A DNA stretch of 64,000 nucleotides from Liolophura sinensis (Eukaryota > Mollusca > Polyplacophora > Chitonida > Chitonidae), in contig NC_088303.1 of the NCBI RefSeq assembly GCF_032854445.1, forward strand, positions 5,649,501-5,713,500, in the 5' to 3' direction. A program made the translations under genes and the position numbers. Of this stretch, positions 1 through 64,000 are shown piece after piece. The stretch's first letter is position 1. The number at the start of each line of letters is the position of its first letter. A model generated the notes under the pieces. The model was given only the letters and a program-made list of their open reading frames with translations, had not been told where the DNA came from and searched no databases.

Positions 1-275
1 AGCAACTGATAGAAGTGATAATCTCAGCAATTAATGAGCAATAAAATAGCCGTAATTTTCCAACATAAATCAGTTCTGAATTACTGTACAAGGAGAACAC
101 TCACACAATAAAGAATACCGATGTGTAAACGGTAACCTGTATCAATACTGGCATATTTCTCAGCATTTTGTCTTTACTAATGATATGTAATCAGTAACGC
201 AACATCCAATCAACATGCTCAGGTCAAAGTGTTGAGACCTAACAGGGTGGTGATGCAGTGATCAGTATCTTGTAC

Positions 276-359
276 CTTTAGGGAGTTGATCTCTTCATTT
301 TTCTCTGTTCTTGATGCTTCAAGGTCCTCCAACAGTCGTTCAAAGCTCTCCTGGGTCTC
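276..359 (-). CDS. KIF15: KIF15 exon 32
   Basis: 28 codons: [19 protein letters not shown] then KNEEINSLK, coiled coil, between acceptor ATACAAG and donor AAG|GTACAA. It is the last coding exon visible; the remaining exons lie upstream of position 1. Confidence 0.82.
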
Positions 360-3300
360 CTTGTATGTTAGCAAGGTTAAGGGTCAGCCAACATGAAAAT
401 GTGACACTTAACTTATACCTACATATTAATGTATAATGAAAGTCATGTCGGTATTGCCCTAGGAAAGTCACATAGCTATGTAGGCCTACAATGTAGTTCA
501 GTACATTTAGGAGTGTAGGATGTAAGTGTGTGTAGGTTGTACCCTTAGAATGTCATACAAGTTGAAACTTGGCATTCTAGGTGAGTTGCTTAAATTGTAT
601 CATAGAACTCTGTTAAGATCTGTGTAAAGTCATGCTCATTTAATTTTTGCACCCGTCTTCTAGTTCTTGTGTAATGGCTTTAGCATTTAATTTTGCACCC
701 GTCTTCTAGCTCTTGTGTAATTACTTCCAGCACCTATTTTTTGCACCCGTCTTCCAGTTCTTGTGTAATGGCTTTAGCATCTAATTTTTGCACCCATCTT
801 CTAGTTCTTGTGTAATGACTTCAGCATCTAATTTTTTCACCCGTCTTCTAGTTCTTGTGTAATGGCTTTAGCATCTAATTTCGCACCCATCTTCTAGTTC
901 TTGTGTAATGACTTCAGCATCTAATTTTTGAACCCGTCTTCTAGTTCTTGTGTAATGGCTTTAGCATCTAATTTTTTCACCCGTCTTCTAGTTCTTGTGT
1001 AATGACTTTAGCATCTAATTTTTGCACCCGTCTTCTAGTTCTTGTGTAATGACTTTAGCATCTAATTTTTGCACCCATCTTCTAGTTCTTGTGTAATGGC
1101 TTCAGCATCTAATTTTTGCACCCGTCTTGTAGTTCTTGTGTAATGACTTCAGCAAATAATTTTTGAACCCGTCTTCTAGTTCTTGTGTAATGGCTTCAAC
1201 ATCTAGTTTTTGAACCCGTCTTCTAGTTCTTGTGTAATGACTTCAGCATCTAATTTTTGAACCCATCTTCTAGTTCTTGTGTAATGGCTTTAGCATCTAA
1301 TTTTTGAACCCGTCTTCTAGTTCTTGTGTAATGACTTCAGCATCTAATTTTTGAACCCATCTTCTATTTTTTGTGTAATGGCTTTAGCAACTAATTTTTG
1401 AACCCGTCTTCTAGTTCTTGTGTAATGACTTTAGCATCTAATTTTTGCACCCATCTTCTAGGTCTTGTGTAATGACTTTAGCATCTAATTTTTGCACCCG
1501 TCTTCTAGTTCTTGTGAAATGGCTTCAGCATCTAATTTTTGCACCCGTCTTCTAGTTCTTGTGTAATGACTTCAGCAATTAATTTTTGAACCCGTCTTCT
1601 AGTTCTTGTGTAATGGCTTCAACATCTAGTTTTTGAACCCGTCTTCTAGTTCTCGTGTAATGACTTCAGCATCTAATTTTTGAACCCATCTTCTAGTTCT
1701 TGTGTAATGACTTCAGCATCTAATTTTTGAACCCATCTTCTATTTTTTGTGTAATGGCTTTAGCAACTAATTTTTGAACCCGTCTTCTAGTTCTTGTGTA
1801 ATGACTTTAGCATCTAATTTTTGCACCCGTCTTCTAGTTCTTGTGTAATGACTTTAGCATCTAATTTTTGCACCCGTCTTCTAGTTCTTGTGTAATGGCT
1901 TCAGCATCTAATTTTTGCACCCGTCTTCTAGTTCTTGTGTAATGACTTCAGCAATTAATTTTTGAACCCGTCTTCTAGTTCTTGTGTAATGGCTTCAACA
2001 TCTAGTTTTTGAACCCGTCTTCTAGTTCTTGTGTAATGACTTCAGCATCTAATTTTTGAACCCGTCTTCTAGTTCTTGTGTAATGGCTTTAGCATCTAAT
2101 TTTTGCACCCGTCTTCTAGTTCTTGTGTAATGACTTCAGCATCTAATTTTTGAACCCATCTTCTATTTTTTGTGTAATGGCGTTAGCAACTAATTTTTGC
2201 ACCCATCTTCTAGCTCTTGTGTAATGACTTCAACATCTAATTTTTGAACCCGTCTTCTAGTTCTTGTGTAATGGCTTTAGCATCTAATTTTTGAACCCTT
2301 CTTCTAGTTCTTGTGTAATGGCTTCAGCATCTAATTTTTGCACCCGTCTTCTAGCTCTTGTGTAATGACTTCAGCATCTAATTTTTGCACCCTTCTTCCA
2401 GCTCGCGTCATGACTTCCAGCACCTATTTTTTGCACCCGTCTTCTAGCCCTTGTGTAATGGCTTTAGCATCTAATTTTTGAACCCGTCTTCTAGTTCTTG
2501 TGTAATGACTTCAGCATCTAATTTTTTCACCCGTCTTCTAGTTCTTGTGTAATGACTTCAGCATCTAATTTTCGCACCCTTCTTCCAGCTCGTGTAATGA
2601 CTTCAGCCCCTACTTTTTGCACCCTTCTCCTACCTCTTGTGTAATGACTTCAGGATCTAATTTTTCCAGCAATCTGCTAACAGTTCTGAACTGGATTTAT
2701 GAATTGTACGTTTCTGCATTATCAGGCAATTCTGAAAAGATGAACTTTCTGAATTTACCTCAACCTATACTGCAAATCCCTGACATTTAGCCTACAACCT
2801 GTAGTTCAGGACATTTAATATGGTTCAGCAAGATTACAGCTGTATTCTGTCACACGCTTATATAATCTTTGCAACGTGAAATTACACGCATTGACACTTA
2901 TTTGTATCCAGAAATCAAGGTGGATATATCAATACAAGGGAGCAAACTTTTCATGACCTCTATTTGTTCTGTGCAAATTATTGCCTTTTTTTTGCTGATG
3001 ACATTTTAAAATAACACTTTTTTGAATGACTTTTAATTATATTTATTTACAATACTGCTGTGAACATCTGTTTCTATTAGTAATTTTTGTCCCTTCCTAC
3101 TTTTAAAGCTTCCCACCCAGAATACACAGTTCACAAACTGCACAGCGCTAGATCTGAGTCATTTATTATTCTGCTGTGCTAGTTAAGTTAGCTATCTAAT
3201 ATCAAGTTCCAACAACAGAGGCGGAGCATATCTAATTTATGCACCATTCTGTTACACATGTGCAATCTTTTCCAAAGGATATCTGGCGATCTCCTCCAGC

Positions 3301-6300
3301 TGGGTATTGATGAGTTCACAAAGATCTGTGTCGGGCTGTACAGGCTTGGAAATCTCTTCCAGTCGCTGCCTGAATTCACATCTTATCGTCTCCATTTCTT
3401 CTGTCAAGGTCAACACCTAAAATATACAGGTGAGCTTCCATTAAACAAAAGACTCTGATGTTCTCAGTACATGTACACAAAGTGGTTCAAATCATAGTAA
3501 AACCTCCATTGTTAGCAGATGTAAAGCTGTAGTGTTTTATTTTTATTTTATTTGATTGGTGTACACCATACTCAAGAATATTTCACTTAAACGACGGTGG
3601 CCAGCATTATGGTGGAAGGAAACTGTCACAGCCCTGGGGAAACCCATGACTATCTGCAGGTTGCTGGCAGAACTTCCCACATATCCAAAGTGTTTTTTGA
3701 GCACACACACAGTATGATCTACTGCAAGGAACGATGCTTTGAACCACTTTCTTAAGGGCGCTAAGGAATTGAGAATTTCCCCCCCCATAGATATTCTCTG
3801 CTACATTCTTCATTATTCCACAATCCCACTGCCAACCTGCCACACTGAAATAATATCAAAGTTAGATATAAAGGGGTTGTAGCCGAAAATTCCTCATTAT
3901 ATTCCTTTATTTCATTGATGTCTGGACTACACCACTATCTTTTGCCAGGTCCTTGACATTGTTACCCTCTGCAGTCAAATAAAATTCATCATATTTAATG
4001 CAATTTTCCAAAATCTCATAGGCACCTGGCACTTCATTTGGCTTCCAGCATAATGTGAAGTTGAATACTAGAAACTAAAACTGAGCTGAATGTCTGGCTG
4101 CTGCTGAAGTCTGACATGTTGTGGCATAGGCATAAATTGACGTGCTTTCATCTGTTGCCAATAATTCCTCTTCTGCTCTCCTGTTCTGATGTGCACCAGG
4201 AACAGCTATCCGACTCATTCTTGCAAAAGAATGCATATACAGGTAAGATCTATACTATCTGAGAGAACAACCTACCTGTGTCTTGGCTTTGCAAAGTTCT
4301 TCTGATATCTTATCTGATTCAGCCTTAAAAGAAAAAAAAAATATAGTGAAAACAAACAAATTCAGAGAGGTCATAGCCAATGCTAAATATCCAAAACTTA
4401 AACCTGGATCAAGCTGGTTTCCAAACCTCAACTGGAGTTACATACAATATGCCTGCACACAAAATTTTATGAAGAAAACATAGGGACAACACTTGAGGCA
4501 TAAAGAACACTTCGTCAAACACAGAACCTAGATATTACTCCACGTAACTGGATTTTCAGAAAATATGAGAAGAGCACACCTGAGTCTCCTCGACGATGCG
4601 CTGTCTGGTATTGAGCTCCTCCTGTAGTTTCTCATAGCTCTCCATGGCACACTCCAGCTCATCTCTCAGCATGCTTACCTGAGGACACACAGAACACAGG
4701 GTTTTCACACAGGAGATGTATGCAGACACACAACCTGGGCTGTCCTTGTACAGGTAGTTCTCTACATTGAACATTTAGTCCAATGTGGTAGATCTATCTT
4801 TTTTCTGCACAATGACAACCTGAATCCAACCAGGTTAGACTACACAGTTGTAAAACTACCACTATGTAACCAGTTTGTCCTCAGGCATGACACAGGCATG
4901 ACTGAAAAATAAACTACACCTGAATTACGATAGGTGAGAAAGATTCCCCACATTCAGAAGAAACACATTTCTTGATTGATCAATGTCTCCAATTCTCAAT
5001 GAAAACTCCTTGAGAAAAGTAAATCAACAAAACAGCGACAAAAACCCACAAGCAAACCTTGAGGTGAAACAAGTCCCAGTGCTGGAAATTAGTGTTCAAA
5101 CAATCTGTAACCTGAGATTCAAGAAACAAATCCAATGTTAAAAACAGATTCACTTAGACAGAGCTACGTGTAAATCAAACCGACATGTACCTCTACATTA
5201 TGAGCACTGACTTTCTGTTCCTTCTGCTCTGCCAGCTCATTGAGCTGAACTCTGAGGTTGTCAATCTTGACCTTCTGGTCATCAGACAACTGCTGTAATG
5301 TCATGACCTCGTGACCTTTACTCTCCACCTCAGCTTCCAATGACATAATCACTTCTTTGTCAATATTCCAGTTGTCCTTCAGCTCCTGTATCTTACCCAT
5401 CATTCCTCTCATGGCCTCCTACAACATGAGAAATCACAAAAAATACACCTTTATCAGAATACTAATTTTCCGTATTTAAAAGAAAACTCTTAAATCAGTT
5501 ATACTGGAAATTAAACACAAATGCCCAAAGCATCCTAATTTTCTGTGATGTGTTGTCAAGAAACTACAAGGCTTCAAAGACAGAAAAACATCTGTCGGCA
5601 TACTGTGAGCCTATACATGTAATTGGGAGTCTCCATGGTCTTGGGGTTAGCATGACAGCACAGTGGCCCAGGAGCGTCCCAACAAGGCACTCGCTGTGAG
5701 TTCAAGCCCAACTCATGCTGGCTTCCTCTCCGACCGTACATGGGAAAGCCTGCAGCAACCTACAGATGGTCGTGGGTTCCCCCTCTGGCTCTACCCAGTA
5801 TTCTCCTACCACAATGCTGGCTGTTGTCATATAAGTGAAACATTCTTGAGTACAGCGTAACACACCAATCAAATAAATAAATATACGTGTAATTAGATCT
5901 GTGGTCTATTAGCCAGTGGGAAGGCAGAGTCCAGAATCCTTTATATCACTGTTTTGGTTGTGCATAGAAGTTATACAGTGTCCTCTATTGAAAGCAATAC
6001 AATATTGTACACAGTGATAAGCTTGAACTTCACAAGTAGTTTGTGTGCTTAATTGCTTTTCCTGAGTGTATATCATGGCTCATGCATTTTCCAGTTCCTG
6101 GATACTTATCAGTGAAGACTGTGACTTACCGCATTGTCTAGGAGTTGTTTCTCCTGAGTGCAAATCATGGCTCATGCATTCTCCAGTTCCTGGTTACTTA
6201 CCAGTGAAGATTGTGACTTACCACATTGTCTAGGAGTTGTTTCTCCTGAGTGCAAATCATGGCTCATGCATTCTCCAGTTCCTAGATACTTATCAGTGAA

Positions 6301-9300
6301 GATTGTGACTTACCACATTGTCTAGGAGTTGTTTCTCCTGAGTGCAAATCATGGCTCATGCATTTTCCAGTTCCTGGTTACTTATCAGTGAAGATTGTGA
6401 CTTACCGCATTGCTAGGAGTTGTTTCTCCTGAGTGTAAATCATGGCTCATGCATTTTCTAGTCCCTGGATACTTATCAGTGAAGATTGTGACTTACCACA
6501 TTGTCTAGGAGTTGTTTCTCCTGAGTGTAAATCATGCCTTATGTATTTTCCAGTTCCCAGAGTCTCATCAGTGAAGATTGTAACTTACCACGTTGTCTAG
6601 GAGTTGTTTCTCCTGAGTGTAAATCATGCCTTATGTATTTTCCAGTTCCCAGAGTCTCATCAGTGAAGATTGTGACTTACCACGTTGTCTAGGAGTTGTT
6701 TCTCCTGAGTGTAAATCATGCCTTATGTATTTTCCAGTTCCCAGAGTCTCATCAGTGAAGATTGTGACTTACCATGTTGTCTAGGAGTTGTTTCTCCTGA
6801 GTGTAAATCATGCCTTATGTATTTTCCAGTTCCCAGAGTCTCATCAGTGAAGATTGTGACTTACCATGTTGTCTAGGAGTTGTTTCTCCTGAGTGTAAAT
6901 CATGCCTTATGTATTTTCCAGTTCCCAGAGTCTCATCAGTGAAGATTGTAACTTACCACGTTGTCTAGGAGTTGTTTCTCCTGAGTGTAAATCATGCCTT
7001 ATGTATTTTCCAGTTCCCAGAGTCTCATCAGTGAAGATTGTGACTTACCATGTTGTCTAGGAGTTGTTTCTCCTGAGTGTAAATCATGCCTTATGTATTT
7101 TCCAGTTCCCAGAGTCTCATCAGTGAAGATTGTGACTTACCATGTTGTCTAGGAGTTGTTTCTCCTGAGTGTAAATCATGCCTTATGTATTTCCAGTTCC
7201 CAGAGTCTCATCAGTGAAGATTGTGACTTACCATGTTGTCTAGGAGTTGTTTCTCCTGAATGTAAATCATGCCTTATGTATTTTCCAGTTCTCAGAGACT
7301 CATCAGTGAAGACTGTGACTTACCGCATTGTCTAGGAGTTGTTTCTCCTGAGTGGAAATTGTGACTCGTGTACTTTCCAGCTCCTTGCTGAGCAGTGACA
7401 AAGACTGTGACTGAGCATCAAACATGTTCTGTATATTAGACTTCTGTGCCTGGAGACTGGATATATCTTCCATCAACCTCAAAGCGACAGCCTCCTGCAA
7501 ATAGTACAATAAGCTTGTCTGAGAGGCTACTAGCATTAGAAGATGGTTGGTGACAAGATACATAATGGACAATCATCAGTGTTTTAGTTGGATTCTAACA
7601 CTGTTTTTAGCAACTTGACTTGAACTAATAATGTTGCAAGAAGCCACACAACAAGGTTGTTTATGTATCTGGTACACAAAGCTTCGCAAAATTACTATAT
7701 AAAATATAGCAATTTTTCACCCTAGATGGGATTGCATTTGCTTAAACCCCTTCACATAGCACAATTCTAATGCTCATGTTTCTATGTCATTTTTTTACAA
7801 TTAAGTTTCTGATGAAACATAAAAAACTGGCATGTTTTCTTCACAAGAGACAAACAAAACAAGTTCAAAGATGATAGATCCAAGTCGGGGATACTACTAT
7901 TTTTGTGCCTGGTACTTCGTTTTTCTGCCCTGTCCTATGTACATCATATACAGATTCTGTCTTCGTTTTTGCTTTCACTAAATCAGTCATGTGCAACCCA
8001 CTAATGACAGTTTGCACAGGACAAAAGTAGACGCTGTTGACAAGGAAGCTGAAGACTGACATTCCAATGGTACAGATCTATAAACGCGTCAAATTATAAC
8101 CAAGAATGTCACATTTCAGCTCACCTGCTCTTTTCCATCATTTTGCATCTGACTCTGAAGCTGTGTCACTTTTTCCTTCTCCACAACAAGCTTCCCATAT
8201 GTTGACTGAAAAATGAGAAAATATTATATTTTATATCTTAGTCAAGAAAATTTTCCCTTTTTTGACTTATGGTGCAAGAAAACAAAAAAAGAGCATGATG
8301 CAAAACTAATACATTTACTCTAGCACCATACAAAGCCAAACTACTGGAGTTGATTTGCAAATGTGATCTCATTGGCTGATGGCTCATGTAGCCACCCAGT
8401 TTTTATATTCATTTAATTCTTGTTTAACACCATGCTTAAGAGCCTTTCACCTACACTATGTTGGCTAGTTGCATAGATGCAGACTTTTGGCGAGTTACTG
8501 GGAAACTCTCCAATTTGGGGCATTTGTCATATTGGTGAAAGAAACGTTATCTTCAGCAATCTTCATGCATGGCCACACACGAGAACACTCTCAACTTTTT
8601 CTCACCATCATCCCCTCCAACACCCACCACCCCCCGACCAGGGTAAACATTAAAATTATTTGTCCAAGAATAGGAGTGAATCCACATCTTGTGTGTAACA
8701 GCCGAGTGAAAGACAAGTACCTTAACAACTCAGCTGTACTTAACTTATAAAGTGAGGCAGTTTACACATTCAGCCATGTTTATTGCAGTCACTGGTGTTA
8801 ACCTGTGACAAAATACCTCCAGTTCCGTCTGTACAGTTTTCAACTCCTTCCTCTCACTGTGAAGCAGACCTTCCAAGTCCTGGATCTCACTCTCGTGGAA
8901 ACTGATTGTGGTCTGGGCATTATCAAACGCTTCCTACAATACAGCCAATATGGGTAGCATGTAGAAGGCACAGTCATACCACCTTTAAAATGGATATTGC
9001 AGATTCTGACAGTTTTATTAATCTTAGAAAGATTTTTTGATGTTTCTCTGGAAAGTAGGATGATATCCTTGTTGAAAAGTGTAAGTTTCAGCACCAAAAG
9101 AAATATTTTCTGACATTTATTTACCTCTAAACATGTTCTCCTTTTGACTAAATTTTAGCTCACCTCATACATGTAAGCATCAATTTCACCATAAATTGCA
9201 CCGAAAAGGAATGCCGTGTCACTTTGTGACAATTTTCTATTCCTTCCTGTGTATTATTTTCTTTTTTTCAATTTCTTTCTTTTTTTTCCTCAGATGGGAA

Positions 9301-12300
9301 GGCCTGGCTAGATTTCACCGAAAAACATTCAGATTCATTTCATTATAATGATACTGTACATATATATAGCTGAGAACAACTCCTATTTTGGGTATCACCA
9401 TAGATTATTTGCATGGTAAAACATAACATGGGAGGAAGCTTGAGGAAGGACCTTTCAAATTCATGGGTTTCAGTTTCAGTAACATGTACAAATCCATGCT
9501 TTGTTAATCTGATAGGAATTAAGAATCCATCTGGGCCCTATACAGAATGGACAAATGTACTGTTTGTTAACAGACATACCTGTAACATTGTCTTCTCTTC
9601 TGTCAGTTTGACATTCTCCTGTTGAAGTTTGGATAACTCCATCTCCACCTGAAGTACCTGTTAATCCACAAACACATCGCCATCAGTCACTTGACCTATA
9701 CAGGTAACTCATATGCAGGCTATACCATGCCATCTTTAATAGCCATCTTTAAAGGATACATGAAAAGGTGTTGAAAAATGTATGACTGTAAGAATAATGT
9801 GCCAAAATTCCCACATACAGGAATCCCATCTACATACAAGAACAAACTTGGCATCTCATTACATTTCGCTAATCTTACTTTTGTTTCCAAAACGGACATG
9901 TCTTTGTCTCTGGACTCAATGTTTTCTTTACTCTTGGACTTCAGCTCGGCCAGCTCTTTGTCTACAGAGCGCAACATCACACCCAGATCTACAGACTCTT
10001 CCTTGGAAACTGAAACACAAGAATTCCACAGCTTACAGAACATCTCAACTTCTCTAAGGGTATTTTAAAGCCATAAAACAAAAGTACACTGTATAGCTGA
10101 GCAATTCAGAACTGTTATCCATCATCTGGAAGACCTGGTTTCAGGTAAATTTGTATTTACATGAATGTGTATGTCACTTAGACTTTAATGATGTTAAAAT
10201 GTTAATGACATATAACTGATAGGAAGAAGCCATAAATAGGGATTTACACTCAAGTAAAGTCATGTACTTGTCCACCACAAGTCTGCGAAAGTTGATTTTA
10301 CTGCCTACTTCCTTAGATTATCACAGTATTACCTCATACAGACAAAGACATACACACTTGCTACAGCCTGTTCATATTTAGTTGCAGGCCTTTATAAGAT
10401 AAAAATCACAAAAAAAGTGTTTTGCATGCACACATGAAAACAATATTAACATATTTACGTCATTTACAAATTATAAATTTGTAAATTAGGCTACACTTTT
10501 CTTTAACATATCTCTGCATATCCAACTGATGGGAATATGTATACATATACTGTGTTTTCTTGCGGCAGGACAAACCCATGTTGCCATAGTGCTGCCGCCA
10601 CTGAAGTATCATGCCGAAGACACAAGACATGACACCTCATCCTGTCATATTATACTGACACTAGGCCAACCAGTCATGTTTCCACAATCAATCTTCTTAG
10701 TGCTGAGTGCAGAATGACTGTCAAAGAACATCATCTAAGGATACCATAACGTTTAAGGGCGCTTTTGGCTCCTTATTATCACCAAAAATAGGTAAGGCAA
10801 GGCCAACATGGTGATATTCTAATGTGCTAATTTTGGCATCAAGGAGAGTTACCTCCACAAGCTGTCAGCAAAATGTGTATGAATCTGGACATACTGGTGA
10901 ATATGATAAGGTGACTTCTTTGGAGAGTTAAAAGAGTAACCTACTTCTGGCCAGTTCGTTGGCTTTCTTCAGCTCTTCTGCAATAGTCTCTGATCGGTTT
11001 ACCAGCTCTTCTTCTTTTCTTGCCCATTCACTTCGCTCCGTTGACAGAATCTTAAGCAAAAAAAAAAAACAGACAGAAATAAATAAACATTTATATGCTG
11101 CTAATAACTGGCCACAACACTTGTATTGACAGCTGTCTCTCCATCTATGAAACTTTTATCGTTTGTGTCATTTAGGCTATACTATTTTACCCAGAAACAG
11201 TGCAAATGTGCATCTTTTAATTCTGATCCCAATCAATATTACTTACAAACTTCATGGTTTATACCAGCAGGCACAGACCACGTGAGTTTGTTTATCCTTA
11301 TGTATAAATTTGTGGGACATGCAGTTGAGTCATGCAACTGGCTTATATTTGACCAATGTTACTTGCTCAGGGACAATATGGGTCAAACCACTTTCTCCAT
11401 AGGGGTGTATGAAATGAGCACAAATGCTTACAATGGGCCCTTCTGACTCAAGACCTCAATTCTTGACACAAAACGAAAAGAAAAGCCTCTGAAGTCATCA
11501 TCTTTTCCATGAACAGGTGAAATACCTCATTCAGCTGCTCGTTTTCATTCTCCAGTTTACTCAGGGTCTGCTGGAGTTTGATCATTTCTCCTTCATGTTC
11601 CTCCACACGCTGTACAAGACTGTTGTTGTTGTCCTGTGGGGAAATAAAAAAAAAAAACCAAAAAAAAATTTAGTTCAAAAACAAGTTAATGCAGCCTGAC
11701 AGCATGTTTACTTGTATAGATCAGACTGACCTGAAGAGATTTCACCTCATCAGTGAGATCGCTGGCCATCTGTTCAGCCATCTCTTTGGCAGTATGTCCT
11801 TTCACATGACAACACAGAACGACCATATGTATTTGTATTTCTGAGCAGACTGACCTGTAGATTTAATCTCATCAGTGAGAGCACTGGCCATTTGTTCAGC
11901 CATCTCTTTGGCAGCATGTCCTTTCACATGACAACACAGAACGACCATATGTACTCATATTTCTGAGCAGACTGACCTGTAGATTTAATCTCATCAGTGA
12001 GAGCAATGGCCATTTGTTCAGCCATCTCTCTGGCAGCATGTCCTCTCATATGACAACACAGAACGACCATGTGTACTTGTATTTCTGAGCAGACTGACCT
12101 GTAGAGATTTGATCTCATCAGTGAGAGCACTGGCCATCTGTTCCGCCATCTCAGCCGGCTGACTCTCTGGTAGAATATCCTCCCCAGGGTCCAGGATGAA
12201 AGAGCCATTAAATCCAGGGCTTTCCCGTGACAACTTGGCAAGGACATTGCGATTCCTCAAGCTGTAACAAGTCTTTGTGGGCGTGGTGATTGTCTACAAC

Positions 12301-15300
12301 CACACAGACACAATTAGTACATATACACTTGTACATTGTTCTGGATCATTCAACCTTTATTTTTTTTTATGAGTATCACAAAGGTTTTCCTTAACAGTCT
12401 TGTTCTGGAGAATCTTACCTTTATGTTTGTACATGAATGTTACAACGGCTTTCCTTATCAATCTTGTTCTGGAGAATCTTACCTTTATGTTTGTACATGA
12501 ATGTCACAAAGGCTTTCCTTATCAATCTTGTTCTGGAGAATCTTACCTTTATGTTTGTACATGAATGTCACAAAGGCTTTCCTTATCAATCTTGTTCTGG
12601 AGAATCTTACCTTTATGTTTGTACATGAATGTCACAAAGGCTTTCCTTATCAATCTTGTTCTGGAGAATCTTACCTTTATGTTTGTACATGAATGTCACA
12701 AAGGCTTTCCTTATCAATCTTGTTCTGGAGAATCTTACCTTTATGTTTGTACATGAATGTTACAAAGGCTTTCCTTATCAATCTTGTTCTGGAGAATCTT
12801 ACCTTTATGTTTGTACATGAATGTCACAACGGCTTTCCTTATCAATCTTGTTCTGGAAAATCTTACCTTTATTGTCTGTACATGAATGTCACAAAGGCTT
12901 TCCTTATCAATCTTGTTCTGGAGAATCTTACCTTTATGTTTGTACATGAATGTCACAAAGGCTTTCCTTATCAATCTTGTTCTGGAGAATCTTACCTTTA
13001 TGTTTGTACATGAATGTCACAACGGCTTTCCTTATCAATCTTGTTCTGGAGAATCTTACCTTTATGTTTGTACATGAATGTCACAACGGCTTTCCTTATC
13101 AATCTTGTTCTGGAAAATCTTACCTTTATTGTCTGTACATGAATGTCACAAAGGCTTTCCTTATCAATCTTGTTCTGGAGAATCTTACCTTTATGTTTGT
13201 ACATGAATGTCACAAAGGCTTTCCTTATCAATCTTGTTCTGGAGAATCTTACCTTTATGTTTGTACATGAATGTCACAAAGGCTTTTCACATCAGTCTTG
13301 TTCTGGAGAATCTTACCTTTATGTTTGTACATGAATGTCACAACGGCTTTCCTTATCAATCTTGTTCTGGAGAATCTTACCTTTATGTTTGTACATGAAT
13401 GTCACAAAGGCTTTCCTTATCAATCTTGTTCTGGAGAATCTTACCTTTATGTTTGTACATGAATGTCACAACGGCTTTCCTTATCAATCTTGTTCTGGAG
13501 AATCTTACCTTTATGTTTGTACATGAATGTCACAAAGGCTTTCCTTATCAATCTTGTTCTGGAGAATCTTACCTTTATGTTTGTACATGAATGTCACAAA
13601 GGCTTTCCTTATCAATCTTGTTCTGGAGAATCTTACCTTTATGTTTGTACATGAATGTCACAAAGGCTTTCCTTATCAATCTTGTTCTGGAGAATCTTAC
13701 CTTTATGTTTGTACATGAATGTCACAAAGGCTTTCCTTATCAATCTTGTTCTGGAGAATCTTACCTTTATGTTTGTACATGAATGTCACAAAGGCTTTCC
13801 TTATCAATCTTGTTCTGGAGAATCTTACCTTTATGTTTGTACATGAATGTCACAACGGCTTTCCTTATCAATCTTGTTCTGGAAAATCTTACCTTTATGT
13901 TTGTACATGAATGTCACAAAGGCTTTCCTTATCAATCTTGTTCTGGAGAATCTTACCTTTATGTTTGTACATGAATGTCACAACGGCTTTCCTTATCAAT
14001 CTTGTTCTGGAGAATCTTACCTTTATGTTTGTACATGAATGTCACAAAGGCTTTCCTTATCAATCTTGTTCTGGAGAATCTTACCTTTATGTTTGTACAT
14101 GAATGTCACAACGGCTTTTCTTATCAATCTTGTTCTGGAGAATCTTACCTTTATGTTTGTACATGAATGTCACAACGGCTTTCCTTATCAATCTTGTTCT
14201 GGAAAATCTTACCTTTATTGTCTGTACATGAATGTCACAAAGGCTTTCCTTATCAATCTTGTTCTGGAGAATCTTACCTTTATGTCTGTACATGAATGTC
14301 ACAACGGCTTTCCTTATCAATCTTGTTCTGGAGAATCTTACCTTTATGTTTGTACATGAATGTCACAAAGGCTTTCCTTATCAATCTTGTTCTGGAGAAT
14401 CTTACCTTTATGTTTGTACATGAATGTCACAACGGCTTTCCTTATCAATCTTGTTCTGGAAAATCTTACCTTTATGTTTGTACATGAATGTCACAAAGGC
14501 TTTCCTTATCAATCTTGTTCTGGAGAATCTTACCTTTATGTTTGTACATGAATGTCACAACGGCTTTCCTTATCAATCTTGTTCTGGAGAATCTTACCTT
14601 TATGTTTGTACATGAATGTCACAAAGGCTTTCCTTATCAATCTTGTTCTGGAGAATCTTACCTTTATGTTTGTACATGAATGTTACAACGGCTTTCCTTA
14701 TCAATCTTGTTCTGGAGAATCTTACCTTTATGTTTGTACATGAATGTCACAAAGGCTTTCCTTATCAATCTTGTTCTGGAGAATCTTACCTTTATGTTTG
14801 TACATGAATGTCACAAAGGCTTTCCTTATCAATCTTGTTCTGGAAAATCTTACCTTTATGTTTGTACATGAATGTCACAAAGGCTTTCCTTATCAATCTT
14901 GTTCTGGAAAATCTTACCTTTATTGTCTGTACATGAATATCACTCATACTCTCTCTGTCTATCTTGTTCTGGAGTCGTCTGGCCTGCATGACTTTCTCGA
15001 GCTCAGACACCGCTTTCTTGTAAGATGTCAATTCTGCTGCAGCTTTCACCAGAGCCTGCTGGGAAGCATTTTCCTGTGTCTGCAGTTTTTCCTTCAGCTG
15101 GGAACATGGATTTATAAGTCATACATCAGAAACTGGAAAATTACTCACTGTTTTGTAGCGAAGAATACTGCCACTAACACATTCCTGTAAGTCATCTTCT
15201 CCAATTAAGAAAATGCTGTCAAAATCAATCCACAATTCATTTATTTATTTTATTAATGCTCTACTCAAGCATATTTCACTTATATGAAGGCGGTGAGACT

Positions 15301-18300
15301 TATGGCTGATGGAAACCGAAGTGCCAGGTTGTGATGCACCTTGTGATGTACTGATATATACACCATACCAGTGGTATTCAACAATCGGCTCACAATTCAG
15401 TGAATGTGAAAAATGGCCACAAAAGCGTGGCAATCCACAAATTCTCTGCCAAAGGGCAGCACTGAACCCACACTTTGTGTATCCTAATGATTGCAATACA
15501 ACCATCTCAACCACATGGCCATAACCCACTCCCAAACTAAGAAAGGAATACAGTAAAACAAAACATCTAACTTATCTCAAGTGTTTCACATGATCTTACG
15601 TTTGTGATTTCGTCCTGTAGCTTCTCCACCTGAGACTTGTACCTCTCCACTGTGGCCAGGGACACATTGTTCTCCCCACTCTGAGGGGTACTGAGTATCA
15701 AGGGAGCGTCCTTATCGCCATCACCTACAGCAGCAAATACATTGTGGAAAATCTCCACAGTATTTCTGTGCACTATTAGACGTGCTGAATGAGGCTGAGC
15801 TCACATAAAGTCGTAAAGCTACCATTTAGCTCTGGTAAATATATCTAGATCCTCACAAAGTCCTGACTAATTACAATTAATCATCTTTCATAAAGGGTTC
15901 CAGTGTTCTGTACAACCTTTTCCATCAACTTTTCATGGTTTTCTAACCTGAAATAGATTTCTTTTTAAACAGCCCTTATACACTTTGGAATTTTTGTTAT
16001 CTGAAATCCTTGTAATGCTGTCAAATAAAAGTCAAATACTGCCAAAAATTTTACACATAACCCTGGGTTCCTGATCAACAGCTGACTTTACGTCCCAAAT
16101 GTCCTTTCATTTACTGTTTCAGGATGTTAAAGAAAGACAGCTCCATGCTATACAGGTGTGACATGTGGCTTACCTCCCCTGTGAACAGCCAGCAGTTCCC
16201 TGAACACTTTCTCCAGTTCCTCAGCCCGCTGAGGGTCCACCTGCTGACAGGTACCCTCCTGACCCCTCAGCTTCCTCAATTCTGCCTTTAGTCTCTGGTT
16301 CTCCATAGCATATTGCTTCAACTCCGGGTTGTGCTCCAGCTGATCACGTAAAATCTTCACTTCTTCAAGCAAATCTGCCTGAAATATAATGTCACCAGAA
16401 TGGATTTCTACCTCTGCACTGGAGGTTGTGTTCTTTGTCAGCCTTTGTCTGTCTGTGAGCAACTTTACAGACAAAATCACGGAGGGATCTTGATGGAATT
16501 TTGTGCATGGTTGGTTTCAGGACAATGACCAATACAGTTTGGTGATGACCCCCATGGGGATACACATCCAAGAATACGTTAAACGATTCTTCACCATTGA
16601 CAGACAGAACAGAATTTCATGAGGTTTGACACCAAAGTGAACATTTTTTTTACTTTCAATGGCAGCTAAATTTGAGCTTTTTTGTCTCTAGCCAATAAAC
16701 TGAGCTGAACTATTGCTACGTGTGTTCTGACTGGTACATGTAACTTAACTGCTTTCATCAATTTTTCAAAGCTGAATTAGAAATCAATAGCTTAAAACTA
16801 ATATTTATAACATGTATATGTGTCTGACAGGATAGAACAGACATGACAAAGATATCATGCCATTTTCACATCTCTCCAGGCTTCCATACTCACTGTTCTA
16901 TCATTGGTTATGTCCCCTGCTGAGCCTGATTTGGCTGCTTTTTCCAGTTTTGCTATAAAACTTTCTCTGAACTTGACAATCATCTTGGTAGACTGAAGAA
17001 ACTTCTCCTTCTTCTTGCACAGATCATCAAGCTTAGCCAGTTGTTCCCGAATTTCCTGCCAGAATGAAAACAAGTTCATATGTGATATTTGCTTCAAAAA
17101 AACATGATCACAGGCAAACATGAACATGAACAGAACTACCGATAAATGCATACCTGTATTTTAAAACATCGAAAACATTTGCAGCTGGTATTTATTTCTC
17201 TGTTTGGTATTTTACTCAAGAATACACTGTTAGTACAATACCTTCATTATGGTATGGAAAACAAAGGAAAATGAAACAATGGATATAAAAACAGTAAACA
17301 AACTAAGAATAAAAACAGTAAACTAAGAATTTTTTCTCAATGACACCATTTCTTTCCTACATACCATTTTTTCTTGCTCAGTTTTTTCTCGGAAATACAT
17401 AGCATGGATGAAGTTTCGTTTCCACGTCAAATTCAGCTCAGCTGATTGGGCGTTTGGCTCTGGTTTGGCAGTGTAAATGTCTGAAATGTCAGTTAACATT
17501 CACCTGTAAGTGTTAATGTGACAAAATTGAAAAGAAGACTGATGCAAATTTGACACACATCTAGGAATGAAGTAATAAGACAGAATGAAAAGAAGTTTCA
17601 TCCAAGAAAAAAATGATCACAAAATACAACAAGGCCTACCATCTCACATTTGATGTTTTCTGGGAGTAAAATGCATACATTCAGCTTGAATTTGAGCAGA
17701 CACAGACCATAATTTGACTGCCTTACCTCAGCCTGTAGTTGACTCACACTACCCTGACTGTCCTCAGTGTGTGAGAAGACTTACCTGAGGGGTTAGTAGG
17801 GATGGCTCCACTGTAACACTGAGCCAGTAACTCCTTCAGACGCCTCACCTCAGCCTGTAGTTGACTCACACTACCCTGACTGTCCTCAGTGTGTGATAAG
17901 ACTTACCTGAGGGGATGGTAGGGACGGCTCCACTGTAACACTGCGCCAGTAACTCCTTCAGATGCCTCACCTCAGCCTGTAGTTGACTCACACTACCATG
18001 ACTGTCCTCAGTGTGTGATAAGACTTACCTGAGGGGTTAGTAGGGACGGCTCCACTGTAACACTGAGCCAGTAACTCCTTCAGATGCCTCACCTCAGCCT
18101 GTAATTGACTCACATAACCCTGACTGTCCTCAGTGTGTGATAAGACTTACCTGAGGGGTTAGTAGGGATGGCTCCACTGTGACACTGAGCCAGTAACTCC
18201 TTCAGACGCCTCACCTCAGCCTGTAGGTGACTCACACTACCCTGACTGTCCTCAGTGTGTGAAAAGACTTACCTGAGGGGTTAGTAGGGACGGCTCCACT

Positions 18301-21300
18301 GTGACACTGAGCCAGTAACTCCTTCAGACGCCTCACCTCAGCCTGTAGGTGACTCACACTACCATGACTGTCCTCAGTGTGTGAGAAGACTTACCTGAGG
18401 GGTTAGTAGGGAAGGCTCCACTGTGACACTGAGCCAGTAACTCCTTCAGACGCCTCACCTCAGCCTGTAGGTGACTCACACTACCCTGACTGTCCTCAGT
18501 GTGTGAGAAGACTTACCTGAGGGGTTAGTAGGGACGGCTCCACTGTGACACTGAGCCAGTAACTCCTTCAGACGCCTCACCTCAGCCTGTAGGTGACACA
18601 CACTACCCTGACTGTCCTCAGTTTGTGAGAAGACTTACCTGAGGGGTTAGTAGGGACAGCTCCACTGTGACACTGAGCCAGTAACTCCTTCAGACGCCTC
18701 ACCTCAGCCTGTAGGTGACTCACACTACCATGACTGTCCTCAGTGTGTGAGAAAACTTACCTGAGGGGTTAATAGGGACGGCTCCACTGTGACACTGAGC
18801 CAGTAACTCCTTCAGACGCCTCACCTCAGCCTGTAGTTGACTCACACTACCCTGACTGTCCTCAGTGTGTGATAAGACTTACCTGAGGGGCTAGTAGGGA
18901 CGGCTCCACTGTGACACTGAGCCAGTAACTCCTTCAGACGCCTCACCTCAGCCTGTAGGTGACTCACACTACCCTGACTGTCCTCAGTGTGTGAGAAGAC
19001 TTACCTGAGGGGTTAGTAGGGACTGCTCCACTGTGACACTGAGCCAGTAACTCCTTCAGACGCCTCACCTCAGCCTGTAGGTGACTCACACTACCCTGAC
19101 TATCTTCATTTACCACAGCCTAATAATGATAAAAGTATAAAACAAAAGTCATGAAATAAGATGTCTCAGAGGTAAGGTTTTAACAGTATAATGCATTACA
19201 ATGAGGTAGAATTTTGTTCAATTATTAATGGTACTTTTGCATTTACAGCTAGTTAAATGTAAATACCAATAAAAACCCCTAAAGAAACAGTATCACAAAA
19301 AACACGTACATCAGAAGGTTATGAATAAGAAACATGTGAATAATAAGTGATTAGTTTTTATGTCTATACATGACGCAAATTTACTATTTTTCTTTTTAAC
19401 TTTTTGCACAGGCATTAAGTAGCATTACCTTATTTTTAATCATCTTTGCCCTCTTGGCAAACTGCAATGTAGACAATGTTTCGCCAAAGCACCTGCAGAA
19501 AAGAAAAACAGGACACCAAATTTAACAGGCTTGTGACCTGGAAACCGTGTTCTACATCACTATTTATGATTCTAATTAGTGGAGGTCTAATTAGTGGAGG
19601 TAAGGGGTTGAGGGAGGGGAGATGGAGGCATTTTAGTAGATAGTGTGAAGAATCTTCCCAGATCTAAAAGTTGCAATGATTTAGAAAAACATCTCAGAGG
19701 TCGAAGGAGGGAACAATTTCAAATGTTTAATTAAGTTGGACATGCTGTACAGTGAACAAATTTTCCACCAAAGTCACATTTACTGATTTGGAGAAGAGTC
19801 ATTCTCGAGGAGAGCAGTCTGGAGTATTGATCGCAATTAAGTTTATCATGTGACCACCAGACCACAGAACATGTACAACGCAGATTTCTGCCAGCAAACC
19901 ATGGTATTTCAGCTCCATTTACAGTCGGTTAGACATACCCTTATACACATGCGACTTACTTAGAAGAGGGGTGGGCACAGGCTATTAGCTGAGTTTTAGC
20001 ATTTCCCCCTAAGGAATCCTGAAAGATGGAAAAAATAAAAAAATGCATATACAGAAATAGACGTACACAGGTATGAGCAGAGATGAAAGCAGACAATTTG
20101 ATGAATTTAGCTTGGTGAATTTTCCAGGACATTCCAGGAACATGATTTAGTCAAAAAAAAAAAAAGACACACACATATAGAAATCCAGATAAACACTAAA
20201 AATGTTTATCTCCTAATGACTGAAACTACTGTACATGAACCAAAATTTTTGCAGAAAATATTTCCCAGTTCACTGTGTCTATCAGTTTCCAATATCTGAC
20301 ATTTAACAGCGTACCCAAGAAGTTTTCCCATGTCAAAGCAGCTTTGTGGGTGGACGAAACCGAAATGTCCAAGTAATTAGCAACCAAATGATAAAATCCT
20401 GACTTATACCTCAACCCAAGCCCATTCAGTCATGTGATTAGCCTGCCACTGGTTGGCTAGGAAGAAAACAATGCATGAGGAACAATTCATGTTCAAGAAA
20501 ACTTCTTATGCACTTGTGACCTCCATGGTATTTAACCAGTAACCTCTTCTTGGGGCTTACAGTAACATTCAGCTGTAATTTCACCAGAATAATTGTTCAA
20601 TTACACTAAAATAGAGTCAACTTCAAGACAAGTTCTAAAAACAGGGAGCAAAATGTTATGATAACTTTCACTGAACTCAAGGAAGAAAATCTGGATGCTT
20701 TTGACTAGTATAGACTTGCGAATAGAGATCCAAAATGTTGCTCCATTATTAGAGGTTGACAAACCCTGAGAAGGAAGGTGAGCTTGGACTCTCTGTAGGG
20801 CACGTGTTTACTCTTATTACTGGTGGAAGTGACGAGGGCCATGATGACATTGCCCAGAGTGGACAAAGACCGGTTAATGCTGCCTGCCTCCTGTAACACA
20901 CACACAAACAATATATTTATACTGCAGTGAAAAAAGTACTGAAAACCACACCAGCAGCCAAGGTCATCATTAAAACTATGTTTGCTGGGCCTAACTCCTA
21001 CTTTAAAGCTTTCAACAGCATTTTGATCATTTCTGTTTTTCTATTTTTGTTACAGAGCCAGCTTAGCCTCAACAAAGAATTTCTCAATGATGGCCCAATA
21101 TATTAGTACAATACAATCTTCCCCATAGTAATTCTGCAAGATATATTACATACTAGTACTCAAGAAAGCACACTTTCTCACAGCTTCATACTGTATATCA
21201 ATATTTCATCACTTGTCTTAGAAATACTATTGTGGTATTATAACACAGACAATGTCACGTACAAATACATGTATGTGTCGCTGACAAACCATGAACACAA

Positions 21301-24300
21301 AAGCAGTTACTAAGTATAACAGATACCAAACCTTAAGTCTTATTCCCACAGTATTGGTATCTTTCTGTCTCTCGCTGCCAGCCAGATCAACAAGGTTCAA
21401 GTGAGAATAGCGGACATTCTGTAAGGCACCCTTCTTCTCCTGGAAATACATTCAGCAGATGTTACAACCCTTACAGAGGCTACTGAGTTAATTACTAACA
21501 TTCACCTGGTATCACCCTTCCAGCATCCCTATCACCAGTTGATTTATTTATCAATCTGTTTACCTAAACCTATGGGATAGCAAACTGGAGCATTGCACCA
21601 CACTGGTTAGAGCCAATGATCTTTGGATTTGGCTATTAAAAGATATGACCAGTTTTGGCCCTAGATGGAAACATGTCATCCTGATGTACATACAAAAACT
21701 TTTCAAATCCTAGGTGTTTGCATATTTTGAAGCCAAGTCAGGCATGCCAGAAATCAAATTCAATGCTCGATTCAAACCATTTCCTCACAATATCTTTATG
21801 TTACATATGAAGAATTAGTTCAATAGAAAACCACTGAAAGGATAAAACCTGAAAAGGTATAAGCAACTCTCCTTATGACATTCAACACAATGAAATATCA
21901 GACGCCTGGCACAAAATACAAGGGAACAAACATGCAGATCTGTTAATCTGCTCTCTACATGTACACCGCAATATTCAACTTACATCTGATATAGACACGG
22001 CTCTATAGGCACAAATAACTCCATATCCCAGTGACTTGTGCACACTACACTGACTAACTATATGGTGTTACAGAGGCCTCCTCATAGCTGAGACACATCA
22101 TCTGTGAGCAGCCACAAGGGATTATGACAAAGGTGACTTCAAAATCAGATCTTCAGGACCACTTGTTCACATTATGGTCGTATAAAGCCATTATAAAGCA
22201 AGTCAAATGATTCGATATAAAGCTCCAGCCATCTATAAAGTTCATTTACAATGATGTATACTGCAGTACAAGTAAGTATTGCCCGTGAAGTCTGTTACAA
22301 GAATTTTACCTTAGATTCTATCTGCAGTGTGAACACAGCATGACTCCTGGAGCTCTCTCTGTTCATGGATGTAGAGGCCACGCGGCGGTTTAGCCAGCCC
22401 GACCGTAAAACCTGCAAGCGACAAACAGGTAAAATTTAGAAACAGCAACTCCTGGATTGTGAACATAATCTGAATGATTAATTTATAAGTCTTTACTGTT
22501 AAACTAAATTCAAGCTATCCAGATAACGCACATCAGACAGTTGTCTGAGGCCAGAACATGCGAGTCATACCTGATGAGCCAGACCACACAATATTCTCAC
22601 CTGACAGGCCAGAACACACAAGGTTTTTACCTGATAGGCCTCCAGTGCTGAGGTGACCACCTGCTCTGTCAGTCCACTCACATACACTCCCTTCTTGATG
22701 CTTTCCCTCAGATGCAGACAAGGTGATGTTGTGTCCAGCAGGTCAAATATCTGTTCATTGTAGATCTCCAGAAAGGAGCACTTGCACAGGAATTCTTTTT
22801 TCTCTCCATGCTGCAATAAATCCCAGAAATGTAAGTCAGAAAATTAGCTGGTTCATAGTGCTGTACAGCTAAAACTGGCTGATATGTTTGTTTGATATAA
22901 TAAAAGAATGAATTATTAAAACATAAGCTGTCATCAATTTAAATTGTAGAACACTAAACCTATTTTGAAGTGTTTGTTAAAATTAACTATATTTCGCACA
23001 CATAGCAGTACCTACTGTATACCACCAATTTTCTCTTAACACTTTGCTTTTAACCTTTCATCAGTTGTAAACAAAAAGTGAAGGGTGTTCTTTTTTTTTT
23101 TTGAACATATTTTTGTCTGCACACTACCATTTACGATCTTCCACATCAAGATGTCTACATCAGCAACATGAGAAATTTTTCACAGCTGGCAAAAAACACA
23201 ACAGATATTAAAATGAATAAGATATTTAAGAATATATTTAAAGGATTGCTTCTTACCATTTCAATTTCCCTATTAATCAGGTTAAACAGAAATTCAAAAC
23301 TTCTTGGTATGATACCCCTTAACTCGTGATGGAAATTATCCACATCATCTGATGGACCTGAATAACAGAACAGAACAACACTGTAAATTAGTGAATAAAA
23401 CAACTGTAAGATTTAAATGAGTTTTCATTAAAGTCTTTATTTCTAGAAAACCTAAATTCAAAAAGTATTATTCTCCATGAGAAAAGCACATCTAACAACT
23501 AGACAAGAATGGTAAATAGGGACAGTCCTTAGATGTCAGGGAATATATGTTGAGTTGATAGTTTTAGTAAGTCAGACAGTACTCTGGAACACGTATCAGT
23601 ACACGTGTGTGAACCAGTTACACATAGGCAAACATGTACCATATGGTCATTTATTACTATCATACAACAGTGTACACCTTCACAGTAGTCCAGCATTAAG
23701 CTCACGCCTCCTATTTTTATGTATATTTTTCAAACTTTTCTTCTCAAAACTATTCTTGAGTTATGGTGTCCAGTCGTTTTGTTGTCACAAAGATTCATAT
23801 TAAATGTATGAAATTCCCTAAATTTTGTGTTACTGCTGAGGTTTAAAGTGCTTTCTAGATTACCCGCATGGGTTTGCTTGTCCAGCAACTGAGAAATCCT
23901 AGTACTGAGCACTGTTCATAAGTATCTTGTTTACATTTCAGACACTGTGTAGAATACATTTACAAACGCATAACTTACCCAACATTGTGAAGGTTTTGCC
24001 AGAGCCTGTTTGGCCACTGTGAATAGAGCAAGTGTCAGATATTAACAAAGGACAGAAATATACTCAGTAAGATGCAGGCAAAGAAATGACATGGGCATGA
24101 AATGAAACATCATCTGCAAATTTCACTAACATGTAGATTAGATGTACTCTATGTGACAAATGACAGCATGGTGATTTTCCCACAATGTTAGACTTATTCT
24201 GATGAGTGATCAACAATGCTGGGTAGTTATTAACACAGATAACGTACTCAAAAATATTGATTTTTCAATTTTTTACAAGTAGGTTTTATGAGCGGAGAAA

Positions 24301-27300
24301 ACTGGAGTACCACAAGTTAAACCACCAACTATCAGCAAAGTAACCGATAAGCCTTCTCATGTGTAATACAAATATACACACCTGCGGATCAAGATTAAAG
24401 TGTGTGCCACACTGACAGATACTTCATGTTAGAACACTTAATGGCAGTCAAACGAGTGAGTGAGTGAGTGCTTGGGGTTTAACGTCGTACTCAACAATTT
24501 TTCAGTCATATGACGACGAAGGAATCATTAGGGTGCATGCACGTGTAATGTGCCTCCTTGTTGCAGGACGGATTTCCACCGCTCTTTTATTTAGTGCTGC
24601 ATCACTGAGACGACTTACCGAAGGCAAGTAAGCCGCCCCGCCCAAGCCATTATACTGATATGGGTCAACCAGTCGTTGCACTATCCCCTTCATGCCGAAC
24701 GCCAAGCGAGGAAGTTACAACTTCCTCTTTTAAAGTCTTAGGTGTGACTCGATCAAGGATTGATCCTGGATCTACCGGTCCCGAAGCGGACGCTCTACCA
24801 ACTGTGCTATCCGGGCCGGTCGGCAGTCAAACGAAGACCGAGGCCAAGGAAGATGGGAGGCAAAGAATCTCAAATATTCCCAGGGACGGAGTCAAACCCA
24901 CCCAAACATGCCTGTATCTGTTAGAGTGTACAATATCAGGTGCATGAACTTACTAGGCAAAGATAGTTCCATTGTAACCTTCCACACAACTTTCAATAAT
25001 TTTCTTGCCCACTGTACAAAACACTGCTTCCTGTAGGGTAGAAAACAAAGCATTATCTTCTGCACATGCCATTTTAGTTCACAGCAAATTCATTAAAGGT
25101 TAAAAAAAACTATAAAAATCAAAGTAGGCATCCCCAAATAGACCACTTAGAACTATATATAAATGTATTTTCCTTTATTTTTTTTTAGATTTTTGTGAGA
25201 AGAGTTAGGCACTCAAACGTTTGCATTCTAAGGTGGGCTTTATGGACCATTCTATCAGAGGTTAGACACTCTGACGTCACAGAAACTTTTTTCAACCCAG
25301 TCATGACACTGACTCTTAGAATAACTCTTTTTATCCATCAGTGAAAAATTGCTGAAATAACGTTCCCAAAAATTCCTTCCTGTTGGTGAACAACAGGAAA
25401 AATAGGCGATGCGACGTCAGAGTTCCTAGATGTTCTGTCAGCATGACTCATAAAGCCAACCACAGCTTTCAAATATTTGAATGCCTTTTAACACTCAGCA
25501 GAAAATCTGAAAAATAAATGAAAGTATTTTTACACATAGTTTTCAGTTGCCTATATGAAGAGCCTCACTTCATATTTTAGCTTTCTTTTACTTTAATAAC
25601 TAATGCATATTTCACATAACGAAAAGTATGAAAGTATATTTACGCCGCACACAGTCATTCAAAGTGCCTCCTGCCAAGATAACATTTCCCCTACAAAGTG
25701 ACTGACGAGTTAAATATGGTACGTGTATAAAGTTAAACTGATGTATGTGAAGTACAATCTCATATAAAATTGGATACTGAAATTTTTATTTGGTGAGTGA
25801 AGTTTCATGCTCTACAGACTATTTTCTCTGATTAATATGAAATAAAATGGTTCCATTTTTCTGGATCCAATGCAAGCACTGTAGGACTCTCAGGAAGCAG
25901 TTGTTCTTATCAAGTGGGTATTCTTCTTCCAGTTTCTTTTTTTTATCACTTCTCTGTTGTCGCCCACTCACTTACACACGTTAGTTCTCACTTGCTTTGC
26001 TGTGGGAACTGCCTGATGTCACTATCAGAGGACACAGGAAACTTGACAGCCATAAACACATTACTTGTATCAGGGTTATCACATGACTATTTCAGTCAGT
26101 CATTGTTTCATGGTGATTTTCAATACCTCATCTAGAACATCATCAGCTTTCTTTATCAAATTGTACTGTCTTTAGTGTTAATGTATCTTTGGTTGCTCTT
26201 GTGGACGTTGTTTTCGTGGACGTTGTTTTACATTGGGCACAGCATTAATCGTCGTAGCCAATTTGTAATCTAAAGGTCTGCTGCTAAATTAAGCGTATGA
26301 AAAACTAAGCTACCAAGGCAAACAAACAAAGTATGCATTACACTGCCATGGCCATTTCATGCTCATAACATGAAGTAGGCCCTAATCAATCTCCTGACGC
26401 AGGGCTACACCTAAGCCAGACCATGGTTCACATACAAGTGCTTTTGAAGCAGCCAAGTCAAATGCCTTCAGATGATACTCAGCCACCTTGTACAAGCTGT
26501 CTGATCTATAAACAACACCCGTTTAACCCCTGGACACAGAGAAATGGCACTGCCAAAATGAGTTATGCATAGATGTAAAAGGATAAATAGATATTCTACC
26601 TGCGTTACACTGATATCTGCCACATTGTCAAACAGGAAGATTTTAGCCTCCGGTTTAGCTTTCATGATGACCGCATTCCTGTTCTCGTCCACACTAAGGC
26701 ACCAGTTCCGTTCCACATCCACGCCCATGTCCGCTTCAGCTGGGGGGCGCACGCGAACAAACACCTTGATGGCATCTCCATCTCTGTGGAGATAAACAGA
26801 TGATGGTTGAAAAGAATCAATAATGGCGTTCTGTGATATTCTAACCTGTTGCTAGGCTTTTATATAAGGGTGCTGCACTCTGCCACTTTTTTGTTTGGCC
26901 CACACTAATAGATTGGCAGTAGAAATTGCATCCCCCATTTTGGAGGAATATACCTCTGCACTCTGCCCCTTTTAGATTTCAAGCTAGATGGTTGTAATAT
27001 TTATTTCACATTTGAGAATTATTAAATTTACTTTATTATGCTGGAGTATAGGCTCCACTTCACATCATTTAAAAAAATTCATACTAATTATGGTTCATAT
27101 CATAAAATTTTTACTTGAAAAGACCAATTAATTGGTTACTTAAACAACTTGGTTTAAGCATTTTCCTATGTCTTACCCTTTAGGTGCAGGTTCACTGGTG
27201 GTTGAGCCATCTGTAAAAACAACCAACAAGCATCAGTTTTAAAAAAATATATGAAGATACTGTACTAGGCAAGACCAATTTCATTTTGACTTTATGGGTG

Positions 27301-28891
27301 AGCTGACAGCAATACATCTCATACTTGACAGTTTTAAAACATTAGCTTGAAATAGCGACGCTATACCATGATGGAAGGAAAGGCTGACTTGGGTGGATGT
27401 CTAGACTGTAATTTGGCTTAAAATGCTTTACCCCAGTACCATATTTATGATTGTTTGGGTGCATGCTGTTGTTGTTGGGAGGTACATGTAGGTTGTTTTC
27501 ATCCAAAATGGAGATAAGGCTCAAGTTATAAATATAAAATACAGTTGTATAAGTTCAGTCGGCATTTCAGGAGTCTAAAGGGTCCACACAGGATTAGGCG
27601 AGATATCAGCCGATTCAACAGACTATGCTAGATGTATATTTGATCTACCAACTGTAAAGTCTCGCCTTTTATCTGAGTTAGTTTGCAACAGACTACTCCC
27701 CCCCCCAAAACACATTGTCTCTCCTAAACCTGCATGAAGTACTAAGGTTGTAGAATTGGGCTGTCCTGAAATGTAGATTGGGCTTATTCTGTAGAGCATA
27801 TATACTATAAATATCTTTGGAGTGAGAGGTGGAAATGACAACCCACGAGATGCGATTCTTCGAATGGGTTATCATTTCCACCTTCAACGAGTATAGTATT
27901 TATGATATTTAACCATTGTTCTGCAATATTCTATTTAATATTTACTTATTTACAATATCATGATTTTATTTATTTATTTGATTTGATTGGTGTTTTACGC
28001 CGTACTCAAGAATATTTCACTTATACGACGGCGGTCAGCATTATGGTGGGTGGAAACTGGGCAGAGCCTGGGGGAAACCCACGACCATCCGCAGGTTGCT
28101 GAAAGACCTTCCCATGTATGGCTGGAGAGGAAGCCAGCATGAGCTGGACTTGAAATCACTGCGACCGCATTGGTGAGAGACTCCTGGGTCATTACCCTGC
28201 GCTGGTGCGCTAACCAACTGAGCTATCATGATTTTGTGTTTCCGAACAGGTTAAGCAATGATTTTCAACTGTACAACAGTATGTGGACTACATAGACGTG
28301 AACATAGCATGATCATGAACATGACGTGTTGTACGACATTGTGTCTCGTTGTCGCGTGATGAAGAACATTAACAATTGCCAGAAGATGTGTTATTTATGA
28401 CGTCATCCCGCTGAGCTCAAACTGGAACGTCATGAAACAAAATGTTTCTTCTCAACATCACAGCATCCCCTTGAGTGAAAAAGAAGACTTTTAACAATGA
28501 AGGAAATTCTTACTTTTCACCTGAATATGAATAATTTATTTATAAATAGGATTATCTGTTAAGCAACAATGATATCCAATAAATAAATCAATATGTAGTA
28601 TGTATTGCGAGATCAAATTGGAGTACCAATATATGAGAGCTCCTATGCGTAGTTTGTAGTCTGTAAGATAAGGAAGAACACACAAAAAATCCGTGGTAAA
28701 TGATAAAAACGAAAATAAATGGGGAAAAGGCATTTGGATGAAGTGATAGTAACGTGTTGTTGTTGTTTCATCGGAGTCTAAGACACGTGAAAGTCATCGC
28801 GGCTAAACTATGAAATACAAAATACTTCCCCACCACAGATCTGATTTGGCGATTTCAAGAAACCATTGAGTTATTTACCCGTGTTAGACAT
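276..28891 (-). CDS. KIF15: KIF15-like kinesin (kinesin-12), 32 exons, 3' end outside window
   Basis: Plus-end-directed mitotic kinesin that in vertebrates cooperates with kinesin-5 on spindle microtubules. Exons in transcript order: 28879-28891, 27177-27210, 26600-26783, 24954-25030, 23979-24016, 23257-23357, 22631-22810, 22310-22411, 21332-21439, 20765-20890, 19960-20018, 19429-19492, 19005-19119, 17365-17480, 16894-17055, 16174-16378, 15600-15724, 14918-15097, 12099-12293, 11526-11633, 10945-11050, 9879-10009, 9580-9657, 8817-8933, 8125-8205, 7324-7494, 5191-5418, 4580-4678, 4276-4323, 3258-3416, 2634-2690, 276-359. All have GT-AG borders and join in phase to 1,217 codons without a stop. 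Residues 1-362 are the motor (P-loop, SSRSH switch I, DLAGSE switch II). The rest is coiled coil; [11 protein letters not shown] matches the KIF15-specific stalk. Vertebrate KIF15 is about 1,390 residues, so roughly 170 are missing beyond position 1. Six introns hold tandem arrays built from exon ends and donor sites. The 2634-2690 exon and the 3258 donor are the weakest borders. Confidence 0.93.
646..2633 (-). repeat. 47-bp minisatellite copied from KIF15 exon 31 end
   Basis: About 42 tandem copies of a 47-bp unit. On the minus strand the unit reads [14 protein letters not shown], matching the 3' end of exon 31 ([10 protein letters not shown]) and continuing through its donor. In the exon the junction is GAGGTAGGAG. 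In the array it has become GAACTAGAAG, so the splice donor is lost in nearly every copy. Two unit types (GACTT and GGCTT on the plus strand) are interleaved. Confidence 0.92.
2634..2690 (-). CDS. KIF15: KIF15 exon 31, source of the 47-bp array
   Basis: A 19-codon exon, [19 protein letters not shown], from AAATCCAG to GAG|GTAGGA. The polypyrimidine tract is weak. The 47-bp repeat beginning directly after it copies KLDxEVITQE together with the donor region. Confidence 0.65.
3258..3416 (-). CDS. KIF15: KIF15 exon 30
   Basis: 53 codons: [53 protein letters not shown]. Acceptor ATTTTAG. The donor is probably CAT|GTGTAA, chosen because the frame stops immediately after it and because phase 0 matches exon 31. 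Confidence 0.75.
3541..3785 (-). mobile_element. Diverged SINE, family B
   Basis: Contains CCATACTCAAGAATATTTCA and the GGTTGCTGGCAGAACTTCCC body. The tRNA-like head is largely lost. In the KIF15 intron between exons 29 and 30. Confidence 0.7.
4276..4323 (-). CDS. KIF15: KIF15 exon 29
   Basis: A 16-codon exon, [16 protein letters not shown], with a strong polypyrimidine acceptor (TTCTTTTAAG) and donor CAG|GTAGGT. Confidence 0.82.
4580..4678 (-). CDS. KIF15: KIF15 exon 28
   Basis: 33 codons: [18 protein letters not shown] then [15 protein letters not shown]. Acceptor TCCTCAG, donor CAG|GTGTGC. Confidence 0.87.
5058..5111 (-). CDS. KIF15: Doubtful KIF15 exon
   Basis: An open 54-nt segment ([18 protein letters not shown]) bounded by AATCTCAG and AAG|GTTTGC would join both neighbours in phase. 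Its composition is unlike the surrounding coiled coil, so it may be chance. Transcript data would decide. Confidence 0.25.
5191..5418 (-). CDS. KIF15: KIF15 exon 27
   Basis: 76 codons of strong coiled coil ([53 protein letters not shown]). Acceptor TTGTAG, donor GAG|GTACAT. Confidence 0.9.
5625..5882 (+). mobile_element. tRNA-derived SINE, family B
   Basis: Plus-strand copy ending CACCAATCAAATAAATAAAT. ATACATGTAATT (5613-5624) and ATACGTGTAATT (5883-5894) form a target-site duplication with one mismatch. In the KIF15 intron before exon 27. Confidence 0.85.
6058..7323 (-). repeat. 92-bp minisatellite copied from KIF15 exon 26 end
   Basis: Thirteen copies downstream of the parent exon end, period 92 bp (two copies 91). 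Each contains the exon-like end (GAGAAACAACTCCTAGACAA) and an intact GTAAGT donor. A TTTACACTCAG tract just before that segment could act as an acceptor, outlining a 24-nt in-frame microexon separated by 68-bp spacers. Confidence 0.93.
7324..7494 (-). CDS. KIF15: KIF15 exon 26, source of the 92-bp array
   Basis: 57 codons: [49 protein letters not shown], ending GCG|GTAAGT. The last ~60 nt plus donor are the parent of a 92-bp repeat in the next intron. Confidence 0.88.
8125..8205 (-). CDS. KIF15: KIF15 exon 25
   Basis: 27 codons: [17 protein letters not shown] then [10 protein letters not shown]. Acceptor TTTTCAG, donor CAG|GTGAGC. Confidence 0.85.
8817..8933 (-). CDS. KIF15: KIF15 exon 24
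   Basis: 39 codons: [39 protein letters not shown]. Acceptor ATTGTAG, donor GAG|GTATTT, phase 0 on both sides. Confidence 0.87.
8975..9165. repeat. Dispersed repeat C, copy 1
   Basis: Contains TTTAAAATGGATATTGCA, GATATCCTTGTTG and GTAAGTTTCAGCACC. Similar order at 43310-43490 and 45890-46060. In KIF15 intron 23. Confidence 0.5.
9580..9657 (-). CDS. KIF15: KIF15 exon 23
   Basis: 26 codons, [18 protein letters not shown] then TEEKTMLQ, between acceptor TTAACAG and donor CAG|GTATGT. Coiled coil. Confidence 0.87.
9879..10009 (-). CDS. KIF15: KIF15 exon 22
   Basis: Encodes [19 protein letters not shown] then [17 protein letters not shown] and MSVLETK. Acceptor TTTCAG, donor AAA|GTAAGA, coiled coil. 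Confidence 0.87.
10550..10715. repeat. Dispersed repeat, copy 1
   Basis: Shares CTGAAGTATCATG, GACATGACACC, ATTATACTGACACT and CCAGTCATGTTTCC in the same order with 53230-53460. In KIF15 intron 21. Confidence 0.65.
10945..11050 (-). CDS. KIF15: KIF15 exon 21
   Basis: Encodes [19 protein letters not shown] then [16 protein letters not shown], ending one base into the next codon at GTAGGT. The phase matches exon 22. Confidence 0.85.
11526..11633 (-). CDS. KIF15: KIF15 exon 20
   Basis: 36 codons: [19 protein letters not shown], then [17 protein letters not shown], a heptad-rich coiled coil. Acceptor CCCACAG, donor GAG|GTATTT. Confidence 0.88.
11731..11781 (-). CDS. KIF15: Candidate duplicated KIF15 exon
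   Basis: The last copy of the exon 19 repeat keeps an open, phase-compatible frame ([17 protein letters not shown], 17 codons) and an intact CAG|GTCAGT donor. The two middle copies lost two bases and would shift frame. A weak acceptor (GCCAAAGAG) makes use uncertain; exon 19 already joins 11526-11633 in phase without it. Confidence 0.25.
11731..12098 (-). repeat. 122-bp duplication of KIF15 exon 19 end, three copies
   Basis: Three further copies of the MAEQMA...DEIKS end and GTCAGT donor follow exon 19, with donors at 11977, 11855 and 11731 (spacing 122, 122, 124). The two middle copies have a 2-nt deletion before the donor. Confidence 0.9.
12099..12293 (-). CDS. KIF15: KIF15 exon 19, source of a 122-bp array
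   Basis: 65 codons from acceptor [27 protein letters not shown], then [18 protein letters not shown], then [17 protein letters not shown] at CAG|GTCAGT. The MAEQMA... end and donor are repeated three more times downstream. Confidence 0.85.
12369..14917 (-). repeat. 64-bp minisatellite copied from KIF15 exon 18 end
   Basis: About 40 near-identical copies of a 64-bp unit (a few 65 bp) filling almost the whole 2.6-kb intron 18. The unit is the end of exon 18 (QNKIDxES...DIHVQT) plus its GTAAGATT donor, which is kept throughout. Most copies carry TAA before the donor; the 65-bp copies keep the parental frame (IHVQTIK). Plus-strand open frames of 63-148 codons here are by-products of the repeat. 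Confidence 0.95.
14918..15097 (-). CDS. KIF15: KIF15 exon 18, source of the 64-bp array
   Basis: 60 codons of coiled coil ([35 protein letters not shown]) ending IHVQTIK at AAG|GTAAGA. The last ~57 nt plus donor are the parent of the 64-bp tandem repeat that fills nearly all of the following intron. Confidence 0.88.
15236..15300 (-). mobile_element. SINE family B tail fragment
   Basis: TTATTTATTTTATTAATGC then CTACTCAAGCATATTTCACT matches the family B tail only. In KIF15 intron 17. A similar weak fragment is at about 8415-8470. Confidence 0.5.
15600..15724 (-). CDS. KIF15: KIF15 exon 17
   Basis: Encodes [19 protein letters not shown] then [16 protein letters not shown], a linker followed by coiled coil. 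Acceptor GCTGTAG, donor AAC|GTAAGA. Confidence 0.85.
16174..16378 (-). CDS. KIF15: KIF15 exon 16
   Basis: 68 codons plus one base. [20 protein letters not shown] continues to [14 protein letters not shown]. This aligns with the LREQIEHHPRVAKYAMEN segment that is diagnostic for KIF15. Confidence 0.93.
16400..16620 (+). repeat. Interspersed repeat fragment in KIF15 intron 15
   Basis: Contains GAGGGATCTTGATGGAATTT, TGGTTTCAGGACAATGACCA and a following GATGACCCCCATGGGGATAC, the pattern of a repeat widespread in marine invertebrates. No ends or coding sequence visible. Confidence 0.45.
16894..17055 (-). CDS. KIF15: KIF15 exon 15
   Basis: 54 codons with [19 protein letters not shown], nearly identical to the KIF15 motif [18 protein letters not shown]. 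Donor ACA|GTGAGT, phase 0. Confidence 0.93.
17365..17480 (-). CDS. KIF15: KIF15 exon 14
   Basis: Encodes [20 protein letters not shown] and KM, equivalent to the YMEYFQEAMLFFKKSEQEK stretch of vertebrate KIF15. It accepts phase 1 from exon 13, which shows that the proper exon 13 donor keeps the frame. Confidence 0.9.
17728..19004 (-). repeat. 122-bp minisatellite copied from KIF15 exon 13
   Basis: Ten copies downstream of exon 13 at an exact 122-bp spacing (donor sites at plus positions 17781, 17903, 18025, ... 18879), plus a partial eleventh. Each copy has about 93 nt of exon 13 and a GTAAGTCTT donor but lacks the real 5' acceptor. Reading through from one copy into the next meets an in-frame TGA. 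Confidence 0.95.
19005..19119 (-). CDS. KIF15: KIF15 exon 13, neck coiled coil
   Basis: Begins [10 protein letters not shown] at acceptor ATTATTAG, continues [16 protein letters not shown], and ends in phase 1 at TCAG|GTAAGT. Its last ~93 nt with the donor are repeated ten more times downstream at a constant 122-bp period. Confidence 0.92.
19429..19492 (-). CDS. KIF15: KIF15 exon 12, end of motor domain
   Basis: Encodes [16 protein letters not shown] and MIKNK, the last motor helix and neck-linker region. Acceptor CTGCAG, donor AAG|GTAATG. Confidence 0.93.
19960..20018 (-). CDS. KIF15: KIF15 exon 11
   Basis: Encodes [19 protein letters not shown], directly continuing the [10 protein letters not shown] motif. 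59 nt, ending two bases into a Lys codon at GTAAGT. Confidence 0.94.
20765..20890 (-). CDS. KIF15: KIF15 exon 10
   Basis: 42 codons with [13 protein letters not shown] and [13 protein letters not shown], part of the microtubule-binding face (helix 4, loop 12 and helix 5). Donor AGG|GTTTGT. Confidence 0.94.
21332..21439 (-). CDS. KIF15: KIF15 exon 9, switch II
   Basis: 36 codons containing [15 protein letters not shown], the kinesin switch II motif with the KIF15-type RQKDT extension. Donor AAG|GTTTGG is non-consensus at position +3. Confidence 0.94.
22310..22411 (-). CDS. KIF15: KIF15 exon 8, switch I
   Basis: 34 codons with [19 protein letters not shown], the kinesin switch I (SSRSH) motif. 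Acceptor CTTGCAG, donor AAG|GTAAAA. Confidence 0.95.
22553..22640 (-). repeat. 30-bp triplication across the KIF15 exon 7 donor
   Basis: On the minus strand, GGCCTATCAG|GTAAAAACC is followed by GGCCTGTCAG|GTGAGAATA and GGCTCATCAG|GTATGACTC, spaced 30 bp. Each copy keeps CAG|GT. The spacing is a multiple of three and both added segments are stop-free. Confidence 0.85.
22631..22810 (-). CDS. KIF15: KIF15 exon 7
   Basis: 60 codons. Encodes [20 protein letters not shown] and the stretch ending TSALEAYQ. Its donor is followed by two diverged 30-bp copies of the exon end plus donor, so three consecutive CAG|GT donors are available in the same frame. Confidence 0.93.
23257..23357 (-). CDS. KIF15: KIF15 exon 6
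   Basis: Encodes [18 protein letters not shown] and the following helix NREIEM. It corresponds to the SHNLRGVIPRSFEYLF region of vertebrate KIF15. Donor ATG|GTAAGA. Confidence 0.92.
23979..24016 (-). CDS. KIF15: KIF15 exon 5, P-loop
   Basis: A 38-nt exon encoding the nucleotide-binding P-loop [12 protein letters not shown], with acceptor TTCACAG and donor GTAAGT. Too short to be found by simple open-frame searches; identified by the Walker A motif and matching phases on both sides. Confidence 0.93.
24456..24821 (-). mobile_element. tRNA-derived SINE, family A
   Basis: Head on the minus strand: GGATAGCACAGTTGGTAGAG (box A-like) with a box B-like segment downstream. The tail is GACGTTAAACCCCAAGCACT followed by (CACT)n. 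Flanked by a 13-bp target-site duplication GGCAGTCAAACGA at 24443-24455 and 24822-24834. Inserted in KIF15 intron 4. Confidence 0.9.
24954..25030 (-). CDS. KIF15: KIF15 exon 4
   Basis: Encodes [15 protein letters not shown] and YNGTIFAY, the segment leading into the P-loop. The 77-nt exon ends after two bases of the Tyr codon at a GTAAGT donor. Confidence 0.92.
26600..26783 (-). CDS. KIF15: KIF15 exon 3, start of motor domain
   Basis: Encodes [14 protein letters not shown] (first motor beta strand) and [13 protein letters not shown]. Both are closely similar to KIF15 motor sequence. The exon ends in phase 0 at CAG|GTAGAA. Confidence 0.92.
27177..27210 (-). CDS. KIF15: KIF15 exon 2
   Basis: Acceptor TTTACAG, donor GTAAGA. 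It encodes a short pre-motor linker, [11 protein letters not shown]. An ATG sits at its first base, but that frame does not join exon 3 in phase, so the exon is read in the frame entered from exon 1. Confidence 0.7.
27968..28223 (-). mobile_element. tRNA-derived SINE, family B
   Basis: Minus-strand head TAGCTCAGTTGGTTAGCGC and box B-like GATTTCAAGTCCAGC; tail GTGAAATATTCTTGAGTACG and (AAAT)n. The 12-bp duplication TATCATGATTTT lies at 27956-27967 and 28224-28235. Located in KIF15 intron 1. Confidence 0.9.
28879..28891 (-). CDS. KIF15: KIF15 exon 1 (start codon)
   Basis: A 13-nt coding piece, ATG to a GTAAAT donor, encodes MSNT plus the first base of an Asp codon. It was chosen because it is the nearest upstream ATG with a donor in the phase required by exon 2, and because the next 250 bases form a divergent promoter. 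Confidence 0.65.
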
Positions 28892-29141
28892 TTGGCAGAC
28901 GGCACAATGTGCTCCACTGACACGGGTGCTTCGTCCTGGAAAGGTAAGTAATGGAGACTTCTTCAAAATTGGCGCGGGCGTGATTCTGCGATATTCTGCG
29001 AGATGTCAACATAAAACGTCACAATGGGGATTCCCGTCGTGATGACAGACAGGACTCCCTTGGGGATGCCGGGCGGGGTCCCCCCGGAAATTCGGGTTTG
29101 TCTCTTTGGAACCACGGTTGGCTACCTCATGCGCTGAAATA
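28892..29141. promoter_or_regulatory. Divergent promoter between KIF15 and the DUF218 gene
   Basis: 250 bases separate the two start codons. 71 bases upstream of the KIF15 ATG, on the minus strand, lies CGCGC-CAAT-TTTGAA (28962-28976): a GC-rich CDE-like box, four bases, then a canonical CHR hexamer. This is the arrangement known from G2/M genes bound by the DREAM complex; an inverted CCAAT overlaps it. The rest is GC-rich with several CpGs. Function is inferred from motif and gene type. Confidence 0.55.
29042..29137 (+). other. Upstream open frame in the DUF218 leader
   Basis: A 31-codon frame starting ATGACAGACAGG ends in TGA four bases before the main ATG at 29142. If it lies in the transcript it could limit translation of the main frame by requiring close reinitiation. 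Its peptide is not recognised. Confidence 0.35.
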
Positions 29142-29246
29142 ATGTTTTGCTCATGTGTTAAGCCAAAGGTGCATCCTTGTGAGAAGGATTACGACTGTGC
29201 TAAAGTCATATGGGATTATATGAGTATGGGGCACGCGCTAAAAAAG
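29142..29246 (+). CDS. DUF218 gene exon 1
   Basis: 35 codons beginning MFCSCVKPK and ending AKVIWDYMSMGHALKK at AAG|GTACCG, phase 0. The W-x-Y-x-x-x-x-x-x-L pattern preceding the Rossmann-like strand is usual for the family's N-terminus. Confidence 0.75.
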
Positions 29247-30429
29247 GTACCGGTACTTTAAATTTGGTAGTTGCATGCTGATGTTCAAGTACCCGTACAA
29301 CAAATCACATCACCCCAGCACTAGTCAAATTTACACGAGCTTGCAACAGCCCTGTCTAAAACAGCCCATGTTGTTTGAAGTTGCCTATATATCGTTTTTG
29401 TTTTCGATTCTACTTTGCAAAGGACGGCGCATGGTTAAGGCCCTACCCCGGGAACTCAGGTTTCATACGGTCATAAACTTTACGGCCATCGAATAAGTGA
29501 AATATTCTTGATTATGAGGTAAAACATCGATGAAATAAATAAATAAAAATCAAAAGCACAAAATAAAAGAATAAATAACGCAAAGATTATTTACATCTGG
29601 TTTGGAATTTTCAGGCTGTGGCATATGTACTATGTGTGTACACGTATGACTTGTTTTACTGGCATTTAAATTGGAAATATTCGATTGACAATGTTATAAA
29701 GATAACAATGTCGTGTTTATTCTTTAGCAACGTGTTTTGTGTAGGAACAAGAACACCGTGGACATCTGCCGTTATCTTTATGCTGGGGACATCGCTAAAG
29801 AATAAAGAAAAAACTGTTATATAAACCAGACGTAGATGGCGTCCGAACCATTTGGACCCAACTCGATAATGTTGACCTACGCGTAACGCTTATGTCGACA
29901 AGTTGTCTCTTTGGGAGCAACTGTGACCAAGTGGACGCAAGCACGTGTAGATTAGCCAAACTGGGTACAACTAGGTGCTGCGAGTCTCAGGCCAGTAGGA
30001 GTATGTTCAGCTCCGAGCTTCTGCTGAATCAGCCTCTGAGCTGAGTTCAATCGTATGCTCGAAACTGCTCTCAAAACTCAATTGCTCCCGGTCGCAAGTT
30101 CGATCTACGCTTGGCTTTATCGATACCGGTACACTACCTTGTCTTTTTGTGTCAGCTGTACAATTAGCATTTTGTGCTACCAGTTACACTCAACACATAA
30201 ATCTTAATTTTTACAGAAAGTCCATTGTCTGGGTGATGCTATAATGTATTCTACTATTTCATCAAAATGTTCTGTTAAATACACAGACTATATATTTTGT
30301 TAAATCAACACAAAGTTTCATTTAGACTAACAGGGTATTACGATGAATATGATATGATATTGTGTTATAATGACAATACATTCTACTACCAATCAGACAA
30401 CAAATTTCCGGTTAAAATTAACAGATTAA

Positions 30430-30473
<44 letters not shown>

Positions 30474-32024
30474 CCAAAATGCTAACACTAATCTTAATGA
30501 GTAGTTCTAAAATAAAAATATTGCATTCTTATAATTATCTTCAATTTTATATTTGATCTTTCCTTAATTTAATTAGTTTTTCCTGGTACATTCAATTTTA
30601 GGCTGACCTCATTCTTGGCTTGGGTAATCAGGACTTACGAACAGCCGAGCACGCGGCTGAGCTGTACCTGTCCGGCATGGGCGATAAGCTCATGTTTTCC
30701 GGCAAGGTGGGAGCTTGGACCCACGGTATGTGCCATAATGTACTGAAGGGAAAGAAAACATTGTAAGATGACATATCGACAAGATGAACGACCGTTAAGC
30801 ACTAGCTGTCCATGAAAATAGACCGATTTCCTTGTTGGCGTGTGTGTGTGTGTGTTTTTTTTTTTTTAACCCAGGAAAATGTGTTTGAAGCATTGGATTC
30901 TACAGTGGCCATTTCTGACCATATTGTAACCGGTGACGTAACATGAGGTTTTAGCAACTAAATACACTGAGACTGATACAGATTTCTATGACCCAACAGA
31001 CCACCCTTAAATCGTATGTTGTAAAAGTATTTTACTCTGCTGAACATAATCTGAAGAAAAAAAAATTATTGAACGATTTTCCTGAACAGTGTTTATTGCC
31101 TTTTCGTCTGAAATATACATCATGTTAGTGTTCCCCTTGCAATAACAGACTTTACCAATATTAAAATATGTACATGCCATGACTGGAAATAGATTTGCTT
31201 GGTACTTACAACAATATTTCAGGTGTCATATAACTATATAGTCAGTTTTTATATAGTGAAACTTCCTGACAGCTGGGTTTGAACCCACAACTCACCGTAT
31301 GGCGAAGGACTTGTAGCTTTCAGAATGGTAGCTTGAAATTTGCAGTGTTTGCCGCATTTTCTTCAATTTTTGGGGTAAAATAGCTTCGTCTTGGTGTTTG
31401 TTGTGTAACCCGATACTCGGTACGGGCCATGCACGTGTAAAATGACATCGACTTTTTTGCAAGATGTCAGAGCTATATTGTGAATTTCAGCTTTTTTGCT
31501 GTACGAATTTTTTTGGATTAATATACCAATGGTTCCTTTTAATACCTACAGGAATGTGGGATAAACCCGAAGCAGAGGTTTTCAAGGATGTCGCTGTCAA
31601 AATGGGGGTGCCCGAAGAGAAGATTATTTTAGAGAAGGAAGCCACTAACACAGGAGAAAACATTCGGTTGTCTTATGAGCTGCTGCGAGAAATGGAGGAA
31701 ATCCCGCGGGTCCTGATCATCGTACAGGCGCCGTTCATGGAGCGAAGGTCCTACGCAACGTTCATGAAACAATGGCCTCTCGACCACATGGACATCCCGG
31801 AAACGCACGTGGTCTTCTCCTCGCCCAATATACCGTTACCTCATTACACGGACGAAAATATAGACGATTTCCAAGAAACAGTCGCCAAATTACTGATCAC
31901 GCTAAAAAAAATTAAAGAATATCCTGCAAAGAATTTCCAAATACCCCAAACTATACCATGCCGTGTGAGAAAAGCATACGATTACCTGAAAAACTTTGAG
32001 CAGTACAATAAATACATTCGCTGA
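29142..32024 (+). CDS. YdcF/DUF218-family protein, three exons, 233 residues
   Basis: Joins 29142-29246, 30602-30725 and 31552-32024. Bacterial-type fold, commonly annotated in invertebrates as SCO4629-like; E. coli YdcF is reported to bind S-adenosylmethionine, but the reaction is unknown. Visible family motifs are ILGLGNQDLRTAEHAAEL (approx. 39-56), FSGKVGAWTHGMWDKPEAE (approx. 66-84), GVPEEKIILEKEATNTGENI (approx. 95-114) and LIIVQAPFMERRSYATF. No signal peptide or membrane segment is evident, so it is probably cytosolic. The start is the first in-frame ATG after an in-frame TGA at 29043. It is divergent from KIF15. The spliceosomal introns rule out bacterial contamination. ATTAAA at 32091 and AATAAA at 32464 and 32501 are candidate poly(A) signals. 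Confidence 0.9.
29430..29552 (+). mobile_element. SINE family B fragment in DUF218 intron 1
   Basis: AATAAGTGAAATATTCTTGA and a (AAAT)n tail match the 3' end of family B. The 5' part is diverged (CTACCCCGGGAACTCAGG). Confidence 0.55.
30432..30471. repeat. (GT)n microsatellite
   Basis: About 20 GT units in DUF218 intron 1. A shorter GT run followed by poly-T is at 30839-30867. Confidence 0.95.
30602..30725 (+). CDS. DUF218 gene exon 2
   Basis: Starts after AATTTTAG with ADLILGLGNQDLR, continues EHAAELYLSGMGDKLMFSG, and ends one base into the Gly codon of THG at GTATGT. Both neighbours fit in phase. Confidence 0.92.
31552..32024 (+). CDS. DUF218 gene exon 3 (terminal)
   Basis: Acceptor ATACCTACAG. 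Starts with MWDKPEAEVF and covers the second half of the domain, including EKEATNTGENIRLSYELL, to the stop TGA. The open frame extends upstream of the acceptor to 31464, but that part is intron. Confidence 0.93.
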
Positions 32025-32090
32025 TATACTGACGAGTGTTTGGACCTATATATGTGTAATATTGTGATAGTTTGTACATGTGTAACCACG

Positions 32091-32506
32091 ATTAAAACTC
32101 ACACGTGTTAAGTGAATATCATGAATCAGATGAGCACTATATATTGAAAGGGTATATATCGTAACATGTCCACCTGTTAATACGGAACAGAGTCTTATAA
32201 CGCCGGTGATCTTGGCACTATACCTCGCTTGGCGATTAGCATGAAATGGCCTAGTAGACTACATGATCGGCCCGGTGTCACTTTGATGTGATTGCTTGGG
32301 TGTCGTGTTAGGTGTCTTCAGCATGGCGTTCCAATGAGAAAAACACCGCTGTTAACATTGGGTACGGTCACCTACAAGGAGATACCGTCGTGATATGACA
32401 GATATCAATGCTGAAAGCCACGTTAAACCTCAAGTAATCAAATTGCACACGTGTAATCCTTATAATAAAACGAACTGACTCGTGTACAATATGGGTTAGG
32501 AATAAA
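32091..32506 (+). terminator. Candidate poly(A) signals of the DUF218 gene
   Basis: ATTAAA at 32091-32096, 67 bases after the stop, and AATAAA at 32464-32469 and 32501-32506. Which one is used cannot be told from sequence. Confidence 0.35.
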
Positions 32507-33589
32507 ACAAAATCAAGACAATATGCTCACATATATTAAGATTGCCTAGATGGTTATTTAAAAGAAATTTAAGGGAGAAACCTTTACTATGACAAGAGTA
32601 ATTCATGCTGTTCATCAACGGATAACTCACGTTGGAAAATTAGGTGTTGTTTTTATTATTTACTCATACAGAAAAGATACAGCGTCGTCCGATACATGAA
32701 CTTTATGCTTGTGCCGTCTCTTGAGCGCTCAAGGAATTGTCTTCTTGTTTTTTTTCTTTAATTCTCTGACGTCTAGTTTCTATTCACAGTCTGGATTTCT
32801 GAAGTAACCTAACGTTTCAGTCCGGTTCTGGTCACAACCTACCATGTAGTAAAAGCATTATGGAAAACTTGTGAAATTGATCAGTTGAAAGAAAAATATG
32901 CTTGAGACAACGGTACAAAAGGTATTAGAAGAGCAAAACTGACTTTCGGTTGCTTGGCTTATATAATGTACAGCTTACGATGAAGGGAAATCAGACTGCC
33001 AGGGGTAAATCGCAGACCTTAGGCAAATTATACGGACAAACTTTGCAAGTATTAATTCATTCCAAATGACCAGGGGCCACTTGCAAAATGGACTCTTAAT
33101 CCAAAGCTGATTTCTAAATCGCTAAAATCTTAAGTCAAAAACTGAATGATGGGCAGTGTCATACTGGAAATATTTCAGCCATTTTGTGGCAGCCAGCACA
33201 CATCTTCATCAGCCAAGCGATATAGATGTGATGCTCTATTCAGTCATACCTTGGCTCGAGAAGAAGACCTGAGCACATATTCATATACGAGTGCTGCATT
33301 AGCAAGCTCATACATCCCTAGTTCTCTACTTCGTAGTAAACAGTTAATTTTGTATTCATAAAGCCATGCTAAGCACCTTTCCAGAAAGTTGGCAACTAAG
33401 CATTTTAGGAAGTAACTAAGCTGGCATACTGTGTTCCAAACTTTTATGGAGCCTGTTGTATCACCGTTCTGTATCAGTACTATTACAGTGGTGGGGTCAT
33501 CAGCCACCTGCCACATGTGAATAGCCACTGTTTCCATGGGTATACTCCACGGACAGCAGCACTTTCCATCATATCCCAAACGTAACTCA

Positions 33590-34060
33590 ATCTATAAGGA
33601 CTCGGCTATCATGGCCGAACATGGCCACCTAGCAACACCTTTTATCCATTTTCCGCCATGGTGACATACGACTTGGACATCACTGGAATGACACCGCTTT
33701 CCGTCCACCCACCCAGTTACTCCGAGGAAATGACAAATTCTTTCAAATTCCTCGTTCAATCTTGCAATATCCGTTTCATTTGGAAATCGGGCGAAATCAT
33801 TTATCTTTGTTGATTATGTCCGAGAGATGCGATGAATTGCTCTACATGCAGTTGGTTGTGAAACCTGAAGAAGATCACCCACGACAGAGTGAAATGTTGA
33901 TACGGCAGAAGAGATTGGTTTCTCAATGCTGGGTGTCCAATCGCCGTTTTCATTAAATGTGCAATGAAGAGAATCCCTGCACGTGTAAATCTCCACTTTT
34001 TGTACGTCATCAAGGATATCTATGGGGTTTAGCCTAGCTGTCTCTGAAAACACGTTCTAT
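33590..34060 (-). pseudogene. PIF/Harbinger (HARBI1-like) transposase relic
   Basis: Minus-strand reading gives ARLNPIDILDD, then VGDLLQVSQPTACRAIHRIS, a stop, FPNETDIARLNEEFERICHF, GVTGWVDGK and HSSDVQVVCHHGGKWIKGVA-RW, in the order seen in Harbinger transposases. The stretch between GWVDGK and HSSDVQVV is deleted, and in-frame stops and frame changes are present, so it is not functional. An open frame at 33244-33579 follows on the same strand but is not clearly related. Confidence 0.75.
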
Positions 34061-34098
34061 ACGCATTAATCGGTTTGTTTTTGCTAACTCAAATATGC

Positions 34099-34463
34099 AG
34101 ACCGGCCCGGATAGCACAGTTGGTAGAGCGTCCGCTTCGGGACCGGTAGATCCAGGATCAATCCTTGATCGAGTCACACCTAAGACTTTAAAAGAGGAAG
34201 TTGTAACTTCCTCGCTTGGCGTTCAGCATGAAGGGGATAGTGCAACGACTGGTTGACCCGTATCAGTATAATGGCTCGGGCGGGGCGGCTTACTTGCCTT
34301 CGGTAAGTCGTCTCAGTGAGGCAGCACTAAATAAAAGAGCGGTGGAAATCCGTCCTGCAACAAGGAGGCACATTACACGTACATGCATCCTAATGATTCC
34401 TTCGTCGTCATATGACTGAAAAATTGTTGAGAACGACGTTAAACCCCAAGCACTCACTCACTC
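34099..34463 (+). mobile_element. tRNA-derived SINE, family A
   Basis: Nearly identical to the 24.5-kb copy but in the opposite orientation. ACTCAAATATGC occurs on both sides (34087-34098 and 34464-34475), the target-site duplication partly merging with the (CACT)n tail. Inserted beside the Harbinger relic. Confidence 0.88.
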
Positions 34464-35215
34464 ACTCAAATATGCGTCTTGCCATGTTTCTTGTTTAAGG
34501 TGCAAATCTCACTTTGTTTGGTTGTCAACTAGTGAATTAAAGTCACCTGAGATCGACTTTAACTCCAGCAGCCAACGCAGCAGCCAAATAAGCCTAACAA
34601 ACTTTTATGAATATCAGTTAGCTTCCATTTAGGCTTCATTAAAAATGTATTAAAAATACGCGCAGGTATTTGTTCTCCTCCGAAGCATATAAAATATACC
34701 TGTAAATTATGTTATAAGGGACACCTTGGTGATCCAGGTAAAAAAAAAACAGAAAAAAACTTTCTAGCAGTGTAAACTGTAATCTGAAAAATAAGGGAAA
34801 TTACAGTGAACTCGATGAAAAGTTTAGAAATCACCTGTAGGGGGAGTAAATGAAAGAGAGAGTCATTATATTATCCTTGCTATAGGCCTATATGACTTCT
34901 TATCAAGAGGCATGAGTGAATTTTGTCTTTCGTCTTTTGCGTTTGCTGTGTTGCGAAAAATGAATTATTCACAAATTTATTAAACACTTCATGCAGATAA
35001 ATTTCAAATAATCCCTAATCTTGACCATTTTAAGCATGTATGGCATTTTGGAAATACGAATATACAGCCGTGAATTAGTTGTTGCACTGTCACGGCTATA
35101 TACTTTCCTGGTAAGTATTTTCGGATGCAATTTCGAACAAAAATCTCTTCTCGATCTTCTTCCTTCTGTCATGTACGTTATTAAGTACCTATTCGGCTGT
35201 TGTAAAGACTTGAAT

Positions 35216-35343
35216 GGGCCGGTTTCATGAAGCTCACTCAGCTAAGTTTGTCCTGAACTACTATGGCGACGTATATTGCAAAGACATAAAGAACACTTAG
35301 CTAAGGGCTACTTAACACCAAGTATGCTTCATGAACCAGCCCT
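35216..35343. mobile_element. MITE-like inverted-repeat element
   Basis: A 128-bp element with imperfect terminal inverted repeats: GGGCCGGTTTCATGAAGC at the left, and the reverse complement of the right end AGGGCTGGTTCATGAAGC. Subterminal AGCTAAG motifs are also inverted. No coding capacity; no clear target duplication. Confidence 0.6.
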
Positions 35344-35550
35344 AGGGTTATATTTACGTGTAACTTTCTACGTCATTACTTACGTCAGTTCATTCATGCT
35401 TCGCTGAATGAGGGTGGCCAAATATGGAGGAGACCCTTTCCAGATATAGTTCACGTGACAAAGGCATGGGACACATGTACATGTGCATTCAACCCTTACC
35501 ATCTTTATCTGTGTTAAAGGCGTCTAAAAACCATGTTCTAGCACATCAAC

Positions 35551-35626
35551 TAGAGTGCTGTAGTGGTATAAGAGACCGCCTAAGGACCCGACAAGCTGTC
35601 TGATGGAAGTTCGAATCCAAAACATT
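35551..35626 (+). other. tRNA-like relic followed by an A-rich tail
   Basis: GCTGTAGTGGTATAAGAG resembles an A box and AAGTTCGAATCC is a good B box, with GCCTAAGGAC between them as in leucine tRNAs. It cannot fold as an intact tRNA, and an A-rich tract follows at 35645-35667, so it is a SINE head or retro-pseudogene. Confidence 0.45.
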
Positions 35627-36669
35627 CCACAAGAAATAAATCCTAAAAAAAAAAGAAAAAAAAGAATACATCTCAAATTATACAGCGCAACAATGTCATT
35701 TACATCACACTTGTCAGAATCTGTTTACGCTGTTTTCCATTGTATGCAAATTGAACATCTCCCCATTCAATTCTAACCAATGAAAAATCAGTAAAAGCAC
35801 GTGACCGTGGGAAAAAATGGAAATCATCACGTAAATATAACCCCAGTCCTTACGACTCCCAGATACAGATATTAAATACTAACGTAAATACTTCAGTTTA
35901 ATACATAACGGTGTCTGAGGAAAGACAACACTGGCTAAAGCGCAACATAGATATTTAGCCTGATTTCATCCATATAGTAACCCGACGTCCTGCCAGCAAT
36001 CTAATCGCCAGACCAATAGGTATATCCACGTGATACTTTTGCTGACAACAGAGAACTATTTTCATTTTGAGGGAGGCACGTGGAGTCTAGCCGGTTTTCA
36101 CAGCGGGAGGTCACGCTGGACTGCCCAAAGTAAGTAAAACACCAGCAATTTACACCCATCGCGTGGCCATCGTGGGCACGATATCGCGGCCACGCCTAGC
36201 CTCCGAACGACCGCTGAATACGGTCCCTTTTAACAGGTAAGACACCTAGGCTTAGCAGCCCTTTATGAATAAGGGCCCAGCACTGTACTGATTAACTTTC
36301 AGCAAGCTATATAACTCTACCCCATGTGACATCATATTGGTGGAAGACTTGTGATCTCTAGCCACACTCATGCAAGACGACGCAAGAAAGCACTGTTGGC
36401 CGCTTTATTGTCTCCAACTTGGGGCAATGAGAAAGGGAGGCATTCAGGAAGCTCACTGTCTGCGAATTTATGTGATTGTTCTTAAAGGGCATATTCCAGA
36501 ATCATCCACTTATACAAAAATGGGACTGAACCCAATAATCATATGACCTAGCTATTGAAAGGCAAATACCTACTATGTCACATGCACTAGACCCCGGCCA
36601 ACCCGCTCCTGCAGAAAGGAAGTGAAGAAAAATGAACACGCAAGTTATTGAAATCAAAATAAACATGCT

Positions 36670-36675
36670 TTATTC
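36670..36675 (-). terminator. PARD6: Possible distal PAR-6 poly(A) signal
   Basis: AATAAA on the minus strand within an A/T-rich context. It would imply a 5-kb 3' UTR. Other AATAAA hexamers lie nearer the stop (for example near 40202 and 40598), so the assignment is open. Confidence 0.15.
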
Positions 36676-39600
36676 ATCACCTGAAGTGAATACTGAAAAC
36701 AAGCCATGAACAGTGACAGTGGGAAAAGGCAGGCATGGCTGAATCATGTTGTGATACGCAAATGTCACAAATGCTGATATGTCGAAAAGAGGTTTGTGTG
36801 TGAGTGTGTGTGTGGTGGGGGGGGGGGGGGGAGGGTTGTGTACACCTTATCTGGGACAAAAAACGGATATGTTACACATATCGTGAGGCCAGAATTAACT
36901 GTTGCGAAAAAAAGGGAACAATTTTTTTGGTGAACATTGGACTAAGCATGTATCCCGAAACGAAACCCCTCCTTAAAAACTATTGCAATGGCACATAGTC
37001 GATCATATATTTCTGTTTCATCCCTTGCCCAATTGGCCCTAACAGTGAAATTTTCATCTTTCATGCAGTGATAAAAATCTCTCCAGTTACAATACAATTT
37101 TTAACAATTCGAGAAAAAATGTTATGGTTACGCGTTCAGCCATCATTAATAAACAGAAGTAGCACTGCATGTGTTGACTGACCTCAAATCATGATACAAA
37201 TAAGTTTACCGTAACATTATAGATGGAATGGGGATCAACCATAAACATGCAAACGATTTACAAACTGTTTAACCAACTATCTTGGGTAAAGATCCGACCG
37301 ACAATGGTCAACGTCAACAGAAACTCAAAACTCGAAATTGTGGGCTAACGGTGAAGGTGTGCGACTTGCTGGAGATTTGTTGCAATGGACATTCAATGAC
37401 AACCTTCAATACTTTCGGAGAAATACTGGCCTATACTTTTGTGTATGTGTGCAGCATATTCATCACTGAATTTGAATCAATTTTTGCTAATTCCATGTTC
37501 CCTTAACACCTGTATAAATGCAGATAAGAAACAGACAGGTGTGTCAGAAGGATACTTTGTAAACGTTTTCTAAAAGAAGTCATCACTGTTATCTTCGTAT
37601 TTACTCTGCAATTTCCACAATCTGATCTTGCTGAAGAAAGAGACGAAGTCCCATCCAGTGGGGAGCCTGAGCAGACTTTTAACGGAGCCACGCCAGTTTA
37701 TTGTTTACCTACCGCAATTCGCTGACCTTTTCGACCAGCATGCGTCAAGTCATAGCTGTGTGCCAGATCGTGAAATTTGTCACTTTTACTTCGACTGATC
37801 GAAACTTAAAAACAGTCGGGAGGGCGATTGTTTTCTCGCCTTGACTGATGGCCAGTCAAACATCGCCACGGCAGTGCAGTGCACGTGCTTGGCAAAATGA
37901 AAGTAGTCTGGTAGACACAGGCTTGAAGAATTCCAGCCGACACCATTACTTTTATCCATGAATTAAAATGAAGAAAGTATCAAGCCACAGTTGTTTACAA
38001 ACCTGTAGATTCCGACAATGTCTAGAAGCATGCTCTTGCCAAACTGGCAAATTAACGACTACTTATCCAGCTGTCAGCTACACTGCATCGATGAATGCAT
38101 TATAGGGGGAACAGTTCTGTCCGTTCATAGTTCTGTATGTTTCCGCCATTTCCTTTCGGAAACCGTCAGCTATACACGCATACTCGAGACAAGGTTTCCT
38201 ACACTCATACATGTTCAAACCTCGATCTCACATTATTATGACAGCCCATTGCCATGTCTGTACATCTGTAAATTTGCACTGCGACCGTATAGGTAGACGA
38301 GGACAATCTCCAGATTCCGGTTTCATAAAATGGTGATCATAAACTGAACATGCATGGATTGAACATTGTGTTCGTATGTGTGGAAATGGATGCCTATTAC
38401 CAACTTCATATTGCAACAATTGTATACATTGTGTTAATGCAAGGGTAAATCTATTCCTACGCACATTTTTTGGGGACCTCAGTCATTGCGTCAGTCTTAC
38501 AGATAGCTGTCAAGGTACAGAAATCAACATTGAACAATTAGATAAACTTATTTTCATTAACCCACACCTTGGAGAAATAAAAAAAAGTCAATACGACTGT
38601 GAAATCTCCCCCCCCCCCTCCCCTTATACAGACCAGCAGACGGAAGTTCAAATATAGTCAAACCATCACGTGACTAGCAAAGAGCCTGTGGATTTTAAGT
38701 TGGACGTTTGGATTTGATTTTGTTACTAAACCATTTCAGTAAAGCCATCATAAAGTCATGTGCTGGTATAGGTGTATTTCAAAGACATTCACAACACTTA
38801 CATGTAATCTTTTTTACCAGGGGTAGAATTCAAACCAATTACCAAAACAACAAGTGGTCAGATCGGGTCTCTGCTGATACTGACTGGTCCTACAAACAAT
38901 ATTGGAACTTCTAAGGCTAAACCCAGAGCTGGGCCAAGTTGCGATCTGCATATCAATACAACTCGACTGTTTATAATTGACAACACTGTCAGTTTTAAAA
39001 ACCCTCTCCGAATTCCCCACAAAGAATGATATCGTTAGATCATGAAAGCCTCCATTGGTGAGGTGCGAAGACGTATGTATGTTTTGATGCAAACAAAGTG
39101 TGTGAAACCATATTTTCTCACGGGGAGAAGCGGGTAATGCTGAGTCTAATTTCCGTATGCGAGTGCTGCTCAGCTGGTCGCAAAGGTCAACGAATTACGG
39201 TAGTTAATACTGGGTTTTATGTCCGAGAACAAAAAAAAATATCAACCAATGGCAATACTTTGATAAACACAAATCTTTGTTCACCTTCAGCCAACTATGT
39301 TTCTCTTTGCAATCCTACACAGTTAACACATGGATGAGAAAAATCAGGCCAACTGGAAAAAGGAGAAAAAAAAATCAAAAACACAAATATGGAACACCTG
39401 TGATAAGAGGTATTGTTCTTTGTGTCTGCCTACATGTGTAAGCCTCATTTACACTTCATAAGAGTATAATTTCATATGTGTGCTTGTATACACTGTATAT
39501 ATACTGCTAGGTGCATTTACACTTGTATGTTTACTGTTCATGGCTCACATTTATAATATCAGTTTGAGAATAAATTTGTCAGAATCATTGATGGAATGTG

Positions 39601-41734
39601 CAATGTTGCAGTCTTTGACCAAACAATCCATTTATGTTAAGAGGAATTTGGGCAATCTAGGTTAAGGGATGGCTCATCAAGACTCTGCAAAGGGAGAGGA
39701 ACAAAATGGTCTTGTCAAGAGAAAGTTGTTACCCAGCTATTATTAACACCACAGAACCAAGTTTAGCAAAACAAGATCTGTTAGGATTGTTTTCTAGGCT
39801 TGATGCTAATTGATAACACAAGGCCATGGTTTTGGTATGATCAGTCAGGCACATTACAACCTTATACATTGGACTATAATTCTGTCTCAAATCAGATCAT
39901 GAGTTTTAAATCCGCTGAATTTCCAAAAAGGGAAGGCCCAACCCTGGATTCAACTTTCTCAAATACCAGATTAAACTGTACACAAGCCATTTCAGACACT
40001 AAAGTACTTTTACGCTCCCCACCCCCATGATAGGAAATCTAATTCATACACTGCTAATAAAATACATTCAGTAGCAATAAATAAAAAAAAGATAATTTCA
40101 AATTAAAATGAAGATTGTGATACAATTTACAGGTTCGCTTGGATACATAAAAAGTTATACTCCAGTGATGTTCCCAGTAACACCCATGTACAATTGAAGG
40201 TCTTTATTATACATTTAACTTACATTATGTGTGGTCAGGTTCTTTTTTGAATTGTGTAATTGCCAAATTTTTCACAGTTCATGTTTTTAGTCCATGTCTT
40301 TAATAAGCAGATATCCCACAAGGGCCAATAAAAAAATTAAAGACAACTGGAACGAAAGAGATATTGATGAGTAAATGAGTATACCTTTTACCAGAATGGC
40401 AAATTATGTTCATTAGGTGACATTAGTTTGGGCCCACATGTACTTTCAACTTGATACATTTTTCACATCAGGACAAAATCAACAAGCAATCACATGAAAC
40501 AAGGTAACATTTGTAAATAGAAAAGTAAGAACAAATGTTTCATCCAGAACTCACAACACATGTATGTATGATATATGTCTGGAGAATTTTTTTGCCTTGT
40601 TTATTTTGGGTAAAAATGAACATTAAAAATTAGAGCTGAATCCAAATGTTAAGACATCTTTTTAGGAATGCAGTTAAAAACTAAATGTAGTCATCATGTA
40701 AGACAAGGAAAGATTAAAACTTATGAATCCAGACATTTTCTAAAATTTATAGAACATATTAAAACTCTTTGTTTTAAAACCAAGTATGAGACATTGGATG
40801 GAATGTGAGTAGGAATATATACAGCTCAGCAAAATTGGACCTCAATTAAATCAACCCTGGTCCCTTACAGAAAAAATAACCACATTTGCAACAGCGATGT
40901 GCTTTAAAAAAAAAAACATATATGTAATATATATATATATATATATATATACATGAATACAGAGTAATTCAACACATTACACTGAGGAATTGTACACAGA
41001 GCATCTTTAACAAGTCTTACAAAAATGAAATATAGAAAAGTCAACATTGCTGTGAGCCTCACCAGGAGAGTTGCAAGCTTCTTGGGAATAGTAAACCATA
41101 AAATATAGTTAATTTAAAATTCACATTGGTTATATGCAAGGCTAAATAAGACAACATGAGAACTGTATTATTTTCAGTATCAAAAAGGCAAGATATTGCG
41201 TCATTCAAACGCAAACATTGATGTGATAATTTGGCCCGCGCAACACATCTTCATTTAGATATGTATATAGATACATGTATATTTAAAAAAGTTCATCCAA
41301 CAATACATAAAAAGCACAGATATAAGAATAAATGTAGCATGAAAAGTTCCATGCACAACTGTCAGATACCAAGAGATATATGAATGATTTTTGATACCAA
41401 ATACAGAACATACAGGCCACTTGCGCAGAGCTCTTGTAGCGTTAGGTGCATGTAACTACCACAGCAAGAATACGTCTCCCCCACTGAGTGCTATTGTAGT
41501 TAGAATGCACATACATGTAATGCTACGATGGCTTCATGAAATCAAGACCCGTTGTTGTGCACACCTTACAGCTTTTGGTCCCAAAATTGAATAGACTGGC
41601 AGGTCACAGCCTTGCAATACACAGGCACCAACTGAATGTACACAAATGCTTCAGCCCCTAACTGGACTGTCACTGAAAAGATGTTGATGTAAAAATATGT
41701 GTAGAAGGGCTAGGGTGACCCACAGAAGTAATTG

Positions 41735-42450
41735 CTAGAGGCTCAGTAAGGCTGCCTTATCCTTGTTGTTGTTGTTGGACACTGCCTTTGTCGTCTTTGG
41801 CGGAGTTTTAATATGTTCGTGCACTTCATCTTCGTCGTCATCCTCTTTTGAGTGCTCGATAACAGTGTCACTTTCTCCAGATTTGGTGGACTTGTGGGAA
41901 TGGAGCGAGCCTGTGGAATTCTGGGATATGTGCGAAGACTGGGAGTTGCGTCCCACTTTGGCGAGCTGAGAGGCTAGCGTCAGTCTCTGGTTGACTGGTT
42001 TGACTGTGATGATGAGGTTAGAGCTGTTGGCCACCATCATGTCTGTCACTTGGTCGAGGGTTTTACCAGACACCTCAATACCATTTACCTCTAGCACCTC
42101 ATCGTTCACCGCCAGCAAACCTGTGCTCTCAGCCAACCCGCCAGGCACCAGACGTGAAATAAAAATAGCTGGCACTTTCTCCAAGCCATGAGAGGTGACA
42201 CGAAGACTCGTTCCATCACGAATGTAAAATCCTAAAGGTTTGTCCGACCCGTTTTTCATAAGTTTTACCCTGCGATGTGTCTCTGGCACGATGTCAACAT
42301 CGATGATAGCAGAAACGCGACGGAAATCTTCTGGCATGCTGATCTGTGGTCGAGGTTTTGGCAGCGGTTCGTTGTGGATCAACTTGCTAATGGGGTTCTT
42401 CTTTTTCATGGGTAATGTGCCATAGCCATTGAATTGGAACTCTCCATCAT
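41735..42450 (-). CDS. PARD6: PAR-6 exon 3, semi-CRIB, PDZ and C-terminus
   Basis: Acceptor TTTTGTAG. Begins [14 protein letters not shown] and carries both ligand-binding modules and the stop. PDZ contains PLGFYIRDG (carboxylate loop) and [20 protein letters not shown]. An MHFV extension upstream of the acceptor is intronic. Confidence 0.96.
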
Positions 42451-45400
42451 CTACAAAATGCAAAATATGGGTCAGTGATGGAACAAAGAGACAGGCAAAT
42501 GCTTGGAAAATAATACTAGGGAACTAGAAAACTCTTAGTTTTTAATGAACAACAGGAAACACCTAAATTGTTCAGTAATATACAGTAACTGTTTACCAAG
42601 AGATATCTATGCTACATGTGAGCAGAGAGATTACATGTATATACAGGGCAACTCTTTCCACAGAGACAAGCATACACTAAATACAAGTACATGTATATAC
42701 TAGACCACTGTTTGTGGAAACCCAAGCATGCATCAATAAATGTACATAAAAAGAGACAATACATGCACATGTACACAAAAAGAGACAATATATGTATACA
42801 TTTATGTTTATCATAGCGATTCATACACTTCCATTCTCATTACCAGTAGCAGGTAGTGTAATAGGCTATTTAAAAAAAACAAAAAAAAAAAACAACAAAG
42901 AAATATTCAAGTGCAATTAAACACTGCTGAGGAAAATTTGCTTATGAGGTAAGCTTGGAGTACAGCTTAAAAGTTACGCACATGTATGTGTGTCTAATTA
43001 TGAATGTAAAAAGGGGGACAACTTGTGTAGTCCAAAATGCAGAATCCATCCGCTTAAACCCAAGTCCACTTTAATACATGCACTTTCATCCAACATTATC
43101 CACTTCAGAAATAAACTTTTAAAAAAATCCCAGCATGAACATTCAACAACTTGATACAAGTTAAAGATTACATTAGACACTCAACATAAATCAGCACAAT
43201 TCATGTGAATGTACATTATGGTGTATAGGGAGGAAAACCAAATAACATGGTTGACAAAACAAAAGAAGATAATCATAAATGACATTAAATTTAGCTCATG
43301 ACTGAGTTGCACATTTTCCCTGATCTTATTGATCTTGGAAGGGTGTTTTGAAGTTTGTTTGGAAGGTCAGGTGATATCTTAGTTGGGAAATGTAAGTTTC
43401 AGCACCCAAAGTAACGTTTATTTCAATTAGCATCTACAAATGCACCTTTTTTTAGCGAAATTTTATACAGAAACACTGTATTATTAAAGGCTTCCTACAA
43501 ACTACGTCAACCGGAGCTGACAAGGAAATGGCGCTGAGTTCCATAGTTACTGTGAAGTGCTATATATGGATAGGGCTGTTCTCAGCTACAATACATATAT
43601 ACAGCTTATTACACAGATAATTCAGGGACCCATAAAAAAAATCCTCATGAGTACAAATAATGCTTACATGTCTTAACAAGGTACTTTTTATGGTCTACTG
43701 TGTTCAGTTTGCCTCAAGTGTGTAGCGTAAATGTCTAGACAGCTCTTGACTGACAAAGTTGATCTGGTCTACACTGTACACGTCAGGGACATGTATCAAG
43801 GTAATTGGGAGCAAATAAAATGAAGTACATGTAGAACATTGCACAACACATCATATGATTGCATGCCACTATGCCAAACATGTTTCCTGGAGAAATTAAT
43901 GTTTAACAGTTTCCATGTCAATGATGTGGTTGTTAAAGCAAGCAGACATAAATATTGATAAAATGTAATATCATGGTGCAATAGATTGCCCAAGTTTTAA
44001 TATCAAGCTGGTACTCCTCGTGTGGACCCAAAGCATACATACATGTGTATGCACATACATGTATACTGCTGTGCATGTGGTCACCAAACAGGAAGGGGGA
44101 GGGGTAGTGGTCATGTGCATGTCTGTACACATGTAATGCCTTTAGATCTAATAACAAAAACAGATGGCAGATTCAGCCACAGGATCGCTACAGAATTCTT
44201 GAGCTACATGTACATGTATCTTACAGGTTTAGAATCCATTAAAAAGGCAGATTGTCACAAAAACTGACCACTCTCTTTCTGTGGACACATTTGTATATAC
44301 ACATTGGAGCACTCAATTCAGGTATACTTTAAAAGGCACTTGCACAAAATAAAAATGTCCATGTACATGTTCCACTGGTTGGTGCAAGAATGAGCCAGTA
44401 GACAGAGGTATGACAGGCTTCTGACTACAAAATGCATGTATACAATGTATGTGTAAACAGCAGGAGGTATAAACTGAAACAAGAGGAAGGTACAGGAAGG
44501 GAGAAAGGTACAAAAACAGAGTAAAATACAGGAACACAGGAATGTACAAGAAAAGAAAACAGTACGGGAAGGGAGAAAGGTACAAGACCAGAGAACACTA
44601 CAGTAAGGGAAGAAGGTACAGGAACAGAGGTGGAAGGTACAAGATTAGAGGATGGTACATAGCACTTGGAGGAAGGTACAAGATCAGAGGATCGTACACA
44701 GCAAGGGAGGAAGGTACAAAAACAGAAGAAGGTATAGGAAGAGGGGAAGATACAAGAAAAGAGGACTGTACTGAAGGGCAGGAAGATACAAGAAAGGAAG
44801 AAGGTATAGGAAAGGAAGAAGGTTAGGAGATGAGGGATCAATCTCTTCGCTGTATGACCACACAATGAAAGAGGCCAGAATGCAGACTTGACTGGGCCTG
44901 TTTTCATAAGCTGACCATATCCACACAATACTGGCCAAGGTCATTCCTTGCATTATCCCCACATGCCTAACATTCCTGCCTCCCCAAGGGCTGGGATAAA
45001 CCTCCCCATCTGTTTGTCTAACAGCTGGACCACAAACTGCATCACACAAACAACTTTCCTTCTCTGTTTTTAAACCCCACTCATGACTTCCTCTTTTAGC
45101 CAGCCTTACAATTTGAAGGACACTGAGCAAGTCTGTTCAACCAGCACCCACAGTACATGTATTTCCAGTGCCTGTGCACTGATTTCATACTGGGCAAATA
45201 TAGCTACCCATAATGCTTCACTCCTTATTGTATTTGACATTCAGATTGCTGCAATGATGCATTTTCACATACATACATTGACATGCAATCTACTTGTAAC
45301 TTCCTTTTATTAAGGTTAAAAATGCCTGAGAATTGTTGATCAGCCAAACCCCAAGGCCCCTGCTTGTCTGTGGGAACAGAGCTGTTAGGTTTGGAGATTT

Positions 45401-48400
45401 AATCACCTCTAAACAAAGCCTAGGATATTAATTAAGCACTGTTAGCTGCGAGATAGAGTTGCCGATGTCAGGGGCCATACTGTTAGTCTGTTACCCAATA
45501 TCTCACTTCCCAACAGGGCCATGCATCAACCTGCCAACTAGACTCTTCCTGTCTGATCTGTGTACAGCGACATAATCCAGGTGCAAATTAGCCAGAAATT
45601 GACTCTTAACAAACAGAAGATAACAAGTTTTTCCTGTTCATATCAGTGCATCAAAAGTAATCAAGGGTACATAGATAGATCAAATTCTTCCTCTTTCACA
45701 CAATGCACATACCCATACATGTAATGACTACCCATTTATATGATTTTATAAACATTTAGCACTTTTCACTCCTGAATAAGGAAGACAAGTCATAGGCGCA
45801 GTGATAAAAAATAATTTCTGACTTTGATGCTCTACATTTTATTTTACACTTACTGTACTGGGCTTAATAAGATTTTGTCTATGTCAGACTATAAAGGTGC
45901 ACATTTTGCCTGATTTCTATTGGTCTCAGACTGGTGTTTTGGGCTTTGTTTGGAAGGTGCATGTGTGGTGATATTCTACGGGGAAAAGATTCATGATAAA
46001 AACTAATATTTCATGACCTTAATTTACCTTTAAAATGGACATTCTTGCACAAATTTTTAAGGCACGCCCAGAGAGTACAATACACACTGTGCCTGAACAA
46101 GGTAACACTTAAATGTAGAGCATATGCCTCGCACTATTCAGGATAGATTGTATCGAAGTACATGTAGCATAAACGTAGATAAATTTGCATAAACACTGCA
46201 GCTGGGGGAAGCAAAAGCTTGTGAGAATTTGTTAAAATCTGTTTCCCAAGGTAGAATTTATAATTCACTAATTCGAATACATATATATTAAATGCGTGTA
46301 TAAACAATTAGGCATGCTTCATTTGAGTACAATTTCTTAAATTTCATTCTAATAGCATGTATGACAATCCCACATGTTTAATAATCAATTTACAGTATGC
46401 TGATGTTGGGGTAAATGATTCTATAAATGCAATGCAATCAAATGGGTGCCATACCATCTATTTCCATGAATGCCTGGAAATCGTATCATTTTTCCTCAAA
46501 GCTGACTAACAACTGACACAAACACAAGGTTCAAATCCAACGGTTACTACACATAGGTGGGCTGCATCCTTAAGTCAGAAGGGAGGATACTACATGTATG
46601 GCACAGTGATGTCCTCAAGGCTCAGCTTGGATTCCTTCATGGTGCTTAAGTGAAATGTAATGTTAATATACAGGTAACTACACAAACCCTTAAGCAAGTC
46701 TTTGCCAGTAACATTTACATGCATTATAGGCAGAAATACAACTGGTTCAGATACCTGGTTGCAAACATCGCTAGCTATTTAGAAACAAAATGCATGAGCC
46801 ATAAAACAAAGTAGGACTAAATCCAAGCAGAGTACAGACATTCTACTGTAAGAAGAATCAGTAATATGCACAGAAGGTACATGTACTGTAGATGTGTAGC
46901 ACAGAAGGTACATGTACTATAGATGTGTAGCACAGAAGGTACATGTACTATAGATGTGTAGCACAGAAGGTACATGTACTGTAGATGTGTAGCACAGAAG
47001 GTACATGTACTACAGATGTGTAGCACAGAAGGTACATGTACTATAGATGTGTAGCACAGAAGGTACATGTACTATAGATGTGTAGCACAGAAGGTACTAC
47101 AGATGTGTGGTAATACAGCACTGGTCATATCTGTTCATCTATGGAAAGACCTGATGTAATCTAACATGTAACATCATAATACTGTCTAGAATGAATTATG
47201 TAAGGAACAGCTCAATACATGCCTGTCCATATCCACATAATGACCTCAACTGAATTCATCAACAACATTTTGTTCATCAATCTCAAAATTCTTTTCTATA
47301 TGCAGAGCTTAATCCCCACTGAAATTTCTTTCTTTACAAAAACACAGATGGCAAATTTATTTATGAGCACTTATTTATAAAGTGCATCAAACTTACATTG
47401 ATGTGAAAAATGAAAAACAAAAAATTCAAAACAAAAAATATAAGTGTAAGCAGAAATTCCGTAGAAATGATAAGCAAGACCATTTTTAAATTACATATAC
47501 TCTTTTTCAGATGCTGCAGCCATACGATGGTCTTTATATGGATCATACATGTACCCACTATGTAACACATGTGATACGAGATTTTCTCCTTTTATCAGAC
47601 ATTCTAAGCTTTGTGGAATTACAAATGTAATGTCTACTAACACACAAACATATGCAAGTACTGTAGAATACTTTCAACCTGAGCTAAAAACAATGCTTGT
47701 GATGGAACAATAATCTGTGATGTAATTTTAACTGACACACCAGTGGTCTGTAAAGCTTACATTTATACAATGGAAACATTTGGCTGCATTTTGCTCATAT
47801 ATTTTGACTTTATAGGCTTACATGTACATGTTGATGTTAGTGTTTTCAATGTACATGTACACATGCAGTTAATGACCTAAAATTACTTCCACAACTAAAC
47901 AGCACATTTCACCTGATTCTGAGAATTCTGTTGTTCTTAGATGGTTGTTTTGATGTCTTATGACTAGACTAGATATCCTACTGGCAAAAATTAGGTTTCA
48001 CCTTCAAAATATTACCTGATGACAATTTTTACCAGTACCTAGTCAAGTGCAATTTTTGAGACAACATGTTAGGTGATCTATCATCCATGTACATGTATCT
48101 ATGTTCATCTTGCAAAATTTGAACTAAAAATAAATCCTACAACCACATCAAAGGCCAGACTGACTTAGGACAGGATAGGTTTTTTGTTTGTCTGCAAGGC
48201 TAGAGTGGCCATTAACAGCATACATGAAACTCAATTTAACTGATCAACACATAAGAAAACCGACAAATGTAAATCAAAACCATGACTACGTAATCCACAA
48301 TTCCCACAATATTACTGTAATTCTTCAACTTTTTCACATGTTTGCAAGCTTTTTATTCAAGCATATTCTCAAGACATTATTCTGTGTTGACTGATAAAGT

Positions 48401-51400
48401 TATACTTTTTGTGAAGTCCTGAAATCTAACCAATGTACTTTTGTCTTCAAAATCAAGTTAAAAATGTGCATAAATTGCACTGAAAGTTGATCTTTCATAT
48501 GTGAAAAGGTTGATGAACTAGGGTATACTGGTAGATTATCATGTTCATTTGCTGTACTAATTATTACAATAATTCCTGGCCAAATGCTGCTTCTTAATCT
48601 GGGTGTAAAAGTGTTACAATAAATATATAGCTTTATGCCAAAATGTGCAACTAACAATCTACTGGTAATCACAAATAATACCAAACTTATAGCATACTTC
48701 ACCTACTGTAATCGTGAACCTTTTCAACCACTGAAGCACTTTTTTCAATGGAAACTATGCACACAATTATTGAACTGTTGAATTATGAATATGGCACTAA
48801 AAATGATTTGTTTGTGTCATTAAAGATGCAAGCTTCATAAAACTGTGCAAACTACTTCTTTCAACCCGCACAGTTCTCTCAGAATGTTTCAAAATATTGG
48901 TCACAGAGGCAGTTGAAAAGGTTGAAGAGTTGGGGTATGACATAATAAATCCGCATCAACAGATATGAAATTTTAGGCTTGTATTCAAGTTTCTTTTTTT
49001 TTTTTTTTTTTTGGTTCCTTTGCTTGAACTTGCCTTCATTTTCTGTACAAACATTAAGTAACAACTGTTCAGTTTATTTTAGGCGACTTTTGTTCACTGC
49101 TAACACAATGTGATGTAATGTAGGGAGAAACAGAAACTTTCGCCTCAAACGTGTGACTTCCACAAACATCCTGCAAGTTATGCCAGGACCACGTGATAAC
49201 TTTGGTGCGCAGTTTTGTTATCTGAAATTACATGCACGTAAATATACATGTATACCTTAAGCATATAGCTGAATCATGCTCTACTCAACACTACATGTAC
49301 ATTACTACATTTTATATGTAGGGCCAAGGTTAAGGGTGAGAGCATATTGCTCACCCAGTTCTGGCTGACAAGCTTTAGACAATTTGTGCTGTCTAACCAA
49401 ACCAGCCACAGGCAAAAATGTTCTGTCAACCAGCTCCTAAATGCATAAGGTAAACGGAAGATAGCAGACATACTCAAACAAGAGAATTACATGTACAGTG
49501 CATATGCACTGGTCTGTTCTAAGCAATTATTTCTCCTTAATGGTTGATTCAATGATACCACACAAGAACATCTTACTTTCATTTTTCAAATAAATAATGG
49601 AGGTCAGTTTAGTGAGTTGAAGAGACTGCAGCACCTGCAGCCGACTGAAAGTTTTATAACCAGCTTTGACAAGTAACTTGACAACCCATCCCTCAGAACT
49701 CAACACCAGTTATTTGTCCAATGAATAGAAGACCATCACCTATCAGTCTCTATCTACCCTCTTGTCCTTTAAAAATGATCCTTGGGTCTATTTTACAGGT
49801 TTCAATGCCAATAATAGTAAGAAACAGTTCAGTGAAAAAATTTTAAAGTGTTACAAAATATCACTGTTCTAACAATTCATTGAATCACTTTTCATGCTTA
49901 GAACATATACTGATGTCATACTTAACAATCTTTTTAGCTGTGTCAGTAGGTGACACATATACTGTGTCTTCCTATGGCAGAGTCCGCTCTGTACATGTGA
50001 ATATGTATAAATGAAATCAGAGCACCCAGACAGAATATTACCTGTAAATGTACAAGATAAATACATATACATGTATATTGTATGTGTGATAACCAGAATC
50101 AATGGGTTATTTTGTTCTTAAACTTGTTTCTAAGATGACTGGACTTCTCCAGTAAGACAGTCCACTAGAGCTCTAACATTCCATTCATTCAGAACATAAA
50201 AGCCTTTACTACATGTCTAAGATCAGTACTAAATGGTGGTCAGGATCATATTACAAGTAAGCAGTGAGGCTAAGAGTAGGCTCCATTGTACATTGTGAAT
50301 TGTACTCAGTGAATGCACTTTTCTTGTAAACAACTTACATTCTTTGATGTTTATACTTGTCCACACAAAAGTCATGTACTAAACTTAAATTACCAAAGTG
50401 TGGTGGTTTATTCTGACACACACTCCTGCTTTGCTTCATCCATAAAAGTAAAATACTCTTGAGTTTGATGATTTAACACAAAGCATATAAATAATAAAAC
50501 AAACACAGCACACAACACCAACCAATGTACATGTATAGCACATGTGCGTACAAGTACATGTAAACAACTCTGACATGTGCACTACACGTTTATGAAACCA
50601 TAGCAATAACGCTACAGAGAACTTATAGATGGTAGGTTACGTGTAGTAATGTTTACAAAAGATACATGTACATGTAGTCATGTAGTTCACATTGCATGTG
50701 TATGTACACACTTCCACGCTCAGCGTGATTTAATGACAAAGGTGACCCCCAGGTATCAAAATACCACTGACACTTTCAGGATGTGGGATAAAAATACAAC
50801 ACAATCCGTTCAATCAACAGGCTTTAAAAATGCAATGCCGATCATAGCCATGAGCAAAATACATAAATGTACTAGTATTACAGTAAATTTCTGAAAGCAG
50901 TAATATTAAAATATGTATGAAACAAGGTGGGGTGAGTGTGGTTAAGTGTGTTGACAGCATGGCTCCCCGCTGACAAATCTAATCAGTCAGGCTTTCTTAT
51001 TTTACCCCTTTACATCGTTTGATTGTATCAATTTTAGCTGATAGGGCCAAGGTACTTATTTTAATATCAGTGTGAAGTTGTTTAGTAGTGACGATGACTA
51101 ATGCGTTAAAATGTTTTGTGCACTGTATTTATATACAAGCACATATATGTAAACGTATGTACATGCATAGCGGAACTAATAAACAACGACACAGTTTATA
51201 TATAAGGGAGCAGGCTGAAATGACCAGTATCTGTCAAGCAGTTTATACACAGGGAACAAGCTGAAATGACCAGTGGCTGTCAAGCAGTTTATACACAGGG
51301 AACAGGCTGAAATGACCAGTATCTGTCAAGCAGTTTATACACAGGGAACAGGCTGAAATGACCAGTGGCTGTCAAGCAGTTTATACACAGGGAACAAGCT

Positions 51401-54400
51401 GAAATGACCAGTGGCTGTCAAGCAGTTTATACACAGGGAACAGGCTGAAATGACCAGTATCTGTCAAGCAGTTTATACACAGGGAACAGGCTGAAATGAC
51501 CAGTGGCTGTCAAGCAGTTTATACACAGGGAACAGTCTGAAATGACCAGTATCTGTCAAGCAGTTTATACACAGGGAACAAGCTAAAATGACCAGTGGCT
51601 GTCAAGCAGTTTATACACAGGGAACAGGCTGAAATGACCAGTATCTGTCAAGCAGTTTATACACAGGGAACAAGCTGAAATGACCAGTGGCTGTCAAGCA
51701 GTTTATACACAGGGAACAGGCTGAAATGACCAGTGGCTGTCAAGCAGTTTATACACAGGGAACAGGCTGAAATGACCAGTGGCTGTCAAGCAGTTTATAC
51801 ACAGGGAACAGGCTGAAATGACCAGTGGCTGTCAAGCAGTTTATACACAGGGAACAGGCTGAAATGACCAGTGGCTGTCAAGCAGTTTATACACAGGGAA
51901 CAGGCTGAAATGAACAGTGGCTGTCAAGCAGTTTATACACAGGGAACAGGCTGAAATGACCAGTGGCTGTCAAGCAGTTTGTACACAGGGAACAGGCTGA
52001 AATGACCAGTGGCTGTCAAGCAGTTTATACACAGGGAACAGGCTGAAATGACCAGTGGCTGTCAAGCAGTTTATACACAGGGAACAAGCTGAAATGACCA
52101 GTGGCTGTCAAGCAGTTTATACACAGGGAACAGGCTGAAATGACCAGTGGCTGTCAAGCAGTTTATACACAGGGAACAGGCTGAAATGACCAGTGGCTGT
52201 CAAGCAGTTTATACACAGGGAACAGTCTGAAATGACCAGTGGCTGTCAAGCAGTTTATACACAGGGAACAGGCTGAAATGACCAGTGGCTGTCAAGCAGT
52301 ATATACACAGGGAACAGGCTGAAATGACCGGTGGCTGTCAAGCAGTTTATACACAGGGAACAAGCTGAAATGACCGATGGCTGTCAAGCAGTTTATACAC
52401 AGGGAACAGGCTGAAATGACCAGTGGCTGTCAAGCAAACACTTATGTATTACACGTATGATTTCCTCCATGTACAATTACCTACAGTGTATTGCTCTCGT
52501 ATTACACTACATACATGCACATGTCCATTCAGCCTTACGGAAACGCTTTACTTCAGAAGAAAATTAGACATACAAATATGTGAGTATTAATTGAAGCAAC
52601 AAAGAAACAGTGTTCTAAATAGTAAGTCAAGTAAAAAGCATAGTTTAGCACACATTTGCAGACGGAATCCTACATGAGGCATGCATCAAGTATGGAGTAA
52701 GTCCTCGCATGCATGTCCTATTTTCTGAACGATGAAATATCCGCGGCTACATGCAAGACGTCATGCGTGAAAACCAAGACGTAATCAGGCCAACAAATCT
52801 CTCTTCTACTTCAACCAGTGATCTACTTTTAGATGAAATAACTGAACACATTTACCTCACCCTGTATATCATGTTGCCACTCTCCACTAAATACTCATGC
52901 ATTGTAGTGATGAAGATCGGCATGATCAGTCATATTACTAATTGAAAGTCTGTCAGATAAGTCATACTTATCAGGTACATGTATGTGAATATTCCCACAC
53001 ATGTACCATGTTCAATTTAATACAGAAAAGGGCCATACCTAGAACCTGTTTAGTTCTGGGCACCCAAACTAATAAAGTTGTATTAAAACATGTAAACTGA
53101 ACACAAATATTATGGTTTACCAACAAAAAGTTTAGTTTCATACAACTTTCATTCATTCATTCACAGAATTAAAAGCTCTCAGAAAGCATCAATTTGAGTT
53201 GCACAGTCTAAAAACTTTAACGCACGTTCACAATGTCATACATAATTTTACTGTCATATGATGACCAGGAATCATTAGGTTGTGTACATATATTATCTCT
53301 TTGTGGTAGGGCGAGTCCATGACGCCAAAGTACTGAAGTATCATGTCAAAGACACCAGACATGACACCACCCAGTTAAATTATACTGACACTGGGTAAAC
53401 CAGTCATGTTTCCTTGCTCCTACCTCTCAATGATGAGTGCCAAAGTGAAGCAGCAGAAAATACAGTCTTTTTAGACTTCAATTTTACAGTCTTTACAGGC
53501 TTCTCGACTTCAAGGTGGACTTCAAGGTCTAACCATTGGGCCACCAAAGCAAAATGTTAGGCTTGTACAGTGCATTGTAAGTACAGGTACAAGCACCACC
53601 AAAACATGAGTACTGTATTCATTAACACTGTCTGCAGGCCTGTAATATACATGTACATACATGCTTGCTGTGCAGTCATTTCAATCACAGCATTATGTAT
53701 TCACAAATATGTGATATTTGGTTTGGAAGAAAAGGTTAGATAAACAATAAATTCCACTGAAAAAGTGCTTTAAAGGCTCAAAAGGATGAAGATTTACAAT
53801 ATGTACATGTACATGTGAAAGAACATGTATGTATATAAAACTGGAGAAAAAAGTATTGAGTACCACTTATAATAAACAAAGTACAACTTTCAAGGCAAGC
53901 ATTTAGAGTCGTTCTTTGATGTAGATGTACATGCATGTCACAGATCACAACTCCAAATCCTCCATGCTACTGTAGCAGTGATCCATGCTCATACTCTTTC
54001 TTTACTCATTCTTTTTTTGTATCTAACAAATACACAAAAAAAGAAAAGAAAAAAAAAGTGTGCATACCCTGTTATCAGACAGAGCAACCTGTCTAGAGAA
54101 GATACCAGGGTCTGAGGCAGTGTTAATTGGTGCAATCTCCGTATACACAGATTAGGGCTGATAAAACCGCCATGGTGGACAGGAACCAGTCAGCCACTTC
54201 ATTAGGATCTCCACAACCACAATATAAATAGGTGAACAGCTCCAAATGACCTATACCTCAACCTGGGTACTGCACAGGCATAGCCTGTCCCTCATGCAGG
54301 GGAACTGCCCTTAGCCCTGCCTTGTTTACAAACCTAATACTTCCAACACTAAGCAGATAGTTAAGTTCATTTGGGTGGTTGCTCTACATGTAGTTCATTA

Positions 54401-55091
54401 CCTATTGGGCTGATTGCGGAGACTTGATAAAGTATTACCTTCAAATCCATGATTTACTACCTAACAAGAGGACTGAAAAGACAATTTGTATCCACGCGTA
54501 GGACATGTAGCAGAATAGGATTAAAACAAGACTACAGTTCATAAATCCTTTAATTCTTCACTCATATGATGCAGTCAGCTTAATGGGTGGTGAAAACCTT
54601 GTCCTCAGTGCATCATAACTGCCAGGTACCTGACAAATCAGCTTGATGAACAAGTCTGATATCAAGCCAACTTACATGTATATGTACACAAGTAACGGCA
54701 CAAAACAGCATGTGCATATGAAATTTAGTAGTAGTGACTTACAATTAAATCTCTCTACTTCCAATTAGAAAGTCCTATTAGCACAATGTAGACATCATTA
54801 TTCTGCAGTGATGATCTTGATCAAATCTCTTCCCAAATCAATGACCTGTACATGGACAGACACCTGCAGGGATTAACCATGGCTCATTTTCTCAGGAGAC
54901 ATTTTATACCTCTCTGAAAGTTCACGCACAAAGATCAAAGGAAAATCCTGTATCAGAAATCTGAGAAACTTTCCATAGCAGTGCACAAAATCAATACATA
55001 CAGACAGATGTATAATACATGTATGTCTGAATCTGCTAACTACAAACATGTACGCCGATAACCGTGCCAGTTAAATGTATAACAATATTAC

Positions 55092-55148
<57 letters not shown>

Positions 55149-58100
55149 TCATGTACCGTCATGTATCAGTGTTACCTCACATAAAACAAAATGTTGTTCA
55201 AGAACCTATATTTCTAATGTCCTATATTTTCCAACACTCTGAAGCGCCATTTGCACTAAGTATTTTTGTGGGACTTTTTTGTGGCCTTAACTGGTTTATT
55301 GCAAACACATAATGGAATATGACATAACAATGAAAGACAATGCACTTTCAAAGACTGTCCAAAACAATCTCTTTTTCATGGACTTTCAAGATGCTGACAC
55401 CTTCTGAACAAAATGGGACCAGTGGGGACCCTGTTGTATTGTAGAGAATGGTCTATAACCGCAAAAATAATGATGTTGTTGAAGCAAACATATATTATGC
55501 ACTTAAGGACACATACATGTACTTCATATGCACCCAGTCCATGTGATACATGTGGGATGACAGACTAAAATTTTTATTGAAGTACCAGTACATGTACACA
55601 TGCATTAAATGGCATTAAGCCCATTCCAGTTGCACACCCACTGAATCAGAAATTTAAAGAATGTAAACAAACACTTAGTAATTGTTTTGAGAATGAATAC
55701 TTTGATCTTAGCTGTGTGAATTTCAGTGACCAACAGGTTTGGACAATTACCTGTCACAACAAGCACGTATTCAGACTGCTACACTTGACTAGACACCCAC
55801 TGCACATGTGCAAATGAAGGAATAATTTATTTATTTGTTTGGTGTTTTGCGCCATACCCAAGAATATTTCACTTATATGACGGCGGCCAGCATTATGCTG
55901 GGAGGAAATCGGGCAGAGCCCAGCGAAAACCCACAACCATCCACAGGTTGCTGTCAGACCTTCCCACTTACGGCTAGAGAAAGCCAGCATGAGCTGGACT
56001 TCAACTCACAGCGACCGCATTGGTGAGCTAGCAAGCTAACCACTTGAGCGACGGAGGCCCCTTGATTCAAAGAAGGGGCTGGTTGTAAACCTGTACACAG
56101 TGGATGATAAATAGAGGAAACCAATTCGTACAATGTAAGGCGGGGCTGTCAAATGACGCCACGTTAAAGGCAAACTAAACGAAGTAAAGATTTTGTGATA
56201 ATATGTTAAACTGTTGCGCTGTTTTCTATGGGCTATTTTAAACCCATAGTTTAAATTCACCACTGGTATCATACTAACTGTTATATTTAATGAAACATAA
56301 ATGAAAGAAACTACTAATAGCATGGTGTGCATCTTTGTACATGAACATCTGCTGAGAGTCTGAAATTCACTACAGACAATCGCTTCCAGACGTTTCAAGT
56401 GTTTAAATGTACATGTGCATGTAGGAAAAAGGCTATAACTGCAATTCTGACCAGTGTTGATTTTCAGGCATTCAAGTACAGGTATACACAAGCAAATACA
56501 CCGGTTGGGTCTATAGTTAGGCCATGATCAGTTGGTTATAAATGCGTTTCAACTCTTCTGCAGACTTAACCTGTGTTTCCACAGACTTGCGATTGCTATT
56601 CTTTGACACATTCATTAAATTGTTACCATGGCCCATGCATTTCCATGTGCCTGTATGGTGCTATTTCTCCACAAATCTACCAGCAATAAATCCTCGTCCG
56701 ATGCACTAAAAATGGGACATTTCCATGTGTTAATGCATGCATTAAACATTGTTGGTGGAAATATTCCAGTGCATTTATATAATTCCTATTTGGACAAGTA
56801 ACTGCAGATTGAACTGCATGTCCATGGAAACACAGTATTAGGATTGTGTGTTTTTGAACTCCATACCTTTCTCATGTAAACATTTTTCCAGACAAAAGTA
56901 CACTTGTTACCCATGTCAAAAATTTCCCAACACTTCAATATTGACATGATTTTTAGAGCTTCTTGAATTAGACTTTCACCATTAGGATACTAGAGCTTGT
57001 GTGTAAATTTACGCCCATTTATGATGCCTCTTGGTATGGCCACACAAGCATAGGTAAGTGCCTAAGTTCAGGTCATTGACAGGAAATGGGTGAGCAACTA
57101 TGCCATGTGATTGTGGGTTAGCTCCTAACAGACTGGTGTCTAGTTACCACTACATCCTCCTGCCAAGGTGTGACCAGGTCACCCCAATCACAATAGCCTA
57201 TCAATTATTCAACTGACACCCACAGAGATTACTATCACTGGATGACTAATACACAGGTTTCCAGCTTACAAACAGACACAAACTCACCCTAAACATCACA
57301 TACTGGAATTAATTCTTCTTTATACTCCAATATGTAAGTGCATGTTGTGAAATTGTTACCTGCAGATAGTACTCCTTACAGCCATTACACTGTAGACTAG
57401 AACCTCCATAATTTCATTCTGTTGCTGGAGGAACATCTGCATCATACAGATGAACCAACAGATCATATACTACAACATACAACCTGTAGTCTAGTGCTGC
57501 ACCTGTAGTTGGCAACCAACAATACTGTATAAATATCATTCATCACCCATGAATTACATAGTCACGGATAACTTGGGTTGGCCTAAAGTCTGGAGTGATA
57601 AATCAGACCAGACCTGAGAGTAGTTGGTTATGCATATAAAGTCGCCTTAAAACAGATACTACTGTCTGAACATCTATCAATGCAACACAGTCAAATAGTG
57701 CACTTCTCTCCAGAAAAATACAGTATGTTGCAATTCAGCTTACTTTCAGGCCTATTTCTTGGACTGACTAAAGTAAACATGGAACCTAACAATTCATCTC
57801 TCAGGATATTAACACAAACCTAAGAGCAGAACATCTAACATGTATGAAATACAGTACATATGCAAGTCAACTACTTAAATATTACATACCCTAATTCTTA
57901 AACCTGTTCAACCACCCCTGCAACCATTATTTACAGGAGTATGGGGTTTTACAGAAATAATTTTCTGTCTCTCAGGACAGCAACTAGACTTCCTCTGTCC
58001 AATTCATCAACAGGTGCTTGCCAAGACTATACAGCTTGGTATTTTACTGCCACCCACCCAGTTAAACAGTCACCACACCCTAACAGCTCTTCCCACTGAT

Positions 58101-61100
58101 GGCACCAGTACTCACTCCCATGTGTTTACTTAACCTCACCACCCCATCCCAGCCTGACAGCCCGATGACCAGCAGGAGATAGCCCCTTAGGTCAGCCTGG
58201 TCATGTAAGACACTGGGATGGGCAGGGGTTAAAACCAGCACAATATCAAGTCAGATCAGGACCAGGTCATGCTTGAATGACCATCCTTATGTACAGCATG
58301 TACATGAATACATATCAAGGATTTATGTAGGTATATAATATATATATATGTAGTCACAAGTCCATTTTCACAGGTTATGAGCATGTATAACATGGCTGAA
58401 CTGCATGCACATACACATAAATCATGAAAATTGACACATAAGCTCATGTACAGTGCTTTGTAACTTGAAATGCACAATTTGAAAGAGCTTCAGGAAGATT
58501 AAGGTATCCGTACACCAATGTATCAGCCGATGATTGTCCTAGTTTAGTTGGCACTAGTACTTAAAATGCCACCACCAAAGTTGGTGACAGACCCAAAACG
58601 AGCCATCACATTTGCGTGTGAACCCAATGACCACATCTACTAGCCACTGTACACTGCATGAGAGAACATGCACAGCAGAAAAGTACACAGGAGAATTCTG
58701 AGATGTAACTATTTTACACTTTTGTTTTTACTTTGTTCAGTTTAAAATTACATGCGTATGTGTTAAAATTAATTATTGTAATTAATGAAGAGTTCTTTGA
58801 TGCTGCAAAGGTTGGGGCTAAATTGTATGTAAGTATGTGTAAATGCCTTTACACATAATGTTAAATTTGTCATATAAACATATGTAATATAACAGGCTTA
58901 TCTAGATCTATACTTTTCCTGTGCATGAACTAAAATAAGTGGAGTCAGTCATGCGCCAAAGCATGTCACTTACAATGAATGTGTGTAATATATTACATGT
59001 ACATCTGCACATTGGAGAGGCTGTCTTTTTAGAAACAATAGACTCCGTACATTCTACACAGATGACCCAAAAATACTTTTCTGAACATGACCTTTACAAC
59101 GTTGTATATACCACACCATATTGTTTTTACTCTATTAGCCTGTAAGGACTATAAAGTACTCCACAAGGTGACTTACAAGATCTTTAACTTCACATTTCAC
59201 CATAGTCAGAAAATTTATTGTTCTATGTAAACAAAGATAATGTGTAGGGGAATGCAGGGGAGTGAGGGCTATATGTATCCAGCAATTTGTCCACTGAGCT
59301 ATTTATCGTGTAAGGCGGTGTTAGGTATATATAAATGTGTAAGGGAAAGTTTGCAACGATATACACATGTACAAAACACTGGTAAAATAACATACTGGCA
59401 GCCATTTCTGTGACAAAATTGTACCAACTGAGTTAACACTTCTCCTATCCTAGGAGAAAAGCCTGGTAAATGTGAGGACAAACATGTACATGTACAGTCC
59501 TGGTAATGCTGTACATGTAGCTTGGCGCTCTGCCAAAGTGTTGACTGAGCTATGGGCAAAAACACAACAGAACAAACTTAGCATATCATGTAACATTATC
59601 CTACTGAATGACAACATCATGGGTGTACACATACATGCATATCAGATTTGCACAGGTCATTCAATCCCCTATCGATCTATTTATTTATTTCATTATAATT
59701 TACCTCAATGAAATCAAGAAATTTTAACTTAAGACCTTGGCAATGAGGGTTCCTTCATTCTAAATATTTTAAATCGTATGGCTATTAGACTTACAGGATG
59801 TTGCAATCTATGTAGGGTCTAACTAAACATTTACATAGAGAAAAAAAAGGATTTGTTTTTTCACACTCCAATGATCAAGCTATCATGCTACAGTGTTTCA
59901 CAGTATTTGGTATATTATTTTCTGTACAAGGCTACAAATCTTGAAATTTGTGCACTGCTAGTTTGTCAAGTTCAAAAAACCTTGAGAGCTACATGTTGAA
60001 TCAGACTTACCTTTTCGTAGCACCATTAGCCTAAGTAAGGGCTGTGCCATTGACAAGGCCTTTTTCAGGTTATCGTCATTGTTAATAGGTAAAGGATCCC
60101 CATGAATTGGATCGGTATAAGTGATGACAAAGGGAATCTGCTGTAGTCGGTGCAATGTTTCCACAAGCGTACAGAACTCATCATACTTGTTCACTTTGGC
60201 TTTGTCAGCAGAAAAACGACGAAACTCTGCGTAAAACTGTCAACAGAAAAGAGGACAATAAATATATACATGTATATTTGATAATAAGGATAGCGAAAAC
60301 AATACAAAAGCGAGGGGTTGAATGAAGCAGGCATATTCAGAAGATGATGGTTCTAAAACTGTAATTATTCTTATGAGTGGATAATTTTTATTTGATTTAT
60401 TGATTGGTGTTTTACGCCATAATCAAGAATATCTCACTTATATGACAACAACCAGCATTATGGTGGGACGAAACCAGGCAGAACCCGTTGAGAAATCCAC
60501 GACCATCTGCCTGTTGCTGGCAGACTTTCCCACGTACGGCCGAAGAGGAAGCCAACATGAGCTGGATGTGAGCTCACAGTGATCGCATTGGTGAGATGCT
60601 GCTCGTCATTACGCTGCGCTACAGCGCTAACCAACTAAGCCACAGAGGCCCCTACCTATGAGTGGATAATGGCACTCATCTTGTACATGGTAAACCTCTT
60701 CATTTAACACCATAGTCAAAGAAGCCATACTTGGATTCAAACACAAATTGATACCGCTGTACTGATCATGGTTCTGACGGTCGGAGCTAGTCATCACTTT
60801 ACCCCTCTGAGCCAGTAAGAGACGTGAAATTTTAGAGTACAGCAAAAAGTGGATGCTGATACCTAAATGGAAGTGCATATCTTTGTGTTCATCAACAAGA
60901 ATCAGCTGAATGTACATGCATACAAAATTTAGTGCTCAGGTTGAAATACAGACATATAGGAACCAAAAGTCCTCAATTTCTGATTTAGAGATTAAATTTC
61001 TGTGTAAGATCCTAAATAATTGGATGAATCCAACTATACTGTGTATACTGTGTATAACAAGTGGCCAAACTTGAAATGAACTAGATGAATGGCTCCTCAA

Positions 61101-62178
61101 TTCAAAGAAATATTTCAATCCCTGCATTGAGTGCACAAAAAAGTTATATCATGCTTAACATGGTTTATCTAAGCTTTACACATAACCATGTTGAGTTAAG
61201 GGAATGGCTTGTATTGTATAAACTAACCTACATCTGTACCTCCACAACTAAGTGTGCAATTAAAAGGGCCACTCCCACAAAGAGATTGGTCATGTACACC
61301 TCACACAGAAATCCGCCAAATCAGGTGTAGACACATTTTTTTTTTTTTTGGTGTATGCATATTATTGTACATGCCACTGAAAACTTATCTTTGATTTATA
61401 CTGCAATGTTCCCAGTTCACAACATTAACCCCATAACAATATGTAAATCACAGCCTTGAACTGATTGTGAGCCATTCAACAGGTGCTGGTAGTGCTGATA
61501 CTATCACCTTAGGAAAAGGTCGTATTATTTGCCTTTCACCAAAAATTACAATCAGAAATCTTTTGACCTCAAAATGACATGCTGTGTTAATGTCAGTACT
61601 TTGCACATGATGACAAATGTAGGTCTATACATATCAAAATCACTAGTCTACATGGAGTCAGTTAAATTGAACAAACTGAATGTTAGAGTCAAACAATATC
61701 ACATCATCTAATCATGACAGTATTGTGAAGTTAAAAGGTGGAGAATTTCCTTCAAATACCCAAATGTCAGAAGAAGAAAAAACAACACTTGAACGTATGT
61801 AGGCCTATGTGAATTTGATTTTAAACATTTCAAAGTCAGTGACTTATTGATGATAAAATTACCAATAAGCAATCACTGTCTAGCGTGAACTAAAACTGTA
61901 TCCGTGGCAAGAAAATACAAAAACGCTAAACACCACAGGGATCCAGTGCACTTTCATTTCCCTGATTTGTGGTTAAAACAGAGACAGTCCCATCCACTTG
62001 GCTTGTGACTTGTAGTGTGACTCCACTGTCTTCACTGGTCTTGACTCAGTAAGTTCGGCGCGTGAACCCCCATCAGCTGACACACCTATTCTTTTCCCGT
62101 AATCGCCTCTCTTACCTTGCTTTTAACTTCTATGAGGTTCTGCGACAGTCTCGGCGGTTGTTTAGCGTTTCTAGACAT
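41735..62178 (-). CDS. PARD6: PAR-6 cell-polarity protein, three exons, 334 residues
   Basis: Joins 62116-62178, 60011-60236 and 41735-42450. Adaptor of the PAR-3/PAR-6/aPKC complex at the cell cortex; it binds aPKC through PB1 and Cdc42 through the semi-CRIB next to PDZ. PB1 occupies about residues 17-96 ([43 protein letters not shown]). The lysine in VKSKF is the residue known to contact the acidic loop of aPKC. The semi-CRIB is [20 protein letters not shown] with [11 protein letters not shown] follows from [13 protein letters not shown] to [12 protein letters not shown]. The C-terminus is Ser/acidic-rich and ends in asparagines and KAALLSL. Length agrees with vertebrate PAR6 (346-376). The start is supported by MSR..., typical of the family. 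Intron 2 is 17.6 kb. Distal poly(A) signals cannot be assigned. Confidence 0.96.
43310..43490. repeat. Dispersed repeat C, copy 2
   Basis: TGTTTTGAAGTTTGTTTGGA, GATATCTTAGTTGGG and GTAAGTTTCAGCACCC match copies 1 and 3. In PAR-6 intron 2. Confidence 0.55.
44460..44825. repeat. Degenerate purine-rich tandem repeat
   Basis: About 20 degenerate copies of an 18-19-bp motif resembling GGAAGGTACAAGAACAGA, nearly pure purine on the plus strand except for the TAC step. Long open frames on either strand here reflect composition. Confidence 0.8.
45890..46060. repeat. Dispersed repeat C, copy 3
   Basis: AGGTGCACATTTTGCCTGAT, GGTGTTTTGGGCTTTGTTTG, GTGGTGATATTCTACGGGG and TACCTTTAAAATGGACATTC follow the same order. 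A weaker relative is at 47905-48020. Confidence 0.5.
46868..47109. repeat. 31-bp minisatellite in PAR-6 intron 2
   Basis: Seven copies plus a partial of a unit containing CACAGAAGGTACATGTACTA followed by TAGATGTGTAG. No relation to an exon seen. 31 is not a multiple of three, so the 83-codon minus-strand frame is incidental. Confidence 0.93.
51190..52437. repeat. 46-bp minisatellite in PAR-6 intron 2
   Basis: About 27 copies of a unit with GTTTATACACAGGGAACAGG, CTGAAATGACC and AGTGGCTGTCAAGCA. Early copies alternate AGTATCTGTC and AGTGGCTGTC variants; later copies are nearly all GGC. No exon resemblance. Confidence 0.95.
53230..53460. repeat. Dispersed repeat, copy 2
   Basis: Second copy of the repeat at 10550-10715, with a longer left part (GTCATATGATGACCAGGAATC) resembling the family A SINE tail. 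In PAR-6 intron 2. Confidence 0.65.
55096..55141. repeat. (TA)n microsatellite
   Basis: About 23 TA units followed by CACACAC, in PAR-6 intron 2. A shorter (AT)n run is at 40927-40951. Confidence 0.95.
55826..56062 (-). mobile_element. tRNA-derived SINE, family B
   Basis: Body and tail as in the other copies (GCCATACCCAAGAATATTTC on the plus strand), with a degraded head GTGGTTAGCTTGC. No clean duplication seen. In PAR-6 intron 2. Confidence 0.82.
60011..60236 (-). CDS. PARD6: PAR-6 exon 2, PB1 domain
   Basis: Starts [20 protein letters not shown] after TTGACAG, includes [17 protein letters not shown], and ends one base after LRK at GTAAGT. An internal ATG at NKYDE is not the start, since the frame is open upstream and matches PB1. 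Confidence 0.95.
60386..60656 (-). mobile_element. tRNA-derived SINE, family B
   Basis: Full-length copy in PAR-6 intron 2, close to exon 2. A perfect 14-bp target-site duplication TATGAGTGGATAAT is at 60372-60385 and 60657-60670. Confidence 0.92.
62116..62178 (-). CDS. PARD6: PAR-6 exon 1 (start codon)
   Basis: 21 codons, [21 protein letters not shown], ending AAG|GTAAGA in phase 0. Too short for an open-frame search but matches the conserved N-terminus. Confidence 0.92.
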
Positions 62179-62573
62179 CGTAAACCCAACACAGCCCTTC
62201 GCATAGGGCGAAAATTCTTTCCAAATTCTTTCAAGACTCCGAGTAAATAGCTTACAGATGAGTTACCGTACGAAACCGACAAGTGAATAACAGCTTTCTC
62301 TGACGTCATGGACCTAGGCGTTGTAAACTCGAGCAGAGGTTCAGTCTAAATAGACTGGCAAAATAGAAGTATTTTAGGCAAATAATCGCACAAGAATATT
62401 ATAATATAATAATTTTCTGTTACACTAGGGTTGTTTTGAATGTAAACATGCCGAAAAGAGTGATTATGTGTTTAAAAGAATTTACGAGATTAAAGCATGT
62501 TAAGGTCAAAGGTCACTCTGAGGTTCTTTTCGCGGGAAGGTGATGGTGAAAATTATAAATGTTTTGAAGTAAA
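62179..62573. promoter_or_regulatory. PAR-6 5' flank, possibly divergent promoter
   Basis: About 400 bases between the PAR-6 start and a possible plus-strand start. Contains a TGACGTCA (CRE-like) palindrome at 62302-62309. No TATA box is obvious. Confidence 0.35.
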
Positions 62574-62693
62574 ATGACATCAAAACCAAGATGGGGTTAC
62601 AAAAGAAGCGCCATGGTGTTGAGGCCGTGGATCGTGCAGCTGTTGGTCAGAGGGGATTTAAAACAGAGGGCCCAGAAAGTGCAAGTTTTGCAG
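62574..62693 (+). CDS. Possible 5' exon of an unidentified gene
   Basis: Two overlapping ATG frames run into a good donor CAG|GTAAAA at 62694. The 62574 frame gives 40 codons (MTSKPRWGYKRSAMVLRPW...) in phase 0. The 62591 frame gives MGLQKKRHGVEAVDRAAV... in phase 1. For the first, an AG at 62769 would allow continuation KRETSPYNDVSSIDNK to a stop near 62884. Neither product is recognised. Confidence 0.25.
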
Positions 62694-64000
62694 GTAAAAT
62701 TAGGAATACTATAGTATGTTACAACAACAACGCTGACAGTCACTGACATTTCACTGCAGTGACAGAAACGAGAGACTTCACCCTACAACGACGTTAGCTC
62801 GATCGACAACAAGTCCTTGAGTTTGAAACACATGAAGTTCATGGCGCAGCAATCGTTGGTGTTGATCCGACCCTTCAAATGTTGATTGTGAAAAGCAGGA
62901 CAAGGTACTTAAATGATTTTAAAATTTTGAAATGACGTCATATTATATACTAGTTTAGTTGCAGATTTAGTCATTGAGCAATGCAGTTGCAACAACCCCA
63001 TATTTGTTGGATTGACGGTAAGGAACATTTACTGCTGTTCACACAGACATTAAAACCTCCCTCTAGTATAAATCGATGTTAGTTCTTTAAGTCAAATGAT
63101 TGCCATTGCTATTTCCCGAGTCTTCTTGTCAGTTTAAAGTGAAACCATATTAAAACCCAAACCTAAACCAGACAACCCTAAAAGAAACAGAAGGTTACAC
63201 TCTAACATGAGTTTTACTGTTGTAGAATGAGAAAAACAGTCACTCAGACAGGTATTTATATTTTCGAGCATCTGGAACCTCGTAATGAAGTGGAGGGGAT
63301 AAATAACATGGAATTAAATGATTGAAAACACTGATTTTTATCAATTGCTAAAGTTTATAGCCCAACAGAACATTGCAACTGTTATATGTGAAGGCGAGAT
63401 ACATCCTGATTACTTTTCCAGAAATCGTTTCGTACCTTGAAGCTATATTATTAATTTTTTGTCCACAATCTTCTTCAGTGCCTATCTCACCTGGGTTAAA
63501 TATTTGTTCCACCTCCACTACTCTAGTCATGTGACCAGATAGTGTGCCGATGAGGCTCAGAGCAGCTATAACATCACCGAATATGAATTGGTACAGAATG
63601 TAGCTAAGCTTGTTAATATGCATCGGTTGTATTTGAAATTGTAGTCACTCTGTGTCATTTTTAATAACTCTTGTCAAGTGTGCTATTTCCAATAACTGGA
63701 GCTTACAGTTCAGCGACTTAAAGCTGTGACTAAAATCAATGTCAACTGAATGTTTCTATAAATTATCTAACCTGTTCTTAGGGTGTCCTAACCAAAAGTA
63801 GTCCATGGCAGTAACACAAATTGACTAAATAGACCATCTTCATGGTTTTGATGTAATCTCACAACAGTTGATGTTCATTTATGCTAGGGAAGTTATAATG
63901 GGTCTGAACAGTGGTGAATGCTCTTTACCATTAGTATGACACATTTGGGGCTGTTTTGATGAGAGTTACCCGACTTCCCACTACTAGTTCCCAAGTCAAA
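62694..64000. other. Right edge, no assigned gene
   Basis: AT-rich. A 91-codon minus-strand frame (63348-63623, containing FGDVIAALSLIGTLSGHMTR) is not recognised and has no visible splice context. Any gene starting at 62.57 kb would continue beyond the window. Confidence 0.4.

What the first reader, a model, noticed from the sequence alone, without database searches (positions are those of the whole stretch)
646..22640. Six intronic tandem arrays in one gene all start at a 5' splice site and copy the exon end with its donor
In KIF15, arrays follow exons 7, 13, 18, 19, 26 and 31. Each array lies immediately downstream of its source exon, and its unit is the exon's 3' end joined to the intron start (periods 30, 122, 64, 122, 92, 47 bp). 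None begins at an acceptor. The sequences, periods and source exons differ, so these are independent expansions with the same polarity. Random minisatellite birth would not place six of six on donors. This suggests a duplication process tied to exon-intron junctions, or selection for junction-spanning arrays in this gene.
Basis: seen in the sequence. Interest (0 to 1): 0.92.

Follow-up and report, generated by a model that had tools for sequence, protein, structure and literature searches.

The report
Chiton minisatellites born at exon ends
In a chiton's KIF15 gene, short DNA repeats copy the ends of exons with their splicing signals over and over inside the introns; this resembles a repeat type described in amphioxus, it also occurs at exon starts in other genes of this genome, and it leaves the splicing machinery with many near-identical sites of which usually only one keeps the protein readable.

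Summary
KIF15 (minus strand; 31-exon model, 1,189 codons, no stops) has six arrays, each starting at an exon end. Five copy the donor in every recognised unit (exon 7: 3 of 3; 13: 11 of 11; 18: 41 of 41; 19: 4 of 4; 26: 14 of 14). The exon 31 array does not (1 of 43 keeps GT), and exon 31 is a weak prediction. The genome's statistics match the chiton Liolophura sinensis. Donor-only polarity is not general: in 30 other kinesin/myosin stretches, 4 of 85 donor and 4 of 85 acceptor junctions recur at least twice nearby, and 30-33 of 41 in-span arrays straddle no tested junction. Exon-boundary minisatellites are known in amphioxus as 'mirages'. Best reading: locus-born minisatellites straddling splice junctions, tolerated because splicing uses the exon-adjacent site, so extra copies are intronic. 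Any later donor after exons 13, 18, 19 or 26 gives a stop (1 of 11, 41, 4 and 14 stays open). Junction arrays may be moderately over-represented (8-11 of 41 against 4.2 expected). New are the phylum, a first frequency estimate, and KIF15 as an extreme, post hoc cluster.

The parts
22569..22640 (-). 30-bp array (2.4 copies) at the donor of KIF15 exon 7 (exon 22810-22631): three in-frame tandem donors CAG|GTAAAA, CAG|GTGAGA, CAG|GTATGA
   Evidence: TRF; donor walk (3 of 3 GT, all three open in frame)
17720..19108 (-). 122-bp array (11 units) = about 102 bp of exon 13 plus about 20 bp of intron with donor CAG|GTAAGT (exon 19119-19005)
   Evidence: TRF (11 of 11 GT; only the first open in frame)
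12353..14943 (-). 64-bp array (41 units) = about 57 bp of exon 18 plus the first intron bases with donor AAG|GTAAGA (exon 15097-14918); array ends 59 bp before the next acceptor
   Evidence: TRF (41 of 41 GT; only the first open); matches only its own locus
11722..12152 (-). 122-bp array (4 units) = about 54 bp of exon 19 plus about 68 bp of intron with donor CAG|GTCAGT (exon 12293-12099)
   Evidence: TRF (4 of 4 GT; only the first open)
6053..7384 (-). 92-bp array (14 units) = about 61-76 bp of exon 26 plus intron start with donor G|GTAAGT (exon 7494-7324)
   Evidence: TRF (14 of 14 GT; only the first open); matches only its own locus
637..2665 (-). 47-bp array (43 units) downstream of predicted exon 31 (2690-2634); bulk units lack the donor GT
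   Evidence: TRF (1 of 43 GT); exon weakly supported but joins in frame to exon 32
283..28891 (-). KIF15 (kinesin-12) gene, exons 1-32 as far as modelled

Best explanation
The arrays are splice-junction minisatellites of the kind called 'mirages' in amphioxus. A short segment straddling an exon-intron junction is tandemly duplicated; slippage or unequal exchange then expands and homogenises the copies on the intron side. This is tolerated because the spliceosome uses the site next to the unique part of the exon (first donor, or last acceptor), so every extra copy is spliced out, whereas the same duplication inside an exon is removed by selection. KIF15's all-donor set is an extreme local run of a genome-wide process that hits both junction types. 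Shown: anatomy, no match elsewhere for the two arrays tested, stops or frame breaks in copies, open frame only with the first donor for four arrays, acceptor arrays elsewhere. Inferred: birth by tandem duplication, actual splice-site use (no RNA data), neutrality.
For: Units equal exon end plus intron start, and in KIF15 copies lie only on the intron side. In exons 13, 18 and 26 the exon copy differs from the array consensus mainly in the exon part (3 of 102, 12 of 56, 22 of 76 columns) and hardly in the intron part (0 of 20, 0 of 8, 1 of 16); exon 19 shows no such contrast (5 of 50 and 5 of 72). Neighbouring units are 96-97% identical in the exon 13, 18 and 26 arrays. With donor k, only k=1 leaves an open frame through the next two exons for exons 13 (1 of 11), 18 (1 of 41), 19 (1 of 4) and 26 (1 of 14). 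Other loci: donor arrays keep GT in L012 (24 of 27 copies), L021 (5 of 5), L029 (40 of 42); acceptor arrays keep AG in L002 (27 of 30), L004 (27 of 33), L005 (8 of 11), L022 (47 of 50); in 6 of these 7 no copy gives a stop-free in-frame extension. Two arrays tested match only this locus. Amphioxus mirages share the structure, occur at both boundaries, and were reported not to interfere with regular splicing (PMC3087553, passages).
Against: No transcript evidence. KIF15's 6 of 6 is out of line with the other genes (Fisher 3e-4 against 8 of 41), which random birth explains only through post hoc choice. Junction arrays elsewhere are also above the random-birth expectation (8-11 against 4.2), hinting at some junction or exon bias in birth. 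L001 (0 of 3 copies) and the exon 31 array do not keep the donor. L004 copies allow 7 in-frame, stop-free acceptors. Exon 7 copies are all readable. My gene finder was told where arrays lie, which may draw boundaries into them; the HMM match itself reaches into the array in L005, L012, L022 and L029 only.
Confidence: 0.62

Rival explanations
1. Minisatellite birth itself is biased toward exon-intron junctions of both kinds (for instance because breaks or copying errors concentrate there), so junction arrays are more than what selection leaves over.
For: KIF15 6 of 6 (P 5e-5 for any junction) and other genes 8-11 of 41 against 4.2 expected after collapsing arrays. Array units (GC 0.41) lie between introns (0.37) and exons (0.475).
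Against: The strict count in other genes is only marginal (8, P=0.055). As separate arrays the donor word is no denser than one control word, although its raw matches are more (808 against 643). GC preference alone could draw births toward exons.
Confidence: 0.24
2. A duplication process tied specifically to 5' splice sites.
For: Six of six KIF15 arrays on donors, P=5e-7 under random birth in the collapsed gene.
Against: Acceptor arrays are as frequent as donor arrays in 30 other stretches (4 of 85 each; four acceptor arrays keep AG in most copies). The polarity of KIF15 does not differ significantly from the others (Fisher 0.085). No excess of donor-word arrays by density.
Confidence: 0.05
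3. Donor arrays are selected, for example as U1-binding decoys or as a reserve of splice sites.
For: Donor GT intact in every recognised unit of five arrays, counting the exon's own copy.
Against: Units of the long arrays are 96-97% alike anyway, and donor columns are not clearly more invariant (exon 13: 0 of 8 donor columns variable, 17 of 122 overall; exon 26: 1 of 8 and 23 of 92; exon 18: 3 of 8 and 20 of 64). The exon 31 array lacks the donor in 42 of 43 units. Acceptor arrays are equally frequent elsewhere.
Confidence: 0.03
4. The exon 26 array is translated as tandem 24-nt micro-exons.
For: An unmasked gene finder chained 12 in-frame 24-nt exons with acceptors such as ACACTCAG and GTAAGT donors.
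Against: Acceptor scores are 0.7-1.3 bits; the CAG is ordinary coding sequence in exon 26 itself; the gene finder was tuned on this gene.
Confidence: 0.03
5. Assembly artefact.
For: Arrays are hard to assemble; HiFi coverage was only 14x (PMC11068029, passages).
Against: Mean HiFi read 8,347 bp exceeds the longest KIF15 array (2.6 kb); units are not all identical and end units are degenerate; similar structures occur in other stretches of the genome.
Confidence: 0.03

Closest known systems
Mirages: minisatellite-like tandem duplications of exon-intron boundaries in amphioxus Adh3, TnC, globin and PGBD5 genes (PMC3087553 and PMC3902484, passages read; the 2002 source paper is not held)
   Same: Repeat unit joins exon end or start to intron; 10 to about 160 bp; both 5' and 3' boundaries; many but not all units keep AG/GT; units homogenised while boundary copies are excluded; copies reported not to disturb splicing
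   Different: A mollusc, not a cephalochordate; six in one gene, all at donors; up to 41 donor copies; length instability and normal splicing were shown in amphioxus but are not testable here
Intron gain by tandem genomic duplication (AGGT / proto-splice-site model; search listing, and discussion in PMC3087553)
   Same: Tandem duplication copies a splice signal
   Different: Here the array lies inside an intron whose acceptor is 59-634 bp beyond the array (five introns); no new intron bounded by two copies
Introner elements (recalled, not read)
   Same: Repeated sequence carrying splice signals
   Different: Not dispersed: the two arrays tested match only their own locus
Earthworm metallothionein genes with intronic minisatellites and fourth-exon duplications absent from the transcript (PMC12783039, passages)
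   Same: A lophotrochozoan gene with intronic minisatellites and unspliced-in exon copies
   Different: The passages do not say that a repeat unit spans an exon-intron junction; whether it does was not checked

Membership tests
Mirages (exon-intron-boundary minisatellites) | Tandem repeats whose unit spans an exon-intron boundary | tested here: met
   5 of 6 KIF15 arrays cleanly, exon 31 array without the donor
Mirages (exon-intron-boundary minisatellites) | Both 5' and 3' boundaries can be duplicated | tested here: met
   In the genome: 4 of 85 donors and 4 of 85 acceptors; in KIF15 only donors (0 of 30 acceptors)
Mirages (exon-intron-boundary minisatellites) | Concerted evolution inside the array, boundary copy excluded | tested here: met
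   Neighbour units 96-97% identical in the exon 13, 18 and 26 arrays; the exon copy is 91-97%, 63-84% and 72-78% identical to the units. In exon 13 the contrast is slight; the exon 19 array is too short to tell
Mirages (exon-intron-boundary minisatellites) | Does not disturb regular splicing | tested here: inconclusive
   Only frame arguments: the first donor alone is open for exons 13, 18, 19, 26; no RNA data
Mirages (exon-intron-boundary minisatellites) | Length polymorphism, somatic instability | not testable with these tools
   One assembly, no reads
Intron gain by tandem duplication | Array bounded on both sides by exon, intron equals duplicated segment | tested here: not met
   59-634 bp of non-array intron before each acceptor (five introns)
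Introner / mobile intron element | Copies dispersed at unrelated loci | tested here: not met
   18 of 18 and 7 of 7 matches are in KIF15; two of six arrays tested; the tool's counts are lower bounds
Exon duplication / mutually exclusive exons | Each copy has its own acceptor and donor and a readable frame | tested here: not met
   Exon 13 units hold about 102 of 115 exon bases but stop short of the acceptor; array consensus of exons 18 and 26 has stops in the exon's frame, those of 18 and 19 change length; but see the micro-exon rival for exon 26

The most novel reading that the evidence does not exclude
Splice-junction minisatellites are a major, genome-wide structural class in chitons, present at several percent of all splice junctions (thousands of arrays if the sample is representative) and born preferentially at junctions. 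They lengthen introns with arrays of functional-looking, nearly identical splice sites, a large natural experiment on how the spliceosome picks one among up to about 40 equal sites.
Probability: 0.35. Interest if true: 0.72.

Novelty: new member of a known kind. Interest (0 to 1): 0.5.

Why it matters
In the papers found here, boundary-spanning minisatellites were reported gene by gene and only in amphioxus. Finding them at roughly 1 in 20 sampled donors and 1 in 20 sampled acceptors of a mollusc suggests that in minisatellite-rich genomes splice junctions are regularly copied. The arrays give natural series of near-identical competing donors (or acceptors) in one transcript, which makes the question of how the exon-adjacent site is chosen directly testable. 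They also show how introns can grow from exonic sequence, and they can mislead gene prediction.

Tried and rejected
Donor-only mechanism: not supported by the 30-stretch sample. Selection on donor motifs: no clear sign. Mobile or introner origin: rejected for the two arrays tested. Intron gain by duplication: arrays do not reach the acceptor.

Limits. The word scan uses one donor word and one control word; the tool lists only the first places of 808 and of 643 matches (raw matches thus favour the donor word), and I counted separate arrays by eye. My first gene models had wrong or missing exons (among them exon 14, the exon 30 end and a spurious 57-bp exon after exon 27); one search failed for that reason, and one search is the corrected model. 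One search used exon 14 start and exon 30 end one base off. The 696-residue protein still held a few residues of a wrong exon 14. The exon 31 'stop' came from an exon 32 start one base off; one search shows it open. One search reads exon 13 in a wrong frame, so its stops there mean nothing. The exon and intron parts of units were set by me; for exon 26 the first 15 of the 76 exon columns lie outside the aligned part and hold 12 of the 22 differences.

Sampling. The stretches were picked from HMM hits before I had seen their repeats, partly favouring kinesin genes whose hits spread over long spans; they are a part of all hits. Left out of the 85 exons: seven predicted exons with HMM support (two in L021, one each in L014, L017, L025, L026, L030), and hits cut by region ends in L002 and L019. 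Most HMM hits with internal stops, and one without (L010), were not used. One exon dropped by a region end (L002, right end) lies in a 63-bp array with a donor-like site, and L001 has a 51-bp array with GGAGGTGAGTAT on the gene strand without an exon in view; both would add donors if real. L021 exon 1 acceptor has one extra copy, probably a duplicated myosin exon, and was not counted. L020 (71 bp) and L023 (32 bp) are likely donors and L027 a likely acceptor, hence 8 strict and up to 11. The 41 arrays are 45 in-span rows, merged into families by hand. That script stopped on a saving error before its shuffled control, which was therefore not run; I did not repeat it.
Full report
WHAT WAS CHECKED. 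The window is G000:C9:5649501-5713500. G000 has 632 contigs; C1 is 96,433,062 and C9 is 37,343,639 bases. These are the scaffold number, longest scaffold and N50 published for the chiton Liolophura japonica (PMC11068029, passages), since corrected to Liolophura sinensis (PMC12441733, whole text).

KIF15. The gene lies on the minus strand. Its motor region matches solved KIF15 structures at E = 1.4e-160, far ahead of other kinesins (1.6e-86 for the next). A model of 31 exons from 28,891 to 2,634 reads 1,189 codons without a stop, and exon 31 joins in frame to an exon 32 near 359-283. The gene finder was my own, tuned on this gene; of the model, the motor part has homology support.

THE SIX ARRAYS. 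TRF gives exactly six arrays of period 30 or more in 1-29 kb, and each overlaps the donor of exon 7, 13, 18, 19, 26 or 31. No acceptor window recurs (0 of 30). The exon part of the unit is about 102, 57, 54 and 61 bp for exons 13, 18, 19 and 26. Donor GT is kept in 3 of 3, 11 of 11, 41 of 41, 4 of 4 and 14 of 14 units that the walk recognised (exons 7, 13, 18, 19, 26; the exon's own copy included; the last exon 18 unit is degenerate), but in only 1 of 43 units of the exon 31 array. So the phrase 'with its donor' holds for five of six, and exon 31 itself is weakly supported (coding score 1.6 bits).

INSIDE THE ARRAYS. Neighbouring units are 96-97% identical in the exon 13, 18 and 26 arrays and 81% in the four-unit exon 19 array. 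In three arrays the exon copy differs from the array consensus mostly in the exon part (exon 13: 3 of 102 exon and 0 of 20 intron columns; exon 18: 12 of 56 and 0 of 8; exon 26: 22 of 76 and 1 of 16, although 12 of those 22 lie at the outer edge, beyond the aligned part). Exon 19 shows no contrast (5 of 50 and 5 of 72). The pattern fits a coding copy held by selection next to freely evolving, homogenised copies, but the intron parts are short. The array consensus has stops in the exon's frame for exons 18 and 26 and length changes for 18 and 19. Donor columns are not clearly more invariant than others.

SPLICING CONSEQUENCE. If the k-th donor were used, only the first leaves an open frame through the next two exons in exons 13 (1 of 11), 18 (1 of 41), 19 (1 of 4) and 26 (1 of 14); in exon 7 all three 30-bp-spaced donors are open. 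So a working protein requires the exon-adjacent donor among up to 41 near-identical ones. This is a frame argument; no RNA was available. An unmasked gene finder also saw 12 in-frame 24-nt micro-exons in the exon 26 array, with weak acceptors; I think this is chance, but only RNA can tell.

IS IT GENERAL? I fetched 30 stretches (274,500 bases; 26 kinesin and 4 myosin regions chosen from HMM hits before seeing their repeats, partly favouring genes with widely spread hits). They hold 94 arrays by the thresholds used, covering 49.7 kb, so these stretches are rich in minisatellites. At 85 exons with HMM support, a 40-base window over the junction recurs at least twice nearby for 4 of 85 donors and 4 of 85 acceptors; in KIF15 it does for 4 of 31 donors by this strict measure (5 with one or more copies) and 0 of 30 acceptors. 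Every extra copy of a donor junction lies downstream; copies of acceptor junctions lie upstream except one in L004. Acceptor arrays keep AG in most copies: L002 27 of 30, L004 27 of 33, L005 8 of 11, L022 47 of 50. Donor arrays keep GT in L012 24 of 27, L021 5 of 5 and L029 40 of 42, but in 0 of 3 in L001. In six of the seven with kept signals no copy would give a stop-free in-frame extension; in L004 seven would. The HMM match itself reaches into the array in L005, L012, L022 and L029; the other boundaries rest on my gene finder.

STATISTICS. Of 41 in-span arrays (45 rows merged by hand), 8 strictly and up to 11 straddle a tested junction; random birth in the array-collapsed genes predicts 4.2 (P = 0.055 for 8, 0.0076 for 10, 0.0023 for 11; without collapsing, 3.2). 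KIF15, with 6 of 6, stands out from them (Fisher 2.8e-4 against 8 of 41), but its polarity (6 donors, 0 acceptors) does not differ significantly from 4 and 4 (0.085). KIF15 was noticed because of the pattern, so these numbers overstate the surprise. A genome-wide word scan gives 808 matches for the donor word and 643 for the reversed word, but about equal densities of separate arrays in the places listed, with the limits told under Tried and rejected.

ORIGIN. The exon 18 and exon 26 arrays match only their own locus (18 of 18 and 7 of 7 matches), so they do not look like dispersed elements; the other four were not searched. They stop 59-634 bp before the next acceptor in the five introns measured, so they are not introns newly made from two copies of a junction. 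Two further arrays in the window, in the neighbouring PAR6-like gene (46,868-47,097 and 51,192-52,436), show no junction in the flanking sequence that I read by eye.

WHAT IS KNOWN. [quoted passage not shown] They occur at 5' and 3' boundaries, vary in length between haplotypes, and were reported not to interfere with regular splicing; they were proposed as a source of new introns (PMC3087553, passages; PMC3902484, passage). The 2002 source paper is not held. My searches (listings, with passages read in four of the papers) gave no other clear report of junction-spanning arrays. An abalone intronic minisatellite of 27 bp is described without reference to a junction in the passages read (PMC6905558), and earthworm metallothionein genes have intronic minisatellites and fourth-exon duplications absent from the transcript (PMC12783039, passages), which could be related and were not checked. 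The library holds only open-licence papers, so absence there is weak evidence.

VERDICT. Most likely these are mirage-type minisatellites, in a new phylum and at a measurable frequency, tolerated because splicing picks the exon-adjacent site. Whether junctions are also favoured at birth is open and testable.

Noticed in passing
window 24441-24825 and 27975-28225: Two SINE-like elements in KIF15 introns with tRNA-like promoter stretches on the minus strand (read by eye; ARAGORN calls no tRNA).
   Followed up: no
window 31446-32024 (+): Open frame of a DUF218-domain gene (PF02698, 4.4e-14), upstream of and divergent from KIF15.
   Followed up: partly
window 33244-34056 (-): Open frames that look like a decayed Harbinger-type transposase by eye; no Pfam match for the two pieces tried.
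   Followed up: partly
window 41735-60239 (-): PAR6-like gene (PDZ exon; PB1 exon; the name is recalled) with minisatellites at 44.5-44.8, 46.9-47.1 and 51.2-52.4 kb; no junction seen by eye beside the last two.
   Followed up: partly
L005:7444-8200: Kinesin acceptor array: 64-bp unit joins the intron end with AG to an EAMSINKSLS-coding exon start (translated by eye); a clean 3' counterpart of the KIF15 arrays.
   Followed up: yes
L012:7088-9105: Kinesin donor array in which an array copy (8709-8831) itself scores as a kinesin motor match in the HMM search, a hazard for automatic annotation.
   Followed up: partly
window 22571-22633: KIF15 exon 7 has three in-frame donors 30 bp apart; use of the later ones would add 10 or 20 residues inside the motor domain.
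   Followed up: partly
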